Origin: Streptococcus ruminantium
Lineage (GTDB): Bacteria; Bacillota; Bacilli; Lactobacillales; Streptococcaceae
Assembly: GCF_003609975.1 (NCBI RefSeq)
Contig: NZ_AP018400.1
Location: 1,810,501-1,874,500 of the forward strand
Direction of reading: 5' to 3'
Length of the DNA: 64,000 nt
Shown here in pieces: positions 1 through 64,000 of this stretch. The position numbers and the translations under genes were made by a program. Below the pieces are notes generated by a model, which saw only the letters and a list, made by a program, of their open reading frames with translations, ran no database searches and was not told the DNA's origin. Position 1 is the first letter of the stretch; each line of letters begins with the position of its first letter.

Positions 1-736
1 ATACATCACTAAGTAGACCAAAGCAACACCAGATTCCCCCTCATACAATCCTACTACATCTGTTTCTAACCGTCTTTCCAGCAACCATTCTTGTAACTCT
101 AAAAGTATTGTTTCGGAACATCCCTCAAATCCAAAGTATGCTCCTAAAATAACAAATCCAGAAATACCATAATATATCCCCGTATTATTACTATTTTTTA
201 ATGTTTTGAAACTTCTATTAAAAATATTCCATGCTTCTAATATTTTGTTCTCACACATGAGAAAGTATGCAAAACTCAATTCTCCAATCATTAATCCACT
301 TGAAATATCAATACAAGCATCAAATAACACCCCATATGTAGTATTAATAATATTGTTACTAATATTTTGTATTTCGTTTAATATTGTTCCTTCTTTTTCA
401 TCAGAAATTCGTCGTAGAGAATACAAAACACCTAGCCCACCATGAGCAATACTATAGGGATTTGTATTATAAACTTGTGGATCCGCTGGAAAAAAATTTT
501 TTTATGGTCCACTTCTAAAACAGCATAACTTTGCAGTATACATTTCAATATCTGATCTAACTGCTGACTGATATCATCAGGATAATCTTCACATACATTT
601 GTTATATCATCAATTGTTTTATGTCTTTCTTGATCCAGCATTTTTTGAGCATACTTATTAATTATTTTTTTTAAATACTGAATACTTTTGAAAATATTGG
701 ATGATTAAATTCAAACATATTTTGTATTGGAAACAT
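1..736 (-). pseudogene. Frameshifted C-terminal fragment of a LanKC-like lanthionine synthetase
   Basis: Minus-strand translation from about 497 to the left edge is open and contains FPADPQVYNTNPYSIAHGG followed by GLGVLYSL, then GIYYGISGF and GLYEGESGVALVYL. These repeated Gly-rich motifs and the FPxDP...AHGGLGVLYSL block resemble the cyclase-like C-terminal domain of class III/IV lanthionine synthetases. The upstream piece (641 down to about 500, starting MLDQERHKTIDD) is in another frame; the switch falls at an A7T7 run (about 490-503). A second shift near 672-680 (ATTT followed by A8) separates a further short segment beginning MFPIQNM. The gene therefore has at least two homopolymer frameshifts and continues beyond the window. 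Family assignment rests on motif similarity only. No kinase or lyase domain and no precursor peptide are visible here. Confidence 0.5.
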
Positions 737-1110
737 CATACATATCCTATAATGTAAGCTTTAGGTGTTTTCATGTTTATTTTTATTCAGTTTTATCAAT
801 ATCATTACTTATATTTTTTCATTTTACCTATTGACTTTTAATAGTTAGTCTTTCTAAAATGTTTTAGCTAATCAACTGAATACATTATAATATACTTATT
901 TTAAAAAGTCAATTACTTTTTTTTTGTTTTTTATAATTTTATTGATATTATCGAGTTATATTTTGTTTTTATATGCCTTTTATCCCAACAACCCCATCCA
1001 CTATCAAAGATTCGCATTACAGATTGAGTAAGAACCCGACATAAGTTCTTGCTGAATAATTGATACGAGCTGCGTCCTCACATCTTGAGCAGTTGAACAC
1101 AACCTAAAAC
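737..1110. other. AT-rich intergenic region without a recognisable gene
   Basis: Very AT-rich to about 970, then ordinary composition. A short inverted repeat (AAGAAC...GTTCTT, about 1029-1049) is present, but it has no T tract and no open frame supports a gene. Confidence 0.5.
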
Positions 1111-1112
1111 CC

Positions 1113-1156
1113 AGAAAAAAGAAGAACTGCCAATATCCGAAGACATTGGCAGTTCT
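1113..1156 (-). terminator. rpsO intrinsic terminator
   Basis: Perfect 12-bp stem AGAACTGCCAAT / ATTGGCAGTTCT, followed on the minus strand by a T-rich tail. It lies just after the rpsO stop codon. Confidence 0.85.
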
Positions 1157-1193
1157 CTATTTTCAGTCGTTTTTGACGGACTTTATACCTATC

Positions 1194-1463
1194 TTAACGA
1201 CGCAATCCAAGTGAATTGATCAATTCACGGTAACGGTTAACATCTGTGCGGCGTAGGTATGCCAACAAGTTACGACGACGACCGATTTTTTTCATCAAAC
1301 CACGATAAGTTGCATGGTCTTTTTTATGTTGCTTAATATGGTCGTTAAGGTGGTTGATTTCCCAAGTAAGTACAGCTACTTGTACTTCAACTGAGCCAGT
1401 GTCGCCTTCATGACGAGCATACTGCGCCATGATTTCATTTTTTTTCTCTTTTGAGATTGCCAT
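1194..1463 (-). CDS. rpsO: 30S ribosomal protein S15
   Basis: An 89-residue protein of full family length, starting [20 protein letters not shown] and containing the S15 core with [19 protein letters not shown] and [18 protein letters not shown]15 binds 16S rRNA in the platform of the small subunit and nucleates assembly. The start is fixed by AAAGGAG ten bases upstream. It is monocistronic here, with its own promoter (-10 at 1557-1562) and terminator. A structured leader between promoter and gene may mediate S15 autoregulation, as known in other bacteria; that part is inference. Confidence 0.98.
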
Positions 1464-1464
1464 G

Positions 1465-1550
1465 ATCTATTCTCCTTTTATTTGAGCCTAATCCGAGTGA
1501 CAGGTTGGCGACCTGCAACCAAGAAAAAGCTAGATTTGTCCTTTAGGACC
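1465..1550 (-). promoter_or_regulatory. rpsO 5' leader, possible S15 autoregulatory hairpin
   Basis: The transcript leader contains GGTCCTAAAGGAC and GGTTGCAGGTCGCCAACC, both able to fold into short stems directly before the ribosome binding site. S15 leaders commonly bind S15. This one is called only from position and base pairing. Confidence 0.35.
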
Positions 1551-1556
1551 TTATTC

Positions 1557-1585
1557 ATTTTAACAAGGAAGGAGACTTTTGTCAA
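1557..1585 (-). promoter_or_regulatory. Sigma-A promoter of rpsO
   Basis: On the minus strand TTGACA (1580-1585) and TAAAAT (1557-1562) are separated by exactly 17 bases, giving a near-consensus housekeeping promoter for rpsO. Confidence 0.8.
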
Positions 1586-1653
1586 ATAATATTGTGTCAA
1601 ACAAAAGTCTGATAAGACTAATTCACTTTTGACATCTCCAATCGGTTAGTCGG

Positions 1654-2934
1654 CTATTCCGTTTTCTCAGCTCTTGGCAAGATTAGATTTAGAATAATTC
1701 CCACAATCGCTGAGAGAGCCGTACCTGATAGCTTAATGGCACCAAGATTCAAAACAGCTCCGCCAAGTCCCAATACCAGCATAGAACTTGCAATAATCAA
1801 ATTCCGAACCTGACCAAAATCCACACGACTTTCAATCAACACTTTCAAACCATTTGAGGCAATAACACCATAAAGTAAGATGGACATACCCCCAAGAACT
1901 GCACTTGGAATCGTTGAGATGAGGGCAGTAAATTTACCTAAGAATGAAAAGGCAATAGCAATCATAGCAGCATTGCGAATAACGGATACAGAAGCATTGC
2001 GGGTCATCCCAATAACCCCCGTATTTTCACCGTAAGTCGTATTAGCAGGACCACCGATAAAGGCTGAAACAGCAGTCGCTACACCATCGCCAATCAAGGT
2101 ACGACTGAGCCCTGGATCTTTCAAGAATTGACGTCCACAAATTTGACTAAGAACAGTATGGTCACCAATATGTTCAGCAACGGTCACGACTGCAATCGGC
2201 AAAATAGCAACCATCTCAGGTCCAAAATAGAAGCGATAAGAGTCAAAGATGCTGGTTTTAAATGGTAGATAGAAACGCGGCAATTCAAACCAAGCTGCTT
2301 TTAAAACAGGCTCAAAATCAACCAGACCAAGCGTAAGGGCAAGAATATAACCACCAATGATAGCAATCAAGAAAGGAACAATCTTGGCGAAGCCTTTCCC
2401 TTTGGTATTGACAAACGCTGCGATTAAGAAGGTTGCTATTGCAACCACCACCTTTTTCCAATCTCCATCTGCCACAAATCCAGCAGAGGTAACTGCTGAA
2501 TTGGCGAGTCCAAGACCAATAACAATAATCATGGGACCAATAACGATTGGCGGCAAAAGAGTGTCAATCCATCTAGTACCGACCATCTTAACAAGAGCCG
2601 CAATCAGCACATAAATCAAACCGACAAAGAGAATACCAGTTTGAGCTGCCGAAATATCTCCTCCCATTTCCTTAATCGCTAAAGACATGGCTGAAATATA
2701 GGCGAAGGAAGAACCTAAGTAAACCGGCACCTTAAACTGCGTTGCCACTTGATAAATCAGGGTTCCAATACCTGAAGCAAAGAGAGCAACCGACACCGGC
2801 ATTCCCAAAATCAATGGCACCAAAATCGTTGCACCAAACATAGCAAATACATGCTGGAAACTAAGCAGTATCCCTTGAAGTGGAGCTGGTTTCTCATGGA
2901 CATCAAACAAAAGGTTGGCTTTTGTATTCATCAT
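1654..2934 (-). CDS. pyrP: Uracil permease, NCS2 (uracil-xanthine permease) family
   Basis: A polytopic membrane protein of about 426 residues. It carries the NCS2 signature around GGPANTTYGENTGVIGMTR and alternating hydrophobic segments consistent with a 14-helix uracil:proton symporter of the UraA/PyrP type. An upstream TTG at 2955 would add seven residues, but it sits in the loop of a leader hairpin. The two adjacent ATGs at 2934 and 2931, just after GGGAG, are better starts. A PyrR-like binding element lies at 3022-3033, so expression is probably repressed when pyrimidines are plentiful. Substrate is inferred from family and leader; xanthine transport is less likely given the PyrR element. 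Confidence 0.85.
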   Translation of the reverse strand: MMNTKANLLFDVHEKPAPLQGILLSFQHVFAMFGATILVPLILGMPVSVALFASGIGTLIYQVATQFKVPVYLGSSFAYISAMSLAIKEMGGDISAAQTGILFVGLIYVLIAALVKMVGTRWIDTLLPPIVIGPMIIVIGLGLANSAVTSAGFVADGDWKKVVVAIATFLIAAFVNTKGKGFAKIVPFLIAIIGGYILALTLGLVDFEPVLKAAWFELPRFYLPFKTSIFDSYRFYFGPEMVAILPIAVVTVAEHIGDHTVLSQICGRQFLKDPGLSRTLIGDGVATAVSAFIGGPANTTYGENTGVIGMTRNASVSVIRNAAMIAIAFSFLGKFTALISTIPSAVLGGMSILLYGVIASNGLKVLIESRVDFGQVRNLIIASSMLVLGLGGAVLNLGAIKLSGTALSAIVGIILNLILPRAEKTE

Positions 2935-2942
2935 TCTCCCAT

Positions 2943-3035
2943 TCTGGGTACACAAAAAGACCCAGACTTTCTAAATATACATAGTCATAGGCCCTTAATT
3001 GATTTTCCTGTTGTCTTTCTCACCTCACGGGATGA
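2943..3035 (-). promoter_or_regulatory. PyrR-type leader of the uracil permease gene
   Basis: The minus strand carries ATCCCGTGAGGT (3022-3033), matching the known PyrR RNA-binding consensus ARUCCNGNGAGGYU nearly fully. Downstream is a hairpin TCTGGGT / ACCCAGA (2943-2966) ending just before the Shine-Dalgarno sequence. It lacks a following U tract, so control at the ribosome binding site is as plausible as attenuation. Confidence 0.6.
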
Positions 3036-3193
3036 GTTTAAAAACCTACGCTTCTGATATTATAGCATAAAAAACTAATCTTTGACAAGAAGTTTTATAT
3101 TTTTTTGTTTGAGTAGCGGTAAAAAATAGGGAGCGAAGCAACATCTCTCCTCCATTCCTTATTCTGCTCTGCAATCAATCCCCTTACTTCCCA

Positions 3194-3922
3194 TCACAGC
3201 TCCACACCAAATACTTCTAATTTGGCCAACTCTGCCTCAGTCAATCTACGGTAAAGCCCAGGATCAAGACTGGGATCCAAAGTCAATGGGCCCATGGATA
3301 AACGTTCTAAGTCTATTACCTTTTTCCCACAAGCCTGCACCATGCGTTTAATCTGATGAAACTTTCCTTCTCTAATCGTAATATCTACCAGTGAAATCCC
3401 TTTTTCTTCATCGGTAGATAAAATTTCTAACTGGGCTGGCTGACAGGTGAAATCTTTTAATGCCAGACCAGCGGCAAACCGATCTACATCCACCCGATCC
3501 ATAATGCCATCCACCTTTGCACGATAGCGCTTATCCACGTGCTTTTTGGGTGACAGCATGGCATGGGCTAGCTGTCCATTGTTGGTTAGGAATAGGAGTC
3601 CGTGCGTATCAATATCCAAGCGTCCAACAGGAAAGACACCCTTATGATGGGCTGTATCGTCCAACAGATCTAGAACCGTCCGGTGATGACTATCTTCTGT
3701 TGCTGAAATCACTCCTTTTGGCTTGTTGAGCAGGTAATAAACAAAATTTTCATGAGTCAAGGCCTGACCTGCTACCATAATCTTATCCACCTTCTCATCA
3801 ATCTGGTGTTTGGGTGAGGTTTCCACTTGATTGTTGACCATCACCTGCTTACTTTTTAAAATCTTCTTGACTTCTGTTCGACTGCCAACACCACAATCAA
3901 CCAAATACTTATCTAATCGCAT
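3194..3922 (-). CDS. rsuA: RsuA-family 16S rRNA pseudouridine synthase
   Basis: A 242-residue protein with an N-terminal S4 RNA-binding domain (about residues 1-60) and the pseudouridine synthase motif GRLDIDTHGLLFLTNNG, in which Asp103 is the expected catalytic residue. C-terminal REGKFHQIKRM is also typical. RsuA modifies U516 of 16S rRNA; the closely related RluB/RluF modify 23S rRNA, so the exact target is inferred. The first 10 bases overlap the end of the upstream GNAT gene, indicating one transcript. Confidence 0.85.
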   Translation of the reverse strand: MRLDKYLVDCGVGSRTEVKKILKSKQVMVNNQVETSPKHQIDEKVDKIMVAGQALTHENFVYYLLNKPKGVISATEDSHHRTVLDLLDDTAHHKGVFPVGRLDIDTHGLLFLTNNGQLAHAMLSPKKHVDKRYRAKVDGIMDRVDVDRFAAGLALKDFTCQPAQLEILSTDEEKGISLVDITIREGKFHQIKRMVQACGKKVIDLERLSMGPLTLDPSLDPGLYRRLTEAELAKLEVFGVEL

Positions 3923-4563
3923 GTCATATCCTTTTCCATTCTAACACAATCGTACTGACTTCCATTAGCAGTTTGAAGAAACTGTTTCTTTTCGACAAAG
4001 CCGACTGCTCGATAGAGAGCCTGTGCCCGCTGATTGAATTTGGCCACCGCTAGGCAGATGCTATCTGGGGCATACTGTTCTTTTATATAATCTTCAATGG
4101 CCTGATAAAAAGCTCTGCCATTTCCCTGACCTGTCAAGGATGGTTTCATCCCAAGGCCAATCTCTAAGCAACTTCCAACTAACTCCAGACGAAAATAGCC
4201 CATGAGAGCAGCATTACGGATAACAGCAAAAAAGCAATTCTCACGTGCCTCTGGCGAGATCAGCTCCGTATAAGCTTCTGGATTGGCACTGACATTGTAA
4301 ATATCATAGGGAGCTTCATAGCGCCACTGATTGGCAATCTCTAAAGCCAGATCCTGCTGCAGGGGCATGATGTAAAAATAGTCCATTCTACGGAAGTTTT
4401 TTATCAGATTTTTAATGCGCCGATTCTGAGTTGCATTGTTATCCGTTTGATAGACATAATCCACATAGCCTAATTGGTAGGAAGAAATCATGTTCTTAAA
4501 AATGAGCTGCACATCTTCTGGAAATCGGAGTATTAACTCATTTAACCGATTGTTTTCTAACAT
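3913..4563 (-). CDS. GNAT-family N-acetyltransferase
   Basis: A 216-residue protein. The C-terminal half (YFRLELVGSCLEIGLGMKPSL, GNGRAFYQAIEDYIKEQY, FNQRAQALYRAVGF) has the acetyl-CoA binding pattern of GNAT enzymes. The start is placed at the ATG at 4563 because AGGAGG lies six bases upstream; a longer in-frame ATG would make that Shine-Dalgarno part of the coding sequence. A TATAAT-like -10 lies about 20 bases upstream, just past the terminator of the MFS gene. It overlaps rsuA by 10 bases, and similar rsuA-GNAT pairs suggest a translation-related role, but the substrate is unknown. Confidence 0.75.
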   Translation of the reverse strand: MLENNRLNELILRFPEDVQLIFKNMISSYQLGYVDYVYQTDNNATQNRRIKNLIKNFRRMDYFYIMPLQQDLALEIANQWRYEAPYDIYNVSANPEAYTELISPEARENCFFAVIRNAALMGYFRLELVGSCLEIGLGMKPSLTGQGNGRAFYQAIEDYIKEQYAPDSICLAVAKFNQRAQALYRAVGFVEKKQFLQTANGSQYDCVRMEKDMTCD

Positions 4564-4590
4564 ACTAAACCTCCTCTTCACCTATTATAA

Positions 4591-4613
4591 CAAAAGGAGT
4601 CGAAAACGACTCC
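4591..4613 (-). terminator. Terminator after the MFS transporter gene
   Basis: Perfect stem AGGAGTCG with a TTTT loop, CGACTCCT, followed on the minus strand by TTTTGTT. It directly abuts the MFS stop codon and the promoter of the next gene. Confidence 0.8.
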
Positions 4614-5782
4614 TACTTCCTCAACTGAACTTGTTTGTAAAATAAACTAGCACTAATCAGAGCACAGCCGATGGCATAAATTCCAAAGGCTCCTGTAGTT
4701 GTCGGATTGAGCTTTTCCAGATAAATAGGCAAAATTGCAGAGGTCGCTCCGCCTGTACAACATCCCATCAAAACAATTGTCATGACGGTATTAAGCAGAG
4801 ACTTAGGAACACGATCTGCTACCTGACTAAATACAATTGTTAAAATAATACTATAGAAAAAACCCGAAATCATACTGCCTAGACCTAGAAGCCAGAGGCT
4901 ACCAGCAACTGTAATACCGATGACAGCCAGACCATAAATCGCATAAGATACAGCCAGTAACCACCCCTTTAAACGCCCCATCAAAAAGCCAAAGAGTGTT
5001 CCAGCCACAATTCCCATAACCTGCATAAGACTGAGAATCAAACTAGCCTGTTGGGCTGTTCCTATCCCTTTTTCCAAAACGATTTGCGGAATACGGATGG
5101 TTAAAAAGGTATTGACATTGATAACAAAGAAAGCTAGAAAAGCTAAAATAATCCCCAGTTGCCACATGTATCTATCCAATTTTATTTTTGTCCCTGGCTC
5201 TTCAAGTTTGATTTCGCTGTGGGCAGCAAACTCTTCTTGTGGAACAAAAAGCACAAATAAAGCTAAAATCACCATAGCAAACAAATAGACCATGAATGCA
5301 CGTTGCCAACCAAATTGAATCAGCCAACCAACCAGCAGGGTTAAACCAGCACTTCCTAAAACTTCTGCAGAACCACGTAGCCCCATCATCTGTACTCGTT
5401 CTTTTCCAGTAAAAAAGGTCCCTATGATATTGATAGCACGCGCATTGATCAAACCAATTCCCAAGCCTAGTAAAATTCTAGCGAGAAAAACAAGTGGGAA
5501 AGCTGAGAAAAGAACAGGCATGGATCCACCTGTTGCCATTAACAAAAGTCCTATGATGATGATAGCTCGTTCTGACAGGATACGAACGATGAAACCATTC
5601 AGTAAGAGGGTTACCATGATAGCAAAAGAGGTAATGGTCACCAAATTTTCTACCTGCCCAGCAGAAATTCCCTCCTTAGCAAAATGCTCAATCATTTGAG
5701 GTATGGCAGGTGAGACAGCAAAGGTTGATACCAACATGGTTGACAGAGCCAAGAGGCTCATTTTTTCTAAAATCCTTTTCAT
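4613..5782 (-). CDS. MFS transporter
   Basis: A 389-residue protein with about 12 hydrophobic segments in two halves separated by a charged central loop (near residues 185-205, EEFAAHSEIKLEEPGTKIKL). The N-terminal half carries the MFS-like stretch GLLLMATGGSMPVLFSAFPL followed by ARILLGLGIGLINARAI. This is the general layout of drug/proton antiporters of the major facilitator superfamily. No substrate-specific motif is recognised, so drug, sugar or metabolite export are all possible. It is monocistronic with its own terminator. Confidence 0.8.
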   Translation of the reverse strand: MKRILEKMSLLALSTMLVSTFAVSPAIPQMIEHFAKEGISAGQVENLVTITSFAIMVTLLLNGFIVRILSERAIIIIGLLLMATGGSMPVLFSAFPLVFLARILLGLGIGLINARAINIIGTFFTGKERVQMMGLRGSAEVLGSAGLTLLVGWLIQFGWQRAFMVYLFAMVILALFVLFVPQEEFAAHSEIKLEEPGTKIKLDRYMWQLGIILAFLAFFVINVNTFLTIRIPQIVLEKGIGTAQQASLILSLMQVMGIVAGTLFGFLMGRLKGWLLAVSYAIYGLAVIGITVAGSLWLLGLGSMISGFFYSIILTIVFSQVADRVPKSLLNTVMTIVLMGCCTGGATSAILPIYLEKLNPTTTGAFGIYAIGCALISASLFYKQVQLRK

Positions 5783-6002
5783 GATTTCTCCTTTTCATGA
5801 TTCGTCTATTCATCCATTATTAGTATAACAGATTTGAGGCAGAATGGATAAAATCTCCAGTAAAAATCAACAAACAAGTAAAACAATCTACCAAAGGTTT
5901 GGTCAATTATAGGATCCGTATTCAATCTGTGTAGAGTATGGCTTTTATTCTCCCCTGTTTCGTGCTATACTTATCTAAAAAATAAATCCAAAGGAGAGAA
6001 AT

Positions 6003-6617
6003 ATGTCTGTACTTGAAACCTTAACAAAACCATCCCATCTGATTGATATGGACGATATTATTCGCGAGGGACATCCGACCCTCCGTCAGATTGCTGCCGA
6101 AGTCCAATTTCCCCTTTCCGATCAGGAAATCATTTTAGGAGAAAAAATGATGCAATTCCTCAAGCATTCGCAGGATCCTGTCATGGCCGAAAAGCTGAAC
6201 CTTCGCGGAGGTGTTGGACTGGCAGCGCCACAAATTGACGTATCTAAGCGTATCATTGCAGTCTTAGTCCCAAATCCGGAGGATGAGGAAGGGAATCCAC
6301 CTACCCAAGCCTATTCCCTCCAAGAGGTTATGTATAATCCAAAAATCGTAGCCCACTCCGTTCAGGAAGCAGCTATTGAAGGGGGAGAAGGATGTCTATC
6401 TGTTGATCGTGAAGTTCAAGGCTATGTCGTCCGCCATGCTCGTGTAACAGTAGATTATTTTGATAAAAATGGCAACAAACACCGTATCAAACTCCGAGGT
6501 TTCAATGCCATTGTAGTTCAACACGAAATTGATCATCTCAACGGAGTCATGTTCTATGACCGCATTGATCCCGAACACCCATTTGCAGTGAAAGAGGGAA
6601 TGTTGGTCATTAAATAA
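6003..6617 (+). CDS. def: Peptide deformylase (type II)
   Basis: A 204-residue protein with all three deformylase motifs: GVGLAAPQ (70-77), EGCLS (129-133, metal-ligand Cys131) and HEIDH (174-178, two metal-ligand His and the catalytic Glu). The insertion between motifs 1 and 2 ([15 protein letters not shown]) is typical of the Gram-positive type II enzyme. It removes the formyl group from nascent proteins at the ribosome and is usually essential. GGAGAG before the ATG supports the start. It is followed by a strong terminator and appears monocistronic. Confidence 0.96.
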
Positions 6618-6658
6618 ACAAAAATTGACTGCATAAACATTCAGCTTGCTAAATAAAC

Positions 6659-6706
6659 AAAAGACTTAAAACCTTGACTCCTAGAATCATGGCTTTAAGT
6701 CTTTTA
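6659..6706 (+). terminator. def terminator
   Basis: Inverted repeat AAAAGACTTAAA...TTTAAGTCTTTT shortly after the def stop codon, followed by T-rich sequence. Confidence 0.75.
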
Positions 6707-6736
6707 TTCGTTTGTTTATCTAAAATCACGCTTTTC

Positions 6737-6826
6737 TTATTGCAATATGACAGGAGAAATTTTATCTCCAAATAAAACAACATACAGTAGCAATGATAAG
6801 CCATATTTAATCATTATCTTTTTCAT
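6737..6826 (-). CDS. Putative 29-residue secreted signalling peptide (Phr/PapR/SHP-like)
   Basis: A short open frame whose product starts MKKIMIKYG, continues with the hydrophobic stretch LSLLLYVVLFG and ends GDKISPVILQ. This is the layout of small exported pheromone precursors of RNPP regulators: a basic start, a hydrophobic core and a short polar tail. AAGGAGT lies nine bases upstream, inside the end of the preceding open frame, and the start codon overlaps that frame's last codons. That frame looks like the C-terminus of a TPR regulator, the usual arrangement of such pairs. Too short for standard gene finding; function is inference. Confidence 0.4.
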   Translation of the reverse strand: MKKIMIKYGLSLLLYVVLFGDKISPVILQ

Positions 6827-7074
6827 TTGTTACTGACTCCTTTTCTAATAGATCTATCAATAGAGACTGTGCTAAGTTTTTTAAAAGGTCATCTCCCTCT
6901 AAATCATATACAACTATTGCTTTCCGGACAATTTCTACCGCTTCAATATATTTTTCATATAATTATTTTAATAATGATTCAAACAATCTTTTGTTACTTA
7001 AACACATGAAAACTCCCCAAAGGGAATCAATCTGACTAAATCCACCATTCTTTTCCAATAGAACTGTTACAACA
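6807..7074 (-). pseudogene. C-terminal remnant of a possible RNPP/TPR-type transcriptional regulator
   Basis: One minus-strand frame reads VVTVLLEKNGGFSQIDSLWG, then VFMCLSNKRLFESLLK, a TAA stop (6963-6965), then LYEKYIEAVEIVRKAI and DDLLKNLAQSLLIDLLEKES to its stop at 6807. The amphipathic helical repeats resemble TPR ends of PlcR/TprA/Rgg-type regulators. It lacks any N-terminal DNA-binding domain: the frame begins directly behind the terminator at 7074-7098. I infer a truncated regulator fossil next to its peptide gene; homology is unproven. Confidence 0.35.
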
Positions 7075-7098
7075 AAAAAACGACCCTTTCGAGTCGTT
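7074..7098 (-). terminator. Terminator of the GlsB-like gene
   Basis: Minus-strand AACGACTCGAAAGGGTCGTT followed by a run of seven T. It lies downstream of the 77-residue membrane-protein gene. Confidence 0.85.
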
Positions 7099-7228
7099 TA
7101 CTGGGTGGTTTATTCCACCCATTTTCTATTGATATGCTGACAAATACATCACGAGATTCTCAACAGTCTCTCTGTCTGAAATTGTTTTACTGATACCACT
7201 TACTAAACTAATGGTGCTTTTTCAGCTC

Positions 7229-7462
7229 CTAACTGCTGCGACTTCGACCAAAAATCGCTATCAATAATATGGCGCCAAAAACAGAGGGCACTAAAGCCAT
7301 ACCTGCCAGTTGTGGTCCCCAATAACCAAATAGTAATTGTCCAATCCAAGAGCCCGCCAATCCTAGGATAATATTTCCCAAACAACCTCGGCGGTCACCT
7401 GAGGAAGTAATAGCTCCAGCAATGAGACCAATAATAGCACCTGCGATAATACTTGTAATCAT
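7229..7462 (-). CDS. GlsB/YeaQ/YmgE-family small membrane stress protein
   Basis: A 77-residue, very hydrophobic protein with three predicted membrane segments and the family pattern IIGLIAGAI...GCLGNIILGLAGSWIGQLLFG. Members, also called transglycosylase-associated proteins, are small membrane proteins often induced by stress together with Asp23/Gls24 proteins; their biochemical role is not established. AAAGGAATGG upstream of the ATG supports the start. It stands alone, with its own terminator. Confidence 0.85.
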   Translation of the reverse strand: MITSIIAGAIIGLIAGAITSSGDRRGCLGNIILGLAGSWIGQLLFGYWGPQLAGMALVPSVFGAILLIAIFGRSRSS

Positions 7463-7537
7463 AATATTACCATTCCTTTCATAAAAGATGGCCGCTCCCC
7501 CAGCCTCATACTACTTGCCATAATCTATCCATTTCCC

Positions 7538-8779
7538 TTAGATAGCCCATTCACCATCACGGAAAATTGGTACACGAGTACCGTCTGCACGGATACCATC
7601 AATATTCATCTGATTTGAGCCGATCATAAAGTCCACGTGGACATCTGAGCGGTTGAGTCCTGCTTCTTTCAACTCTTCTTGACTCATTTCTGTACCACCT
7701 TCAATAGAGAAAGCATAAGCAGAGCCGATTGCTAAGTGATTTGAAGCATTTTCATCAAAGAGGGTATTGAAGAAAGTCACGCCTGACTGAGAGATTGGAC
7801 TCTTATCAGGTACAAGAGCTACTTCACCAAGACCACGTGCACCAGCGTTATCAAAAACTAATTTTTTCATGACTTCATCACCTTTTTCAGCCGATACGTC
7901 AACGATTTCACCATCTTTAAAGGTTACCTTAATCCCTTCAATGATATTTCCGTTATAGCTGAGTGGCTTAGTAGAAGTGACATAACCATCCGCTACACGA
8001 TAATCTGGTGCTGTAAAAACTTCTTCTGTCGGCATATTAGCAATAAATTTCTCACCTTGGGCATTGATAGAGCCAGCTGCTTCCCACAAGTGGTTTTTCG
8101 GCATACCTAGGGTCAAATCTGTGCCCGGCGCAGTGTAGTGAAGCTTAACAAACTGCTCGTCGTTGAGGACTTTGGCCTTGGCCACCAAACGTGCCTCATG
8201 TTCTTCCCAAGCCTTGATTGGGTCTTCTTCGTAGATGCGGCATGTCTTGAAGATTTGATCCCAAAGAAGGTCTACAGCTTCCTCATCAGAAGTCGCATTA
8301 GGAAAGACTTTCTTAGCCCATTCCAACCCAGAAGCTGCACCAAGAGTCCAGCTGACTTTATTGGCTTGTGTTGCCTGGCGCATCGGATTGAGGGCTTGAC
8401 TGAGAGCGCGTGCGTTGCGAGATAGTTTTTCTGGTTCAACTCCATCGTAGGCTCCTGGATCATCTGACAAAACAACCAGACGACTAGCCTTACGCTCCAA
8501 GAGGTAGTTCATCTCTGTGATGCGCTGTGGATGTACCTGTTCCAATAATTCCACATCAACATTCACCAACCGTTCACGCGCAATAACATCGTCCTGCCAA
8601 TTGACAAGAACTTCTGCTGCACCGTAGGCATAGGCTTCTTTCACAATTAAACGAGCTAATTCAGCCTGTTCCACACTGATAGTCAATTGAACAGTATGAC
8701 CCGGTTGTACATTGATACCAGTCGATACTAAGAGCTTTGCATATTTTGCTAGATTTTCTTTAAAATGAGGTAATACCAT
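7538..8779 (-). CDS. pepS: Aminopeptidase PepS (M29 family)
   Basis: A 413-residue protein matching M29 metallo-aminopeptidases along its length, from MVLPHFKENLAKYAKLLVST through the central GAASGLEWAKKVFPNAT to the C-terminal metal-binding region (GEVALVPDKSPIS, NASNHLAIGSAYAFSIEGG, HVDFMIGSNQMNIDG). It is expected to be a cytoplasmic dimer removing N-terminal residues from peptides, supporting amino acid supply in lactic streptococci. AAGGAGAATATCATG gives the start. No partner genes are evident. Confidence 0.93.
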   Translation of the reverse strand: MVLPHFKENLAKYAKLLVSTGINVQPGHTVQLTISVEQAELARLIVKEAYAYGAAEVLVNWQDDVIARERLVNVDVELLEQVHPQRITEMNYLLERKASRLVVLSDDPGAYDGVEPEKLSRNARALSQALNPMRQATQANKVSWTLGAASGLEWAKKVFPNATSDEEAVDLLWDQIFKTCRIYEEDPIKAWEEHEARLVAKAKVLNDEQFVKLHYTAPGTDLTLGMPKNHLWEAAGSINAQGEKFIANMPTEEVFTAPDYRVADGYVTSTKPLSYNGNIIEGIKVTFKDGEIVDVSAEKGDEVMKKLVFDNAGARGLGEVALVPDKSPISQSGVTFFNTLFDENASNHLAIGSAYAFSIEGGTEMSQEELKEAGLNRSDVHVDFMIGSNQMNIDGIRADGTRVPIFRDGEWAI

Positions 8780-8946
8780 GATATTCTCCTTTGGCTATGA
8801 TACTAGATTATTATACCATATTTTAAGATTGAACAAGTAAAAAAACTTCCCCGAGTAGGAGGAAGTTGAGCAAGGAGCTATATGTTTGCAAATGTTATTG
8901 AGTCATCAAGATGCTTCACCATTAAAAACATAATTGCCAAAACATG

Positions 8947-9549
8947 CTAGTTGCCAAATACTTTTACACGGTCACCATCTGCTATATAGTCCTTATCTGC
9001 CGCTGGAGCAACAATGCTACCAAATGGTGCCTGAGCACGGAGTTTCCAGCTTGCAGGAATCCCATATTTTTCAGTGACCTGTGCATCAACCAATGGATTA
9101 TAATGTTGCACATTCATTCCCATATTCTTCTCTGCAAACGCCAGCCACACTGCATATAAATTGATACCGTGAGCTTGTTCAGACCAGATTGGGAAATTTT
9201 CAGCATAAAGCGGGAAGTTTTCCTGTAAACCTTTCACCACATCTTGGTCCTCAAAGAATAAAATGGTTCCAGCACCAGCTGCAAAGCCAGCCAAGCGATC
9301 TTTCGTTGCTTCAAATGCTTCTGCAGGTGTTACCTTTTCTAATTCACTATAGACGATTTCATTCCAGAAAGTATCCGACTCAGCACCAAAAAGAATAACT
9401 GCTCGACTTGACTGTGAGTTGAAAGCTGATGGTGCTTCCTTCATGGCTTTTTCAACAAGTGCTACCACTTCTTCATTTGATACTGGCAATTCTTTACCAA
9501 GTGCATAGATCGAACGACGATTTTCTTGTAGAGTTGCAAAATGTGACAT
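8947..9549 (-). CDS. Nitroreductase-family flavoprotein
   Basis: A 200-residue protein from MSHFATLQENRRSIYALGKE. The RRSIY start, the PSAFNSQSSRAVIL motif and GMNVQHYNP fit FMN-dependent nitroreductases of the NfnB/HBN1-like group, which reduce quinones or nitro compounds with NAD(P)H. The ATG at 9549 is chosen because AGAGGA lies just upstream; 21 further in-frame codons upstream would cover the promoter. The gene is preceded by a consensus promoter embedded between two palindromes, suggesting induction by electrophile or redox stress through an unidentified repressor. Confidence 0.85.
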   Translation of the reverse strand: MSHFATLQENRRSIYALGKELPVSNEEVVALVEKAMKEAPSAFNSQSSRAVILFGAESDTFWNEIVYSELEKVTPAEAFEATKDRLAGFAAGAGTILFFEDQDVVKGLQENFPLYAENFPIWSEQAHGINLYAVWLAFAEKNMGMNVQHYNPLVDAQVTEKYGIPASWKLRAQAPFGSIVAPAADKDYIADGDRVKVFGN

Positions 9550-9571
9550 AGGATTTCCTCTTTTCCTTTTA

Positions 9572-9632
9572 TTACTACTTAGTAATTTTTTGATTGTATA
9601 TAAATTATACAATTATCACTAAGTAGTGTCAA
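9572..9632 (-). promoter_or_regulatory. Consensus promoter flanked by two palindromic operators
   Basis: On the minus strand TTGACA (9627-9632), a 17-base spacer and TATAAT (9604-9609) form a perfect sigma-A promoter. CACTACTTAGTG (9617-9628) overlaps the -35 and spacer. TTACTAAGTAGTAA (9572-9585) lies downstream of the -10. Both share the core ACTA-N2-TAGT, so a dimeric repressor probably binds both. Confidence 0.7.
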
Positions 9633-9740
9633 TTATTTGACTCAGCACTCTAAAAGAAAATTGTATTCGTTAACAAAGAATCTGAGTAAAAATATTTTAA
9701 TTTTTGGCTCCCTATATTATCTATAATAAATTATGCATAT

Positions 9741-9912
9741 AAAAAGCGAGCTTGGGACAAAAAGATTTTCAATTTTGAAAATCTCAATTATCAAGTCCTT
9801 TAGATCTAGAATTGAACAAAAAGGCGAACAAACCAAGATTCTGATTGTCAGAAAACTAGCTTTGTTCGCTTTTTATATATGAGATTGGACCATTGGCCCA
9901 GGCTCGGTTTTT
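9741..9912. repeat. 172-bp intergenic element with terminal inverted repeats
   Basis: The left end AAAAAGCGAGCTTGGGAC (9741-9758) pairs with the right end GGCCCAGGCTCGGTTTTT (9895-9912) at 15 of 18 positions. Inside are a 22-bp perfect palindrome (9763-9784, AGATTTTCAA around TT) and a second long hairpin, AAAAAGGCGAACAAA (9818-9832) with TTTGTTCGCTTTTT (9861-9874). No coding frame. It could be a MITE-like repeat and also serve as the polC terminator region. Confidence 0.55.
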
Positions 9913-9946
9913 GAGTACAGAGCCATGCTTTTATTCCAGACTCTGT

Positions 9947-12900
9947 TTAAAATAAATCATCAAAGAGACTGAGCTGGTTATCCTCTGGCATCTTGCCGAG
10001 AATCCCCATTTCGTCCATCTTTTCAACCAAAGTACCTGATAAACCGCCACGTTTACGAAGTTCGGTCTTGGAAAGGAACTCCCCTTCTTTGCGGGCCGCT
10101 ACCAATTGCTTAGCAACGTTTTCTCCTAAACCATCCATGGCAACAAATGGCGGAATCAAAGTATCTCCTTCAATGAGGAACTCAGTAGCATCTGACTTAT
10201 AAAGATCCAGTTTACCGAACTTGAAACCACGCTCCAACATTTCATTGACCAACTCCAATGTAGTATAGAGATCTTGCTCCACATTAGAAGCTTCATTGTT
10301 CTTCTTCTTGATGGTAATCTCTTCCATTTTGGCCTTAACACGGTTCAAACCACCAGACATAGTCGCCAAATCAAATGCCTTAGCACGAATGGAGAAGTAG
10401 GCACAATAGTAGTAGAGAGGATGGTGAACCTTAAAATAAGCTACTCGTAGAGCCATCATGACATAAGCTGCCGCATGAGCCTTGGGGAACATGTACTTGA
10501 TTTTTCCACAGGATTCAATGTACCAATCCGGTACCTTGTTATCCTTCATCGCCTGAATATAGCCATTTCGTTCTTCTTCAGAAATTTTTAACCACAAGCC
10601 TTTCCGTACCCGCTCCATGATATTAAAGGCCATCTTGGGTTTTAGGCCTGCGTGCATGAGATACACCATGATGTCATCACGACAACCGATAACAGTTGAT
10701 AGGTCAGCAATGCCTGCCTTAATCAAGTCCTGAGCATTGCCCAGCCAGACATCTGTACCATGTGATAGACCTGACAACTGAAGCAGTTCCGAGAAGGTCG
10801 TTGGATGGGTTTCCTCTACCATGCCCCGAACAAAGTTCGTTCCAAATTCAGGAATACCAAGCATGCCAGTCGGTGTACCGATCTGCTCTGGCGTAACCCC
10901 CAGAATCTCCGTACCAGAAAAGAGAGCCATCACCCCCTTGTCATCGGCAGGAATTGTTTGTGGGTCAATACCAGATAAATCCTGCAACTTCCGAATCATA
11001 GTCGGATCATCATGCCCCAGAACATCGAGCTTAAGGACGTTTTCATCAATATCGTGGAAGTTAAAGTGAGTAGTCTGCCAGCTAGCGGTTACATCATCAG
11101 CGGGATATTGCACAGGAGTGAAGTCGTAAACATCCATGTAGTTTGGAATAACAACGATACCACCTGGGTGCTGACCAGTCGTTCGTTTCACACCGGCCGC
11201 TCCGGCTGCTAACCGTTCTACCTCAACATCGCGATAGAGTTTACCGTAATCCCGTTCATAACCACGAACGAAACCGTAGGCGGTTTTGGCTGCTACCGTA
11301 CCAACCGTTCCAGCACGAAAGGCATATTCTTCTCCAAAAATCTTCCGTACATCCAAGTGGGCGGATGGTTGATCATCCCCGGAAAAGTTCAAGTCAATAT
11401 CCGGTACCTTGTCCCCATCAAAACCAAGGAAGGTTTCAAATGGAATATCCTGACCATCTTTTTTGTACTTGACACCGCACTTCTCACATTCTTTATCTGG
11501 CAGGTCAAATCCAGAGCCGTAGGAACCATCTGTGATAAACTCACTATGTTGGCAGTTCGGACAGACATAATGCGGCGGCATCGGATTAACTTCGGTAATT
11601 CCAATCATGGTCGCCACAAAACTTGATCCGACAGATCCCCTGGAACCAACCAGATAGCCTCGCTCATTTGATCGTGTTACCAACATCTGCGAAGCCAGAT
11701 ATATCACAGCAAAGCCATTACCAAGAATGGAGGTTAACTCCTTCTCAATCCGCAAATCAATGATGTCTGGTAGAGGATTGCCATAGATTTCAAAAGCCTT
11801 TTGATAGGTCAACTCAGCAACTGTTTCTTCTGCATTCTCGATATACGGTGTATAGAGGTCGCTTTTGACAACTTCTACCTCTTCAAAGCGCTCTAGCATG
11901 ACATTGGGATTAGTGATGACAATCTCTCTTGCTAGACTATCACCGAGAAAGGCAAACTCATCCAACATCTCGCTGGTCGTTCTAAAGTGTGCTTTTGGTA
12001 GAGGGGCAGGTTGAGCATTTTCACCGTGACCAATCGTTCGGTTGATCATGGCTCCTTGACCCAGAGAACGAACAATAATTTCACGATAAATCTCTTCTTC
12101 GGGATCAATATAATGAACATTTCCTGTTGCTAGAACGGGCAGACCAGCCTTACGACCAACTTCAATCAGTTTTTTGATGGTATCTTCAACTTCTGCCATA
12201 TCTTTAAATTGCTCCTTAGCAATCATTGGAGCATAGAGTGCGGGAGGCATCACCTCGATAAAATCATAGTAAGCTGCTATCTTGGCCGCTGCATCAATGC
12301 CCTTGGACAGGAGTTCATCAAACACTTCCCCTTCCTGACAGGCTGTTCCCAAAATTAGACCCTCACGGTGAGCGTTTAATACCGTTCTTGGAATCCTGGG
12401 AATGCCTTCAAAATACTTGGTATTTGACAGGGAAACCAACTTAAAGATATTTTTCAAGCCGACCTGGTTGGTAACATAAAGCGTCGCATGTTTGACTCGG
12501 GCTTTCTTATAAGAATCCTCTGCAATCAACTCGGTATTGAGTTGGTTGAGATTAGTCAGGTTGTGTCTTTCCAGAGCTTCTCTCAAAAAGATAAAGAGCA
12601 AGCGTCCCGTTGCTTCCGCATCATAGTTAGCCATGTGGTGGTGCTCCAAGGCTACACCAAAACGCTTAGTCAACGGTCCCAAACCATGGCGCTTATAATC
12701 CGGATAGAGGTTACGAGCAAATTCAAGTGTATCAATAACAGGTTGCTCAATTTGCGGTAAACCTGCTCGCTCATAATTGACATTCATAAAACCAACGTCA
12801 AAAGTCGCATTATGAGCTACCAAAATAGAATCTTGACAAAAAGCTTGAAACTCCTTCAAAACCTGTTCCAACGGCTTGGAACCACGTACGTGTTCATCTG

Positions 12901-14338
12901 TGATCCCTGTCAAATCGGTTGTAAACTGACTAAGCGGGTGTCCCGGATCAATAAATTCATCAAACTCAGCTACAATATTACCTTTGTGCATTTTGGATGC
13001 CGCTATCTGGATAAGAGCATTATTGACCGCAGAAAGACCTGTTGTCTCCACGTCAAAGACTACGTAGGTCGCATCCGACAAAACCACATCCGCTTCGTTA
13101 TAAACAATCGGCACTGAGTCTTCAACGATATTGGCTTCCATTCCAAAAAGAGCCTTGATACCAGCCTTACGAGCGGCATGATAGCCATGAGGGAAAGACT
13201 GAACATTCCCATGATCCGTAATCGCTACCGCCTTGTGTCCCCAGGCTGCTGCACGCGCAATCAGGTCTTCAACTGCAGGAAGGGCATCCATAGTGGACAT
13301 ATTGGTATGGGCATGGAATTCCACCCTTTTCTCACCTTCTGGCATCAAATCCTTGCGAATCTCCCTTTTGACTTCCTGAACTTCTTGAACATTCATAGTC
13401 AAATCACGGGTAAAATGATTGGTCTCGATATTGCCACGCACACGCAGCCAATTTCCCTTCTTCACCATATCAAACTTCTGGGCTTCCTCTTCATTCTTAG
13501 CCCATTTCTGCAGAGTGAAGGACGAAGTATAGTCGGTCATCTTAAAGTTAATAATCACTCGCCCAGTCTTGGTAGTCTTCTGCTCCACCTCAAAGACAAG
13601 CCCCTCAAAAACGATACGGTTTTCCTCACTATCCACTTCAATCATCGGCGTAATCTCTGCCTTTTCAATATTGACCTTGGTAGGGCGATTTTTCTTAAAT
13701 TCTGGGACAAATGGCTGAGCTACCTCTGGCGGTGGTGTCATTTGAGCCAGTTGTTCAAGAGCTGCCAGATTTTCCTCATTGGCCTGCTGATAAATTTCTT
13801 CATTCTGCGCATGAAATAGCTCGGCTTGCTGCTGTGTCATCTCCTGACAAACCTCAATATCTACCACCAGATTTGCAAAACCAAACCGTTTGTATTGCTC
13901 CACTAGATTGGGCAAATGATTCTTCCGAAAATGAGGTGTATCAATTGTTTCAGGACCTTTTATCCATAGAACTCCATCTCGATACTGAACAGTTAAGGGT
14001 TGGAAAAGGGTTTTAAAGCCTGCACTTTGACAAAGATCCTCAGTAAAAACTTCTGGGTAATAAGCCTCCACCAAGTCAGGATCGACTTCATCCATATCTG
14101 TCACTAGGACAAAGGTAGCCTTATTGCCTGTCTTTTCAAACTCAGTCACCAAACGTGCTTTAAAGAGTTGGTAGTCTAACAGGGGAAGAGGCTTAACAAA
14201 GCGAAAGGTAAATTCCCAGACTTTGCTGACCTTATGCAAGACCACTTTCTCAATCTTTGCAGTCGAAAAAGCCTCTGACTGTCGAGTAGTGAGAGGTATT
14301 CCAATTTGTTGAAGCAAGAGCTGAAACTTATCTGACAT
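9947..14338 (-). CDS. polC: DNA polymerase III alpha subunit, Gram-positive PolC
   Basis: A 1463-residue PolC of usual length. In order: an N-terminal region, an OB domain (about 240-330, [20 protein letters not shown]), a PHP domain beginning [11 protein letters not shown] near 345, a DEDD proofreading exonuclease inserted from about 428 ([19 protein letters not shown]), the rest of PHP, a zinc-binding CPNC...CEKC segment, and the catalytic [12 protein letters not shown] motif. It is the main replicative polymerase, acting with the beta clamp. AAGGAAAAGGTCATG gives the start. proS, often near polC in streptococci, is separated from it here by a bacteriocin relic and the dha genes. Confidence 0.98.
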
Positions 14339-14471
14339 GACCTTTTCCTTTGAATGTAGTTAGGAATATTCTACCATAAATAGATAAATTTTTCTTGCTA
14401 AGAAAGAACTAAAAACAAAGCCCCACCATTTACTCAGTTGAAAACAGTGGGGAAATCGCCTATTATAGCTA

Positions 14472-15149
14472 TTCATGATCCCGAGAAACAAGCCACTCAG
14501 GGAGTGACTGGTTAGTCCCAGAAAATATATCGTACGATCCATCTTTTTTAATATGGATAAGGGTTGGAACACCCGCTATAGGGTATGTTGCTAGCAACCG
14601 CTGTTTGGCTTCCTCTCCGATCCCCTCAACACCATAATAATAGATGGGGATGTTCAGATTCAGTTTCTGTATTGTTTCCTGAAAAAAGGTAGAAAATCTC
14701 TACAATGTGGACAGCTCACTCTTCCTAGAAATACTAAACTATTTTTAGAAAAATCGCCAGCTAAGATTTGCTCAGTTGTCAAGGTGCTGATAATTCAATA
14801 CAATATCCTGATACCGTATAGCACTATCGCTCTTATTATCTGCAGCACCTTCTACAAGACTTGAACCCTCTGAAGCAGAAGCAACCGTCACTTTCTTATT
14901 AGAGGAACAGCCCCACAGCATAAACAGCGAAAGTAGCAAAAAGATGACAATAAGCCATATATTCCTTTTTCTTTCGGGAACTTGCTCTGTTAAAGCCATA
15001 AAAAGTTGAAGCAACAGGACAGAAACTACTAGTACAGTAATCCATATAGAACGCTGAAACAGTCCATCTTTGAAAAATAGGATAAGATTGAACAGAAATA
15101 GATAAAACAACGGATTTCTATAAAAACTTCTATTGAATGAAAGTCCCAT
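14472..15149 (-). pseudogene. Membrane-anchored thioredoxin-like bacteriocin accessory protein, frameshifted
   Basis: The ATG at 15149 follows an excellent AAAGGAGAGCC. The first part (about 125 codons, to the stop at 14772) encodes three hydrophobic segments and a lipobox-like LFMLWGCSS. The next frame continues LTTEQILAGDFSKNSLVFLG with RVSCPHCRDFLPFF, a thioredoxin CPHC site. A further shift at a T6 run (about 14682-14687) leads to QETIQKLNLNIPIYYYG and AGVPTLIHIKKDGSYDIFSG, ending SRDHE at about 14472. Joined together these make one thioredoxin-fold protein like bacteriocin transport accessory proteins (PedC/BrcD), here with two frameshifts. Confidence 0.5.
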
Positions 15150-15164
15150 AGGCTCTCCTTTCAC

Positions 15165-15265
15165 TTAGCCAAGTACACAATTAAGCAGCGCTGGTCCAAA
15201 CGTTTTTACAACCTGTTTCCAGGTGACCGGATTAGACCAACCTAAAATACCAATACATCATCTGC
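15165..15265 (-). pseudogene. Possible bacteriocin core remnant
   Basis: A minus-strand frame ending at 15165 reads CIGILGWSNPVTWKQVV followed by KTFGPALLNCVLG. It is short, hydrophobic, has two Cys, and is placed directly before a thioredoxin-like accessory gene. The frame is closed upstream by TGA; MSVIADDVLV in the neighbouring frame could be the rest of a broken leader. No significant family recognition; called only by context. Confidence 0.25.
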
Positions 15266-15269
15266 TATG

Positions 15270-16070
15270 ACAGACATCGTTGCATGAATAAAAAGTTTAA
15301 AAATAATTTTCTAACAGTCTTTTTTGTTCCGATGGAAACCAACCACCTTCTGACTAAGCCATGAAGTACATCGGATTTCCTCCTCTCAAATATAATTTGC
15401 ATCCGCTTACATTTTGTTGCCAAAAAACAAGACAACTCAACTGCCAAGATGGTCCCTTCTCCGAATCCTATCTTGACATTATTATTTTCTCTCTGCCTTA
15501 TCCAACTGATCTGATTAGGCTTGAGGAACAATTTATTCAACGGCACAAAAGTAACAATCTTCGCACCTCTCAAGTATTCTCAATACAAGAATACCACTAA
15601 TTTTCCAAAAAAATCAAGTAAAATATAATACTCCAAAATCCTTCCGTATCCATTCTGAAAATAATTCACTTAGAAATTTTAAAGTGAACATCAAAAAATC
15701 CCTTAAAGATAGGAAAAAGTCCACTGCCACTTCGTTCATCTCAATATCTCAGAACAGTGGTTGATTGACAGATTTGGTCGTGTTTTACACTCCAAATCTA
15801 ACCATTACGACTGCTGCGAACAGAGTTCCCAACCTCTAACTGTCTCCCAGACAGTTGGAGCTATGCGGAAGGTGGACTTCAAAAGGTCTGGGGATAGACT
15901 GTTTCAGATTAACAACTTGAAACGAGGAATTGGTGACAAACTTTTTCAATATGTCACCCCAAAAGACTTGGAAATGAGACCAAGACAAAAGTTGGTTCTA
16001 AATTAAAACTCCTTTTTCCTGAACTCACTTTATTGAAAGACATCCATCAAAGAAAAGAAACAACTGCCCT
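15270..16070. other. Gene-poor region with hairpins, probably decayed
   Basis: No convincing gene. A strong AGGAGG followed by ATG (about 15362-15380, minus) leads only to a five-codon frame. Two perfect hairpins are visible on the plus strand: AACTGTCT-CCC-AGACAGTT (about 15837-15855) and GGTGACA...TGTCACC (about 15931-15957). The region lies between the broken thioredoxin-like gene and dhaQ, so it may be the rest of the same decayed bacteriocin locus. Confidence 0.4.
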
Positions 16071-16077
16071 CTACCTC

Positions 16078-17067
16078 TTACCAAGCGACTGCATCTGTAT
16101 CAACCTGCAAATAGTCCAACCATAGCCTATCCTTCACACGACAAAGAGTAACTGAAATACCTCCCATATCTAAACTAGTCATAAACCGACCTGTCTTAAC
16201 ATAGGAAAGAATTAGCCCTTCCAACTCTAGAAATTGACAAATATCACTTAGGAAGATTCCCTGCTCAATCTCAGACATGGTTCCAAGATTGTTCACCAAG
16301 AGGATATATTCCTCTCCTTCTTTCCAACGGAATTTTAATTTTAATTTATTGACAATTTCATTGGCCAGTTGCTCTGAGGATTCAAAGGCTACTGTGCGAT
16401 AGCCCTCTTCACCATGAATACCAATACCATAAGATATTTCACCTTCTTCCAAGTCAAATAACGGTAGTGCGGCATTCGGCAAATAGGCTGATTTGGTCGC
16501 AAATCCAATCGTTGCTATCTCTGTTGCCAGCGACAATCCTAATTGTTCCAAGGCATCTAAATCATAACCAGCAAGTGCAGCAGCTCCCAAGATTTTATGA
16601 AGGAGGATTGTTCCAGCCAGTCCTCTGTGCCGCATTCTAAAATTGTTTTTAGTATCCACTGAGATGTCATCGTGAGAAATGATGTATTTAACAGCTATTC
16701 CCTCGTTTCTAGCTGCCTCTATTGCCTTACCAAAGGAAAGAAGATCGGCTTCAAAGTTTTTGACAATGAGAAAGACACCTCTTCCCTTATCTACCTCACG
16801 GATTGCTGTTATAATTTCTTCCTCAGTTGGAGGTGTAAAAATTTCCCCATAAACCGCAGCCGTCAGCATTCCTTTACCAACAAAGCCGACATGAGCTGGC
16901 TCATGCCCTGAGCCTCCGCCTGAAACAATGGGAACAAGTCGGCAGTCCTGATTCCTTTGTACGATAATCGGAAAATGTTCCACCCTCCTCAATTTGGAGT
17001 TGGTCCGACAGACACTTTCCATGTAATGCTCAATCATTTTTGCTTGTCTATTCTTAATAAAAACCAT
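16078..17067 (-). CDS. dhaQ: DhaQ, DhaK-like co-activator of the dha operon
   Basis: A 329-residue DhaK homologue keeping the nucleotide-free substrate pocket: GGGSGHEP (50-57) and GIGIHGE, with His218 at the position that binds dihydroxyacetone covalently. It sits next to the TetR-like regulator gene dhaS and opposite dhaKLM. That is the arrangement in Lactococcus lactis, where DhaQ senses dihydroxyacetone and together with DhaS activates transcription. It is more diverged from DhaK at 17767 than expected for a duplicate kinase subunit. Its TAGGAG binding site overlaps the dhaS stop codon. A second active DhaK is the alternative. Confidence 0.8.
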   Translation of the reverse strand: MVFIKNRQAKMIEHYMESVCRTNSKLRRVEHFPIIVQRNQDCRLVPIVSGGGSGHEPAHVGFVGKGMLTAAVYGEIFTPPTEEEIITAIREVDKGRGVFLIVKNFEADLLSFGKAIEAARNEGIAVKYIISHDDISVDTKNNFRMRHRGLAGTILLHKILGAAALAGYDLDALEQLGLSLATEIATIGFATKSAYLPNAALPLFDLEEGEISYGIGIHGEEGYRTVAFESSEQLANEIVNKLKLKFRWKEGEEYILLVNNLGTMSEIEQGIFLSDICQFLELEGLILSYVKTGRFMTSLDMGGISVTLCRVKDRLWLDYLQVDTDAVAW

Positions 17068-17076
17068 ACGATACTC

Positions 17077-17622
17077 CTACAAGGTTGAAAATGAGGCTAA
17101 AACTACTGCTACCATTTGTTTCCAATAGCTCTGAATCTGGCAAGGTGACTGGGACAGACCTTCCTTTATCATTCCAATCCATGCACTGGAATGATAGGAT
17201 ATCAAAAACTGTCTCTCCTTTTCAGAAACATGCTTCCCTCCTTGGAGCTGATATTCGTTGATAATCTTTTCCATCAAAATTTTAAAATACCCTTCCAAAT
17301 AGCTCACAAAATCATTCTGCCCCTTAATCTCAAAAAGCTGTTTGTAAAAAACCTGATTGTGCTCAATATAATAGAGCAACTCATCCAATAATTTTAGCCC
17401 ACTGATGTAGGTCAAATTATCCGTTACCTGTTCCTGTAATTCTGTTTCAAAAATCCAGTCCAGTAACTCGTACTTATCCAAGAAATGATTGTAGAAGGTT
17501 TGACGACGAATCTCAGCTTCTTGCATGATATCAACAACCGAAATTTTATCAAAAGACTTGATTGATAACTGCTTTTTAAAAGCCTTGGCTATCCTTTTTT
17601 TAGTAATTAACGAAGTTGGCAT
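17077..17622 (-). CDS. dhaS: DhaS, TetR-family activator of dha genes
   Basis: A 181-residue protein with an N-terminal TetR helix-turn-helix (ITKKRIAKAFKKQL...ISVVDIMQEAEIRRQTFYNHF) and a helical ligand/partner domain. In L. lactis DhaS is an unusual TetR member that activates with DhaQ-dihydroxyacetone. The operator known for that system is present 60 bases away at 17684-17705. AAAGGAGGTGACTCATG defines the start. It is cotranscribed with dhaQ and divergent from dhaK. Confidence 0.85.
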   Translation of the reverse strand: MPTSLITKKRIAKAFKKQLSIKSFDKISVVDIMQEAEIRRQTFYNHFLDKYELLDWIFETELQEQVTDNLTYISGLKLLDELLYYIEHNQVFYKQLFEIKGQNDFVSYLEGYFKILMEKIINEYQLQGGKHVSEKERQFLISYHSSAWIGMIKEGLSQSPCQIQSYWKQMVAVVLASFSTL

Positions 17623-17683
17623 GAGTCACCTCCTTTCGATACCTCTTCATTATAACCTATCATGCCTGACTTGAAAACAAAAG

Positions 17684-17705
17684 GGACACATTTGATAATC
17701 TGTCC
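17684..17705 (+). promoter_or_regulatory. DhaS operator
   Basis: GGACACAT-N6-ATCTGTCC matches the inverted repeat reported for L. lactis DhaS (GGACACAT-N6-ATTTGTCC) at all but one base. It lies just upstream of the dhaK promoter, whose -10 is TATAAT (17730-17735) but whose -35 is poor, as expected for an activator-dependent promoter. Confidence 0.8.
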
Positions 17706-17734
17706 CTTCCATTTTTATTTGGAAAACCTTATAA

Positions 17735-17748
17735 TGAAAGCGCAATCA
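17735..17748 (+). promoter_or_regulatory. cre-like CcpA site in the dhaK promoter
   Basis: TGAAAGCGCAATCA matches the cre consensus TGWAANCGNTNWCA at all but one defined position. It starts at the last base of the -10, so CcpA bound here would block transcription when sugar is plentiful. Confidence 0.5.
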
Positions 17749-17766
17749 AAACAAAGGGGTTTTCTG

Positions 17767-18756
17767 ATGAAAAAAATTATAAACCAACCTGAACGGGTCG
17801 TAGATGACATGTTGAAAGGGTTCGCCTTTATGCACCAAAATATCATAGAGCGCATCGATGGATTTGACATTATTGTTCGAAAGGATAAAAAAACGGGTAG
17901 AGTCGGTATTATTTCAGGTGGTGGCTCTGGGCATGAACCTTCTCACGCAGGCTTTGTTGGCAAGGGTATGCTTTCTGCCGCTGTCTGTGGCGCAGTATTT
18001 ACTTCTCCAACACCAGACCAAATCTTAGAGGCTATCAAGGCTGCCGATGAAGGCGCCGGTGTGTTTATGGTGATAAAAAACTACTCTGGTGATATCATGA
18101 ACTTTGAAATGGCTCAAGAATTAGCTGAAATGGAAGGTATTGAAGTCGCTAGTGTCGTGGTAGATGATGATATTGCTGTAGAAGATAGTCTCTACACCCA
18201 AGGTCGAAGAGGGGTAGCAGGCACTATTTTCGTCCATAAAATCCTCGGTCATGCAGCAGAACAAGGAGCATCTTTAACAGCTATCAAAGCTCTAGCTGAT
18301 CGTCTTGTACCGCAGATAAAAACAATCGGTCTTGCCTTATCCGGTGCAACTGTCCCAGAAGTTGGAAAGCCTGGTTTCATTCTAGAAGAAGATGAGTTTG
18401 AATATGGTGTAGGTATCCATGGCGAACCGGGCTATAAAAAAGAAAAGCTACAATCATCTGCTAAACTAGCCGAAGAACTAGCTGAAAAGTTAGCTCAAGA
18501 TTTCAATATTCAAACAGGTGAACACTATGGTCTCCTCATCAATGGACTTGGTGCTACACCACTGATGGAACAATATATCTTTGCCAATGATGTCGCTACG
18601 CTATTAACGGAAAAAGGTATCCTTGTCGACTATAGAAAAATTGGCAACTATATGACATCTATCGACATGGCAGGTCTTTCGTTGACGCTGATTAAATTAG
18701 AAGACCCAAGCTGGCTCGAAGCCCTACAGGCTCCTGTTGATGTTGTTGCTTGGTAG
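17767..18756 (+). CDS. dhaK: Dihydroxyacetone kinase subunit DhaK
   Basis: A 329-residue protein with GGGSGHEP (51-58) and GVGIHGE; His218 is the residue that binds dihydroxyacetone as a hemiaminal. DhaK, DhaL and DhaM phosphorylate dihydroxyacetone with PEP as donor, giving glycolytic DHAP in the cytoplasm. The ATG at 17767 aligns with family starts; longer in-frame sequence upstream covers the promoter and operator. First gene of dhaKLM-glpF, controlled by DhaS/DhaQ and probably CcpA. Confidence 0.95.
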   Translation: MKKIINQPERVVDDMLKGFAFMHQNIIERIDGFDIIVRKDKKTGRVGIISGGGSGHEPSHAGFVGKGMLSAAVCGAVFTSPTPDQILEAIKAADEGAGVFMVIKNYSGDIMNFEMAQELAEMEGIEVASVVVDDDIAVEDSLYTQGRRGVAGTIFVHKILGHAAEQGASLTAIKALADRLVPQIKTIGLALSGATVPEVGKPGFILEEDEFEYGVGIHGEPGYKKEKLQSSAKLAEELAEKLAQDFNIQTGEHYGLLINGLGATPLMEQYIFANDVATLLTEKGILVDYRKIGNYMTSIDMAGLSLTLIKLEDPSWLEALQAPVDVVAW

Positions 18757-18766
18757 GAGACAGACT

Positions 18767-19342
18767 ATGGAGACAAAAACTGCATTACTTTGGATGGAGA
18801 AATTTAACGAAAAAATACAAGCCAACAAAGATTACCTGAGCGAACTTGATTCTCCGATCGGAGATGGTGATCACGGTGGCAATATGGCACGTGGCATGGC
18901 AGCAGTCATGCAAGAGTTATCTGTAAAAGAATACGAAACAGCCGATCAGGTCTTCAAAGTCGTTGCCATGCAGCTACTCAGCAAGGTAGGAGGTGCTTCC
19001 GGTCCACTTTACGGTTCTGCTTTTATGGGAATTACCAAAGCTTGTCAAACCGGAGCCAGTTTAGCTGATACCTTACAAGCAGGTTTAGAGATGATTCAAA
19101 AAAGAGGAAAGGCCGCATTGGGTGAAAAAACAATGGTGGATATTTGGATTCCAGTCATCAGCGCCTTGCAGGCAGAAAACCTCTCTCTTAATGTTATCCA
19201 AGAAGCTGTTGAAGGCACACGAAACATCATTGCAACCAAGGGTCGAGCTTCCTATGTCGGCGAACGTTCAATCGGCCACATTGACCCTGGCTCCTTCTCA
19301 TCAGGACTCTTATTTGAGGCGATGTTGGAGGTTGTGCTATGA
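18767..19342 (+). CDS. dhaL: Dihydroxyacetone kinase ADP-binding subunit DhaL
   Basis: A 191-residue protein beginning METKTALLWMEKF. The SPIGDGDHGGNMARG motif supplies the aspartates (near 28, 33 and 35) that hold the Mg-ADP cofactor; GGASGPLYGSAFMG and the C-terminal ATKGRASYVGERSIGHIDPG complete the fold. DhaL passes phosphate from DhaM to dihydroxyacetone on DhaK. The TAGGAG site overlaps the dhaK stop, and the stop overlaps the dhaM start by four bases, showing tight coupling. Confidence 0.96.
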   Translation: METKTALLWMEKFNEKIQANKDYLSELDSPIGDGDHGGNMARGMAAVMQELSVKEYETADQVFKVVAMQLLSKVGGASGPLYGSAFMGITKACQTGASLADTLQAGLEMIQKRGKAALGEKTMVDIWIPVISALQAENLSLNVIQEAVEGTRNIIATKGRASYVGERSIGHIDPGSFSSGLLFEAMLEVVL

Positions 19343-19713
19343 CAAACATTGGAATCTTGCTCGTTTCACATTCCAAAAATCTGGCACAAGGCATTGTTGA
19401 TTTGGTGTCTGAAGTAGCAAAAGATATTTCCATCACCCATTGTGGAGGTCTGGAAGATGGCAGTATTGGAACTAGTTTTGAGATCGTTCAAGATCGCATT
19501 GAACAAAACCCAGCTAACACCCTCCTAGCCTTCTTTGACCTAGGAAGCGCTCGGATGAATATCGAACTAGCAGCAGAATTTACAGACAAACAGATTCTCA
19601 TACAAACAGTTCCAGTCGCAGAAGGAACCTACATCGCTGCTGCGCTGCTACAAGCAGGTGCCGATTTAGACACAATCCTTGAACAATTAAAGGAACTTAC
19701 AATAAATAAATAG
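19339..19713 (+). CDS. dhaM: PTS-dependent dihydroxyacetone kinase phosphotransferase subunit DhaM
   Basis: A 124-residue, single-domain EIIA(Man)-like protein. SHSKNLAQG contains the phosphorylated histidine (His11), and FFDLGSARMNIELA is typical. It takes phosphate from HPr and rephosphorylates ADP on DhaL. The short form without HPr and EI domains is usual in Gram-positives. The ATGA overlap with dhaL and the 9-base gap to glpF place it inside the operon. Confidence 0.95.
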   Translation: MTNIGILLVSHSKNLAQGIVDLVSEVAKDISITHCGGLEDGSIGTSFEIVQDRIEQNPANTLLAFFDLGSARMNIELAAEFTDKQILIQTVPVAEGTYIAAALLQAGADLDTILEQLKELTINK

Positions 19714-19722
19714 GAGGTTATT

Positions 19723-20433
19723 ATGAATCTTATCGGAGAATTGCTTGGCACATTCTTATTGGTCTTGCTGGGAAATGGGGTCGTCGCCTCATGTATCTTA
19801 TCCAAAACAAAGGCAGAAAATAGCGGTTGGCTAACGATTGTCCTCGGCTGGGGAGTCGCTGTAACCATCGCTGCCTACGCATCAGGTATTTTTAGCCCTG
19901 CCCACCTCAATCCAGCAGTGACTATCGCCATGGCTAGCATTGGTTCCCTTTCTTGGACAGAGGTACCCGGTTTTCTACTAGCTCAATTTGCAGGTGCCAT
20001 GTTGGCATCCGTCGTCCTCTATCTACATTTCTATCCACATTGGCAAGAAACCAAAGATAGCGCTACTATCCTAGGAACCTTTGCAACTGGTCCTGCCCTT
20101 CGTCACACTCCTTCAAACTTGCTTGGAGAAATCCTTGGAACCGCTGTATTGGTAATCGGAATCCTCGCAATTGGACCAAACAAGGTCAGCGCTGGACTTG
20201 GTCCGATTATCGTTGGTTTCATTGTTTTTGCTGTCGGTTTTTCTCTAGGCTCAACAACAGGCTATGCAATCAATCCTGCTCGTGACTTAGGACCACGTAT
20301 CATTCATGCCTTACTTCCTATCCCTAATAAAGGAGACTCCGATTGGTCCTATAGCTGGATTCCAGTTGTTGGTCCAATCTTGGGAGGAATTATTGGAGCA
20401 GGTCTCTACACACTACTCTTGAATATGTTGTAA
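19723..20433 (+). CDS. glpF: Glycerol facilitator / aquaglyceroporin
   Basis: A 236-residue MIP-family channel with six hydrophobic helices and both pore motifs, HLNPAVT (NPA 63-65) and AINPARD near residue 190. The aspartate after the second NPAR (NPARD) is typical of glycerol-conducting members. It is the last gene of the dha operon, nine bases after dhaM, with TAGGAGG upstream, so it probably admits dihydroxyacetone or glycerol for the kinase. Confidence 0.93.
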   Translation: MNLIGELLGTFLLVLLGNGVVASCILSKTKAENSGWLTIVLGWGVAVTIAAYASGIFSPAHLNPAVTIAMASIGSLSWTEVPGFLLAQFAGAMLASVVLYLHFYPHWQETKDSATILGTFATGPALRHTPSNLLGEILGTAVLVIGILAIGPNKVSAGLGPIIVGFIVFAVGFSLGSTTGYAINPARDLGPRIIHALLPIPNKGDSDWSYSWIPVVGPILGGIIGAGLYTLLLNML

Positions 20434-20524
20434 TAAATTGAAATCAAAACTGAGTGTATTGACAAGCAGGTCTAAACTGGAAGAAGCTCAAGCTATAGCA
20501 ACAATACAATACTGATCGCAATAG

Positions 20525-20601
20525 AAAAGGTCTAAAATCAATGTTTTAAGCAACTTGATTTTAGACCTTTTTATTTTTAGGAGTTTTCTTGACTCCTTTT
20601 T
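20525..20601 (+). terminator. dha operon terminator(s)
   Basis: A 17-bp stem AAAAGGTCTAAAATCAA / TTGATTTTAGACCTTTT followed by T-rich sequence, then a second stem AGGAGT...GACTCCTTTTTTC. Both lie between the convergent glpF and proS genes. Confidence 0.85.
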
Positions 20602-20603
20602 TC

Positions 20604-22567
<1,964 letters not shown>

Positions 22568-22739
22568 TCATCTCCTTTCATCTTTAAATCATTAGAAGAA
22601 CATAGAGCCAGATGCTTGTATACAAAATGACTTACACCTTGAGGTATAGTTGAGACAGCCGCGTCTCTTTTTACACAAGTTTCAGCCCATGTTCAATTCC
22701 GAAAAATAGCAGAATCGCATTCATTCCTTTTTCATCCGT

Positions 22740-23999
22740 CTAAAAGAAAACCTTCAAAATATCATTCCAAGTCACTACTAGCATAAGAACTACCATAAAA
22801 GCAACACCCGCTAGTGTAATATAGGACTCTATTTCCGGTTTTAATGGCTTTCTACGGATAGCTTCCAAGATATTCATCACAATTTTCCCACCGTCCAAGG
22901 CTGGAATGGGGATAAGGTTGAAAATACCTAGATTGATAGATAGCATAGCCATCAGACCCAGTACGGAAGTCCAGCCAAATTCAGCAGCCTGTGCGCTGAC
23001 ATTGTAAATAGCGACAGGACCACCTAATTGCTTAACATCAAAATGGGCAATTAGATTTTTCAATGCCGTAACAATTAAAAGAGCCCTCTCTCCGGCTTCC
23101 TGAATTCCTCCAATAACCTTATCAAAGAAACCTGTCTTCAAGATGGGTGAAATACCAATCCGATATGCACCATCCACCTTCTCAGCAATTACTGTCACAT
23201 TTTTAGTTTTTCCTTCATGCTCAACCACTAGGTGAAAGCTCGGAGCGGAAGTTGCTTCTTTAGCAGCAGCGCTGATGATGGTAGCAACTTGTTTGTAACT
23301 GCTAGTCACCTCACCATTAACAGATAAAATCTTATCTCCGGTAACTAGCCCAGCTGCCTGTAAAGCACCACCGTCAGTAATGGTCACAGCATTGTTGGAG
23401 ATATCTGCTACTCCACCCTGCATAAACATCAGCAGGATAAAGACTACAATTCCCAAAATAAAGTTATTCATAGGACCAGCAAAATTTGTCATCAAGCGTC
23501 CCCAGACGGTTGCATTTTGGTATTGCACATCTAATGGAGCAATACGAACTTCCGTTCCATCTTCCTCTACAATGGTTGCATCGTGGTCCACCTTATACGT
23601 TTTACTTTCTTCTAATACCAGCCCTGTGATTTCTAACTGTTTCTCAAAATCAAAACTGGTTACACTCATAGGTAAGGCGAGATTGTCAAGCTGTTTACCA
23701 GACAAGTTAATCCGAGTGACAACACCAGTCTCGTTCAGGCTGAGACTAACAGGAGTTCCCGTCTTAATCTCCGTCTTATCCTCACCCCATCCGGCCATTC
23801 GGACATAGCCACCAAGAGGCAGCATACGAATCGTGTAAAGGGTCCCATCTTTTCCTGTGTGAGCGAAAATTTTAGGTCCCATTCCAACCGCAAATTCTCT
23901 TACCAGAATACCGGCCCTTTTAGCAAAATAGAAATGACCAAATTCATGGACAACCACAATTACACCAAATATAAATATAAATGCTAAAATTCCCTTCAT
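22740..23999 (-). CDS. rseP: RseP/Eep site-2 intramembrane metalloprotease
   Basis: A 419-residue protein with HEFGH (18-22) in the first membrane helix, a central PDZ domain (about 200-280, [20 protein letters not shown]) and the C-terminal [11 protein letters not shown] motif carrying the Asp metal ligand. In streptococci and enterococci this protease (Eep) cleaves signal-peptide remnants, releasing lipoprotein-derived and SHP-type peptide pheromones, and takes part in sigma or stress signalling. It lies 9 bases after cdsA in the uppS-cdsA-rseP run. Confidence 0.95.
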
Positions 24000-24008
24000 A
24001 GAATCTCC

Positions 24009-24815
24009 TTAAAATAATCCAAAGAAGTGCATAATTGGGAAGACAAAAATCATGCCGTCAAAGCGATCCAAGATACCACCATGCCCCGGAATCACCTTGC
24101 CAGAGTCTTTGACACCAAAATGACGTTTTAGAGCACTTTCAACTAGATCGCCAAATTGTGAAAAAACTGAAAAAATAGCAACAAATCCCAACATCATGCC
24201 CAAAGAATACCCTGTCAGCAGGGATTTGTCAAGTAGCAAGAAGATGAGGGCTACAACCACAGCAGAGAGGATTCCTCCCACAAAACCTTCAATAGTCTTA
24301 TTTGGGGATACTTTTGGCAATAGTCTTCTCCGACCAATTTTTCGCCCGACAAGGTAAGCACCAATATCCGTTGCCCAAACTATACACAGAGCAAAGAAAA
24401 CCTTATTAAGGCCATCCATGCGCGCCAGTATCAAGCTGTGAAAACCAATTCCTACATAGAAACTAGAAGCAATCGGAAAGACCACATCCGAGTAATGATA
24501 GCGACCGACATTGAAAACTGTTGAACCTAAAAGAAGGAAAATCACAATGGCATAGGCAGTGTAATTTCCATCTGTCGGCAGGAAGGTCAGGTAATTCTGC
24601 AAGGGAAGAGTCAATACAAGACTAGCCAACATAGCTAAAACTCCCTCAATAGAATTTGGAGCAAGACGATGCATCTTTATCAATTCAGCTGTCGCTATAA
24701 TAGCCAGTAGCCCTACGAAAAACTGAAAAACCATTCCACCTTTCAATAAAAAGGGAAGAAAAATAGCAAGGGCTATCCCACCAAAAATCACTCGTTTCTG
24801 TAAATCATTTGTCAT
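24009..24815 (-). CDS. cdsA: Phosphatidate cytidylyltransferase
   Basis: A 268-residue polytopic membrane enzyme with the CDP-DAG synthase signature SALKRHFGVKDSGKVIPGHG (about 226-245) followed by GILDRFDGM. It converts phosphatidic acid and CTP into CDP-diacylglycerol, the precursor of phosphatidylglycerol and cardiolipin. AAGGAGAACGTATG marks the start. It sits 9 bases after uppS and 9 bases before rseP. Confidence 0.95.
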   Translation of the reverse strand: MTNDLQKRVIFGGIALAIFLPFLLKGGMVFQFFVGLLAIIATAELIKMHRLAPNSIEGVLAMLASLVLTLPLQNYLTFLPTDGNYTAYAIVIFLLLGSTVFNVGRYHYSDVVFPIASSFYVGIGFHSLILARMDGLNKVFFALCIVWATDIGAYLVGRKIGRRRLLPKVSPNKTIEGFVGGILSAVVVALIFLLLDKSLLTGYSLGMMLGFVAIFSVFSQFGDLVESALKRHFGVKDSGKVIPGHGGILDRFDGMIFVFPIMHFFGLF

Positions 24816-24824
24816 ACGTTCTCC

Positions 24825-25580
24825 TTACACACTGCCAAAACGTCTGTGGCGTCGGTTGTATTCTCTAATTGCTAGTTTAAGAGCCTCCCCGTCAAAATCC
24901 GGCCAAGCAATATCGGTAAAATAAAGCTCGCTGTAAGCTGTTTGCCAGGGCAAAAAATTACTAAGCCGAATCTCACCACTAGTCCGAATCACCAAATCTG
25001 GGTCACGAAGAACCGGCGAAAGACCGCCTGTATAAAGATAATCTGCTATCAATTGCTCATCAATATCCCCCGGATTAAACTTGGCATCCAACACATCCTG
25101 AGCAATTGCTTTAACTGCTTTTGTCACTTCATCACGACCACCGTAATTCAAAGCAAAATTAAGAATCAAACCTGTGTTATTCTTAGTTTTCTGCTCTGCT
25201 TTCCGAAGGGCGCCCAAAGTTGCTTCCGGCAATCTAGAATGGTCACCGATCATTTGAATTTTGACATTGTTGGCATGGAGTTCGGGGACATATTTATCAT
25301 AGAATTCAACAGGAAGATTCATGATAAACTTTACCTCCTTTTCCGGCCGAGACCAATTCTCCGTAGAAAAAGCGTAGACTGTCAAGACCTTTACTCCCAG
25401 TTCCGAAGCTGTTTTGGTAACTTTTTGCAGAGCATCCATACCAGCCTTGTGCCCCATAATGCGGGGTTGCATCCGTTTTTTTGCCCATCGACCATTGCCA
25501 TCCATAATGACTGCAATATGCTTAGGGACTTCAATCGCTGTCTCAATGCTTTCTTTCTTTTTAAACTTAAACGTAAACAT
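24825..25580 (-). CDS. uppS: Undecaprenyl diphosphate synthase
   Basis: A 251-residue cis-prenyltransferase. HIAVIMDGNGRWAKKR carries the Mg-binding Asp and FPP site, and DLVIRTSGEIRLSNFLPWQ the IPP-binding part. The product is the lipid carrier for peptidoglycan and other wall polymers. The ATG at 25580 is preferred because TGAGGA lies 8 bases before it; an in-frame ATG ten codons upstream has no such site. First gene of uppS-cdsA-rseP. Confidence 0.95.
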   Translation of the reverse strand: MFTFKFKKKESIETAIEVPKHIAVIMDGNGRWAKKRMQPRIMGHKAGMDALQKVTKTASELGVKVLTVYAFSTENWSRPEKEVKFIMNLPVEFYDKYVPELHANNVKIQMIGDHSRLPEATLGALRKAEQKTKNNTGLILNFALNYGGRDEVTKAVKAIAQDVLDAKFNPGDIDEQLIADYLYTGGLSPVLRDPDLVIRTSGEIRLSNFLPWQTAYSELYFTDIAWPDFDGEALKLAIREYNRRHRRFGSV

Positions 25581-25654
25581 GCTATTTTCCTCAATATATG
25601 ATCGTTTCATTATACCATATTTCTAGTGAGGATAGCAAAATTTGGATAAGGCTA

Positions 25655-26020
25655 GAGTCATAGCCACCCGTGAAAACGGGCGGCTTGTACATTGGCTGTA
25701 GTCCATTCTCTCCAGCGACGTCTAAAGACGTTCGTTGAACTTCGTTCAGGTTAGTGCTACGATTACTTGACTAATGCTCACAACAACGGGCTTTTATCTT
25801 GTTCTAAAACTGCCATCTGAAAATGGATCTTCGTACTCTTTAACACCCAAGAATCAAACGCTATACGATGTATAACTCACTTTCTAAATTTAAGCTCATG
25901 AAGAAATCATCCACTGGATAATTTTTCTCCTCCTTTCGCTTTACAATTGCTTAAACACCTTTATTGTATTGCGTTTGTTTTTTTTGTATAACCTTCGTCA
26001 CGTCCCCTACAGAGCGTGAC
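25655..26020. mobile_element. Decayed IS200/IS605-like element (ends and omega-RNA-like segment only)
   Basis: No tnpA or tnpB frame survives. The left end has the stable hairpin AGCCACCCGTGAAAACGGGC-GGCT (25662-25685). Next to it is a structured stretch containing CGACGTCTAAAGACGTTCG and GAACTTCGTTC, which read on the minus strand resembles the 3' end of TnpB elements with their guide RNA. The other end has GTCACG...CGTGAC (25997-26020). I infer an internally deleted derivative inserted between yajC and uppS; recognition is by memory of such ends, not a match. Confidence 0.4.
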
Positions 26021-26040
26021 GGACTAAAAGTCACATAATG

Positions 26041-26077
26041 AAAAGGCCTTATCCAATAAATATTGGAGCAAGACCTT
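26041..26077 (-). terminator. yajC terminator
   Basis: Minus-strand stem AAGGTCTTGCTCCAAT / ATTGGATAAGGCCTT (with bulges) followed by TTTT, directly after yajC. Confidence 0.75.
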
Positions 26078-26102
26078 AACTGAATCCCTCGGTTTCTAAT
26101 AC

Positions 26103-26426
26103 CTACTCTTCAATGACAGATGCTGAAGTTGCTTCTGTTGTTTCAACCACTGTCTCTTCTGCAATCACAGGAGCTGTATTGGCAGTCGCCACTCGATTGC
26201 GGATCGCTCCACGTTCAAAAGTCAAATAGACACCATCTACATCAAGAACGACCTTTTTATCGTTGATTTCATCAACAATCCCAAATAGGCCACCAATCGT
26301 CACAATTTCATCACCTTTTTTAATCTGACTGAGTGCTTCCTGACGCTGTTTTTGTTGTTTGCGTTGCGAATAAAACATAAAGCCAATCATGGCAACCATG
26401 ACAAGCGGTAAAAATAAATTTGGCAT
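26103..26426 (-). CDS. yajC: Preprotein translocase accessory subunit YajC
   Basis: A 107-residue protein with one N-terminal membrane helix (LFLPLVMVAMIGFMFYSQRK) followed by a cytoplasmic domain with IKKGDEIVTIGGLFGIVDEI, the YajC signature. It associates with SecDF-YidC next to SecYEG. The Glu/Thr-rich tail (ETVVETTEATSAS) is longer than the minimal family core. It forms a single gene with its own terminator. Confidence 0.93.
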   Translation of the reverse strand: MPNLFLPLVMVAMIGFMFYSQRKQQKQRQEALSQIKKGDEIVTIGGLFGIVDEINDKKVVLDVDGVYLTFERGAIRNRVATANTAPVIAEETVVETTEATSASVIEE

Positions 26427-26680
26427 TTGCTTACCCCTTTTGTTGTTTGATAGTCTTGATTATACCAGAATATAAGTAATAAAGCAAAGTTGGGCTAAGG
26501 CATAATACTTTTAACATTAAATACAATAGCTATTGAATACGAAAAAATCAAACAAGGCAAGCTAAGTTGCTACCCAAATAGGCGACAGATTATTTAGGAT
26601 GAGAAATATAATGCTTGAATACACCTTAGAGTCAGCAAAAGGAGCTAATATCATGATAATAAAATGACCAAACAACCGTA
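26427..26680. other. Intergenic stretch between yajC and purA
   Basis: AT-rich, with no frame, hairpin or repeat that I can support apart from the purA terminator at its end. Confidence 0.5.
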
Positions 26681-26682
26681 AC

Positions 26683-26708
26683 AAAAAGACCGGACTTTCA
26701 TCCAGTCT
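26683..26708 (-). terminator. purA terminator
   Basis: Minus-strand AGACTGGATGAAAGTCCGGT followed by CTTTTTG; the stem pairs AGACtGGA with TCCgGTCT. Confidence 0.7.
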
Positions 26709-26716
26709 CAATACAA

Positions 26717-28376
<1,660 letters not shown>

Positions 28377-30608
28377 ATGTTACACAAATTACCCTCAAAT
28401 AGCCCTATTCTTCAAGCTACCTTTGGCATTGAGCGCGAATCTCTCCGCATCAATCAAGAAAATCGGGTAGCTCAGACACCTCATCCCCCCGAACTAGGCT
28501 CTCGCTCTTTTCATCCCTATATCCAGACAGATTACAGTGAGTCACAGTTAGAATTGATTACACCTATAGCTCACTCGACCAGAGAAGCTCGACGATTTTT
28601 GGAAGCTATTACGGATGTGGCTGCCCGTTCTATGGATAGAGATGAATACCTTTGGCCCTTGTCCATGCCACCTATTGTCACAGAAGAGGATATTCGGATT
28701 GCTCAACTGGAAGACGACTATGAGTATCAATACCGGGTCGGCTTGGCAAAACGCTATGGCAAGCTCCTCCAGTCTGTGTCTGGTGTTCATTATAACTTCG
28801 AGCTGGGCAAAGACCTAACTCAAAAACTCTTTGAAGTAAGTGAACAAACAGATTTTGTTGCCTTTAAGAACGCTCTTTATCTCAAATTGGCACAAAATTT
28901 CCTCAACTACCGCTGGTTCTTAACTTATCTATATGGAGCAAGCTGTCTGGCAGAAAAAGGTTTTTTTAAAGATAATATCGGTTGTGTTCGTTCTATCCGT
29001 AACTCTAAATATGGCTATGTCAATGCAGAGGATATACATATTTCTTTTTCTTCTTTAGAAAAGTACGTATCCGACATTGAACAGGCTGTGGCGACTGGAC
29101 AACTCTCTGCTGAAAAGGAATTTTACTCAGCTGTCCGTCTGAGAGGTGCCAGAACGAGCCGAGACTATCTCAGTGAGGGGATCTCTTACTTGGAATTTCG
29201 TACATTTGATCTCAACCCCTTTGATCCACTTGCTATTAGTCAAGAAACTCTTGATACTGTTCACTTATTCATCTTAGCTCTTCTCTGGTTAGACCAACTA
29301 GGAGACATTGATACTGCTTTAGCAGAAGCCGAGCAATTGAATAATCTGATTGCTCTTAGTCATCCATACAGTCCGTTACCAGTCCAAGCGGATACCACTC
29401 CTATCCTAACTGCTATGAAGGCTATCGTGACTCACTTCGGACTAGATGATTACTATAGCCAGCTCATCGCTCAGGTGGAGGTGGCTCTTCTCGACCCTCG
29501 TCTGACCCTTTCTGGAAGAATAGCAGAGCTAGTTGAGAACGACTCTTTGGAAACATTTGGTCAGCAGCAAGGCCGAGCTTTTCATGATTATGCTTGGACG
29601 GCCCCCTATGCTCTAAAAGGCTACGAAAACATGGAACTCTCAACCCAGATGATCCTCTTTGATGCTATTCAACTAGGCTTACATGTTGAGATTATGGACG
29701 AAGAAGACCAGTTTCTCAAACTTTGGCATGGCAACCATGTCGAATATATCAAAAATGGTAACATGACTTCCAAAGATAACTACGTCATTCCACTAGCCAT
29801 GGCCAACAAAGTAGTTACCAAGAAAATCTTGGACCAGGCCGGTTTTCCAGTACCTACGGGAGCAGAATTTTCTAACAAATCCGATGCCCTGCGTTATTAT
29901 GGACAAATAGCTAGCTCTGCCATTGTTGTCAAACCAAAATCAACCAACTTTGGTCTAGGTATTTCCATCTTCCAAGAGCCAGCCAGTCTATCAGACTATG
30001 AAAAAGCACTAGATATCGCTTTTTCAGAAGATAAGCATGTGCTGGTGGAAGAGTTTATCGCAGGTACCGAATACCGCTTTTTTATCCTTGATGGTAAATG
30101 CGAGGCCGTCCTCCTTCGCGTCGCAGCCAATGTAGTCGGGGATGGACATTCTACCATCCGTGAATTGGTTGAGAAAAAGAATCAGGATCCACTTCGTGGC
30201 TATGATCATCGCTCTCCTCTTGAAATAATCCATCTAGGTGCCATTGAACTCCTGACATTGGAACAGCAAGGCTACCAGCCAGAAACCATCTTGCCAAAGG
30301 GAAGTCAGGCCTTTCTGCGTGGTAATTCTAATATTTCAACCGGTGGAGATTCTATTGACGTGACCGACCAGATGGATGATAGCTACAAGCAATTAGCAGC
30401 AGACATGGCAACGGCCATGGGAGCTTGGGTCTGCGGTGTAGACCTGATCATTCCTGACTTGAATCAAGTATCAACCAAAGAGCAGCCAAACTGTACCTGT
30501 ATCGAGCTAAATTTTAATCCGGCCATGTACCTGCACACCTATACCTATGCTGGCCCAGGACAGGTTATCACTTCTAAAATACTGAAAAAATTATTCCCAG
30601 AACTATGA
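28377..30608 (+). CDS. gshAB: Bifunctional glutamate-cysteine ligase / glutathione synthetase
   Basis: A 743-residue fusion. Residues 1 to about 460 form a gamma-glutamylcysteine ligase domain (FGIERESLRINQENRVAQT, GVHYNFELG, YLEFRTFDLNPFDP). From about 480 comes an ATP-grasp domain (DQAGFPVPTGAEFSNK, AIVVKPKSTNFGLGI, LVEEFIAGTEYRFFILDG, ELNFNPAMY) acting as glutathione synthetase. Such GshF/GshAB fusions make glutathione in streptococci and Listeria, giving oxidative-stress protection. AAGGATC precedes the ATG. It is monocistronic with a terminator right after. Confidence 0.97.
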   Translation: MLHKLPSNSPILQATFGIERESLRINQENRVAQTPHPPELGSRSFHPYIQTDYSESQLELITPIAHSTREARRFLEAITDVAARSMDRDEYLWPLSMPPIVTEEDIRIAQLEDDYEYQYRVGLAKRYGKLLQSVSGVHYNFELGKDLTQKLFEVSEQTDFVAFKNALYLKLAQNFLNYRWFLTYLYGASCLAEKGFFKDNIGCVRSIRNSKYGYVNAEDIHISFSSLEKYVSDIEQAVATGQLSAEKEFYSAVRLRGARTSRDYLSEGISYLEFRTFDLNPFDPLAISQETLDTVHLFILALLWLDQLGDIDTALAEAEQLNNLIALSHPYSPLPVQADTTPILTAMKAIVTHFGLDDYYSQLIAQVEVALLDPRLTLSGRIAELVENDSLETFGQQQGRAFHDYAWTAPYALKGYENMELSTQMILFDAIQLGLHVEIMDEEDQFLKLWHGNHVEYIKNGNMTSKDNYVIPLAMANKVVTKKILDQAGFPVPTGAEFSNKSDALRYYGQIASSAIVVKPKSTNFGLGISIFQEPASLSDYEKALDIAFSEDKHVLVEEFIAGTEYRFFILDGKCEAVLLRVAANVVGDGHSTIRELVEKKNQDPLRGYDHRSPLEIIHLGAIELLTLEQQGYQPETILPKGSQAFLRGNSNISTGGDSIDVTDQMDDSYKQLAADMATAMGAWVCGVDLIIPDLNQVSTKEQPNCTCIELNFNPAMYLHTYTYAGPGQVITSKILKKLFPEL

Positions 30609-30615
30609 TGTCTTT

Positions 30616-30650
30616 GCATCGAGATACTTTTCTACTATCTCGGTGCTTTT
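30616..30650 (+). terminator. gshAB terminator
   Basis: Stem GCATCGAGATA / TATCTCGGTGC, followed by TTTTCTATTTTTT. Confidence 0.85.
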
Positions 30651-30863
30651 CTATTTTTTATGAGATGTTTTCCCATCCTTATTTGTTTTTCATTCGTTTT
30701 TCACTCCAATTTCAACTATTTTCTTTATATTTTTTTATTTATTTTCAAAAAATACGGATTTTATCTAAAAAAACATATCCAAAATGACTTATTTTTTGTT
30801 AAACTATATATATCAGAACTACAGATGTTTCTACAGCATCATTCAGATAAAAGGAGTTTTAGT

Positions 30864-33800
30864 ATGAAGATTAGAAAACGCTCTCTCTTCTCTACTGTCG
30901 GTTCTATAGTGGTGACGGCTGGATTATTATTCAGCTTAACTTCCTCAACCATAGCCTCTGTCCATGCCACTGAGGTAGCGATAGAAAACTATCCAACGCT
31001 TGCCACTACAAAGTCAGAAGTGACTGTACAAGGTTATCTTATTGCTCCACTCAACAGTAGTGGAACAGCTTTTGATTCAAGTAATAAGACCAATCTTGCT
31101 CTCGGAGCTAGTATGGACACAGCCGCTTCTAATACCATTCCTGTTCAATTAAAAGAGCCGCTGCGTTCCCAATTCAACCTCGTTGATCATCCAGAATTGA
31201 TTGGAAAACTGGTCCGTATCACAGGAACTAGCGACACCTATATGAAACGAGCTGGGATTAAGCCAGCTACAAGCATTGAAATCGTTGACAATTCTTCAGC
31301 AACTATTCAACCAGTAGCTGACAAAGGGTTACCAGAAGAAGCAAGTAGTCTAGCTTCTACTCCGCTTACTACAGTTCGTTCAGGAAAGCAAGGGACAGCA
31401 TACACCGTCTCTGGTAAAATCATCAGTCGAGTCAACGGTTGGGGCGGCAATGGTTTCTATCTTCAGGGAGCTGATGGAGCTGGAATCTACGTCTATCCTG
31501 GTTCTGCCTTAGGCTATCAACTAGGCGATACAGTCCAGTTGACAGGAACTCTCGGTGGATTCCACGGTGAACTTCAATTAACTAAAGTTAGCCAGCACAA
31601 AAAAATATCTGAAGCCATCAATACTCCCACTGCGGAAACAAGTATCGCTCAATTATCAACCAATCAGCAAGCAACATTGGTTGCTCTAAAAAATGTAACA
31701 GTCGGTGATATACAAAGTGACAGCTACCAAAATTCAACCTTTACCGTTGCAGATTCGCAAGGGCAGTCTGTTGAAGTGCGTTTGGATAGCCGAACTGGGA
31801 TTAAGAGTGCCGAGCTTTTAAATCATGTTGGCAAGGGCGATAAAATCAATCTAACCGCTATTCTCTCCACGTATGATGGCAAGGTGCAACTCAAACCATT
31901 TGACCTTACACATTTTGAAGTACTCAAAAAAGCACCGACTGAAACAGAACCTAGCAAAACTGAAAGTGTGACTGTAGGTCAGATTCAAGGCGCCAGCCAC
32001 CAATCTCCCTTCATCAATAAATCAGTTACTATTAAAAACGTTGTAGTGACCTACGTTGCTTCTGCCAATAACTTCTACGTTCAAGACATTACACCAGATG
32101 GAGATCCAAAGACATCTGATGGAATCAATATCTTTACTGATAAATTGAAGACCCAAGTTAAGGTTGGAGACGTATTGACAATCACGGGTAGGGTTGAGGA
32201 ATACCTAGGAAAAGGCTATGCCGAACGTGATAAAACGGATTTGACCATCACCCAAATCCGTGCAAATAAAGTCACTGTTGATGGGAATGCACCGGTTCCG
32301 GCGCCGGTAGTAATCGGTAAGGATAGAAACATTCCAGCAGATATTATTGACAACGATGGCTTTGCTCAATTCGATCCTGAACAAGATGCACTTGACTTTT
32401 GGGAATCTCTTGAGGGAATGGTTGTAGCAGTAGACGATGCCAAGATCCTTGGACCTATGAAACACAAGGAAATCTATGTTACTCCTGCCAACAGTCCATT
32501 TATTTTAAACAACGTTGGCGGTGTTAATTTACGCCCTGATGGTAATAATACCAATATCATCCCGCTTCTTCTAAAAAATGGAAAACAGATCATCAAATCA
32601 GGAGATTACTTCACTGGTCGTATTGTAGGACCTGTCACTTATTCCTACACCAACTACAAGGTGTATGTGGATGATAGTACCTTACCTGCTCTGCACGAAG
32701 GACCTACAAAACCTGAAATAACCCACATTGTCTCAAGCGAAGACAAACTAACCATCGCTTCTTACAACATCGAAAACTTCTCTGCCAATAGCAAGTCTAC
32801 CTCAGATGCTAAAGTTCAACGCATTGCTAAGTCTTTTGTTTCCGATCTCCATTCTCCAGATATTATCGGTCTGATTGAGGTACAGGACAACAACGGTGCG
32901 ACCAATGACGGAACAACCGATGCAAGTCAAAGTGCCGCTCGCCTAATCGCTGCTATCAAAGCCATCGGAGGACCTGATTATACTTACGCTGATATTGCTC
33001 CCGAAAATAACAAAGACGGTGGACAAGAAGGTGGAAATATTCGTGTTGGTTTCCTCTACAATCCAAACCGCGTCAGCCTCTCTGATAAACCTATCGGTAC
33101 TGCAACCCAGGCTGTAGCTTGGGAAAATGGAGAACTCAACCTCAGCCTGGGTCGAATTGCTCCAACAAATCCTGCTTGGACTGCTGTTCGCAAAACTCTA
33201 GCTGCTGAATTTATCTTCAAAGGAGAAAAGGTAATCGTTCTTGCCAACCATCTCAATTCAAAACGGGGAGACAACGGTCTCTACGGAAAAGTTCAACCTG
33301 TTTCCTTTGCTTCCGAAGCAAAACGCCATATTTTATCACAGTTACTCGCTGATTTCACAAAAACAGGTCTGGCTCAAAATCCAAATGCCAATATTGTTAT
33401 GTTAGGCGATTTTAACGATTATGAATTTAGCAAAACAGTTGAAATTATAGAAACTGGTGGTATGGCTAACCTCGTGAGTCGTCATGATGCAGCAGATCGC
33501 TTCTCCTACTTCTACAATGGCAACAACCAATCGCTGGATAATATACTGGTTTCTACAAACTTATTGAACCGTTACGCTTTTGATATGGTCCACGTTAATT
33601 CTGCCTTTATGGAAGAACATGGCAGAGCTTCTGACCATGACCCGCTATTAGTCCAGCTTGATCTTACAAAAGCCCAAAAACCAGCTAATCCAGCACCGGA
33701 CAACAATCATACAGGTGAAAATACCAAAAATTCTAAACCTAATACGGATAACACAAATGTCGGTATTAAAGATAAGGATACCAATAAATCCAATAAGCAA

Positions 33801-33950
33801 ATCACTAACCCTACTACAATAAGAACAGACAAAAAAGCCACTCAAAAGAAAGTTCTTCCACGAACCGGACAGCAAACTAGCTTTATTCTGATTTCCCTCG
33901 GTCTTTTGACCTTGAGCCTTGCCTTCACCAACAGTCGGAAAGACCCCTAA
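30864..33950 (+). CDS. ssnA: Cell-wall-anchored secreted DNase, SsnA-like
   Basis: A 1028-residue surface nuclease. The order is: an N-terminal signal peptide (KIRKRSLFSTVG then a hydrophobic stretch to about residue 37), two to three OB-fold-like domains (about 120-550, e.g. YTVSGKIISRVNGWGGNGFY), then an endonuclease/exonuclease/phosphatase domain (about 630-935). The last has SYNIENFS, DIIGLIEVQDNNG (catalytic Glu), NHLNSKRGDNG, MLGDFNDYE and SDHDPLLVQL. A hydrophilic linker is followed by LPRTG, a hydrophobic helix and SRKDP, the sortase A signal. S. suis SsnA has this architecture and degrades DNA, including neutrophil traps. The ATG at 30864 follows AAGGAG. Specific identity is inferred from architecture and host. 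Confidence 0.85.
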   Translation: MKIRKRSLFSTVGSIVVTAGLLFSLTSSTIASVHATEVAIENYPTLATTKSEVTVQGYLIAPLNSSGTAFDSSNKTNLALGASMDTAASNTIPVQLKEPLRSQFNLVDHPELIGKLVRITGTSDTYMKRAGIKPATSIEIVDNSSATIQPVADKGLPEEASSLASTPLTTVRSGKQGTAYTVSGKIISRVNGWGGNGFYLQGADGAGIYVYPGSALGYQLGDTVQLTGTLGGFHGELQLTKVSQHKKISEAINTPTAETSIAQLSTNQQATLVALKNVTVGDIQSDSYQNSTFTVADSQGQSVEVRLDSRTGIKSAELLNHVGKGDKINLTAILSTYDGKVQLKPFDLTHFEVLKKAPTETEPSKTESVTVGQIQGASHQSPFINKSVTIKNVVVTYVASANNFYVQDITPDGDPKTSDGINIFTDKLKTQVKVGDVLTITGRVEEYLGKGYAERDKTDLTITQIRANKVTVDGNAPVPAPVVIGKDRNIPADIIDNDGFAQFDPEQDALDFWESLEGMVVAVDDAKILGPMKHKEIYVTPANSPFILNNVGGVNLRPDGNNTNIIPLLLKNGKQIIKSGDYFTGRIVGPVTYSYTNYKVYVDDSTLPALHEGPTKPEITHIVSSEDKLTIASYNIENFSANSKSTSDAKVQRIAKSFVSDLHSPDIIGLIEVQDNNGATNDGTTDASQSAARLIAAIKAIGGPDYTYADIAPENNKDGGQEGGNIRVGFLYNPNRVSLSDKPIGTATQAVAWENGELNLSLGRIAPTNPAWTAVRKTLAAEFIFKGEKVIVLANHLNSKRGDNGLYGKVQPVSFASEAKRHILSQLLADFTKTGLAQNPNANIVMLGDFNDYEFSKTVEIIETGGMANLVSRHDAADRFSYFYNGNNQSLDNILVSTNLLNRYAFDMVHVNSAFMEEHGRASDHDPLLVQLDLTKAQKPANPAPDNNHTGENTKNSKPNTDNTNVGIKDKDTNKSNKQITNPTTIRTDKKATQKKVLPRTGQQTSFILISLGLLTLSLAFTNSRKDP

Positions 33951-34106
33951 GTATTGTTGGGAGCAAGAAATAACTCGGCAGATAGAAAAAGTTCGCCAAC
34001 TAGTCTTTCTATTTTAGTTGTCGAGCTAAAACGGTCTACTCCTAGACCCTTTCAACTCTTACTCTCACATAACTTCAAGAGATTAGAAAACCTTTCGATG
34101 ATTAGA

Positions 34107-34136
34107 AATGGAGCGAACAAAATTCGCTCCATTTTT
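34107..34136 (+). terminator. Intrinsic terminator downstream of ssnA
   Basis: Perfect stem AATGGAGCGAA / TTCGCTCCATT with a four-base loop, followed by TTTT. Confidence 0.8.
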
Positions 34137-34315
34137 ATACGGTAACTTTTGAAGTAGAAAGCACAAATTATGAAGGTTTTCCTCATACATCTCTCCAACT
34201 TAACAGTCTACTAAATTGTAAAAGCCATTCACTGTGCCAAAAGCGCGATACGAACAGTAAATAATGAGATTGGATTTTTCCAAGCTCATTTTTCTACCTC
34301 CTCTACCCCGACTTA

Positions 34316-34324
34316 TGCTATAAT
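34316..34324 (+). promoter_or_regulatory. Extended -10 promoter of hslO, seven bases before the start codon
   Basis: TGCTATAAT is a full extended -10 element. The hslO ATG is at 34332, so initiation at the usual distance would give a transcript with essentially no leader. No Shine-Dalgarno sequence is present in the gap. Confidence 0.55.
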
Positions 34325-34331
34325 AATCCCT

Positions 34332-35198
34332 ATGGATAAACTTATTAAAACATTATCAAACAGTGGCCATTTTCGGGCCTACGTACTCGATAGCACACAA
34401 ACCGTAAAGACGGCTCAGGAAAGACATGATACCATGGCTTCATCAACCGTAGCACTTGGTCGGACTCTGATTGCCAATCAGATTTTGGCAGCCAATGAAA
34501 AAGGCAATACCAAAATCACTCTAAAAGTTTTAGCTAGCGGTGCAATGGGAGCGATTATCTCAGTAGCCAATACCCAAGGACAGGTCAAAGGCTATATACA
34601 AAATCCTGACTTGGATTATAAACGGACCGCAACAGGTGAAGTGATTGTTGGTCCTCTAGTAGGCAACGGGCAGTTTCTGGTTATCACCGACTATGGAACC
34701 GGCCACCCATACAATTCAATGACACCTCTAATTTCGGGTGAAATCGGTGAAGATTTTGCTTACTTCCTGACTGACAGCCAACAGACACCTTCGGCGGTGG
34801 GACTCAATGTCCTGCTAGACGAAGAAGATAAGGTCAAGGTTGCTGGTGGTTTCTTACTTCAAGTTCTACCAGGAGCAACAGAAGAAGAGATTGCTCAATT
34901 TGAAAAACGTATCCAAGAAATGCCTGCCATCTCAGGCTTGTTAGCTTCTGAAAACCACATTGAAGCCCTATTGTCTGCCATTTACGGAGATGATGACTTC
35001 AAACGTCTATCAGAAGAAGAAATTGGCTTTGTCTGCGATTGTTCAAAAGACCGCTTTCTTGATGCTCTAGCTAGTCTACCGAAATCCGACCTGCAAGAAA
35101 TGAAAGAAGAAGACAAGGGGGTAGATATTACCTGCCAATTCTGCCAGATTCATTATCACTTTGACGAACAAGATTTGGAGGAACTCATCAATGGCTAA
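34332..35198 (+). CDS. hslO: Hsp33 redox-regulated chaperone
   Basis: A 288-residue protein with an Hsp33 N-terminal substrate-binding domain and the C-terminal zinc-binding cysteines CDC (about 235) and CQFC (about 268). Oxidation releases the zinc and activates the holdase in the cytoplasm. The start [20 protein letters not shown] matches the family. It overlaps dusB by 8 bases, so the two are cotranscribed. The promoter directly before the ATG suggests a leaderless message. Confidence 0.95.
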
Positions 35199-36198
35199 CC
35201 TTAATACTTCTTTCATGATTGGCGATGTTGAAATCCCCAATCGTTGTGTACTAGCTCCGATGGCAGGTGTGACAAACTCCGCTTTCCGTACCATCGCCAA
35301 GGAAATGGGAGCTGGCTTGGTTGTCATGGAGATGATTTCCGAAAAAGGGCTCCTTTATAACAACGAAAAGACCCTTCATATGCTTCATATTGACGACAAC
35401 GAATACCCCATGTCCATCCAACTTTTCGGTGGCGACGCTGAAGGACTCAAGCGTGCTGCGGATTTCATTCAAACCAATACCAAGGCCAACATCGTAGACA
35501 TCAATATGGGATGCCCTGTTAATAAGGTTGTCAAAAACGAAGCCGGAGCCAAATGGCTCAAAGACCCAGACAAGATTTACCATATTATCAAGGAGGTAAC
35601 CTCCGTCTTAGACATTCCTTTGACAGTCAAGATGCGAACAGGTTGGAACAATCCAGACCTAGCAGTTGAAAATGCCTTGGCAGCAGAAAGTGCTGGTGTG
35701 TCAGCACTTGCCATGCACGGTCGGACTCGCGAGCAAATGTACACAGGAACCGTTGATTTGGAAACATTAGCCAAAGTAGCTGCTAGCCTGACTAGTATTC
35801 CATTTATCGCAAACGGTGATATTCGTAGTGTTCAGGATGCTCGTCAGCGTATCGAAGAAATCGGGGCCGATGCCATCATGGTTGGACGAACCGCCATGGG
35901 CAATCCCTATATCTTTAACCAAATCAATCATTATCTCGAAACAGGACAAGTTTTACCAGACCTCTCTTTTGAAGATAAGCTTGATGTTGCTTTCGAACAC
36001 TTAAGCCGCTTGACCAAGCTCAAAGGCGAATCCATTGCCGTCCGGGAATTTCGTGGACTAGCTCCCCATTATCTCCGTGGATCTGCCGGTGCTGCAAAAA
36101 TCCGTGCCGCTGTTGCACGAGCAGAGTCCATTGAGCAAGTCCAAGAGCTCTTCAACCAAGCTAGATTAGCTTATCATAAAAAATACAAAAAAGAATAG
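35191..36198 (+). CDS. dusB: tRNA-dihydrouridine synthase (DusB-like)
   Basis: A 335-residue FMN enzyme with the TIM-barrel Dus motifs [30 protein letters not shown] (catalytic Cys in GCP), [17 protein letters not shown] and NGDI...[12 protein letters not shown]. It reduces uridines in the tRNA D-loop. The ATG at 35191 follows GGAGG inside the end of hslO. Assignment as DusB rather than another Dus is by overall similarity and the hslO pairing common in Firmicutes. Confidence 0.92.
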
Positions 36199-36218
36199 AA
36201 ACTAGAAACCTATACAAA

Positions 36219-36325
36219 ACGAATACTCAATGAAAATCAAACTCAGATCAGGCCTTAGGAGTATAGATAAACGCAAGTTCATCAATCCAAGCCAACGAAG
36301 TCTGAGTATTTCTCAAAGAATGTAA
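36219..36325. repeat. BOX-like intergenic repeat
   Basis: Begins AATACTCAATGAAAATCAAA, the typical start of pneumococcal boxA, and ends ACGAAGTCTGAGTATTTCTC. The two ends form an inverted repeat (AATACTCA / TGAGTATT). The interior differs from the pneumococcal form. Called from memory of BOX sequences. Confidence 0.5.
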
Positions 36326-36330
36326 CCAAT

Positions 36331-36395
36331 AAAAAACACCGAAGAAATTGGCTTGGTCTACTTCAAGAATCCGATTTCTCCTGTGTTTTTTCATT
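36331..36395 (+). terminator. dusB operon terminator
   Basis: Long interrupted stem AAAACACCGAAGAAATTGG ... CCGATTTCTCCTGTGTTTT followed by T-rich sequence. Confidence 0.65.
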
Positions 36396-36478
36396 TTTTA
36401 GAACAAGACAATTCCTAAAGATAAAAATAGCTTCCCTCAATGGGGGATATCCATTTTTATATGCCAGAAACTAATTTT

Positions 36479-36973
36479 TCAAGTTCCTTGCTTCTCTCTA
36501 AAAAAGGAACGAAATGCAGGAGCTATTTGCTCCAGATATTTTTTGGGATTTTCCCGAATCATAGTAGCAGAAATCCCGAACTTCCTCGGACTACAAGCAG
36601 CTTGATACCCCCTATTTTCTAGCTCTTGGGCATATTCTTCCTCAGAAACATAAAAAATAGGTTGTTCCATACTTGTCAATTCAAGCAAGTTCAACAATCG
36701 ATTCAGCCATTGTTTCCAACCATGTGGGTAGGGGGGCAAGTCCGTTTCATCCAAGGCACAAACCGTTACTCGACTATCAGCTTCAAATTGTATCTGGATA
36801 CAGTTCAATCGCTGTGATAGACTCATACCAATCCTATCCCCACGATCCCCCTCGTAGCCCGAAACCACTACATACACTCGACCGCAAGCGACCTTTGCTC
36901 GCTCAATCAGATCTAAATGTCCCTTATGCATAGGTGCAAATGTCCCAAAAACAACCGCAACTGATTTCTGCAT
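36479..36973 (-). CDS. NadR-like nicotinamide-nucleotide adenylyltransferase, N-terminal domain only
   Basis: A 164-residue nucleotidyltransferase: FGTFAPMHKGHLDLI carries the HxGH site (here HKGH), VVVSGYEGDRGDRIG follows, and ISATMIRENPKKY replaces the usual ISxTxIR motif. The sequence parallels the first part of streptococcal NadR, which normally continues into a ribosylnicotinamide kinase domain with a P-loop. Here the frame stops after FRSFFREKQGT and no kinase sequence follows. It may be a stand-alone NMN adenylyltransferase, or a truncated paralogue with full NadR elsewhere. Confidence 0.7.
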   Translation of the reverse strand: MQKSVAVVFGTFAPMHKGHLDLIERAKVACGRVYVVVSGYEGDRGDRIGMSLSQRLNCIQIQFEADSRVTVCALDETDLPPYPHGWKQWLNRLLNLLELTSMEQPIFYVSEEEYAQELENRGYQAACSPRKFGISATMIRENPKKYLEQIAPAFRSFFREKQGT

Positions 36974-37291
36974 ACCTCACCTTTTATCTTCTATGTTCAT
37001 ATATAACCGAGAAAAAGGCAAGTTGATTCTCACCTTTTTGTCACACTCACTTTTCAGCACGGAAAATCATTCCATATCTGGAAAATTAGGGACCTCCCTC
37101 ACTTGATAAGCAGGACTGAAACATTCCACTATCTGAAAACCATACTCATTAGTATAGGAATGAATATTTCAGACTTCAAAATTGGAATACGAACTTCCCA
37201 AACTACCAAATCTAAGTTTTGTTCGAGAGCCTGCTAGATGTTCAAGCCCAATCCCTGCGCCATTCCTTATCTATCTTATAGCACAGCTTAC
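36974..37291. other. Intergenic region between the NadR-like gene and clpC
   Basis: No open frame, tRNA or clear hairpin seen. Confidence 0.5.
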
Positions 37292-39742
37292 TTAATTCAC
37301 AATATCAAACCTAATCTGAGCTCCCTTAACTCCAACCTTCAAGGTTAAACCAGTAGGTAGCTCTCCACGAAGTAGCATCTCCGCCAAGGGATCTTCCAAT
37401 TTGGTTTGTAGTAAGCGACGGAGTGGACGAGCTCCCATTTCCGGATCATATCCTTCTTTGGCAAGCAGTTTAAGCGCTGATGGTTGAAGCTTGAGCCTAA
37501 TCCCTTTATCTGCTACCACAGCAATCAATGGCTGTACCATAACCTTGACAACATCTTGCATATGACTTTCTGTCAGGCTATGGAAGACGACCTTTTCATC
37601 GATACGGTTGATAAATTCTGGACGGTAGGCTTTTTTGAGTTCTTCAAAGATTCGTTTTTCCACATGTTCATGGCTACGCGACAAATCAAGCGCTCCAAAA
37701 CCAACTGTCTTGTCATCACGCAAGGCTGTTGCCCCAAGGTTGGAAGTCATGATAATGATGGTATTGGAGAAGTCAACCTTGCGTCCCTTGCTATCGGTCA
37801 AGACACCGTCATCCAATACCTGCAAAAGAACATTGAAAATATCAGGATGAGCTTTTTCTACTTCATCAAAAAGCAAGACAGAATAAGGCTTATTGCGAAC
37901 CTTCTCAGTCAATTCGCCACCTTCCTCATAACCCACATATCCTGGTGGCGCTCCATTCAAGCGACTAGCGGCGAATTTCTCCATGTATTCGGACATATCA
38001 AACCGAATAAGGGCTGACTCATCATCAAAAAGTACTTGAGCCAAGGCCTTAGCCAATTCTGTCTTACCAACTCCTGTTGGTCCCAAGAACATAAAAGAAC
38101 CAATTGGACGACGACCCGTACGAATGCCCGACTGATTGCGACGAATAGCTCTGCTAACTGCTGAAATAGCAGCATCTTGTCCAATCACACGCTTATGTAA
38201 TTCCTCTTCAAGGCTCAAGTACTTCTTAGTCTCTGACTGACTAAGTTTAGCTACTGGAATACCTGACAGGCGACTGAGCGTTTCCAAAATATCTTCTTCA
38301 GTCACTTCTAGGTCATAAACCTCACTAGTTTCATCTTCTTCCCTCATTTTGAGTAAAAGTTTGCTGACGGTCTTATATTTTCTTGCCATCAAAGCCTTAT
38401 CCAAACTGGTTAAGCCTGTTTCTGTAGACTGTCCCTTGATACGATTTTGAACCGTCGCACTAGCTTCATCCAACAAATCAATCGCAGAATCTGGCAAATT
38501 TTTACTGGTTAAATAGCGTTTTGCATAAGATACTGCAACCCGAACAGTATCCTCCCCAATGCGGACCTTATGGTATTTCTCAAAGGTTCCTTTCAATCCT
38601 GTCAAAATAGCAATGCTATCTTCCACTGTTGGCTCCTCAATCGTCACCTTAGCAAAACGTCGAACCAAGGCAGCATCCTTTTCAATATGCTTCTGATACT
38701 CGCCCTGCGTTGTAGCTCCCACTGTCCGGAGAGTCCCACGAGCGAGAGCAGGTTTAAGGATATTTGCCGCATCCAGCGTCGAATCAATTCCCGAACCAGA
38801 CCCCATAATCGTATGCAATTCGTCAATAAAAAGGATGACTTTTCCATCTTCTTCAATATCATTGACGATATTGTTCATCCGTTCCTCAAAGTCACCACGG
38901 AAACGAGTCCCTGCGATGACACTCATCAAATCCAACTCCAAGACGCGCATATCAAGCAGACTAGTAGGCACGTCACCATCTGCTACACGTTGAGCAAGAC
39001 CAAGAGCAAGAGCTGTTTTTCCTACACCAGCCTCCCCAACCAAGACAGGGTTATTCTTCGTTTTACGAGACAGGATTTGAATCATTCGAGAAAGTTCCGC
39101 ATCCCGACCGATGACAGGCTCTATCTTGCCATCACGAGCCAAAGCTGTCAAATCCCGAGTATAGTCCTCAAGACCACCACTTTGAGGAGTAGGAGGCATT
39201 CCCATCATTTGCCCCACATTAGCTGGTCTAGCCTTTCTCCCCTTCATAACACTACGGATGGCTTTTAAATCTTCCTTGGAGAATCCTGCACGAGCTTCTA
39301 AATTTTTACGTAAATCCAGAAAGCGAATCTTATCATCTGAGTCCTCAAAATGAAAGCCAACCTTATCTAAAATCTGACTAGCTGTGGAACGCTTGTCCAA
39401 TAGCATGGCCATAAAAAGATGTTCCGTACCAAACTGTTTGGCCTTGAGCACTTCGGCAATCTTCTTAGCCAAACTAGTTGTTTCATCCAAACGCTTAGAC
39501 AATGGTAAAATGCGAAGAGGCTTCAACTCCTCACGGTACACCTTACCTGTCACTACAAAAGTAGCATGTTCATAGTCTGAAACAGAAACTGGATACTCTG
39601 CTAGAACAGCTCCTGCCACCGTATTATGATTAAACACGAAAGACAAGAGTAGATGCCAAGTTTCCAAATAATCACAAGCATAACGATGGGCTACCAACTG
39701 TGCATCTTCCAGCGCCTGTCGCAAACCAATTGAAGTCTTCAT
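37292..39742 (-). CDS. clpC: ATP-dependent Clp protease ATP-binding subunit ClpC
   Basis: An 816-residue AAA+ unfoldase with an N-terminal Clp repeat domain (1-150), a first ATPase module (GEAGVGKTALALGLA, near 240), a short middle domain (about 420-480) and a second module (GPTGVGKTELAKALA, near 555). It unfolds proteins for ClpP and takes part in stress control and competence. It is 5 bases downstream of ctsR, so it is under the CtsR operator at 40222-40238. Family length is normal. Confidence 0.97.
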   Translation of the reverse strand: MKTSIGLRQALEDAQLVAHRYACDYLETWHLLLSFVFNHNTVAGAVLAEYPVSVSDYEHATFVVTGKVYREELKPLRILPLSKRLDETTSLAKKIAEVLKAKQFGTEHLFMAMLLDKRSTASQILDKVGFHFEDSDDKIRFLDLRKNLEARAGFSKEDLKAIRSVMKGRKARPANVGQMMGMPPTPQSGGLEDYTRDLTALARDGKIEPVIGRDAELSRMIQILSRKTKNNPVLVGEAGVGKTALALGLAQRVADGDVPTSLLDMRVLELDLMSVIAGTRFRGDFEERMNNIVNDIEEDGKVILFIDELHTIMGSGSGIDSTLDAANILKPALARGTLRTVGATTQGEYQKHIEKDAALVRRFAKVTIEEPTVEDSIAILTGLKGTFEKYHKVRIGEDTVRVAVSYAKRYLTSKNLPDSAIDLLDEASATVQNRIKGQSTETGLTSLDKALMARKYKTVSKLLLKMREEDETSEVYDLEVTEEDILETLSRLSGIPVAKLSQSETKKYLSLEEELHKRVIGQDAAISAVSRAIRRNQSGIRTGRRPIGSFMFLGPTGVGKTELAKALAQVLFDDESALIRFDMSEYMEKFAASRLNGAPPGYVGYEEGGELTEKVRNKPYSVLLFDEVEKAHPDIFNVLLQVLDDGVLTDSKGRKVDFSNTIIIMTSNLGATALRDDKTVGFGALDLSRSHEHVEKRIFEELKKAYRPEFINRIDEKVVFHSLTESHMQDVVKVMVQPLIAVVADKGIRLKLQPSALKLLAKEGYDPEMGARPLRRLLQTKLEDPLAEMLLRGELPTGLTLKVGVKGAQIRFDIVN

Positions 39743-39747
39743 AAATC

Positions 39748-40206
39748 TTAATCCTCTTTCCTATCTAAACGCCGTAAAATCTGGCGCATCATTCGTGCTC
39801 GAATACTATCTGCTTCCTTGCCCAGAACCTCATCAGTTCCAGCAGCTAAGAATAAATTGCCTTCGCGTTCCGTCATCAATTTTTCATCAAACAAGAGCTG
39901 TAAGATGTCCGCATAAACCGTAGCAGACAATTGGCTTCCCATATTTTTTAACAAATCATGCACTAATTCATGCTTATCTGAAAATGTAATCCGGCCAATA
40001 CGGATATAGCCACCACCTCCACGCTTACTCTCAACAATATAACCTCGACTGGCTGTAAAACGTGTCTTAATCACATAGTTAATCTGGCTAGGAACTACCT
40101 CAAACCGACTAGCCAATTCACTTCGACGCAACTCAGCTACACTGACCTGTTCCAAAATTGCCTTGATATGCTCTTCAATATAATCTGATGTATTTTTCAT
40201 CACCAT
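39748..40206 (-). CDS. ctsR: CtsR transcriptional repressor of class III heat-shock genes
   Basis: A 152-residue protein with the CtsR winged helix and the conserved wing RGYIVESKRGGGGYIRIGRI. It represses clp genes and is inactivated by heat. The first ATG at 40206 is kept because GAGG lies 7 bases upstream, and streptococcal CtsR also has three residues before KNTSD. It heads the ctsR-clpC operon and is autoregulated through the operator upstream. The mcsA/mcsB genes found in Bacillus are absent, as in other streptococci. Confidence 0.96.
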   Translation of the reverse strand: MVMKNTSDYIEEHIKAILEQVSVAELRRSELASRFEVVPSQINYVIKTRFTASRGYIVESKRGGGGYIRIGRITFSDKHELVHDLLKNMGSQLSATVYADILQLLFDEKLMTEREGNLFLAAGTDEVLGKEADSIRARMMRQILRRLDRKED

Positions 40207-40221
40207 CGAATCGCCTCTTTC

Positions 40222-40238
40222 TTTGACTTTCTTTGACC
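40222..40238 (-). promoter_or_regulatory. CtsR operator
   Basis: On the minus strand GGTCAAA-GAA-AGTCAAA is an exact heptad direct repeat as in the CtsR consensus (A/G)GTCAAANAN(A/G)GTCAAA. It lies 16 bases before ctsR. Confidence 0.9.
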
Positions 40239-40348
40239 ATTATACCTTAAAATGACGAATTTTGAAAGCAAAAGCCTAGCAACTAGCGTAGCAGAATTTT
40301 GAAATCTTTCTCCAATTTTTCTATAATAAAAAGAAAAAGGAGAAAACA

Positions 40349-40687
40349 ATGAACTTTCAAGACTATATCCAAGATTTTACAAGTGTGACTGTGGAGCAAG
40401 CACAAAGCCTCCTAACTGCCAAAGAGGGAGCTATCCTCTTCATCGGACGAGCAACCTGTCCTTACTGCAACCGCTTCGCACCAAAGCTTCATAAGGTAGC
40501 CCAAGACAAGCAAGTGACCGTTCACTTCCTCGACTCCAGCCAAATCAGTCCAGAACTCCAGACCCTTCGCGACCACTACCAAGTTCCTACCGTCCCAGGC
40601 CTTCTCGTCGCAAAAGCAAACGGCGTCCAAGTCCGCTGCGACTCCAGCATGACGGAAGAAGAAATTGCGGCTTTTATTCAAGACTAA
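40349..40687 (+). CDS. Thioredoxin-like protein
   Basis: A 112-residue thioredoxin-fold protein with the active site CPYC (ILFIGRATCPYCNRFAPKL) and the cis-Pro segment YQVPTVPGLL. It has no signal peptide. The pattern GRxTCPYC resembles PedC/BrcD-type accessory proteins, but no bacteriocin gene is adjacent, so a general cytoplasmic disulphide or redox role is likely. AAAGGAG precedes the ATG. Its stop overlaps the next start (TAATG), so the two genes are coupled. Confidence 0.8.
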   Translation: MNFQDYIQDFTSVTVEQAQSLLTAKEGAILFIGRATCPYCNRFAPKLHKVAQDKQVTVHFLDSSQISPELQTLRDHYQVPTVPGLLVAKANGVQVRCDSSMTEEEIAAFIQD

Positions 40688-41388
40688 TGCTAGACATTTC
40701 CTACCAAGCCAACACCTTCCACATCTCTTATCAAGGAAGACCACTCGGCAAGATTCACAGCTACCAAAATCCCTACCACCAGACCAATATCTATCTGCGA
40801 CTAGATTTGGTTGATTTCGATTGCACCATAGCAAAGCAGCTCTTCCAGTCCCTACAGACTTCCTTAGGCGGAAAACCTCTTCAAGTTATGCTCTCCTCTG
40901 CAGAGCAGGAAAGAATCCATTTCCTTACCGCAGCTGGCTTTGTCTGCAAGCGGAAATGTTATGAGTTCGAAGTGACCAAACAAGACTATCTCAGTCAGAC
41001 AGGCACTTCCAACTTAAGCATAGTCCGCAAAGGCACCGCACCTTATCAAATAGCCTGTCAGCAAATTTTTGACCACTATCAAACAGTCCACCAAGACATC
41101 AATCCTTGGACTGCCAGTCAAGAAGAATTTGAAAAAGGCTTACCTGATCTGGTTTATACAGATTCAAAAAATTGTGCCTTCATAGATACCGATGAAATTG
41201 CCTACGTATGCGGAAAAGATGAACAAAGCTTTGGTTCCTTCATCCAAGCAGTTATTTGCCAACTATTTGAACAGTATGAGCAAATTAGCTTTGAGGCTGA
41301 TGACTGCGATCCTATCGCCATGCGCTTGGCTAACCAATTTCGACATCCAAACAAGTCTAGCTGGGATACTTATATTTTAGAAATCTAA
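40687..41388 (+). CDS. Uncharacterised protein with GNAT-like features
   Basis: A 233-residue soluble protein beginning MLDISYQANTFHISYQG. FLTAAGFVCKRKCYEFEV and the overall layout suggest one or two diverged acetyltransferase-like halves, as in streptococcal hypothetical GNAT proteins, but the acetyl-CoA loop is not clear. It starts on the last base of the thioredoxin-like gene and is followed by a strong terminator. Function unknown. Confidence 0.6.
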   Translation: MLDISYQANTFHISYQGRPLGKIHSYQNPYHQTNIYLRLDLVDFDCTIAKQLFQSLQTSLGGKPLQVMLSSAEQERIHFLTAAGFVCKRKCYEFEVTKQDYLSQTGTSNLSIVRKGTAPYQIACQQIFDHYQTVHQDINPWTASQEEFEKGLPDLVYTDSKNCAFIDTDEIAYVCGKDEQSFGSFIQAVICQLFEQYEQISFEADDCDPIAMRLANQFRHPNKSSWDTYILEI

Positions 41389-41390
41389 CA

Positions 41391-41421
41391 AAAAGCACCG
41401 ACCACAAGGCCGGTGCTTTTT
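41391..41421 (+). terminator. Terminator of the thioredoxin-like operon
   Basis: AAAAGCACCG...CGGTGCTTTTT, a 10-bp perfect stem with a T tail. Confidence 0.9.
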
Positions 41422-41505
41422 AAGGAGATTATGAAAAATATTTAGGATTGATATCAGTATAACCTAACCAGGCATATCCGACATCCGCCCTAGGACCGAT
41501 TTTAC

Positions 41506-41533
41506 AAAAAAGAACTCCCTTTCGGAAGTTCTT
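41506..41533 (-). terminator. tsf terminator
   Basis: Minus-strand AAGAACTTCCGAAAGGGAGT followed by TCTTTTTT; stem with a GAAA-type loop. Confidence 0.85.
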
Positions 41534-41543
41534 CGTTATCTAA

Positions 41544-42584
41544 TTATTTACCAAGAGCTGCTGCCATCGTTGCTGCAACTTCTGCTTCAAAGTCATTTGA
41601 AGCTTTTTCAATACCTTCACCTACTTCAAAACGAGCAAACTCTACTACAGAAGCATTTACTGAATTCAAGTAAGCTTCAACTGTCTTGCTGTCATCCATG
41701 ATGTAAACTTGTGCAAGAAGAGTATAAGCTTGGTCAACTTGAGTGTTATCAAGCATAAAGCGGTCCATTTTCCCTGGGATGATTTTGTCCCAGATTTTTT
41801 CTGGTTTACCTTCTGCTGCTAATTCCGCTTTGATTGCTTCCTCAGCTGCTGCAATCACTTCGTCAGTCAATTGAGCTTTTGAACCATATTTTAACAATGG
41901 CAAGGCTGGTTTATCAACCATTGCACGGCTTTCGTTGTCTTGCTCAATTTTATGGTTGATTTGTGCCAACTCATCTTTAACAAATTGCTCATCCAATTCT
42001 GTGTAAGAAAGAACAGTTGGTTTCATAGCAGCGATATGCATTGAAATTTGTTTTGCAAGAGTCTCATCGCCACCTTCAATAACTGAGACAACACCGATAC
42101 GACCGCCATTGTGTTGGTAAGCACCAAATGCCTGTGCATCTGTTTTTTCTACCAAAGCAAAGCGACGGAATGAGATTTTCTCACCGATTGTTGCAGTTGC
42201 ATTTACGTATGCTTCTTCAAGGGTTTCACCTGAAGGCATTGTCAATTTAAGAGCTGCTTCGTTATCTGCTGGCTTACCTTCTGCAATAACTTTAGCAGTA
42301 GTGTTCACCAACTCAACGAATTGAGCGTTTTTCGCAACAAAGTCTGTCTCAGCATTCACTTCAACAACTGCTGCTACGTTACCATCAACATAAACACCAG
42401 TCAATCCTTCAGCCGCTACGCGATCAGCTTTTTTAGCAGCCTTAGCCATACCTTTTTCACGAAGCAATTCAATCGCTTTTTCGATATCACCTTCCGTTTC
42501 AACCAATGCTTTTTTTGCATCCATAACGCCAGCACCTGATTTTTCACGCAATTCTTTAACGAGAGCTGCTGTAATTTCTGCCAT
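41544..42584 (-). CDS. tsf: Elongation factor Ts
   Basis: A 346-residue EF-Ts. The N-terminal UBA-like domain ([20 protein letters not shown]) and the conserved AETDFVAKN (about 80) are present; the C-terminal coiled region is of the streptococcal length. It exchanges GDP for GTP on EF-Tu. AAGGAGAATAGACATG marks the start. It lies downstream of rpsB, as usual, though with a 300-base gap. Confidence 0.97.
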
Positions 42585-42599
42585 GTCTATTCTCCTTGT

Positions 42600-42887
42600 T
42601 TGTTTTTTTGAAAAATAGAAGGACCGGGCTCAGCCCTGCCCTTCTAGGTTTGTTTATCAGTTTGTAAGCTAAATTGTACTCGAGCGAAAGACTTTAAAAT
42701 TTAGACGATTTGTTCAGCAAATCAGAATTTGCTGCCAAGTCCCTAAAATTCAGTCGTCTTCTTAAACGCTCTTAGTTATTTAATTGTACTCAGGCTAAAA
42801 TCTTAGTGAAAAAGATAAACTTCCTTGTATGCAAGCATATTGCGTCAGTTTCCTATTTCCATACAGATTTTCAAACGCCTTCGTTAC
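42600..42887. other. Long rpsB-tsf spacer
   Basis: About 300 bases without a gene. AATTGTACTC occurs twice (near 42671 and 42783), and partly complementary AT-rich blocks suggest RNA structure, but I cannot name a regulatory element. Confidence 0.35.
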
Positions 42888-43664
42888 TTATTTGCCTTCA
42901 ACTACTTCAACCAATTCTTCGATTGACTCTGTAGATGCTGGTTCAGCTGCCAATTCAGCTTCAACCGCTGCTACACTGTCTTCACCTTGGTTGCCTTCAA
43001 TGATAGCATCAGCCATTTTCGCTGTGATCAATTTAACAGCACGGATAGCATCATCGTTCGCTGGAATGATAACATCAATGTCATCTGGGTCAGTATTTGT
43101 GTCAACCATCGCTACAACTGGAATACCCAATTTTTTGGCTTCTTTAACAGCGATTTGCTCTTTGTGTGGGGCAACAACGAACATCACGTCTGGAATACGT
43201 GGCATATCAGCGATACCACCCAAGAATTTTTCAAGACGAGCACGTTGTTTGTTCAACAATGCTACTTCTTTCTTAGGAAGCACATCAAAAGTACCATCTT
43301 CTTCCATACGGTTGATTTCTTTCAAACGAGCGATACGTTTTTGGATTGTACCCCAGTTTGTAAGAGTTCCACCCAACCAACGGTGGTTGATGAAGTATTG
43401 ACCAGCACGGATAGCTTCGTCTTTAACAGCTTCAGCAGCTTGTTTTTTAGTACCTACAAACAGGATAACTGCTTCGTTTGCTGCGGCATCACGGATGAAA
43501 TCGTAAGCTTGATCAGCCAATTTTACAGTTTGTTGCAAGTCAATAACGTGGATACCGTTACGCTCTGTAAAGATGTACTTAGCCATCTTAGGGTTCCAGC
43601 GACGAGTTTGGTGACCGAAGTGCACACCAGCCTCAAGAAGTTGTTTCATTGAAATTACTGCCAT
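42888..43664 (-). CDS. rpsB: 30S ribosomal protein S2
   Basis: A 258-residue S2 from [20 protein letters not shown], with [28 protein letters not shown] and the acidic C-terminus [10 protein letters not shown]. The start at 43664 is chosen because AAAGGAG lies upstream; 18 more in-frame codons reach into the leader without a binding site. It is cotranscribed with tsf. Confidence 0.97.
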
Positions 43665-43862
43665 GAGTATTTTCTCCTTTTTGTTTTTTCCTCTCCCGAA
43701 CTTCAGCTTGCAGCCCAACCTTTCGGCAACAGAACCACAATGGATCCGAGATGAGTATTTGTTGCTACAGCAACTCTATCATGATACCAAATTTTTTCTC
43801 ATTTGACAAGCAAATTCCCTCTTGACGAATGCGTTTTTTTTCGATACAATATTCTTTGTTAT

Positions 43863-43933
<71 letters not shown>

Positions 43934-43967
43934 TTCAATACCTGACTTGTCAGGAATTAACCGATTG

Positions 43968-43993
43968 AAAAGTCCGATTTTGCGGGCTTTTTT
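43968..43993 (+). terminator. tRNA-Cys terminator
   Basis: AAAAGTCCG-ATTTTG-CGGGCTTTTTT with one G-U pair, 35 bases after the tRNA. Confidence 0.75.
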
Positions 43994-44084
43994 GATTTTC
44001 TCATTCGGTTAAAGTTGGTTAATTGTGGTAAAGTTGGTGGCAAAAAGCGAGCTTCTTTGCTTTTCATTCAGAACCGGTCATTAC

Positions 44085-44113
44085 AAAAACTCAAGCCTAG
44101 CAGCCTGAGTTTC
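44085..44113 (-). terminator. nusG terminator
   Basis: Minus-strand AACTCAGGC-TGCTA-GGCTTGAGTT followed by TTTG; it directly follows the nusG stop. Confidence 0.8.
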
Positions 44114-44118
44114 TTTTT

Positions 44119-44658
44119 TTACAGTTCCGCAATCTGACTCAGATTGACTTCCGCAATAGTATCATTACCAAACATAGAGATAACCATCTTAACTTTATTG
44201 TTATCAATTTCTGTAATTTTACCTGTGTAGTCGGTGAAGGCTCCATCAATGATTCGAACAGTATCGCCAACTTTTACATCTATATCAACCCCTTGGACTG
44301 TTTGTCCCATTGATACCAAGATTTGACGGATTTCCTCTTCTAATAATGGAGTTGGTTTTGAACGGTTCCCGTGTGAACCAACGAAACCAGTAACATTTGG
44401 TGTATTCCGTACAACAAACCATGCTTCATCCGTCATGACCATCTCCACCAAAACATACCCTGGGAAACGATTTTCCTCTACCTCTTTGATTTCACCATTT
44501 TTCTCAACCTGGACGGTCTGAGTTGGGATTTCTACACGAAGAATATTTTCCAACATATTGTAAGTGTGAGCGCGTTGGAGTAGGTTTTCCTTGACCTTAT
44601 TTTCATATCCTGAATAAGTTTGCAAGACAAACCATCCCTTATCAAAACTATCGTACAT
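44119..44658 (-). CDS. nusG: Transcription termination/antitermination factor NusG
   Basis: A 179-residue protein with the NGN domain (WFVLQTYSGYENKVKENL, FPGYVLVEMVMTDEAWFVVR) and C-terminal KOW domain (VKVGDTVRIIDGAFTDYTG). It binds RNA polymerase and links it to ribosomes or Rho. MYDSFDKGW matches streptococcal starts and has GAAAGGAA eight bases upstream. Last gene of rpmG-secE-nusG. Confidence 0.96.
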   Translation of the reverse strand: MYDSFDKGWFVLQTYSGYENKVKENLLQRAHTYNMLENILRVEIPTQTVQVEKNGEIKEVEENRFPGYVLVEMVMTDEAWFVVRNTPNVTGFVGSHGNRSKPTPLLEEEIRQILVSMGQTVQGVDIDVKVGDTVRIIDGAFTDYTGKITEIDNNKVKMVISMFGNDTIAEVNLSQIAEL

Positions 44659-44812
44659 AGCCATTTCCTTTCTTTTAGAACCCAATACCTTCTGCTGATC
44701 AACCATATAAAGTTAATCAACATTGAGTGTAATTTGAAGACGCTAAAAAAAGCCCGAAGGCTTTCGCTTTTCTTTATTATATCACTTCCATTTTACAAAT
44801 GGCAAGTATTTT

Positions 44813-44989
44813 CTAGAAAAGATGAATCAAACTGAGAATTCCTCGTGACAAAATCAAGTCAAAGAGATAAATAACTGCTACAAAGAAGGCTGTGTATTCT
44901 ACAACGGATACAAAGTCCTTCCAGCTCTGCTTACGAGTTGGCCAAGAGGTATCTTTCAAAATACGAATCATATCTTTGATAAACTTCAC
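44813..44989 (-). CDS. secE: Preprotein translocase subunit SecE
   Basis: A 58-residue single-span SecE: KFIKDMIRILKDTSWPTRKQ and SWKDFVSVVEYTAFFVAVIY are the conserved amphipathic and membrane segments, ending SLIHLF. The start codon is GTG (44989), preceded by TAGGAG. It is part of SecYEG, lies 9 bases after rpmG and upstream of nusG, the classic order. Confidence 0.93.
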   Translation of the reverse strand: MKFIKDMIRILKDTSWPTRKQSWKDFVSVVEYTAFFVAVIYLFDLILSRGILSLIHLF

Positions 44990-44998
44990 GCGCGACTC

Positions 44999-45151
44999 CT
45001 ATCTGGTTTCTTTGTGAACAGTGTACTGCCCACAGTGTTTACAATATTTATTTACTTCTAACCGTGTTGGCTTGGGATTGCTCGAAAGGCTGATTGAATA
45101 GTTTCGAGAACCGCAAACTGTACAGGCTAAGCTTGCTTTTTTAAGTGCCAT
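44999..45151 (-). CDS. rpmG: 50S ribosomal protein L33
   Basis: A 50-residue L33 beginning [19 protein letters not shown] and ending [16 protein letters not shown]. It keeps both CxxC pairs, so it is the zinc-binding form. AGGCTTTATG provides a modest binding site. First gene of rpmG-secE-nusG. Confidence 0.94.
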
Positions 45152-45172
45152 AAAGCCTCCATCCGTATCATT

Positions 45173-47398
45173 TTACCATGTTTTTATGGATTTGACAACT
45201 CCCTCAAACCAAGTTGTTAGGTTATCCCATAAATTTTTTGCACGTTCTGGAATGCGAGCCTCTACCAAGCTTTTCTTAGTCTGTTCAATTAAATTTTTTG
45301 CCTGTTCAGAAATCTCTTGCGCCTGATTTTGATCTTGGTTGGCAGTCGTTTCTGATTGAGGAGTTTCATCTTCTGCCACTTTTACAATCCCATTTTTTGC
45401 ATAGGCATTCTCTACATCAAATTTTGTCCCAGCAGTATGGGGAAGGATAGCATTAGCCACTGTTCTAAACACTGACGGTGCCTTCCAATAACTTGCACTA
45501 TCAATGTAGTGATTCTCATCCGTCTTCTCAAAACCAACCCATTGACTAATGACCAAATCTGGTGTATAGGCGATATGCCATTGATCATTAACCAGATTCA
45601 CATCGAAGCTGGTTTCTGTCGTCCCTGTCTTTCCAGCAATATAGTAATTGGCCGCATCTGCTGTTACACCCGTACCGTTCGTATAAGTTCCTAACATCAT
45701 GGACGTCATCTTATCTGCTACAGACCGTTCAATAACCTTGGTACTCGTCTCGCGGTGCTGAGCCAACACCTTTCCACTAGCTGTTTCAATACGAGTAATC
45801 AAGTGAGCATCTTTCATAACTCCCTTATTGGCAAAAGTGGCATAGGCCTGAGCCATTTGTAACGGGTTGGTTTCCACGCCAGAACCAATAGATACTCCTA
45901 GAACCTTCTCCACATTGTCCATATTAAGTCCAAACTTTTGACCGTATTCAAAGGCCTTATTAACTCCCAGCGTATTGACAATATAGGCTACCGGTAAATT
46001 ATAAGACTGTGCTAAGGCTTGATACATCGGGACGGAGTCTGAGGTAGAACGATCGTAATTATGTAAAGTATAGCCTCCATAATTTTCTGTATGGTTGTCT
46101 AAAGGCTTGTCAATCGACCAACCAGCTGCAACCGCAGGAGCGTAGGCAACGAGAGGTTTGATGGTCGAACCTGGGCTACGCTTGGCTTGGGTCGCAAAGT
46201 TAAAGGTTCGAAATGCTGCATTCTTTGAACTATTAACACGACCAACCAACCCCCGAACACCTCCGGTAGTTGGGTCAAGCGCCACACTAGCTGCTTGAGC
46301 ATGACTACCATCAAAATTAGAAGTTGGAAACTTAGTCTCATCATTGAAGATGACCTGCATGCTAGCCTGAGAGTTTTGATCCATCTCAGTATAAATACGG
46401 TAACCGTTGTTGATAATGTCAGATTCTTTCAGGCCATAACGCTCAATTGCTTCTGCGATAACCGCATCAAAATAGGATGGATAAGAATAGTTATTCTGTT
46501 TACCCGTATAAGTATCTGCTAGCTGACCGGCCAAGTCAACTTGAAAACCCGCATCTGCTGTTGCCTGATCAATATAGCCTGCGTGAACCATATTTTGTAA
46601 GACTGTATCTCTACGATTTTTAGCATTTTCCAAGGAATAATAAGGGTTATAAAATTCTGGTCCCTTGAGCATACCAGCAATTACTGCTGATTGTTCAAGT
46701 GTCAGGTCTTTGGCAGAAGTCCCAAAATATTTCCGACTAGCATCTTCTACCCCCCAAACCCCATTACCAAAATAAGCATTGTTGAGATACATGGTTAAAA
46801 TCTCTTGCTTGCTGTATTTCTTATTGATTTCAAGTGCTAAGAAAAATTCTCTGGCTTTCCTGCTAATATTTTGATCTTGAGTTAAAAAGGCATTCTTAGC
46901 TAATTGCTGGGTAATGGTCGAGCCTCCTCCTGATTTTCCTAGAGTCAAAAAGGCTAAAATAGTTCGCTTATAGTTAATGCCGGAATTTTCATAGAAGGTC
47001 CGATCTTCTGTCGCAATAACTGCATTTTTGAGATTATCAGAAATAGCATCTAGCTCCACATAAGTTCCCTTTTGACCGGAAAGGGTCCCTGCTTCAGATC
47101 CATCTTTATCATAGATAACTGTTGTCGCCTTCAAAGCTTGCTGCAAATCGCCAACATTAGCAGTCTTAGCCAAGAAAAAGAGATAACCACCTACTACCAA
47201 AACTGCAACTCCCATAAAAATAAGGAAAATCTTAGTCAACTGATAACGACGCCAAAACTTGCGAATCGGTGTTGGGATGCGGGATTTTTTCTTCGTTTGA
47301 TTAAGCTTCCCCCGACTACCTCTGCGACTAGGTCTATCTTCATATTCGGAATGAAAATCTTCTGGAACATCAATCGGTTGGTGCTGTAAATCGTCCAT
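45173..47398 (-). CDS. pbp2a: Class A penicillin-binding protein 2a
   Basis: A 741-residue bifunctional enzyme: a cytoplasmic basic N-terminus, one membrane helix (about 57-78), a glycosyltransferase GT51 domain (ATEDRTFYENSGINYKRTI, GGSTITQQLAKN) and a transpeptidase domain with SPGSTIKP (active Ser), SYN and KTGTTE. The C-terminus is a Gln/Glu-rich tail after the catalytic domain. It builds peptidoglycan outside the membrane. The start MDDLQHQPIDVPEDF follows AGAGGTG; 22 upstream in-frame codons lack a site. It precedes rpmG-secE-nusG as in other streptococci. Confidence 0.93.
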   Translation of the reverse strand: MDDLQHQPIDVPEDFHSEYEDRPSRRGSRGKLNQTKKKSRIPTPIRKFWRRYQLTKIFLIFMGVAVLVVGGYLFFLAKTANVGDLQQALKATTVIYDKDGSEAGTLSGQKGTYVELDAISDNLKNAVIATEDRTFYENSGINYKRTILAFLTLGKSGGGSTITQQLAKNAFLTQDQNISRKAREFFLALEINKKYSKQEILTMYLNNAYFGNGVWGVEDASRKYFGTSAKDLTLEQSAVIAGMLKGPEFYNPYYSLENAKNRRDTVLQNMVHAGYIDQATADAGFQVDLAGQLADTYTGKQNNYSYPSYFDAVIAEAIERYGLKESDIINNGYRIYTEMDQNSQASMQVIFNDETKFPTSNFDGSHAQAASVALDPTTGGVRGLVGRVNSSKNAAFRTFNFATQAKRSPGSTIKPLVAYAPAVAAGWSIDKPLDNHTENYGGYTLHNYDRSTSDSVPMYQALAQSYNLPVAYIVNTLGVNKAFEYGQKFGLNMDNVEKVLGVSIGSGVETNPLQMAQAYATFANKGVMKDAHLITRIETASGKVLAQHRETSTKVIERSVADKMTSMMLGTYTNGTGVTADAANYYIAGKTGTTETSFDVNLVNDQWHIAYTPDLVISQWVGFEKTDENHYIDSASYWKAPSVFRTVANAILPHTAGTKFDVENAYAKNGIVKVAEDETPQSETTANQDQNQAQEISEQAKNLIEQTKKSLVEARIPERAKNLWDNLTTWFEGVVKSIKTW

Positions 47399-47654
47399 AA
47401 AACACCTCTTTCTAGATTTTGTACCATTATACAATATTTCCCAAAAGCTAGCAGAAAAAAACACCAGAACCTATCTATCACACAGAAAATTTTTGAAAAA
47501 TATGGTAGAATAGGGTCATTCTGACAAATAATAACCCATGAAAATCCGAAGCCAACAAGCCAAATCTACTAACGAAGAAGGTCGTTCCCTAGACAAGTTG
47601 CCAAAGACCAGAAGAGAAACGCTTTGATTTTCAAACAGTTTAAGAGGACATTTC

Positions 47655-48623
47655 ATGACACACATCTACGATATCACCATTATCGGTGGAGGACCTGTCG
47701 GTCTCTTTGCCGCCTTTTATGCCCATCTTCGTCAAGCCAAGGTCAAAATCATTGACTCTCTACCACAACTAGGCGGTCAACCGGCCATTCTTTATCCAGA
47801 AAAAACGATTTTAGATATTCCTGCTTTTCCAAACTTGACGGGACAAGAGCTAATAGATAACTTGTTGATACAGTTGGCTCCTTTTGATACGACTATTTGT
47901 CTCAACGAAACCCTGACAGCCATAGAATCTGGTGAGGTCATCACCCTGACAACCAACAAGGACACCCACCAGACTAAAACCCTCATCATCGCCATGGGTG
48001 GAGGAGCTTTCAAACCTCGCCCTCTGGAAATTGAAGAAGCGGATAACTTTGATAATATCCACTATCATGTTTCCAACATCCAGCAGTATGCTGACAAGAA
48101 CGTTGTTATCTTGGGAGGCGGAGATTCTGCGGTTGATTGGTCCTTGGCCTTTGAAAAAATCGCAAAGACCACCCATATCGTTCACCGTCGCGACAACTTC
48201 CGTGCCCTTGAGCACAGCGTAAAAGAGCTGAAACAGTCCAGCGTATCCATTCACACTCCATTTATTCCTAAGAGACTTTCTGGGGAAAATGGCAGAGCAG
48301 ACAAATTGGAACTAAGCAAGGTTAAGAGCGACGACTGCCTCACCCTGCCCTTTGATCACCTTTTTGTCAACTACGGATTCAAATCTTCTGTCGGAACGCT
48401 AAAAGAATGGGGGTTAGAACTCAATCGCCACCGCATTCTTGTCAACAGCAAACAAGAAACTTCTGTTCCAGGTATCTATGCCATTGGTGATTGTTGCTAC
48501 TACGAGGGAAAAATCGACTTGATTGCAACAGGCTTTGGAGAAGCACCAACCGCTGTCAACAATGCTATGAACTACCTCAATCCAAACGAAAAAGTGCAGC
48601 CAAAGCACTCCACTAGCTTATAA
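47655..48623 (+). CDS. Ferredoxin/flavodoxin-NADP reductase, thioredoxin-reductase-like
   Basis: A 322-residue flavoprotein with an N-terminal FAD motif IIGGGPVGLFAAFYA, an NADPH motif VVILGGGDSAVDWSLA and a C-terminal GIYAIGDCCYYEGK. It lacks the CxxC disulphide of thioredoxin reductase, which places it with YumC-type reductases. These supply electrons to ferredoxin or flavodoxin. AGAGGACATTTC precedes the ATG. It is one base from the next gene, suggesting cotranscription. Confidence 0.9.
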   Translation: MTHIYDITIIGGGPVGLFAAFYAHLRQAKVKIIDSLPQLGGQPAILYPEKTILDIPAFPNLTGQELIDNLLIQLAPFDTTICLNETLTAIESGEVITLTTNKDTHQTKTLIIAMGGGAFKPRPLEIEEADNFDNIHYHVSNIQQYADKNVVILGGGDSAVDWSLAFEKIAKTTHIVHRRDNFRALEHSVKELKQSSVSIHTPFIPKRLSGENGRADKLELSKVKSDDCLTLPFDHLFVNYGFKSSVGTLKEWGLELNRHRILVNSKQETSVPGIYAIGDCCYYEGKIDLIATGFGEAPTAVNNAMNYLNPNEKVQPKHSTSL

Positions 48624-48624
48624 G

Positions 48625-49494
48625 ATGAAAATTGTTATTCGTATTCCCCAAACCTTTCCTCCCCTCACAGTAAAGGAAGCCTTGGAAGATTATTTTCTTA
48701 TTCCACGAAAAACCCGCCATTTTCTCCGCACCAAGAAACATGTCCGCATCAATGGTGAGTTGATTAACTGGCAAAGTTCCGTCATAGCAGGAGATTTATT
48801 GGAGTTAATCTTTGATGAAGAGGACTATCCTGAAAAGCTGATTCCCATGGGAGAAGGCGATTTAGTAGAAGAACTCTATCAAGATGAACATCTGATTATC
48901 GTAAATAAACCCGAGGGCATGAAAACCCATGGCAATGAGCCAAATGAAATCGCTCTTCTCAACCACGTATCTAGCTATGTTGGACAGACCTGCCATGTGG
49001 TTCATAGGCTAGATAGAGAAACCAGCGGAGCTATTCTATTTGCCAAAAACCCTTTTATCCTCCCCATTCTCAACCGACTCTTAGAAGACAAGCTTATCTA
49101 CCGAGACTATCTAGCTCTCTGCCAGGGACAGATAAAGAAAAACGTCTGGACCATTACAGATAAGATTGGACGAGACCGCCACGACCGCAGAAAGCGAGTA
49201 GTGGACAACCACGGAGGAAAAGAGGCTCTAACCCGAGTCTATCCGCTCACAACAATCGGTAAAAATAGCCTAATTAGCTGCCGACTCCAAACAGGTCGAA
49301 CCCACCAAATCCGTGTCCACTTAGCTCACCATGGACATGCCTTACTCGGCGACCCACTCTATAGTAAAGTACCCGCTCCGCGTCTCATGCTCCATGCTCA
49401 AAAACTCAGTCTGACCCATCCACTCACGCTGGAAAACATTAGCGTAGAAGCTAGATCAGAAACGTTTGAAAAGGTATTAAACAGTTTGAAATAA
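48625..49494 (+). CDS. RluA-family pseudouridine synthase
   Basis: A 289-residue protein with an S4-like N-terminus (RKTRHFLRTKKHVRINGELI) and the RluA/RluD catalytic motif HRLDRETSGAILFAKN, plus GRTHQIRVHLAHHGH near residue 225. Substrate is 23S rRNA or tRNA; the exact site cannot be read from sequence. It starts directly after the reductase stop codon. Confidence 0.9.
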   Translation: MKIVIRIPQTFPPLTVKEALEDYFLIPRKTRHFLRTKKHVRINGELINWQSSVIAGDLLELIFDEEDYPEKLIPMGEGDLVEELYQDEHLIIVNKPEGMKTHGNEPNEIALLNHVSSYVGQTCHVVHRLDRETSGAILFAKNPFILPILNRLLEDKLIYRDYLALCQGQIKKNVWTITDKIGRDRHDRRKRVVDNHGGKEALTRVYPLTTIGKNSLISCRLQTGRTHQIRVHLAHHGHALLGDPLYSKVPAPRLMLHAQKLSLTHPLTLENISVEARSETFEKVLNSLK

Positions 49495-49496
49495 AG

Positions 49497-49543
49497 AACT
49501 CCATGTTTCAAGGCTTAAATGGCTTATGAATATGGAGTTTTTT
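49497..49543 (+). terminator. Terminator after the RluA-family gene
   Basis: AACTCCAT...ATGGAGTT followed by TTTTT; the loop also pairs partly. Confidence 0.75.
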
Positions 49544-49544
49544 C

Positions 49545-49904
49545 AATGGTCTCCCTTTTCCAAGAAACCAAATATAGCAGAACATAGACACCCCCTTAAA
49601 ATGTAATAACTTTAGGAATCCTAAATAGTGTTGTTCATCTTTCAACTCTTAGAAACGCTATTATTTCGATGTCTCTGGGAGTTTTTTGCTGCTGACTATA
49701 AAGAAAGAGATTAAAGGTCTTGACCAAAATGGACTTTTTCTTCAACTCAATATATAAGTAGGCTGTTTTTTAAAGGTGAAAACCCCAAAACAAGTCCACA
49801 TAGTGTCAACCGATTGTTCTTAACTTCCTGTAGTTTAAGTGGTAAAATTTTATCGTAAATGCTAAAAAAAAAAAGCAATTACTGATTAAAAAAGGAGGGT
49901 CGCA
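49545..49904. other. Upstream region of the Cna-B surface protein gene
   Basis: No gene. A plausible promoter (TTAACT, 17 bases, TAAAAT at about 49842-49847) lies ahead of the surface protein gene. An uninterrupted run of 11 A (49864-49874) lies between it and the AGGAGG binding site. Confidence 0.4.
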
Positions 49905-52900
49905 ATGACTAAGTTAAGAAACCTACTTCTAATCTTGCTGGTGTTGTTTGGCGGGATTTTTTCTGTCCAAGCAGCCTCGGCAAAATCTGTTGACATCAAA
50001 GTTGAAAATACAGAATTGACTCCAGAAGTACTTAATGGAGGACTTTCTACGAACTTTTCATTTGATTTTATTGTACCTCGCGAAGCAAGTAAAGGCGATA
50101 CAACAACCATTTCTCTGCCAAACGAATTAAATTTTCAGCGGGATCAAGAATTTGATGTCTATGCTACTAATGGCGGTAACATAGTCGCAAAGGCCAAAAT
50201 TGATACTGCAAATAAAAAATTAACATTGACCTACACAGATTACGTTGACAACCATAGTGACATAGTAGGACATCTCTCGATGAATGTTGTGGTAGATAGG
50301 AAAGTGGTAATAGCCGCAAAAAGCATTTCAGCAGAAATAAAAATAAATGACAATACCACCATCAAGATTGGTAGCGGGAAAATTAACTACACTGGTACAG
50401 AAGGTGATAGAGACGATGTTGATTTTTGGAAATACGGAGTTAGTTCTAGAACCGATGAAATAGTGTATTTAATCAATATCAAACCTTCCAAAACAACTGT
50501 ACACAATGCCATCATTATTGATACACTTAAGTCTCCGGGTCTGCAGTATGTGGAAGGTAGTTTTGAAATCCAAGAGGGAGAGTGGTATAAAAATCATCAA
50601 AATTACTGGACGTTAGGAAAGGCCACTGATGTTACTAGTAAGTATAAAGTTGAGGTTTCTCCTGACAAAACCTCTTTTAGAGTTGAACTTGGAACAGTTG
50701 CTGACAAAGGATACGTAATTAAGTATAGGGTAAAAGCTGATTATTCTCTCGTCAACGGAGAACAGCTTAACAATTTGGCAGAATACTATACTGGAGCAAC
50801 TAAAAAAACTTATGCCAATAACACTCATACATATCAAAGCGCTTCTGGCACAGCTGCTGGCTATAACTATAGCATCACCATCAAAAAAGTAAACGAAGCT
50901 GGAGAAGCTCTTGCAGGGGCTGAGTTTACCGTTACCCGTAAATCAACCGGTCAAGTCATCGGCACATTTACAACCGACTCGGAGGGGAAAATAATTATTG
51001 GTAAGCTTCTAAGAGATGAGTATATCCTTACAGAAACCAAAGCGCCAGCAGGCTATGTGATTGCAGCTCCTGTAGAGAAAATAGCTGATAATTCAGCCAT
51101 AACCATCACAGACAAAAAAGCAAACATTGACATTGAAGGCAAAAAGACCTGGGTGGATAACAACGACCAAGACGGTAAACGTCCGAAATCTATCACTGTA
51201 AACCTCTTGGCGGATGGCAAAGTCGTTCAATCCCAAGAGGTAACAGCAGCTAACAACTGGGAGTATACTTTCACCGACCTACCGAAATACGCTAACGGAA
51301 AAGAAATCGTCTATACTGTGGAAGAGGTGAAGGTAGATGGGTATGAGACGAAGGTGGAAGGAACCAACATCACCAACACCCATACTCCAGAAACAACGCA
51401 AGTTTCAGGTACTAAGACTTGGAACGACAACAACGACCAAGACGGTAAACGTCCGAAATCCATTACCGTAAACCTCTTAGCTGATGGCAAAGTCGTTCAA
51501 TCCCAAGAGGTAACAGCAGCTAACAACTGGGAGTATACTTTCACCGACCTACCGAAGTACGCTAACGGAAAAGAAATCGTCTATACTGTGACAGAAAACG
51601 CTGTTGAAGGCTACACCACAACCTACGATAAGTACAATATCACCAATAGTTACACACCTGGTCAAACTAGCCTCACAGTAACCAAGGCTTGGGATGACAA
51701 GGACAATCAAGACGGTAAACGTCCTGAAGCTATCCAAGTTCAACTCTATGCCAACGGTGAAAAGTTGGGCGAACCTGTAACCCTGACCACTGATAACAAG
51801 TGGACACATACTTGGACAGGACTTGCTAAGAAGGCAAACAAAAAAGACATCGTCTACACCGTCAAAGAAGTCTCAAAAGTAGAGGGATACACCACTACTG
51901 TAGGAACTGTTGAAAATGGAAATGTCACCATTACCAACACCTATAAACCAAGTACAACCTCTATCAAGGTAAACAAGGTCTGGAAAGATAAGGACAACCA
52001 AGATGGTCTGCGCCCAACTTCCATTACCGTCAACCTCTTGGCGGATGGTGAAGTTGTTAAGACGGAAACGATCACACCAAATGCTGATGGCGATTGGAGC
52101 CACACCTTCACAGACTTGCCTGAATACAAAAATGGCAAGAAAATCACTTACACCGTTTCAGAAGAAAAGGTAGAGGGATACGAAACAACGGTAGAAGGAA
52201 CTACCATCACCAACACCCATACTCCAGAAACAACAGAAGTTGCAGGTACCAAGACTTGGAACGATAACAACGACCAAGATGGTAAACGTCCAAAATCCAT
52301 CACCGTAAACCTCTTGGCAGACGGTCAACCGGTCGCAAGCAAAATCGTCACCGCAGACGACAACTGGGCTTACAAGTTCTCAAACCTACCTGCTAAGAAA
52401 AATGGAGCTGCCATTACCTACACGATTAGTGAAAAAGCAGTCGCAGATTACACTACAACCTATGATGGCTACAATATCACTAACAGCTACACACCGGGAG
52501 AAACAAGTGTCACTGCCACAAAAGTTTGGGAAGACAACAACAACCAAGACGGACTGCGCAGGGAAATCAAACTAGAACTCTACGCAGACGGTGTTGCCAC
52601 TGGACAGAGCCAAACCCTTTCTGAAGAGAACAACTGGAAAGCAACCTGGACAGGACTTGCCAAGAAAGCAAACAAAAAGGACATCGTCTACACCGTCAAA
52701 GAAGTCACTGCTATTGATGGCTATACTTCAAAAGTAACTCAAACATCAACCAATAACTTTACCATCACTAACGCCCACACTCCAGAAACAACGCAAGTTT
52801 CAGGTGCTAAGACCTGGAATGACAACAATGACCAAGACGGTAAACGTCCGAAATCTATTACCGTCAACCTCTTGGCTAACGGTGAGGTCGTTCAAAGTCA

Positions 52901-54299
52901 GAAAGTCTCTGCCGATAACAATTGGACCTATACCTTTACTAACCTACCGAAGTACGCTAACGGAAAAGAAATCGTCTACACTGTTTCAGAAGAAAAGGTA
53001 GAGGGATACGAAACAACGGTAGAAGGAACCAATATCACCAATACCCATACTCCAGAAACAACAGAAGTTGCAGGGACTAAGACTTGGAATGACAACAACG
53101 ACCAAGACGGTAAACGTCCGAAATCTATCACCGTAAACCTCTTGGCGGATGGTAAGGTCATCAAGAGCCAACAAGTCACTGCTGAAAACGACTGGAAGTA
53201 TACCTTCACCGACCTACCGAAGTACGCTAACGGAAAAGAAATCGTCTATACTGTTTCAGAAGAAAAAGTAGACGGGTATGAGATGAAGGTGGATGGCTAC
53301 AATATCACAAACAGTTACACACCAAGTACAACCTCTGTCAAGGTAAACAAGGTGTGGAAAGATAAGGACAACCAAGATGGTCTACGCCCAACTTCTATTA
53401 TCGTCAACCTTCTGGCAGATGGTCAGGTAGTTTCTACAACAACCATCAAACCAGATGCCAACGGTGATTGGAACTACACATTCACAGACTTACCTGAATA
53501 CAAAAATGGCAAGAAAATTACCTACACTGTGGAAGAGGCGAACACACCAAACGGGTATACCTCATCTGTAGAAGGAACTACCATCACCAACACCCATACT
53601 CCAGAAACAACGGAAGTTGCAGGGACTAAGACCTGGAACGATAACAACGACCAAGATGGTAAACGTCCGAAATCTATTACCGTAAACCTCTTGGCAGACG
53701 GTGAAGTCGTTCAAAGTCAGAAAGTCTCTGCCGATACGAATTGGACTTATACCTTTACTAACCTACCGAAGTACGCTAACGGGAAGGAAATTATCTACAC
53801 TGTAACTGAGAATGCCGTTGATAACTATACAACAACCATTGATGGTCACAACATTACCAACAGTTACACACCTGGTCAGACGAGTCTCACTGTTACCAAG
53901 GTCTGGAAGGATAACAACAATCAAGACGGTAAACGTCCTGGATCTATCCAAGTTCAACTCTATGCCAACGGTGAAAAGTTGGGCGAACCTGTAACCCTGA
54001 CTGCTGATAACAAGTGGACGCATACTTGGACAGGACTTGACAAGAAAGCAAACCAGAAAGATATTGTCTATACGGTCAAAGAGGTTTCAGTGGTTGATGG
54101 ATACACAGCATCTGTAGGAAAAGTTGAAAATGGAAATGTCACCATTACCAACACCTACAAGCCAACCACTCCTCCTAAGAAGAAAAAATCGACTCCACTG
54201 CCATCAACAGGAAGTCTCAGCGGACTAGGACTGACGTTTGTCGGACTAGCACTTGCCGCGACTATCAGTGTTCGAGCGATTTACCGAAAGAGGAAATAG
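49905..54299 (+). CDS. LPXTG surface protein with eleven Cna-B repeats
   Basis: A 1464-residue wall-anchored adhesin-like protein. It has a signal peptide (about 1-27), a non-repetitive adhesin/Cna-A-like region (about 28-300), one SpaA/Cna-B domain (about 312-400, ITIKKVNEAGEALAGAEF, GYVI), then eleven Cna-B repeats of about 83-90 residues, each starting like TKTWNDNNDQDGKRPKS and ending YxITNxYTP or TITNTHTPETT. The C-terminus has KKKKSTPLPSTG, a hydrophobic helix and YRKRK, the sortase signal. Lys/Asn/Glu placement suits isopeptide bonds. The start has AGGAGGG. It resembles collagen-binding or pilus-like S. suis proteins; the ligand is unknown. Confidence 0.88.
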   Translation: MTKLRNLLLILLVLFGGIFSVQAASAKSVDIKVENTELTPEVLNGGLSTNFSFDFIVPREASKGDTTTISLPNELNFQRDQEFDVYATNGGNIVAKAKIDTANKKLTLTYTDYVDNHSDIVGHLSMNVVVDRKVVIAAKSISAEIKINDNTTIKIGSGKINYTGTEGDRDDVDFWKYGVSSRTDEIVYLINIKPSKTTVHNAIIIDTLKSPGLQYVEGSFEIQEGEWYKNHQNYWTLGKATDVTSKYKVEVSPDKTSFRVELGTVADKGYVIKYRVKADYSLVNGEQLNNLAEYYTGATKKTYANNTHTYQSASGTAAGYNYSITIKKVNEAGEALAGAEFTVTRKSTGQVIGTFTTDSEGKIIIGKLLRDEYILTETKAPAGYVIAAPVEKIADNSAITITDKKANIDIEGKKTWVDNNDQDGKRPKSITVNLLADGKVVQSQEVTAANNWEYTFTDLPKYANGKEIVYTVEEVKVDGYETKVEGTNITNTHTPETTQVSGTKTWNDNNDQDGKRPKSITVNLLADGKVVQSQEVTAANNWEYTFTDLPKYANGKEIVYTVTENAVEGYTTTYDKYNITNSYTPGQTSLTVTKAWDDKDNQDGKRPEAIQVQLYANGEKLGEPVTLTTDNKWTHTWTGLAKKANKKDIVYTVKEVSKVEGYTTTVGTVENGNVTITNTYKPSTTSIKVNKVWKDKDNQDGLRPTSITVNLLADGEVVKTETITPNADGDWSHTFTDLPEYKNGKKITYTVSEEKVEGYETTVEGTTITNTHTPETTEVAGTKTWNDNNDQDGKRPKSITVNLLADGQPVASKIVTADDNWAYKFSNLPAKKNGAAITYTISEKAVADYTTTYDGYNITNSYTPGETSVTATKVWEDNNNQDGLRREIKLELYADGVATGQSQTLSEENNWKATWTGLAKKANKKDIVYTVKEVTAIDGYTSKVTQTSTNNFTITNAHTPETTQVSGAKTWNDNNDQDGKRPKSITVNLLANGEVVQSQKVSADNNWTYTFTNLPKYANGKEIVYTVSEEKVEGYETTVEGTNITNTHTPETTEVAGTKTWNDNNDQDGKRPKSITVNLLADGKVIKSQQVTAENDWKYTFTDLPKYANGKEIVYTVSEEKVDGYEMKVDGYNITNSYTPSTTSVKVNKVWKDKDNQDGLRPTSIIVNLLADGQVVSTTTIKPDANGDWNYTFTDLPEYKNGKKITYTVEEANTPNGYTSSVEGTTITNTHTPETTEVAGTKTWNDNNDQDGKRPKSITVNLLADGEVVQSQKVSADTNWTYTFTNLPKYANGKEIIYTVTENAVDNYTTTIDGHNITNSYTPGQTSLTVTKVWKDNNNQDGKRPGSIQVQLYANGEKLGEPVTLTADNKWTHTWTGLDKKANQKDIVYTVKEVSVVDGYTASVGKVENGNVTITNTYKPTTPPKKKKSTPLPSTGSLSGLGLTFVGLALAATISVRAIYRKRK
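51123..54167 (+). repeat. Tandem DNA repeat encoding the Cna-B array
   Basis: Eleven units of roughly 250-275 bases. The segment from GACAACAACGACCAAGACGG onward and the TACGCTAACGGAAAAGAAAT block recur almost unchanged. Units alternate between two types, TKTWNDNNDQDGKRPKS and KVWKDKDNQDGLRPTS, so copy number may vary by recombination. Confidence 0.85.
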
Positions 54300-54354
54300 G
54301 CATGACAGACCCACAGAATGAGTAAAGATAAACATATATTTACTCACAATAAGA

Positions 54355-54386
54355 AACAACGGCTTTTGATACCGTTGTTTTTTTTA
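54355..54386 (+). terminator. Terminator of the Cna-B protein gene
   Basis: AACAACGG...CCGTTGTT followed by TTTTTTT. Confidence 0.9.
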
Positions 54387-54425
54387 CTTCACAAGAATGG
54401 AAAAGCTAGGTCAGGTAAAAAGCAG

Positions 54426-54468
54426 AAAGCTCTACGTTTCTAGTTTTTCACGAAACGTAGAGTTTTTC
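54426..54468. terminator. Bidirectional hairpin between surface protein gene and bacteriocin array
   Basis: AAAGCTCTACGTTTC pairs with GAAACGTAGAGTTTTT, with T-rich flanks on both strands, so it can end transcripts from either side. Confidence 0.65.
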
Positions 54469-54502
54469 TCATGAAGTCACCTTTTGAAAAAAATTCTTTC
54501 CC

Positions 54503-54697
54503 TTAAAATGAATCCTTCCTCTTACGAAACAAATAGCATATAAAATAGAGAACATATAGCAAATCTAGTAAAAATAGACAAGCAAGTAACCCAAATTGTC
54601 ACCACGACTCAACTTTTACAGCTAAAAATATGATGGAAAGCGGCTGTATTGTAAAAATAAACTTGGAAATCTTTTCAAATTTTTCTTTTGTAAACAT
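54503..54697 (-). pseudogene. Small membrane protein (putative immunity), interrupted by TGA
   Basis: The frame reads MFTKEKFEKISKFIFTIQP..., like the 62-residue protein at 63376-63564, with two hydrophobic segments and a basic end FRKRK. A TGA at 54599-54601 replaces one of the two tryptophans in the paralogue's VESWW. It lies after the 359-residue partner at the downstream end of the array. Confidence 0.6.
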
Positions 54698-54746
54698 TTT
54701 TTGTACCCCATGTCTTGTCCAACTATGGTTGACAAGAAGTCTGTTT

Positions 54747-55826
54747 TTACTTTTCAGTATACAATTTTATAATTTGCTGATCTATATCCATAGAAAAGAT
54801 ATAGGGTCTATTCATTTGGAAAAACCTGCCATCAATCGGAGGAGTGATGCGGCAATCCAAACAATCTATAAACTCCGAAATATCGCTTCTTAATTTAGAT
54901 ACTGTTTTCCTGGACATACCATTTGCAATCTGTTCGAATACCAATTCTTGAATGGTACTTACTAAAAATGTTTTTGATAGATAAATCAAATTCTCGTTCT
55001 GCAACCATATTCCCATCAGACCAATTTTATAAATTACATACTTCAAACGGATAAAATAGCCTACTCCTTCCTCATACTGATGCCGAACAAGCCGAGCTAA
55101 AACATCAGCCATTGCTTCAACTTGTATCTTTCTATCCTTCTTCAATAAATGTAAATTACACAGATTTTCCAACACCATTAAAAGAAGCCGATTACTCGTA
55201 TCGTCACCTTTATTGGCAAAATATGAATAAAAATGTTCCGGAGAATGTATCTTTAAATAGGATTTTGACAGTAGGATTTCTTCAAATTCTTCACTCCCCT
55301 CCAGAAGCCGATTACCAATCCATCCTTGTTCTTTCCCCAAAAATGAACTGGTTAATAACAAGACATACAAAGAAAGGTAAGACACTGGTGCAAGTCCGAT
55401 AGATTTTGGTAGGAGATAATATACTACTAGAAAAGCAAGAACCACACTTACTTCTCTTGATATTTGCATTTTCCTTAACTTTTTTCCTAAGACTTGCCAT
55501 GTGGTCCCTGAATAATAATCCTGCTCAAGGTTTACATACAGAACATCCATTATCATTTCTGGAAAGTAGAGGAGATTCAACGGTTGAAATTTCCATTGGC
55601 CATCATAAGAAAAAGGATAGAGGATAAAATAACGAATATAGCATACATTACTCAGTTTGATATAAGTGATTTGTATAAAGAATGATAAGAGGTAAAGAGT
55701 GTACACAATCAGGAGTGCAAGAAATACTCCCTTAAAAGTTCCGATAGAATTTGCTAACGGGACATAAAATAAAAAGATAAAAAAGAAATACTGAATCAAT
55801 AAGATTAATTTAAAAAAACGTTCCAT
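54747..55826 (-). CDS. Array partner membrane protein of bacteriocin G (putative immunity/accessory)
   Basis: A 359-residue protein with about two N-terminal hydrophobic segments, an internal pair near 125-165 (VVLAFLVVYYLL, YLSLYVLLLTSSFLG) and a soluble C-terminal half of about 190 residues rich in helices. It starts six bases after the stop of the 107-residue precursor, so it is translated with it. No known family recognised. It shares length and layout with the 292- and 314-residue proteins of the array but little sequence. Immunity is inferred from position only. Confidence 0.5.
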   Translation of the reverse strand: MERFFKLILLIQYFFFIFLFYVPLANSIGTFKGVFLALLIVYTLYLLSFFIQITYIKLSNVCYIRYFILYPFSYDGQWKFQPLNLLYFPEMIMDVLYVNLEQDYYSGTTWQVLGKKLRKMQISREVSVVLAFLVVYYLLPKSIGLAPVSYLSLYVLLLTSSFLGKEQGWIGNRLLEGSEEFEEILLSKSYLKIHSPEHFYSYFANKGDDTSNRLLLMVLENLCNLHLLKKDRKIQVEAMADVLARLVRHQYEEGVGYFIRLKYVIYKIGLMGIWLQNENLIYLSKTFLVSTIQELVFEQIANGMSRKTVSKLRSDISEFIDCLDCRITPPIDGRFFQMNRPYIFSMDIDQQIIKLYTEK

Positions 55827-55832
55827 AAACTT

Positions 55833-56156
55833 CTAATAAAAGACCCTATTATGCCATAAATGATGAACTGCTGCAGCAGCGCCCAAGCCAGCCAAACCAA
55901 TAATAATTGGATTTCCTGTTAGAGCTGATAGCTTGGTGATAACTCCTGGAAAATAAGCCATAGCTGTCCAATATCCCCATTTTGCCATAGTAATTGTAGA
56001 TGGGAGACCAGCTGCAATACGATTGGCCATACTTAGACCTGTCTTATGAATCAAACCTTGAATATTTTTAATAAGGTTTTGAGGACTTCCCCCATCAAGG
56101 TACATCATTTCCTCTTCTTCAAGAGCGACATAGTTATTTGGTAATACAAGTTCCAT
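55833..56156 (-). CDS. Bacteriocin-like precursor G with shared double-glycine leader
   Basis: A 107-residue precursor. The leader runs MELVLPNNYVAL through acidic residues to MMYLDGG (23 residues), identical to those of precursors C, D and F. The 84-residue core begins SPQNLIKNIQGL, is rich in Gly/Ala and hydrophobic residues (IIIGLAGLGAAAA) and ends LWHNRVFY. This fits a class II-type bacteriocin exported by a peptidase-domain ABC transporter that cuts after GG; cores are longer than most. GGAGAAAAACTCATG gives the start. The upstream palindrome 56184-56203 is shared with the others. Confidence 0.7.
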   Translation of the reverse strand: MELVLPNNYVALEEEEMMYLDGGSPQNLIKNIQGLIHKTGLSMANRIAAGLPSTITMAKWGYWTAMAYFPGVITKLSALTGNPIIIGLAGLGAAAAVHHLWHNRVFY

Positions 56157-56271
56157 GAGTTTTTCTCCTTTATTTTTACGTGGTTAGAAAGGATTTTCTA
56201 ACAAGGTATAGACAACTGTTTATCATTCTCCAGCTCAACAACAGAGCACCCTTTCTCCACTCTGGTTGGAG
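56157..56271 (-). repeat. Conserved upstream region of precursor G (copy 1)
   Basis: The roughly 115 bases before precursor G are almost identical to those before precursor C (61132-61246). They include the palindrome GTTAGAAA-ATCC-TTTCTAAC (56184-56203) close to the binding site. Precursors D and F keep only the first 50-60 bases. Confidence 0.75.
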
Positions 56272-56323
56272 TTACCTGCCCCTATACCTCCCCATCTTGT
56301 AAGCCTTAAATATCTTTATGATC

Positions 56324-57202
56324 TCACTCTATCAGACTTATCAGTTCTGAAACCAAACCCAGTCCCCACGAAACTTTAGCTTTCTTAATTCCTGAAAATA
56401 CTAAATCTGCATCTGCTAACAAGATAGCTTCAGCAGGATGACCTCTCAAGAAATTCACTATTTCATTAAAATATTTTTGAGCAACCAGTACATTCTTTAT
56501 CCTATTTTTTTGTAGCAAAAAGAAAAGTATATTTAGTTGTTCATACTCTCTCAGTTTTCGAATCTTTTCCAAAGGAAATAATTCCTCACTATTTTTGTAC
56601 AGTGTTGCATAACAAAGAATGATATTATAATCATACTCTTTTGGATGTATGTCCCATAGCCCATCCCCATCTCTTCCTTCTGCTACATCTGCTAAAATAG
56701 CACATTTAGAATAATAAGCATCCAGACCTGATTTTGCATAATAACCATTCGCAACCAAAATACTTACGCCCCATGCTAAAAGCGTCAACAAATAGTAGCT
56801 TTTCAGTAGGAAAAATATCCCCCAAAGTACAACCCAGAATGAAAAAAAGATTGTAAAATACAAAGTGAAAAAAGCTCTACGCTTTTGAGAAGGAATGAGG
56901 AAGAAAATCGGTGGCATAAATCCAAAAAAACCTTCAGTAATGCGACAAAACTTCTCTTTTCCGTTAAAATACAATTTAGGATAAAGATAGTAGGCGATAC
57001 ATTTTAAACTTAAAAATTTACCAGCGATCCATTTACAGACAAATTGATAGCTCTGTGCTAAGAAAAGACCAGCAGGAGCACTTATAAGAAAGATTATTAC
57101 TTTATGAAATAATTCAAAAATTGTCCTAGCTGTCATGAGAAACGGACATAAAGTAGCAAACACTAAGATAGCAAACAGCAAATAAATAGAAATTTTTCTC
57201 AT
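56324..57202 (-). CDS. Array partner membrane protein of bacteriocin F (putative immunity/accessory)
   Basis: A 292-residue protein from MRKISIYLLFAILVF, chosen because AAGGGGGAATTATG precedes it. The N-terminal half has about four membrane segments with a Tyr-rich loop (IAYYLYPKLYFNGKEKFCR); the C-terminal half (from about 165) is soluble, with helices and DADLVF. It lies after precursor F with a 58-base gap. Layout is like the 314-residue protein at 61537. No family recognised. Confidence 0.5.
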   Translation of the reverse strand: MRKISIYLLFAILVFATLCPFLMTARTIFELFHKVIIFLISAPAGLFLAQSYQFVCKWIAGKFLSLKCIAYYLYPKLYFNGKEKFCRITEGFFGFMPPIFFLIPSQKRRAFFTLYFTIFFSFWVVLWGIFFLLKSYYLLTLLAWGVSILVANGYYAKSGLDAYYSKCAILADVAEGRDGDGLWDIHPKEYDYNIILCYATLYKNSEELFPLEKIRKLREYEQLNILFFLLQKNRIKNVLVAQKYFNEIVNFLRGHPAEAILLADADLVFSGIKKAKVSWGLGLVSELISLIE

Positions 57203-57260
57203 AATTCCCCCTTTTTTCAAACTGCTCTTCCTTACAAACACAAGGAAGAGCAGTTGAAGC

Positions 57261-57572
57261 CTAGTAGAACAATCTTACATTATATAATGTCAGACCTACT
57301 GCACCAACTATCCCTACTCCTAGCAAGCCAGCAACCGCAATCACCTTTCCGGAAAGCATACCAACCTTAGCTAAAAGAATGGTCTTGTTTGCCCAAACAG
57401 CCTTACCCGCAGACGATAACAGCCCCACTTCGCGCATGGCAAACCGTAACCCCTCTGAACGCTTGGAAAGTCCTTCAATGTTCCTTCTAAAATTATTCCA
57501 ATCTCCCCCATCAAGGTACATCATTTCCTCTTCTTCAAGAGCGACATAGTTATTTGGTAATACAAGTTCCAT
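57261..57572 (-). CDS. Bacteriocin-like precursor F with shared double-glycine leader
   Basis: A 103-residue precursor with the same 23-residue leader ending MMYLDGG. The 80-residue core starts DWNNFRRNIEGLSKRSEG, then turns hydrophobic (VIAVAGLLGVGIVGAVGL) and ends LYNVRLFY, a C-terminus shared in style with cores G and B (xRVFY/RLFY). Leader DNA is identical to that of G and C. The binding site is GGAGAAAAACTCATG. Confidence 0.7.
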   Translation of the reverse strand: MELVLPNNYVALEEEEMMYLDGGDWNNFRRNIEGLSKRSEGLRFAMREVGLLSSAGKAVWANKTILLAKVGMLSGKVIAVAGLLGVGIVGAVGLTLYNVRLFY

Positions 57573-57684
57573 GAGTTTTTCTCCTTTATTTTTACGTGGT
57601 TAGAAAGGATTTCCGTAACATTCTCTTACAACAGATTCGTTAGTGTTATCTGAATCGCTATTCAAATGGCAAAAATAGATATTC

Positions 57685-58326
57685 TCACAAGAATTTAACC
57701 GTTATCCACGGAATCAAAGTAATTAACATACTAGAAATGATTGGGATAACTTGGGTGCTAAGCGTCAAAAAATAAATTAAACGGAAACTCTTTAACTCTG
57801 CCAGGCTGATACTGCCGATAGACTTGATATACCTAAGTGAAGCGTTAGAAGCACGGATTTCGATATACATTTTTAGGAACAAAACAATCAGCAATAACAG
57901 AATATCCATACGTACAGCCATAGTAAAAAAATAATCCATATTTTCTAATAGTACTCTCGAAAGAACCAAGATTTTCAACATAGGACTAACAAAGTACAAG
58001 ATGGCAAATGAAATAGATTGAATGATTAGTACTCGTTTTCTATCCAGTGAGTGATATAGCTCATGTATGAATGCAAACGTGCCATAGAAAGAAAATTCAT
58101 GGTCCTTTACGAAGATAACCTCATTTAAAATGGGTCTATATAAAAATTCTTTCCCTTCCTCCATAGTGGATAGAGGGTTAATGGATTCTTTCAGGTCTAA
58201 ATAAGTCCTATCAGCACCAAAATAAATTTTTGAGTACATTAAAACCCTTTTATATATCAATTGATGAGCGACAGTTAGTAACAAAATTAAAAGAAATAAG
58301 GAAAACGGAAATAAAAGAATAGTCAT
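57685..58326 (-). CDS. Membrane HExxH metalloprotease-like protein, array partner
   Basis: About 213 residues from MTILLFPFSLFLLILLLT (AAGGAG five bases upstream; an in-frame GTG lies two codons earlier). It has an N-terminal membrane helix, then FAFIHELYHSLDRKR with HELYH as a zinc site, further hydrophobic segments, and IEIRASNASLRYI, where the Glu could be the third zinc ligand as in YugP-type (Zn_peptidase_2) enzymes. It pairs with the 218-residue protein just upstream. A processing or immunity function is inferred. Confidence 0.6.
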   Translation of the reverse strand: MTILLFPFSLFLLILLLTVAHQLIYKRVLMYSKIYFGADRTYLDLKESINPLSTMEEGKEFLYRPILNEVIFVKDHEFSFYGTFAFIHELYHSLDRKRVLIIQSISFAILYFVSPMLKILVLSRVLLENMDYFFTMAVRMDILLLLIVLFLKMYIEIRASNASLRYIKSIGSISLAELKSFRLIYFLTLSTQVIPIISSMLITLIPWITVKFL

Positions 58327-58472
58327 AGGCACTCCTTAATTACCATCGCTTCTAAGCTCAGTCTACAAATCAATCTCCATCTTGGAGTATTTATAACTTC
58401 TTATAATAAACTTATCAGTTCCAAGTCTTTCCCACTCCTCACGAAACATTGGCTTTCCTAAGTTTCATTGAT

Positions 58473-59129
58473 TCATAACATGTAAAATAAAAGCATTGAT
58501 AATATAAGGTAAATGATAAACTGAAAAAAATAGCTGAGTAGGGCATGAAAGGAGATGCGTCCTACTAGGTTTGTTTGGTCTATATAATTATTATTCTTTA
58601 AGAAAGAAATGGCTTCATTGGACGCGTATGATTCGATAATAAGTGTAAAAATCAAGCAAACCAGAAGCATAATCATATCAATAGTCACCAACAACCTCAA
58701 AACCGGATAAGATGTTCCAAACCATATTGAATATAAGGTTACAACCTTCAGTAGCGTTGATAAAAGATAGGTATAAACAGATACAACTGTTTGTACTTTT
58801 AACACCCTATTCCTATCTTTAAAATGATAAAGTTCATGTAAAAAAGCCAGTGCATCTACTAAAGCATTCGTTTTTAGATTTTTTACTCCTATCGTGTTTG
58901 TCAATGGACGAAACCAGAAGGAATCTGAATAAACAATTAGAGGTTTATCCAATCCTTCTGTCTCACAAAATTGTTGGAAAATGATGTCCAAATCGTTACT
59001 TATTCTTATTTTTTTTCGACTGTATCTATTTAAACAATTTTTATTTACCCAAATAAACACAAGAGTTATGATAAGAAAAGTAAGAAGAATAACATTCATC
59101 AACGCTGCATCATTACTTAATAATTTCAT
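58473..59129 (-). CDS. Membrane HExxH metalloprotease-like protein, array partner of core E
   Basis: A 218-residue protein with an N-terminal membrane helix, ALAFLHELYHFKDRNRV (HELYH zinc motif), three or four further hydrophobic segments and IESYASNEAISFLK, matching the E-x-x-A-S-N pattern of its 213-residue neighbour. Its start overlaps the stop of leaderless core E (TAATG), so it was translated together with that core. Its C-terminal half is nearly identical to the gene entering at 63648. Immunity or maturation by proteolysis is inferred. Confidence 0.6.
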   Translation of the reverse strand: MKLLSNDAALMNVILLTFLIITLVFIWVNKNCLNRYSRKKIRISNDLDIIFQQFCETEGLDKPLIVYSDSFWFRPLTNTIGVKNLKTNALVDALAFLHELYHFKDRNRVLKVQTVVSVYTYLLSTLLKVVTLYSIWFGTSYPVLRLLVTIDMIMLLVCLIFTLIIESYASNEAISFLKNNNYIDQTNLVGRISFHALLSYFFQFIIYLILSMLLFYML

Positions 59130-59371
59130 TACCAGAATTTATAATGTTTGCCTGTTAAATATACAGCTGTAGCTACAACTGCTATTGCTCCACCTGGGTT
59201 AAGCCATGCTGATATTACTAAAGCATTGATAGTGTTCGCAACCCAACCTCCAGCCAATCGTATTGCTGCGCCAACCAGACTGTGTTTTACACCATGCCCA
59301 ACAATAGCTCCGACAGCTCCAGCAACTACAGCGATAGCAGCATCTCTAATCCAATCTCCCCCATCAAGGCA
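59129..59371 (-). pseudogene. Leaderless bacteriocin core E
   Basis: An open frame behind the sequence encoding CLDGG: DWIRDAAIAVVAGAVGAIVG, then HGVKHSLVGAAIRLAGGWV and so on to YLTGKHYKFW (about 79 residues), Gly/Ala-rich and hydrophobic like the other cores. The leader, promoter and start codon are missing: 13 bases before GATGGGGGA is the stop codon of the 243-residue partner D. The join falls at TTGATGGGGGA. It may be a silent cassette or a deletion relic. Confidence 0.6.
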
Positions 59372-59383
59372 GGTTCCTATTTT

Positions 59384-60115
59384 CTAAGAAGGAACTGGTA
59401 TATTGGATTTTTCATATTCTTTCTGTCGTAAAAAGGGAACCACGAAATTTGAAAATAGTGAGAGACTGATAAACCACCATATCTCTTTGAAAATCAATAA
59501 TAAAACCAGCAAAACAAGCACTAGCATAAATTCTATGATTAGTAATTTCTTTAAGTAACCAAGCAATTGTTTATCTGCAAAATATAGCTTGATCAGCAAA
59601 TCAGCTCTGATAATTCTAAAAAGAATATTTAAAAACGCTAATGCAATTATAATATAGGATAAGCCATTCCTATAAAACAATAGAGGCAAAAATACTGTTG
59701 TATAGCTCAAATAATTGATCAATTTAAAATAGTCACTGGTATCTAGCTTTGAATGGAATTGTTCCACCCGTTGATATTCTTTTAAGAAATCACCATGGTC
59801 TCTGAGAGTTAGAAACAATACGATTTGAATACCACCAATTAGACAACTACCTAGCAGAATAATCTGCTTGTTTATCGTAATCAGGCTAATGTTTAGAGAT
59901 ACTAGTATTAGCACTATCGAATTGACAGAGAGCATACTTCTTATCAAAATATTTTTTATCCTAAATAACGGCAGATTGAATAAAATATAAATCAGTGTTA
60001 AAAGCGAAAGAATGACAGAGAGAACATCGGTGAAAGAGGAAGATTGGTTCAGTATCAGCAGGATGATAAACAAGATTATTGTCGGGCAATATTTGATACT
60101 ATTCATATTTTTCAT
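59384..60115 (-). CDS. Array partner membrane protein of bacteriocin D (putative immunity)
   Basis: A 243-residue polytopic protein from MKNMNSIKYCPTIILFIILL; its ATG overlaps the TGA of precursor D by four bases. About seven hydrophobic helices, with a hydrophilic central loop (RDHGDFLKEYQRVEQFHSKL) and a C-terminus KEYEKSNIPVPS. No catalytic motif. Tight coupling and strong hydrophobicity suit a dedicated immunity protein. Not similar to other partners here. Confidence 0.55.
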   Translation of the reverse strand: MKNMNSIKYCPTIILFIILLILNQSSSFTDVLSVILSLLTLIYILFNLPLFRIKNILIRSMLSVNSIVLILVSLNISLITINKQIILLGSCLIGGIQIVLFLTLRDHGDFLKEYQRVEQFHSKLDTSDYFKLINYLSYTTVFLPLLFYRNGLSYIIIALAFLNILFRIIRADLLIKLYFADKQLLGYLKKLLIIEFMLVLVLLVLLLIFKEIWWFISLSLFSNFVVPFLRQKEYEKSNIPVPS

Positions 60116-60465
60116 CTCACCGTTGCAGATATAAAGCCGTCCCATGGATAGGGATTTCCAGTAATATCACAACCTCTATTTATTGCACCATAACCAATAC
60201 AATAAGCAACTCTAGATATAGCGCCCGCCAAAACACCTGCTGCCGCTCCAACTAGCCAACCTCCCAAGCCTCCAACCTTAATAAAATTGGTTAATTTTTT
60301 TGCTACAACTGCCGTAGCAGCCAATGCTATAAACGTTCCTGGACTCATAGCCAAAGCTGCACAAATAAGCTGACAGTCTTTTCGGGAAAAATATACTCCC
60401 CCATCAAGATACATCATTTCCTCTTCTTCAAGAGCGACATAGTTGTTTGGTAATACAAGTTCCAT
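60112..60465 (-). CDS. Bacteriocin-like precursor D with shared double-glycine leader
   Basis: A 117-residue precursor with the same leader amino acids; its leader DNA differs from the others at two synonymous positions. The 94-residue core begins VYFSRKDCQLICAALAMSPG and has four cysteines (CQLIC, AYCIG, GCDITG), so disulphide bonds are possible, plus Gly-rich hydrophobic blocks (GGLGGWLVGAAAGVLAGA). It ends DGFISATVR. The stop overlaps the start of partner D. Confidence 0.7.
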   Translation of the reverse strand: MELVLPNNYVALEEEEMMYLDGGVYFSRKDCQLICAALAMSPGTFIALAATAVVAKKLTNFIKVGGLGGWLVGAAAGVLAGAISRVAYCIGYGAINRGCDITGNPYPWDGFISATVR

Positions 60466-60565
60466 GAGTTTTCTCCTTTATTTTAGTGTGGTTAGAAAGG
60501 ATTTTCTAACAAGATCGTGACAACTTAGTTTATATCTTCGTAGCTGCCTAGATAGGACAGTCTTG

Positions 60566-60751
60566 CTAAGGTTTATAAAAAATTTTTATTAAAAATAACG
60601 ATCCCAATATTACAATCACTCCACTTAAAAAAAAATGTAATTCCATTCCCCTATATTTTTCAATATAGGGAATGACATACATGCTAAGCAATACAAGTAT
60701 TACTCCAGCAAGAGCTAGGATAATTAATAGTGTATTTGCCATCTTAATCAT
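60566..60751 (-). CDS. Small membrane protein, partner of bacteriocin C (putative immunity)
   Basis: A 61-residue protein with two membrane helices (TLLIILALAGVILVLLSMYV, FFLSGVIVILGSLFLIKIFY) and a charged loop EKYRGMELH. The start overlaps the precursor C stop (ATGA). It is similar in size and layout to the 60-residue partner of core A at 62816, whose core is also homologous to C. That pairing supports a core-specific immunity function. Confidence 0.6.
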   Translation of the reverse strand: MIKMANTLLIILALAGVILVLLSMYVIPYIEKYRGMELHFFLSGVIVILGSLFLIKIFYKP

Positions 60752-61131
60752 ATAATATCACACCATTCATTATTGGGATGTCTATCCCCTGAATCCCAAA
60801 GTTTCGCCAACATTCCACCGACACTCAGGCCTCCAGTTTCTAAGATAAAACCAACAACTATTCCAGATATTCTATTGGCAGCTTGGACGCCCAAAAAATT
60901 TATCAAGGCTCCTTTTAACCGTCTAGTAAATGTTTGTCGACCAACAGCTTTTATCGCAGCTTTAAATAAAGCAAATCCTCCTCCACCACCCATAAAATAT
61001 GCAATTACAGTGTTAACTGCGGAATTGACACCAAAAGCTACAACGCTGTTATGTATAGATAATCCCCCATCAAGGTACATCATTTCCTCTTCTTCAAGAG
61101 CGACATAGTTATTTGGTAATACAAGTTCCAT
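60748..61131 (-). CDS. Bacteriocin-like precursor C with shared double-glycine leader
   Basis: A 127-residue precursor with the shared 23-residue leader. The 104-residue core starts LSIHNSVVAFGVNSAVNTVI, contains GGGGGFALFKAA and ends NNEWCDII. It is clearly homologous to core A (63003-63341), for example NSVVAFG, GGGGG, and NNxWCDI. One Cys only. It is coupled to the 61-residue partner. Confidence 0.7.
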   Translation of the reverse strand: MELVLPNNYVALEEEEMMYLDGGLSIHNSVVAFGVNSAVNTVIAYFMGGGGGFALFKAAIKAVGRQTFTRRLKGALINFLGVQAANRISGIVVGFILETGGLSVGGMLAKLWDSGDRHPNNEWCDII

Positions 61132-61246
61132 GAGTTTTTCTCCTTTATTTTTATGTGGTTAGAAATGATTTTCTGAAAAGGTATAGACAACTGTTTATCA
61201 TTCTCCAGCTCAACAACAGAGCAGCCTTTCTCCACTCTGGTTGGAT
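61132..61246 (-). repeat. Conserved upstream region of precursor C (copy 2)
   Basis: Nearly identical to 56157-56271 before precursor G. Here the palindrome is degenerate (GTTAGAAATGATTTTCTGAA on the plus strand, from 61158). Confidence 0.75.
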
Positions 61247-61275
61247 TTATCTTGCATAGAGTGTTAAAACCTTCA

Positions 61276-61516
61276 TTATTTGAAACTCAACAGTTCCAAT
61301 ATCCAATCAAGATAGGTCTCTTGATTGTAGACAATACGCGCCTCTACTGGCATATCTTTTTGCAATACAATGACCTCTTTTCCTTTCTTCAAGGTCAAAC
61401 TTTCTAGCTCAATAACGACCTTATAAAGACTGATATTGCCATTCTTTGTTTCTCTAGTGACAGTCCCTGAATATACATGTATTCACTTGTCTATCTTAGG
61501 AGTTTTACTAACTTGA
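61276..61516 (-). pseudogene. C-terminal fragment of an HlyD-family bacteriocin export protein
   Basis: The minus-strand frame reads IHVYSGTVTRETKNGNI, then LKKGKEVIVLQKDMPVEARI and VYNQETYLDWILELLSFK. The MPVEARIVYNQETYLDWIL end is typical of membrane-fusion accessory proteins of bacteriocin ABC exporters. A TGA stands just before IHVYSG, and an upstream TGA closes the frame, so only about 80 codons survive. The rest of the gene and its transporter are not in the window. Confidence 0.6.
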
Positions 61517-61536
61517 GTAGTGACTCACAATATCGG

Positions 61537-62481
61537 TTATGATTTAAATATATCAATAAAAAATTGAATTTCAGATATAGCAAGTGATAACGATAATTGT
61601 TGTTGACCATTTAAAGCACTATAGATTCCCTTCTTAACTAATAAAAAGTTTGGCTTATCATCTATGAGTTGACTCAGCATATTCTTGTATCTTATATTCC
61701 AACAACTCCTATATAAATATAGATTTAACTTGATAACGTCTAACATACCATATAACCCCATCTGATACATCCTATCATCTAGACGTTTATCTTCTATCTC
61801 TTCAACTTTTCGGCACTCTTCCTCAGATAAATATTCTTTTATCAAACTAATATAAGATAGGGCAATAAATGGAAGTTCTGATGTTGATTTTAGTTGCCAT
61901 ATTGCTTTGTAATCTTCAACCGAAAAACGACTATTAGTCTTACTTTCCAAGATTGTCAACACCTGGGATTTCAGTAGTAATAATTGTTGATGCTCAACTT
62001 CGTATAGTTTTTGTATAATTGCAATTACCATGGAAAACGGAACTACTGGCAACCACAAGGGATTACGATAAATACTATTAAAGATAAAATAGTAGCCTAT
62101 CAACGATAGGAAATACAACAAATAGTAAATAATAAAGAATGATTGGTAAGATTTATCTCCTTTATATCGGATCCCAATGGAAGGAGTAAATCCTATAATT
62201 TGATTAAAAAAGGCTCTGATATATACACCCGACCCCAATTTAGCAACTACACCAAGATGAAAATAAACGAGTTGTATCTTGCAAAAAATAGCAGAAGCGA
62301 ACAAAAGAGTTGTATGTAAAAGCTGAGAAATAATGTAATATATGGGTGTAACAAAAATAAATGTGATAATCGCTTTAAGAGGGTCACTAGTTAAATTCAT
62401 GTGGATAAATGCTGGAGCAACACAGAAAAAACTAGACACCAAAACCAGTAAAAACATTATCAAAGTCTTATTCTTTTTCAT
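61537..62481 (-). CDS. Array partner membrane protein of core B (putative immunity/accessory)
   Basis: A 314-residue protein with AAGGGGATAATCTATG. N-terminal membrane or signal segment, then paired hydrophobic segments (FVTPIYYIISQLLHTTLLFA, FFIIYYLLYFLSLIGYYFIF) and a soluble helical C-terminal half (from about 170). Layout is like the 292- and 359-residue partners. It lies 100 bases after the leaderless core B. Function unknown. Confidence 0.5.
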   Translation of the reverse strand: MKKNKTLIMFLLVLVSSFFCVAPAFIHMNLTSDPLKAIITFIFVTPIYYIISQLLHTTLLFASAIFCKIQLVYFHLGVVAKLGSGVYIRAFFNQIIGFTPSIGIRYKGDKSYQSFFIIYYLLYFLSLIGYYFIFNSIYRNPLWLPVVPFSMVIAIIQKLYEVEHQQLLLLKSQVLTILESKTNSRFSVEDYKAIWQLKSTSELPFIALSYISLIKEYLSEEECRKVEEIEDKRLDDRMYQMGLYGMLDVIKLNLYLYRSCWNIRYKNMLSQLIDDKPNFLLVKKGIYSALNGQQQLSLSLAISEIQFFIDIFKS

Positions 62482-62579
62482 AGATTATCCCCTTCATACG
62501 ACTCAAAAAATATACAGTGAATGTACCTATTGCTCAACAACTGGGCATTTCAGATACATTCACTTTTTAAAGTTTCACA

Positions 62580-62690
62580 CTAATAGAATAGTCTCATTTG
62601 CCATAATGCTGCACCTGCACCATATGAAGCACCTCCAACCGCAATTGTCAACTTGATAATCGCAGCAATTGAAATTGGTTCTCCCCCATC
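62580..62690 (-). pseudogene. Leaderless bacteriocin core B
   Basis: The frame behind YNFDGG reads EPISIAAIIKLTIAVGG then ASYGAGAALWQMRLFY and stops. The end RLFY matches cores F and G. Only about 33 residues are present, shorter than its relatives, so this may be a deleted core. Upstream of the TTTGATGGGGGAG join is the out-of-frame beginning of another membrane protein. Confidence 0.55.
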
Positions 62691-62761
62691 AAAGTTATAC
62701 TAGTTATGATTAAACACAAAAATACAACTATAATAGCTAGTATTTTAATATTCTTTATCAT
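62691..62761 (-). pseudogene. N-terminal stub of a small membrane protein, fused to core B by a join
   Basis: ATG at 62761, then MIKNIKILAIIVVFLCLIIT, followed at once by the join at TTGATGGGGGA and core B in another frame. It looks like the start of a partner gene cut by recombination. Confidence 0.4.
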
Positions 62762-62815
62762 GTTTGGTAACTATTTTAAGCACGAATGTTGAAATTTGTT
62801 ACTAACTAATGTAAG

Positions 62816-62998
62816 TCACTTCTTTATCAAAAACCATATTAACACTAAAATACCTATCCCTAAAAAAAATGAAATGTTTGATAACAAATCTGACAGACTT
62901 TTATCTTTTACGTTTGGAAATACATACTGCCCTAACAATACTAAGACTATACCAAAAACTAAAAAGAAAAATTTTATATAAAAAGCTTTATTATCCAT
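62816..62998 (-). CDS. Small membrane protein, partner of core A (putative immunity)
   Basis: A 60-residue protein starting MDNKAFYIKFFFLVFGIVLV, 4 bases after core A. Two membrane helices and a charged loop (NVKDKSLSDLL). Paralogous in layout to the 61-residue partner of C. Longer in-frame sequence upstream overlaps the core and is not a plausible start. Confidence 0.55.
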   Translation of the reverse strand: MDNKAFYIKFFFLVFGIVLVLLGQYVFPNVKDKSLSDLLSNISFFLGIGILVLIWFLIKK

Positions 62999-63002
62999 AA
63001 AA

Positions 63003-63341
63003 TTAAATATCACACCATCCATTATTTCTATTTTTATCTCTGCTATCCCACCATCTAGCTGCAAAATCTCCGATACTCCAGCCACCAAATCCCGTTACTA
63101 ATCCAATTATAGTACCAGCCATTCGATTCGCTAACTGAATAGCTATAAATCTTCCTAAATGATGGGCAAAAGTTTGGGTGATTCTTCTTGCACCTAAAGA
63201 ACTAATAAGCCCTTTCAGTACAGCTAACCCACCACCTCCTCCTGTAAGTGCTGCAATTGTTCCATTTATCCCAGCATTAATTCCAAATGCTACCACTGAG
63301 TTAGGAACAGCCAAATTCCATCCCCCATCAAGATACATCAC
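63003..63341 (-). pseudogene. Bacteriocin core A with truncated leader
   Basis: Only MYLDGG of the leader remains before a 105-residue core starting WNLAVPNSVVAFGINAGING, homologous to core C through GGGGGLAVLKG and NNGWCDI. Upstream is unrelated sequence without a ribosome binding site, so the frame probably cannot yield an exportable precursor. The join lies within GATGTATCTTGATGGGGGA. Confidence 0.6.
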
Positions 63342-63375
63342 AACACTCAGGAACTAGTATCTTCTCCACTATTAA

Positions 63376-63564
63376 CTAACTTCTCCTTTTACGAAAGGAA
63401 TAAGTAAGAAAATAAATAACGTATAACAAATCTAATAAAAATAAACAAGAGAATAGTCCAAAAGACCACCACGATTCCACTCTTATAAAAAAATACAAGA
63501 TAGAAATAGGTTGTATTGCAAAAATTAACTTAGAAACCTTTTCAAATTTTTCTTTTGTAAACAT
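63376..63564 (-). CDS. Small membrane protein (putative immunity), intact copy
   Basis: A 62-residue protein starting MFTKEKFEKVSKLIFAIQPI with two hydrophobic segments and a basic end RKRRS. Its paralogue at 54503-54697 has a stop codon. Located before core A, so its cognate core is either A or a lost one. Function inferred from place and size. Confidence 0.5.
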   Translation of the reverse strand: MFTKEKFEKVSKLIFAIQPISILYFFIRVESWWSFGLFSCLFLLDLLYVIYFLTYSFRKRRS

Positions 63565-63647
63565 TTTATTTTTACCTTATTTCTTATCTTAACTATAGTT
63601 AACAAAAAAATCTATTTCTACCCTTTATTGTTTGAAACTGCATTCAT

Positions 63648-64000
63648 TTATAGCATATGGAACAGAAGCATTGACAATATAAGGTAAATGATAAACTGAA
63701 AAAAATAGCTGAGTAGGGCATGAAAGGAGATGCGTCCTACTAGGTTTGTTTGGTCTATATAATTATTATTCTTTAAGAAAGAAATGGCTTCATTGGACGC
63801 GTATGATTCGATAATAAGTGTAAAAATCAAGCAAACCAGAAGCATAATCATATCAATAGTCACCAACAACCTCAAAACCGGATAAGATGTTCCAAACCAT
63901 ATTGAATATAAGGTTACAACCTTCAGTAGCGTTGATAAAAGATAGGTATAAACAGATACAACTGTTTGTACTTTTAACACCCTATTCCTATCTTTAAAAT
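63648..64000 (-). CDS. Partial HExxH metalloprotease-like protein (runs off the window)
   Basis: The C-terminal 117 codons of a gene almost identical to that at 58473-59129: VVSVYTYLLSTLLKVVTLYS through IESYASNEAISFLK to LLFHML. The HELYH part lies beyond the right edge. DNA from 63665 to 64000 matches 58490-58825 with hardly any difference, implying recent duplication. Confidence 0.75.
   Translation of the reverse strand, partial: FKDRNRVLKVQTVVSVYTYLLSTLLKVVTLYSIWFGTSYPVLRLLVTIDMIMLLVCLIFTLIIESYASNEAISFLKNNNYIDQTNLVGRISFHALLSYFFQFIIYLILSMLLFHML

Follow-up and report, generated by a model that had tools for sequence, protein, structure and literature searches.

In the Blp bacteriocin-immunity region, which encodes the pneumocins, a shared GG leader precedes small hydrophobic cores of varied sequence, immunity genes lie adjacent, and export proceeds through a PCAT transporter. 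A second pneumococcal system, rtg, varies strongly between strains, and its exporter RtgAB and the ComAB/BlpAB exporters recognize different leader motifs and transport each other's peptides poorly, according to the sections of PMC7018657 covered here. The function of the rtg peptides could not be determined in that study, whose authors speculate that they are bacteriocins; the same sections report no killing activity for them. Other bacteriocins are named in the part of PMC9067509 covered, and among open-licence literature titles we found none describing in S. suis the array that we analyze below.

This array occupies one end of the window (the whole 64,000-nucleotide stretch of Streptococcus ruminantium DNA that was analyzed) and consists of minus-strand cassettes in which a precursor gene is followed by a membrane protein gene (Table 1). 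The cassettes run ~2.6 kb beyond the window to genes encoding the exporter: an HlyD-type protein, a 155-aa protein and an ABC transporter with a C39 peptidase domain. Two further leader-bearing precursors, IS fragments and a regulator gene are also found upstream of the window. In total, the array contains six leader-bearing precursors and three cores stripped of their leader. An HlyD-type remnant lies among them and, together with the next intergenic and leader DNA, is ~95% identical over 426 bp to the end of the real HlyD gene. A promoter-like site matching the consensus at 12 of 12 positions precedes the operon; promoter-like sites overall (82 versus 66.3, sd 7.7, in shuffles) and terminator-like sites in L007, the extracted locus (10 versus 9.8), are not far from chance. 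Gene lists of the loci represent a simple choice of ORFs by the analyst. By eye, the genes flanking the array match those of a locus from S. suis YS56 (L009). Positions 54517-54700 are a 78% DNA repeat of 63384-63567.

Table 1. Features of the cassette array, in order of descending position in the window
Feature	Position	Strand	Remarks
3' part of HELYH partner of upstream cassette B	63648..64000	-	runs on in L007:10148-10804
62-aa ORF	63376..63564	-	membrane-like by eye; no core recognized
Leaderless core	63003..63338	-	MYLDGG retained; 44% identity to core D
60-aa partner of the 63003..63338 core	62816..62998	-	36% identity to 61-aa partner
Short leaderless core remnant	62580..62693	-	EP-type start, ...MRLFY end
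314-aa membrane protein	61537..62481	-	DWNNF-type partner family
HlyD-type gene 3' remnant	61276..61480	-	within array
Precursor D	60748..61131	-	consensus leader, 104-aa core, SPH_0224 family
Partner of D	60566..60751	-	61 aa, two predicted TM helices, overlaps stop of core
Precursor E	60112..60465	-	leader with 2 silent differences, 94-aa core
Partner of E	59384..60115	-	about 243 aa, multi-TM
Leaderless core	59129..59368	-	LDGG retained; family of upstream cassette B core
HELYH/Glu166 partner	58473..59129	-	membrane metallopeptidase-like
Second HELYH partner, without core	57685..58332	-	26% identical
Precursor F	57261..57572	-	leader, 80-aa core, DWNNF family
Partner of F	56324..57205	-	membrane protein, about 293 aa
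Precursor G	55833..56156	-	leader, 84-aa core, C-terminal NRVFY
Partner of G	54747..55826	-	membrane protein, 359 aa
Terminator-like hairpin, array end	54354..54380 (L007:854-880)	-	

Four precursors of the window have a common 23-residue leader, MELVLPNNYVALEEEEMMYLDGG. Its DNA is identical in three of them and differs at two of 69 bases, both silent, in precursor E. This likeness is beyond chance: a search of the genome returned six sites with E no higher than 5.9e-23, and mismatches number two or fewer in five of them. Across the array five consensus leaders are intact, NGE replaces DGG in one of the two upstream precursors, and the three leaderless cores, all within the window, retain just the final 4-6 leader residues. 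Among the six pairs of cores, each scored against 100 shuffles, only F and G exceed z 5 (z 8.8); E and F reach z 3.8 and the remaining four pairs stay below 2. Between precursor and partner genes, start and stop codons overlap or are separated by short gaps. A preliminary description of this DNA had reported one leader in four intact precursors with at most two base differences, cores that are mostly unrelated, and a different membrane protein closely behind each, and all of these observations hold.

None of the tested precursors matches a Pfam or NCBIfam family above the cut-off. Bacteriocin_IIc (PF10439) has a gathering cut-off of 27.1 bits; two of the seven precursors score 14.3 and 14.6 against it, and no match to it is listed for the other five. 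One core family already has an NCBI name, "SPH_0224 family bacteriocin-like peptide"; members of this family and of the 314-aa partner family are named from S. pneumoniae.

The transporter scores above the cut-off of TIGR01193 (peptide cleavage/export ABC; 561.6 versus 523.85). Its closely similar counterpart in genome G219 belongs to a locus with an ORF ending in AIIFPWGWPI, the listed RtgS type A peptide. The RtgB-like accessory protein has an HlyD_3 domain above cut-off and is 67-69% identical to counterparts in G014, G109, G233, and G219. Between both transport genes sits the conserved 155-aa ORF, which has no Pfam or NCBIfam match and may correspond to rtgX (GyrI-like), an equation suggested by equal frequencies in Table 2 of PMC7018657, as far as that paper was covered. 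The regulator has a PlcR match (E=2.7e-9, residues 6-248) and no RGG_Cterm match in the domain search, and no ORF of 14-60 aa with a WxW motif was found between it and the transporter; small ORFs were searched for in seven of the nine genomes with a transporter, leaving out G109 and G233. By its domain matches the regulator is PlcR-like, not Rgg. Strict membership of rtg, with its Rgg regulator RtgR and WxW pheromone, was rejected because of this difference.

Searching 284 genomes of Streptococcus species for this leader gave 29 sites at E <= 3e-8. They lie in 15 genomes, the only ones that we followed among the 99 matched at E <= 10; a previous search with an exact DNA motif of the leader's end had marked 12 of the 284. 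In six of the 15, several being drafts, no such transporter was found, and partner genes are retained in genomes of this kind. In another family of the order, a relative carries a single leader of this type, attached to a core of ~45 residues rich in lysine, with similar transport genes adjoining. In six of 11 genome comparisons, which are not independent of one another, DNA blocks of 4.3-8.9 kb with 94.6-98.3% identity stop at the leader end (-4 to +7 bases), and unrelated cores follow; the remaining five show greater divergence or rearrangement. As unrelated cores force homology to end at the junction, these breakpoints are no proof of a dedicated mechanism. Leaders of unrelated cores within one genome differ at a median of 3.5 of 69 bases (range 0-10; 26 pairs, 15 from G000), and leaders of one core family across genomes at a median of 9 (range 0-18; 42 pairs); leader sequence follows genome and position more than core.

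Partner similarity tracks core family: for 24 cassettes, whose core families were assigned by the analyst from sequence similarity ahead of the test, none of 20000 permutations reached the observed mean. The lowest within-family partner similarity (0.02) is below the highest between-family value (0.19), and therefore some pairings rest on position and size rather than similarity. The specificity suggested by these comparisons is uneven. VYFS-family cores of G000 and three other genomes are 74-82% identical and their partners 26-27%, while in the GVG family the cores of G014 and G158 are 51% and the partners 99% identical; the shortened core of G268, the broken DWNNF core of G158 and the window remnant at 62580-62693 were left out of this comparison. 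For the 314-aa partner, modeled at pLDDT 74, a fold search gave no useful match; a degenerate site-2 protease was considered for it by eye and received no support from any computation. PADLOC, run on 10 proteins for anti-phage defence, returned no match.

The modular reading offered in the preliminary description, in which one conserved export tag serves varied cores, is upheld: membrane proteins are family specific, a PCAT gene adjoins, and in six of 11 comparisons the cassettes that relatives carry at this place differ. Its proposal of a new bacteriocin class is not retained. Leader and transporter are those of an rtg-type system (PMC7018657, in the sections covered), for which reason a bacteriocin class without ties to known systems was rejected, and one core family bears the SPH_0224 name.

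Displaced tips are a feature of Rhs systems. An explanation of the leaderless cores solely as such tips was not upheld, deletions providing an alternative route: in G221 a leader is damaged in situ by an out-of-frame deletion, and short deletions could have caused leader loss in the window. Three chance matches from the leaderless-core search (G000, inside another core's DNA; G014; G268) were set aside. An inverted repeat precedes the leaders, and 94.7% of its cells pair, versus at most 57.6% in slid versions, in an alignment of 22 of 30 elements that includes the damaged G000D copy and omits G158c, G221b and G155 (without repeat) and five near-duplicates, omissions through which these figures favor a hairpin. 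An RNA hairpin was considered and not adopted, given two-sided change in only one of six pairs and no Rfam match in L007.

We consider it likely that the array represents rtg-type export controlled by a PlcR-like regulator, with membrane-active cores cut after GG, immunity conferred by the partners and recombination at the leader. The peptide-sensing regulator probably switches on one long transcript, which would run from the transporter through the 155-aa and HlyD-type accessories into the row of cassettes. The C39 peptidase of the transporter would recognize each leader and cut after GG, releasing a hydrophobic, mostly cationic core of 71-105 residues. As class II-like bacteriocins, these cores most likely target the membranes of competing streptococci; the producer would be protected by the membrane protein encoded behind each core. 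Since the function of the rtg peptides was left undetermined in the covered sections of PMC7018657, bacteriocin activity is what we infer here. Homologous recombination in the leader and its flanks may set new core-partner cassettes behind the resident leader; we propose this route because conservation extends over leader and upstream DNA but not over the cores. Unwanted cores would then persist without leaders. More tentatively, as a reading that we hold less likely than not, we suggest a polymorphic bacteriocin system in which the 23-residue leader and the upstream repeat form a fixed docking arm, core-partner cassettes are mobile across positions and species, the cores represent several new bacteriocin families of 71-105 residues, and one or more of the immunity families are membrane metallopeptidases acting to destroy the cognate toxin.

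Cores this long are unusual among class II bacteriocins, which would suit a role as effectors or as factors acting within the community after secretion, namely signals or peptides for autolysis or colonisation, with the partners as receptors or regulators. The indeterminate role of rtg peptides (PMC7018657, sections covered) is in keeping with this, as are gonococcal GG peptides, which drive autolysis and do not kill competitor species according to the covered part of PMC11798529. We nevertheless find such roles unlikely: close relatives with different cores behind a near-fixed leader, and partner genes kept where no such transporter was found, agree better with toxin and immunity than with signaling. 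That the array is mostly a relic, built up through duplication and decay of cassettes and yielding few functional products, seems distinctly unlikely. The leaderless cores (three of nine), the NGE leader and the interruption of the array by IS fragments and the HlyD remnant point toward decay, but the transporter, the 155-aa protein, the HlyD-type gene and the regulator all have open reading frames, and the intact consensus leaders and the site before the operon also argue against it.

The partners might instead serve in maturation or delivery, with the HELYH family processing peptides. HELYH and Glu166 are invariant in all five aligned members, including the 26% identical paralogue, in agreement with the gluzincin-type pattern of HExxH and a conserved downstream Glu, and three of the five match Zn_peptidase_2 (PF04298) weakly; the score of the HELYH partner is 21.2 bits, under the gathering cut-off of 27. 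A second copy of the 58473..59129 partner, 99.5% identical in protein, is encoded upstream, partly beyond the window. A common processing factor would, however, be shared, whereas the partners follow core families and comprise several families of 54-359 aa; moreover, processing is already expected of the C39 domain. We therefore regard this role as highly unlikely and favor immunity.

Our analysis extends a little-studied pneumococcal locus type to a larger array and finds that related streptococci hold different cassettes behind one leader. Closely related exporters are found with either of two types of peptide-sensing regulator, one Rgg-type and one PlcR-type. For tests of killing and immunity, the loci offer about ten families of cores together with their partners, and near-identical loci that differ in cassettes form a natural comparison set.

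Like the Blp region, the array combines a shared GG leader with varied hydrophobic cores; its cores are longer, and its transporter is only 35-37% identical to other C39 transporters of the surveyed genomes. With polymorphic toxins that exchange C-terminal cassettes (PMC3482391, in the part covered), it shares a constant trafficking part, an exchangeable toxin and stand-alone cassettes, but its constant part is a 23-residue leader only and its cores look membrane-active. From pneumococcal rtg it differs in its PlcR-like regulator in place of RtgR, with no WxW ORF alongside, and in its chromosomal neighbors, which by eye are purR-like and rluD-like; its nine cores compare with eight putative GG peptides over 318 pneumococcal rtg loci (PMC7018657, sections covered). 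It shares with rtg an HlyD-type accessory protein, a C39 ABC transporter with 79.5-80% identity to the one in the RtgS-bearing G219, and a leader with all five residues (P-18, Y-15, L-12, M-7, and L-4) published for the RtgG signal in the covered sections of PMC7018657.

The four leader-bearing precursors in the window share one leader, MELVLPNNYVALEEEEMMYLDGG, and the preliminary description of them held up: their leader DNA shows either no difference or 2 silent bases, their partner genes follow directly with overlaps or short gaps, and their cores are mostly unrelated. Only the cores at 55833 and 57261 are clearly related (z 8.8 versus shuffles; next-best pair, z 3.8), and both carry a C-terminal R-V/L-FY and are followed by large membrane partners. 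Across 13 cores examined, hydrophobicity (GRAVY 0.27-0.93), glycine plus alanine content (24-39%) and a mostly positive charge (0 to +7) are as would be expected of membrane-active peptides.

The window spans G000:C1:1810501-1874500, G000 being the source genome. The array lies on the minus strand and begins outside the window, in the flanking locus DNA L007. It comprises 6 precursors with the leader and 3 cores that keep only 4-6 leader residues. A segment from the 3' end of the HlyD gene is repeated within it (~95% identity over 426 bp, leader included), and a similar piece is present in another Streptococcus genome, G221; these pieces point to block recombination at the transporter end. Most gaps from a partner to the leader that follows contain a conserved inverted repeat, GTTAG...CTAAC, which precedes most leaders by ~15-50 bases (for instance at L007:13145-13202) and has lineage-specific inner bases. 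In two other genomes (G255 and G251), the array adjoins an rluD-like gene.

Features of the array, in minus-strand order. Both scans lie close to chance overall (10 terminator-like sites versus 9.8 in shuffles; 82 promoter-like sites versus 66.3).
Feature	Location	Details
Regulator	L007, array start	289 aa
Terminator-like hairpin	L007, array start	17 pairs; terminator scan
Sigma-70-like promoter site	L007, array start	12/12; promoter scan
C39 ABC transporter	L007	739 aa
155-aa protein	L007	
HlyD-type protein	L007	470 aa
Cassette A	L007	104-aa core, 246-aa partner
Transposase fragments (IS)	L007:11207-11858, between cassettes A and B	by eye
Cassette B	L007	leader reads NGE; partner with HELYH
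Precursor D	window 60748	core 104 aa
Precursor E	window 60112	core 94 aa
Precursor F	window 57261	core 80 aa
Precursor G	window 55833	core 84 aa
Terminator-like hairpin	array end, past window cassettes	terminator scan
Surface protein adjoining array	window 49905-54299	1464 aa; Cna_B-like repeats and sorting signal (by eye)

Cassette content varies at one conserved place. In 6 of 11 genome comparisons, which are not independent (G014/G109, G014/G219, G014/G233, G251/G256, G251/G255 and G256/G255), blocks of 4.3-8.9 kb with 94.6-98.3% identity span the transport genes and end -4 to +7 bases from the leader end; beyond lie unrelated cores, so homology necessarily ends at the leader. Leaders track genome and position more than core: the leader DNA of unrelated cores within one genome differs by a median of 3.5 of 69 bases (range 0-10; 26 pairs, 15 from the source genome), and the leaders of one core family, compared between genomes, show a median of 9 differences (0-18, overlapping the first range; 42 pairs). 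One cassette, first in G255 and second in G256, has a 98% identical core and a 95% identical partner, with leaders 7 bases apart.

The sequence data establish the anatomy of the array, the identity of the leader, the relationship of the transporter, the type of regulator and the differing cassettes at a shared place. By analogy with PCAT biology and the rtg work, the precursors would be exported and cleaved, the cores may kill, and the partners may confer immunity. Simple immunity is countered by two core families: VYFS cores of the source genome are 74-82% identical to those of G014, G109 and G158 with partners only 26-27% identical, and the reverse is seen in the GVG family, where G014 and G158 share partner DNA (99.6% over 231 bases) and have cores only 51% identical.

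The source genome has a second GG-peptide locus (L036, G000:C1:47500-56500; ORFs 3375-4992 and 5975-8149), with several 51-64 aa peptides bearing different leaders (ending ..EGG), small neighbors of 57-61 aa and a C39 ABC transporter that shares 36% identity with that of the array. In two other species, genes judged by eye to encode a lactococcin 972-like peptide, a large membrane protein and an ABC ATPase (L026 1037-4122 and L023 4121-7143, oriented coordinates) lie upstream of rtg-type peptides, as if this site gathered bacteriocin loci.

The pneumococcal rtg locus offers the closest comparison. Its RtgG signal is described as P-18 plus Y/L/M/L at -15/-12/-7/-4, with residues -22 to -18 directing export by RtgAB (PMC7018657), and all five signal residues are present in the array leader. 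Among 284 Streptococcus species genomes, 15 contain that leader, at 29 sites in total (E ≤ 3e-8). Nine of the 15 carry the transporter (at least 79% identical); the transporter search returned only 35-36% paralogues, or no match at the threshold used, in the other 6. Of 395 genomes sampled from the order, 6 yielded the 155-aa protein, 2 of them with internal stops. One of these 6, G569, belongs to another family and carries a leader showing all five signal residues, a lysine-rich core of ~45 residues, a neighboring C39-type transporter and HlyD-like gene (by eye), and a 31% identical 155-aa homologue with an internal stop; this locus appears to be a compact relative whose peptide is of the ordinary cationic kind. 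Erysipelothrix inopinata (L010:9971-13773) has homologues of the three transport genes (transporter 49%, 155-aa protein 36%, HlyD 33% identical), and no such leader was noticed there among ORFs of at least 60 aa.

In G219 (L029), an ORF between regulator and transporter ends in AIIFPWGWPI, the published RtgS type A pheromone as listed in a review (PMC13361665); the adjacent transporter is ~79.5-80% identical to that of the array, and the G219 regulator matches the Rgg C-terminal model weakly (E=0.012, below cut-off). Small hydrophobic ORFs at this position in G251, G255 and G256 may encode Phr/PapR-like peptides. Among the best 120 of 346 matches, SPH_0224 family bacteriocin-like peptide proteins of S. 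pneumoniae share 41-44% identity with precursor D along most of its sequence. Unlike the Rgg-type RtgR, the array regulator matches PlcR (residues 6-248, E=2.7e-9), with no match to the Rgg C-terminal model in the profile search. Because its regulator is PlcR-like, we reject strict rtg membership; the array is a variant of the rtg kind.
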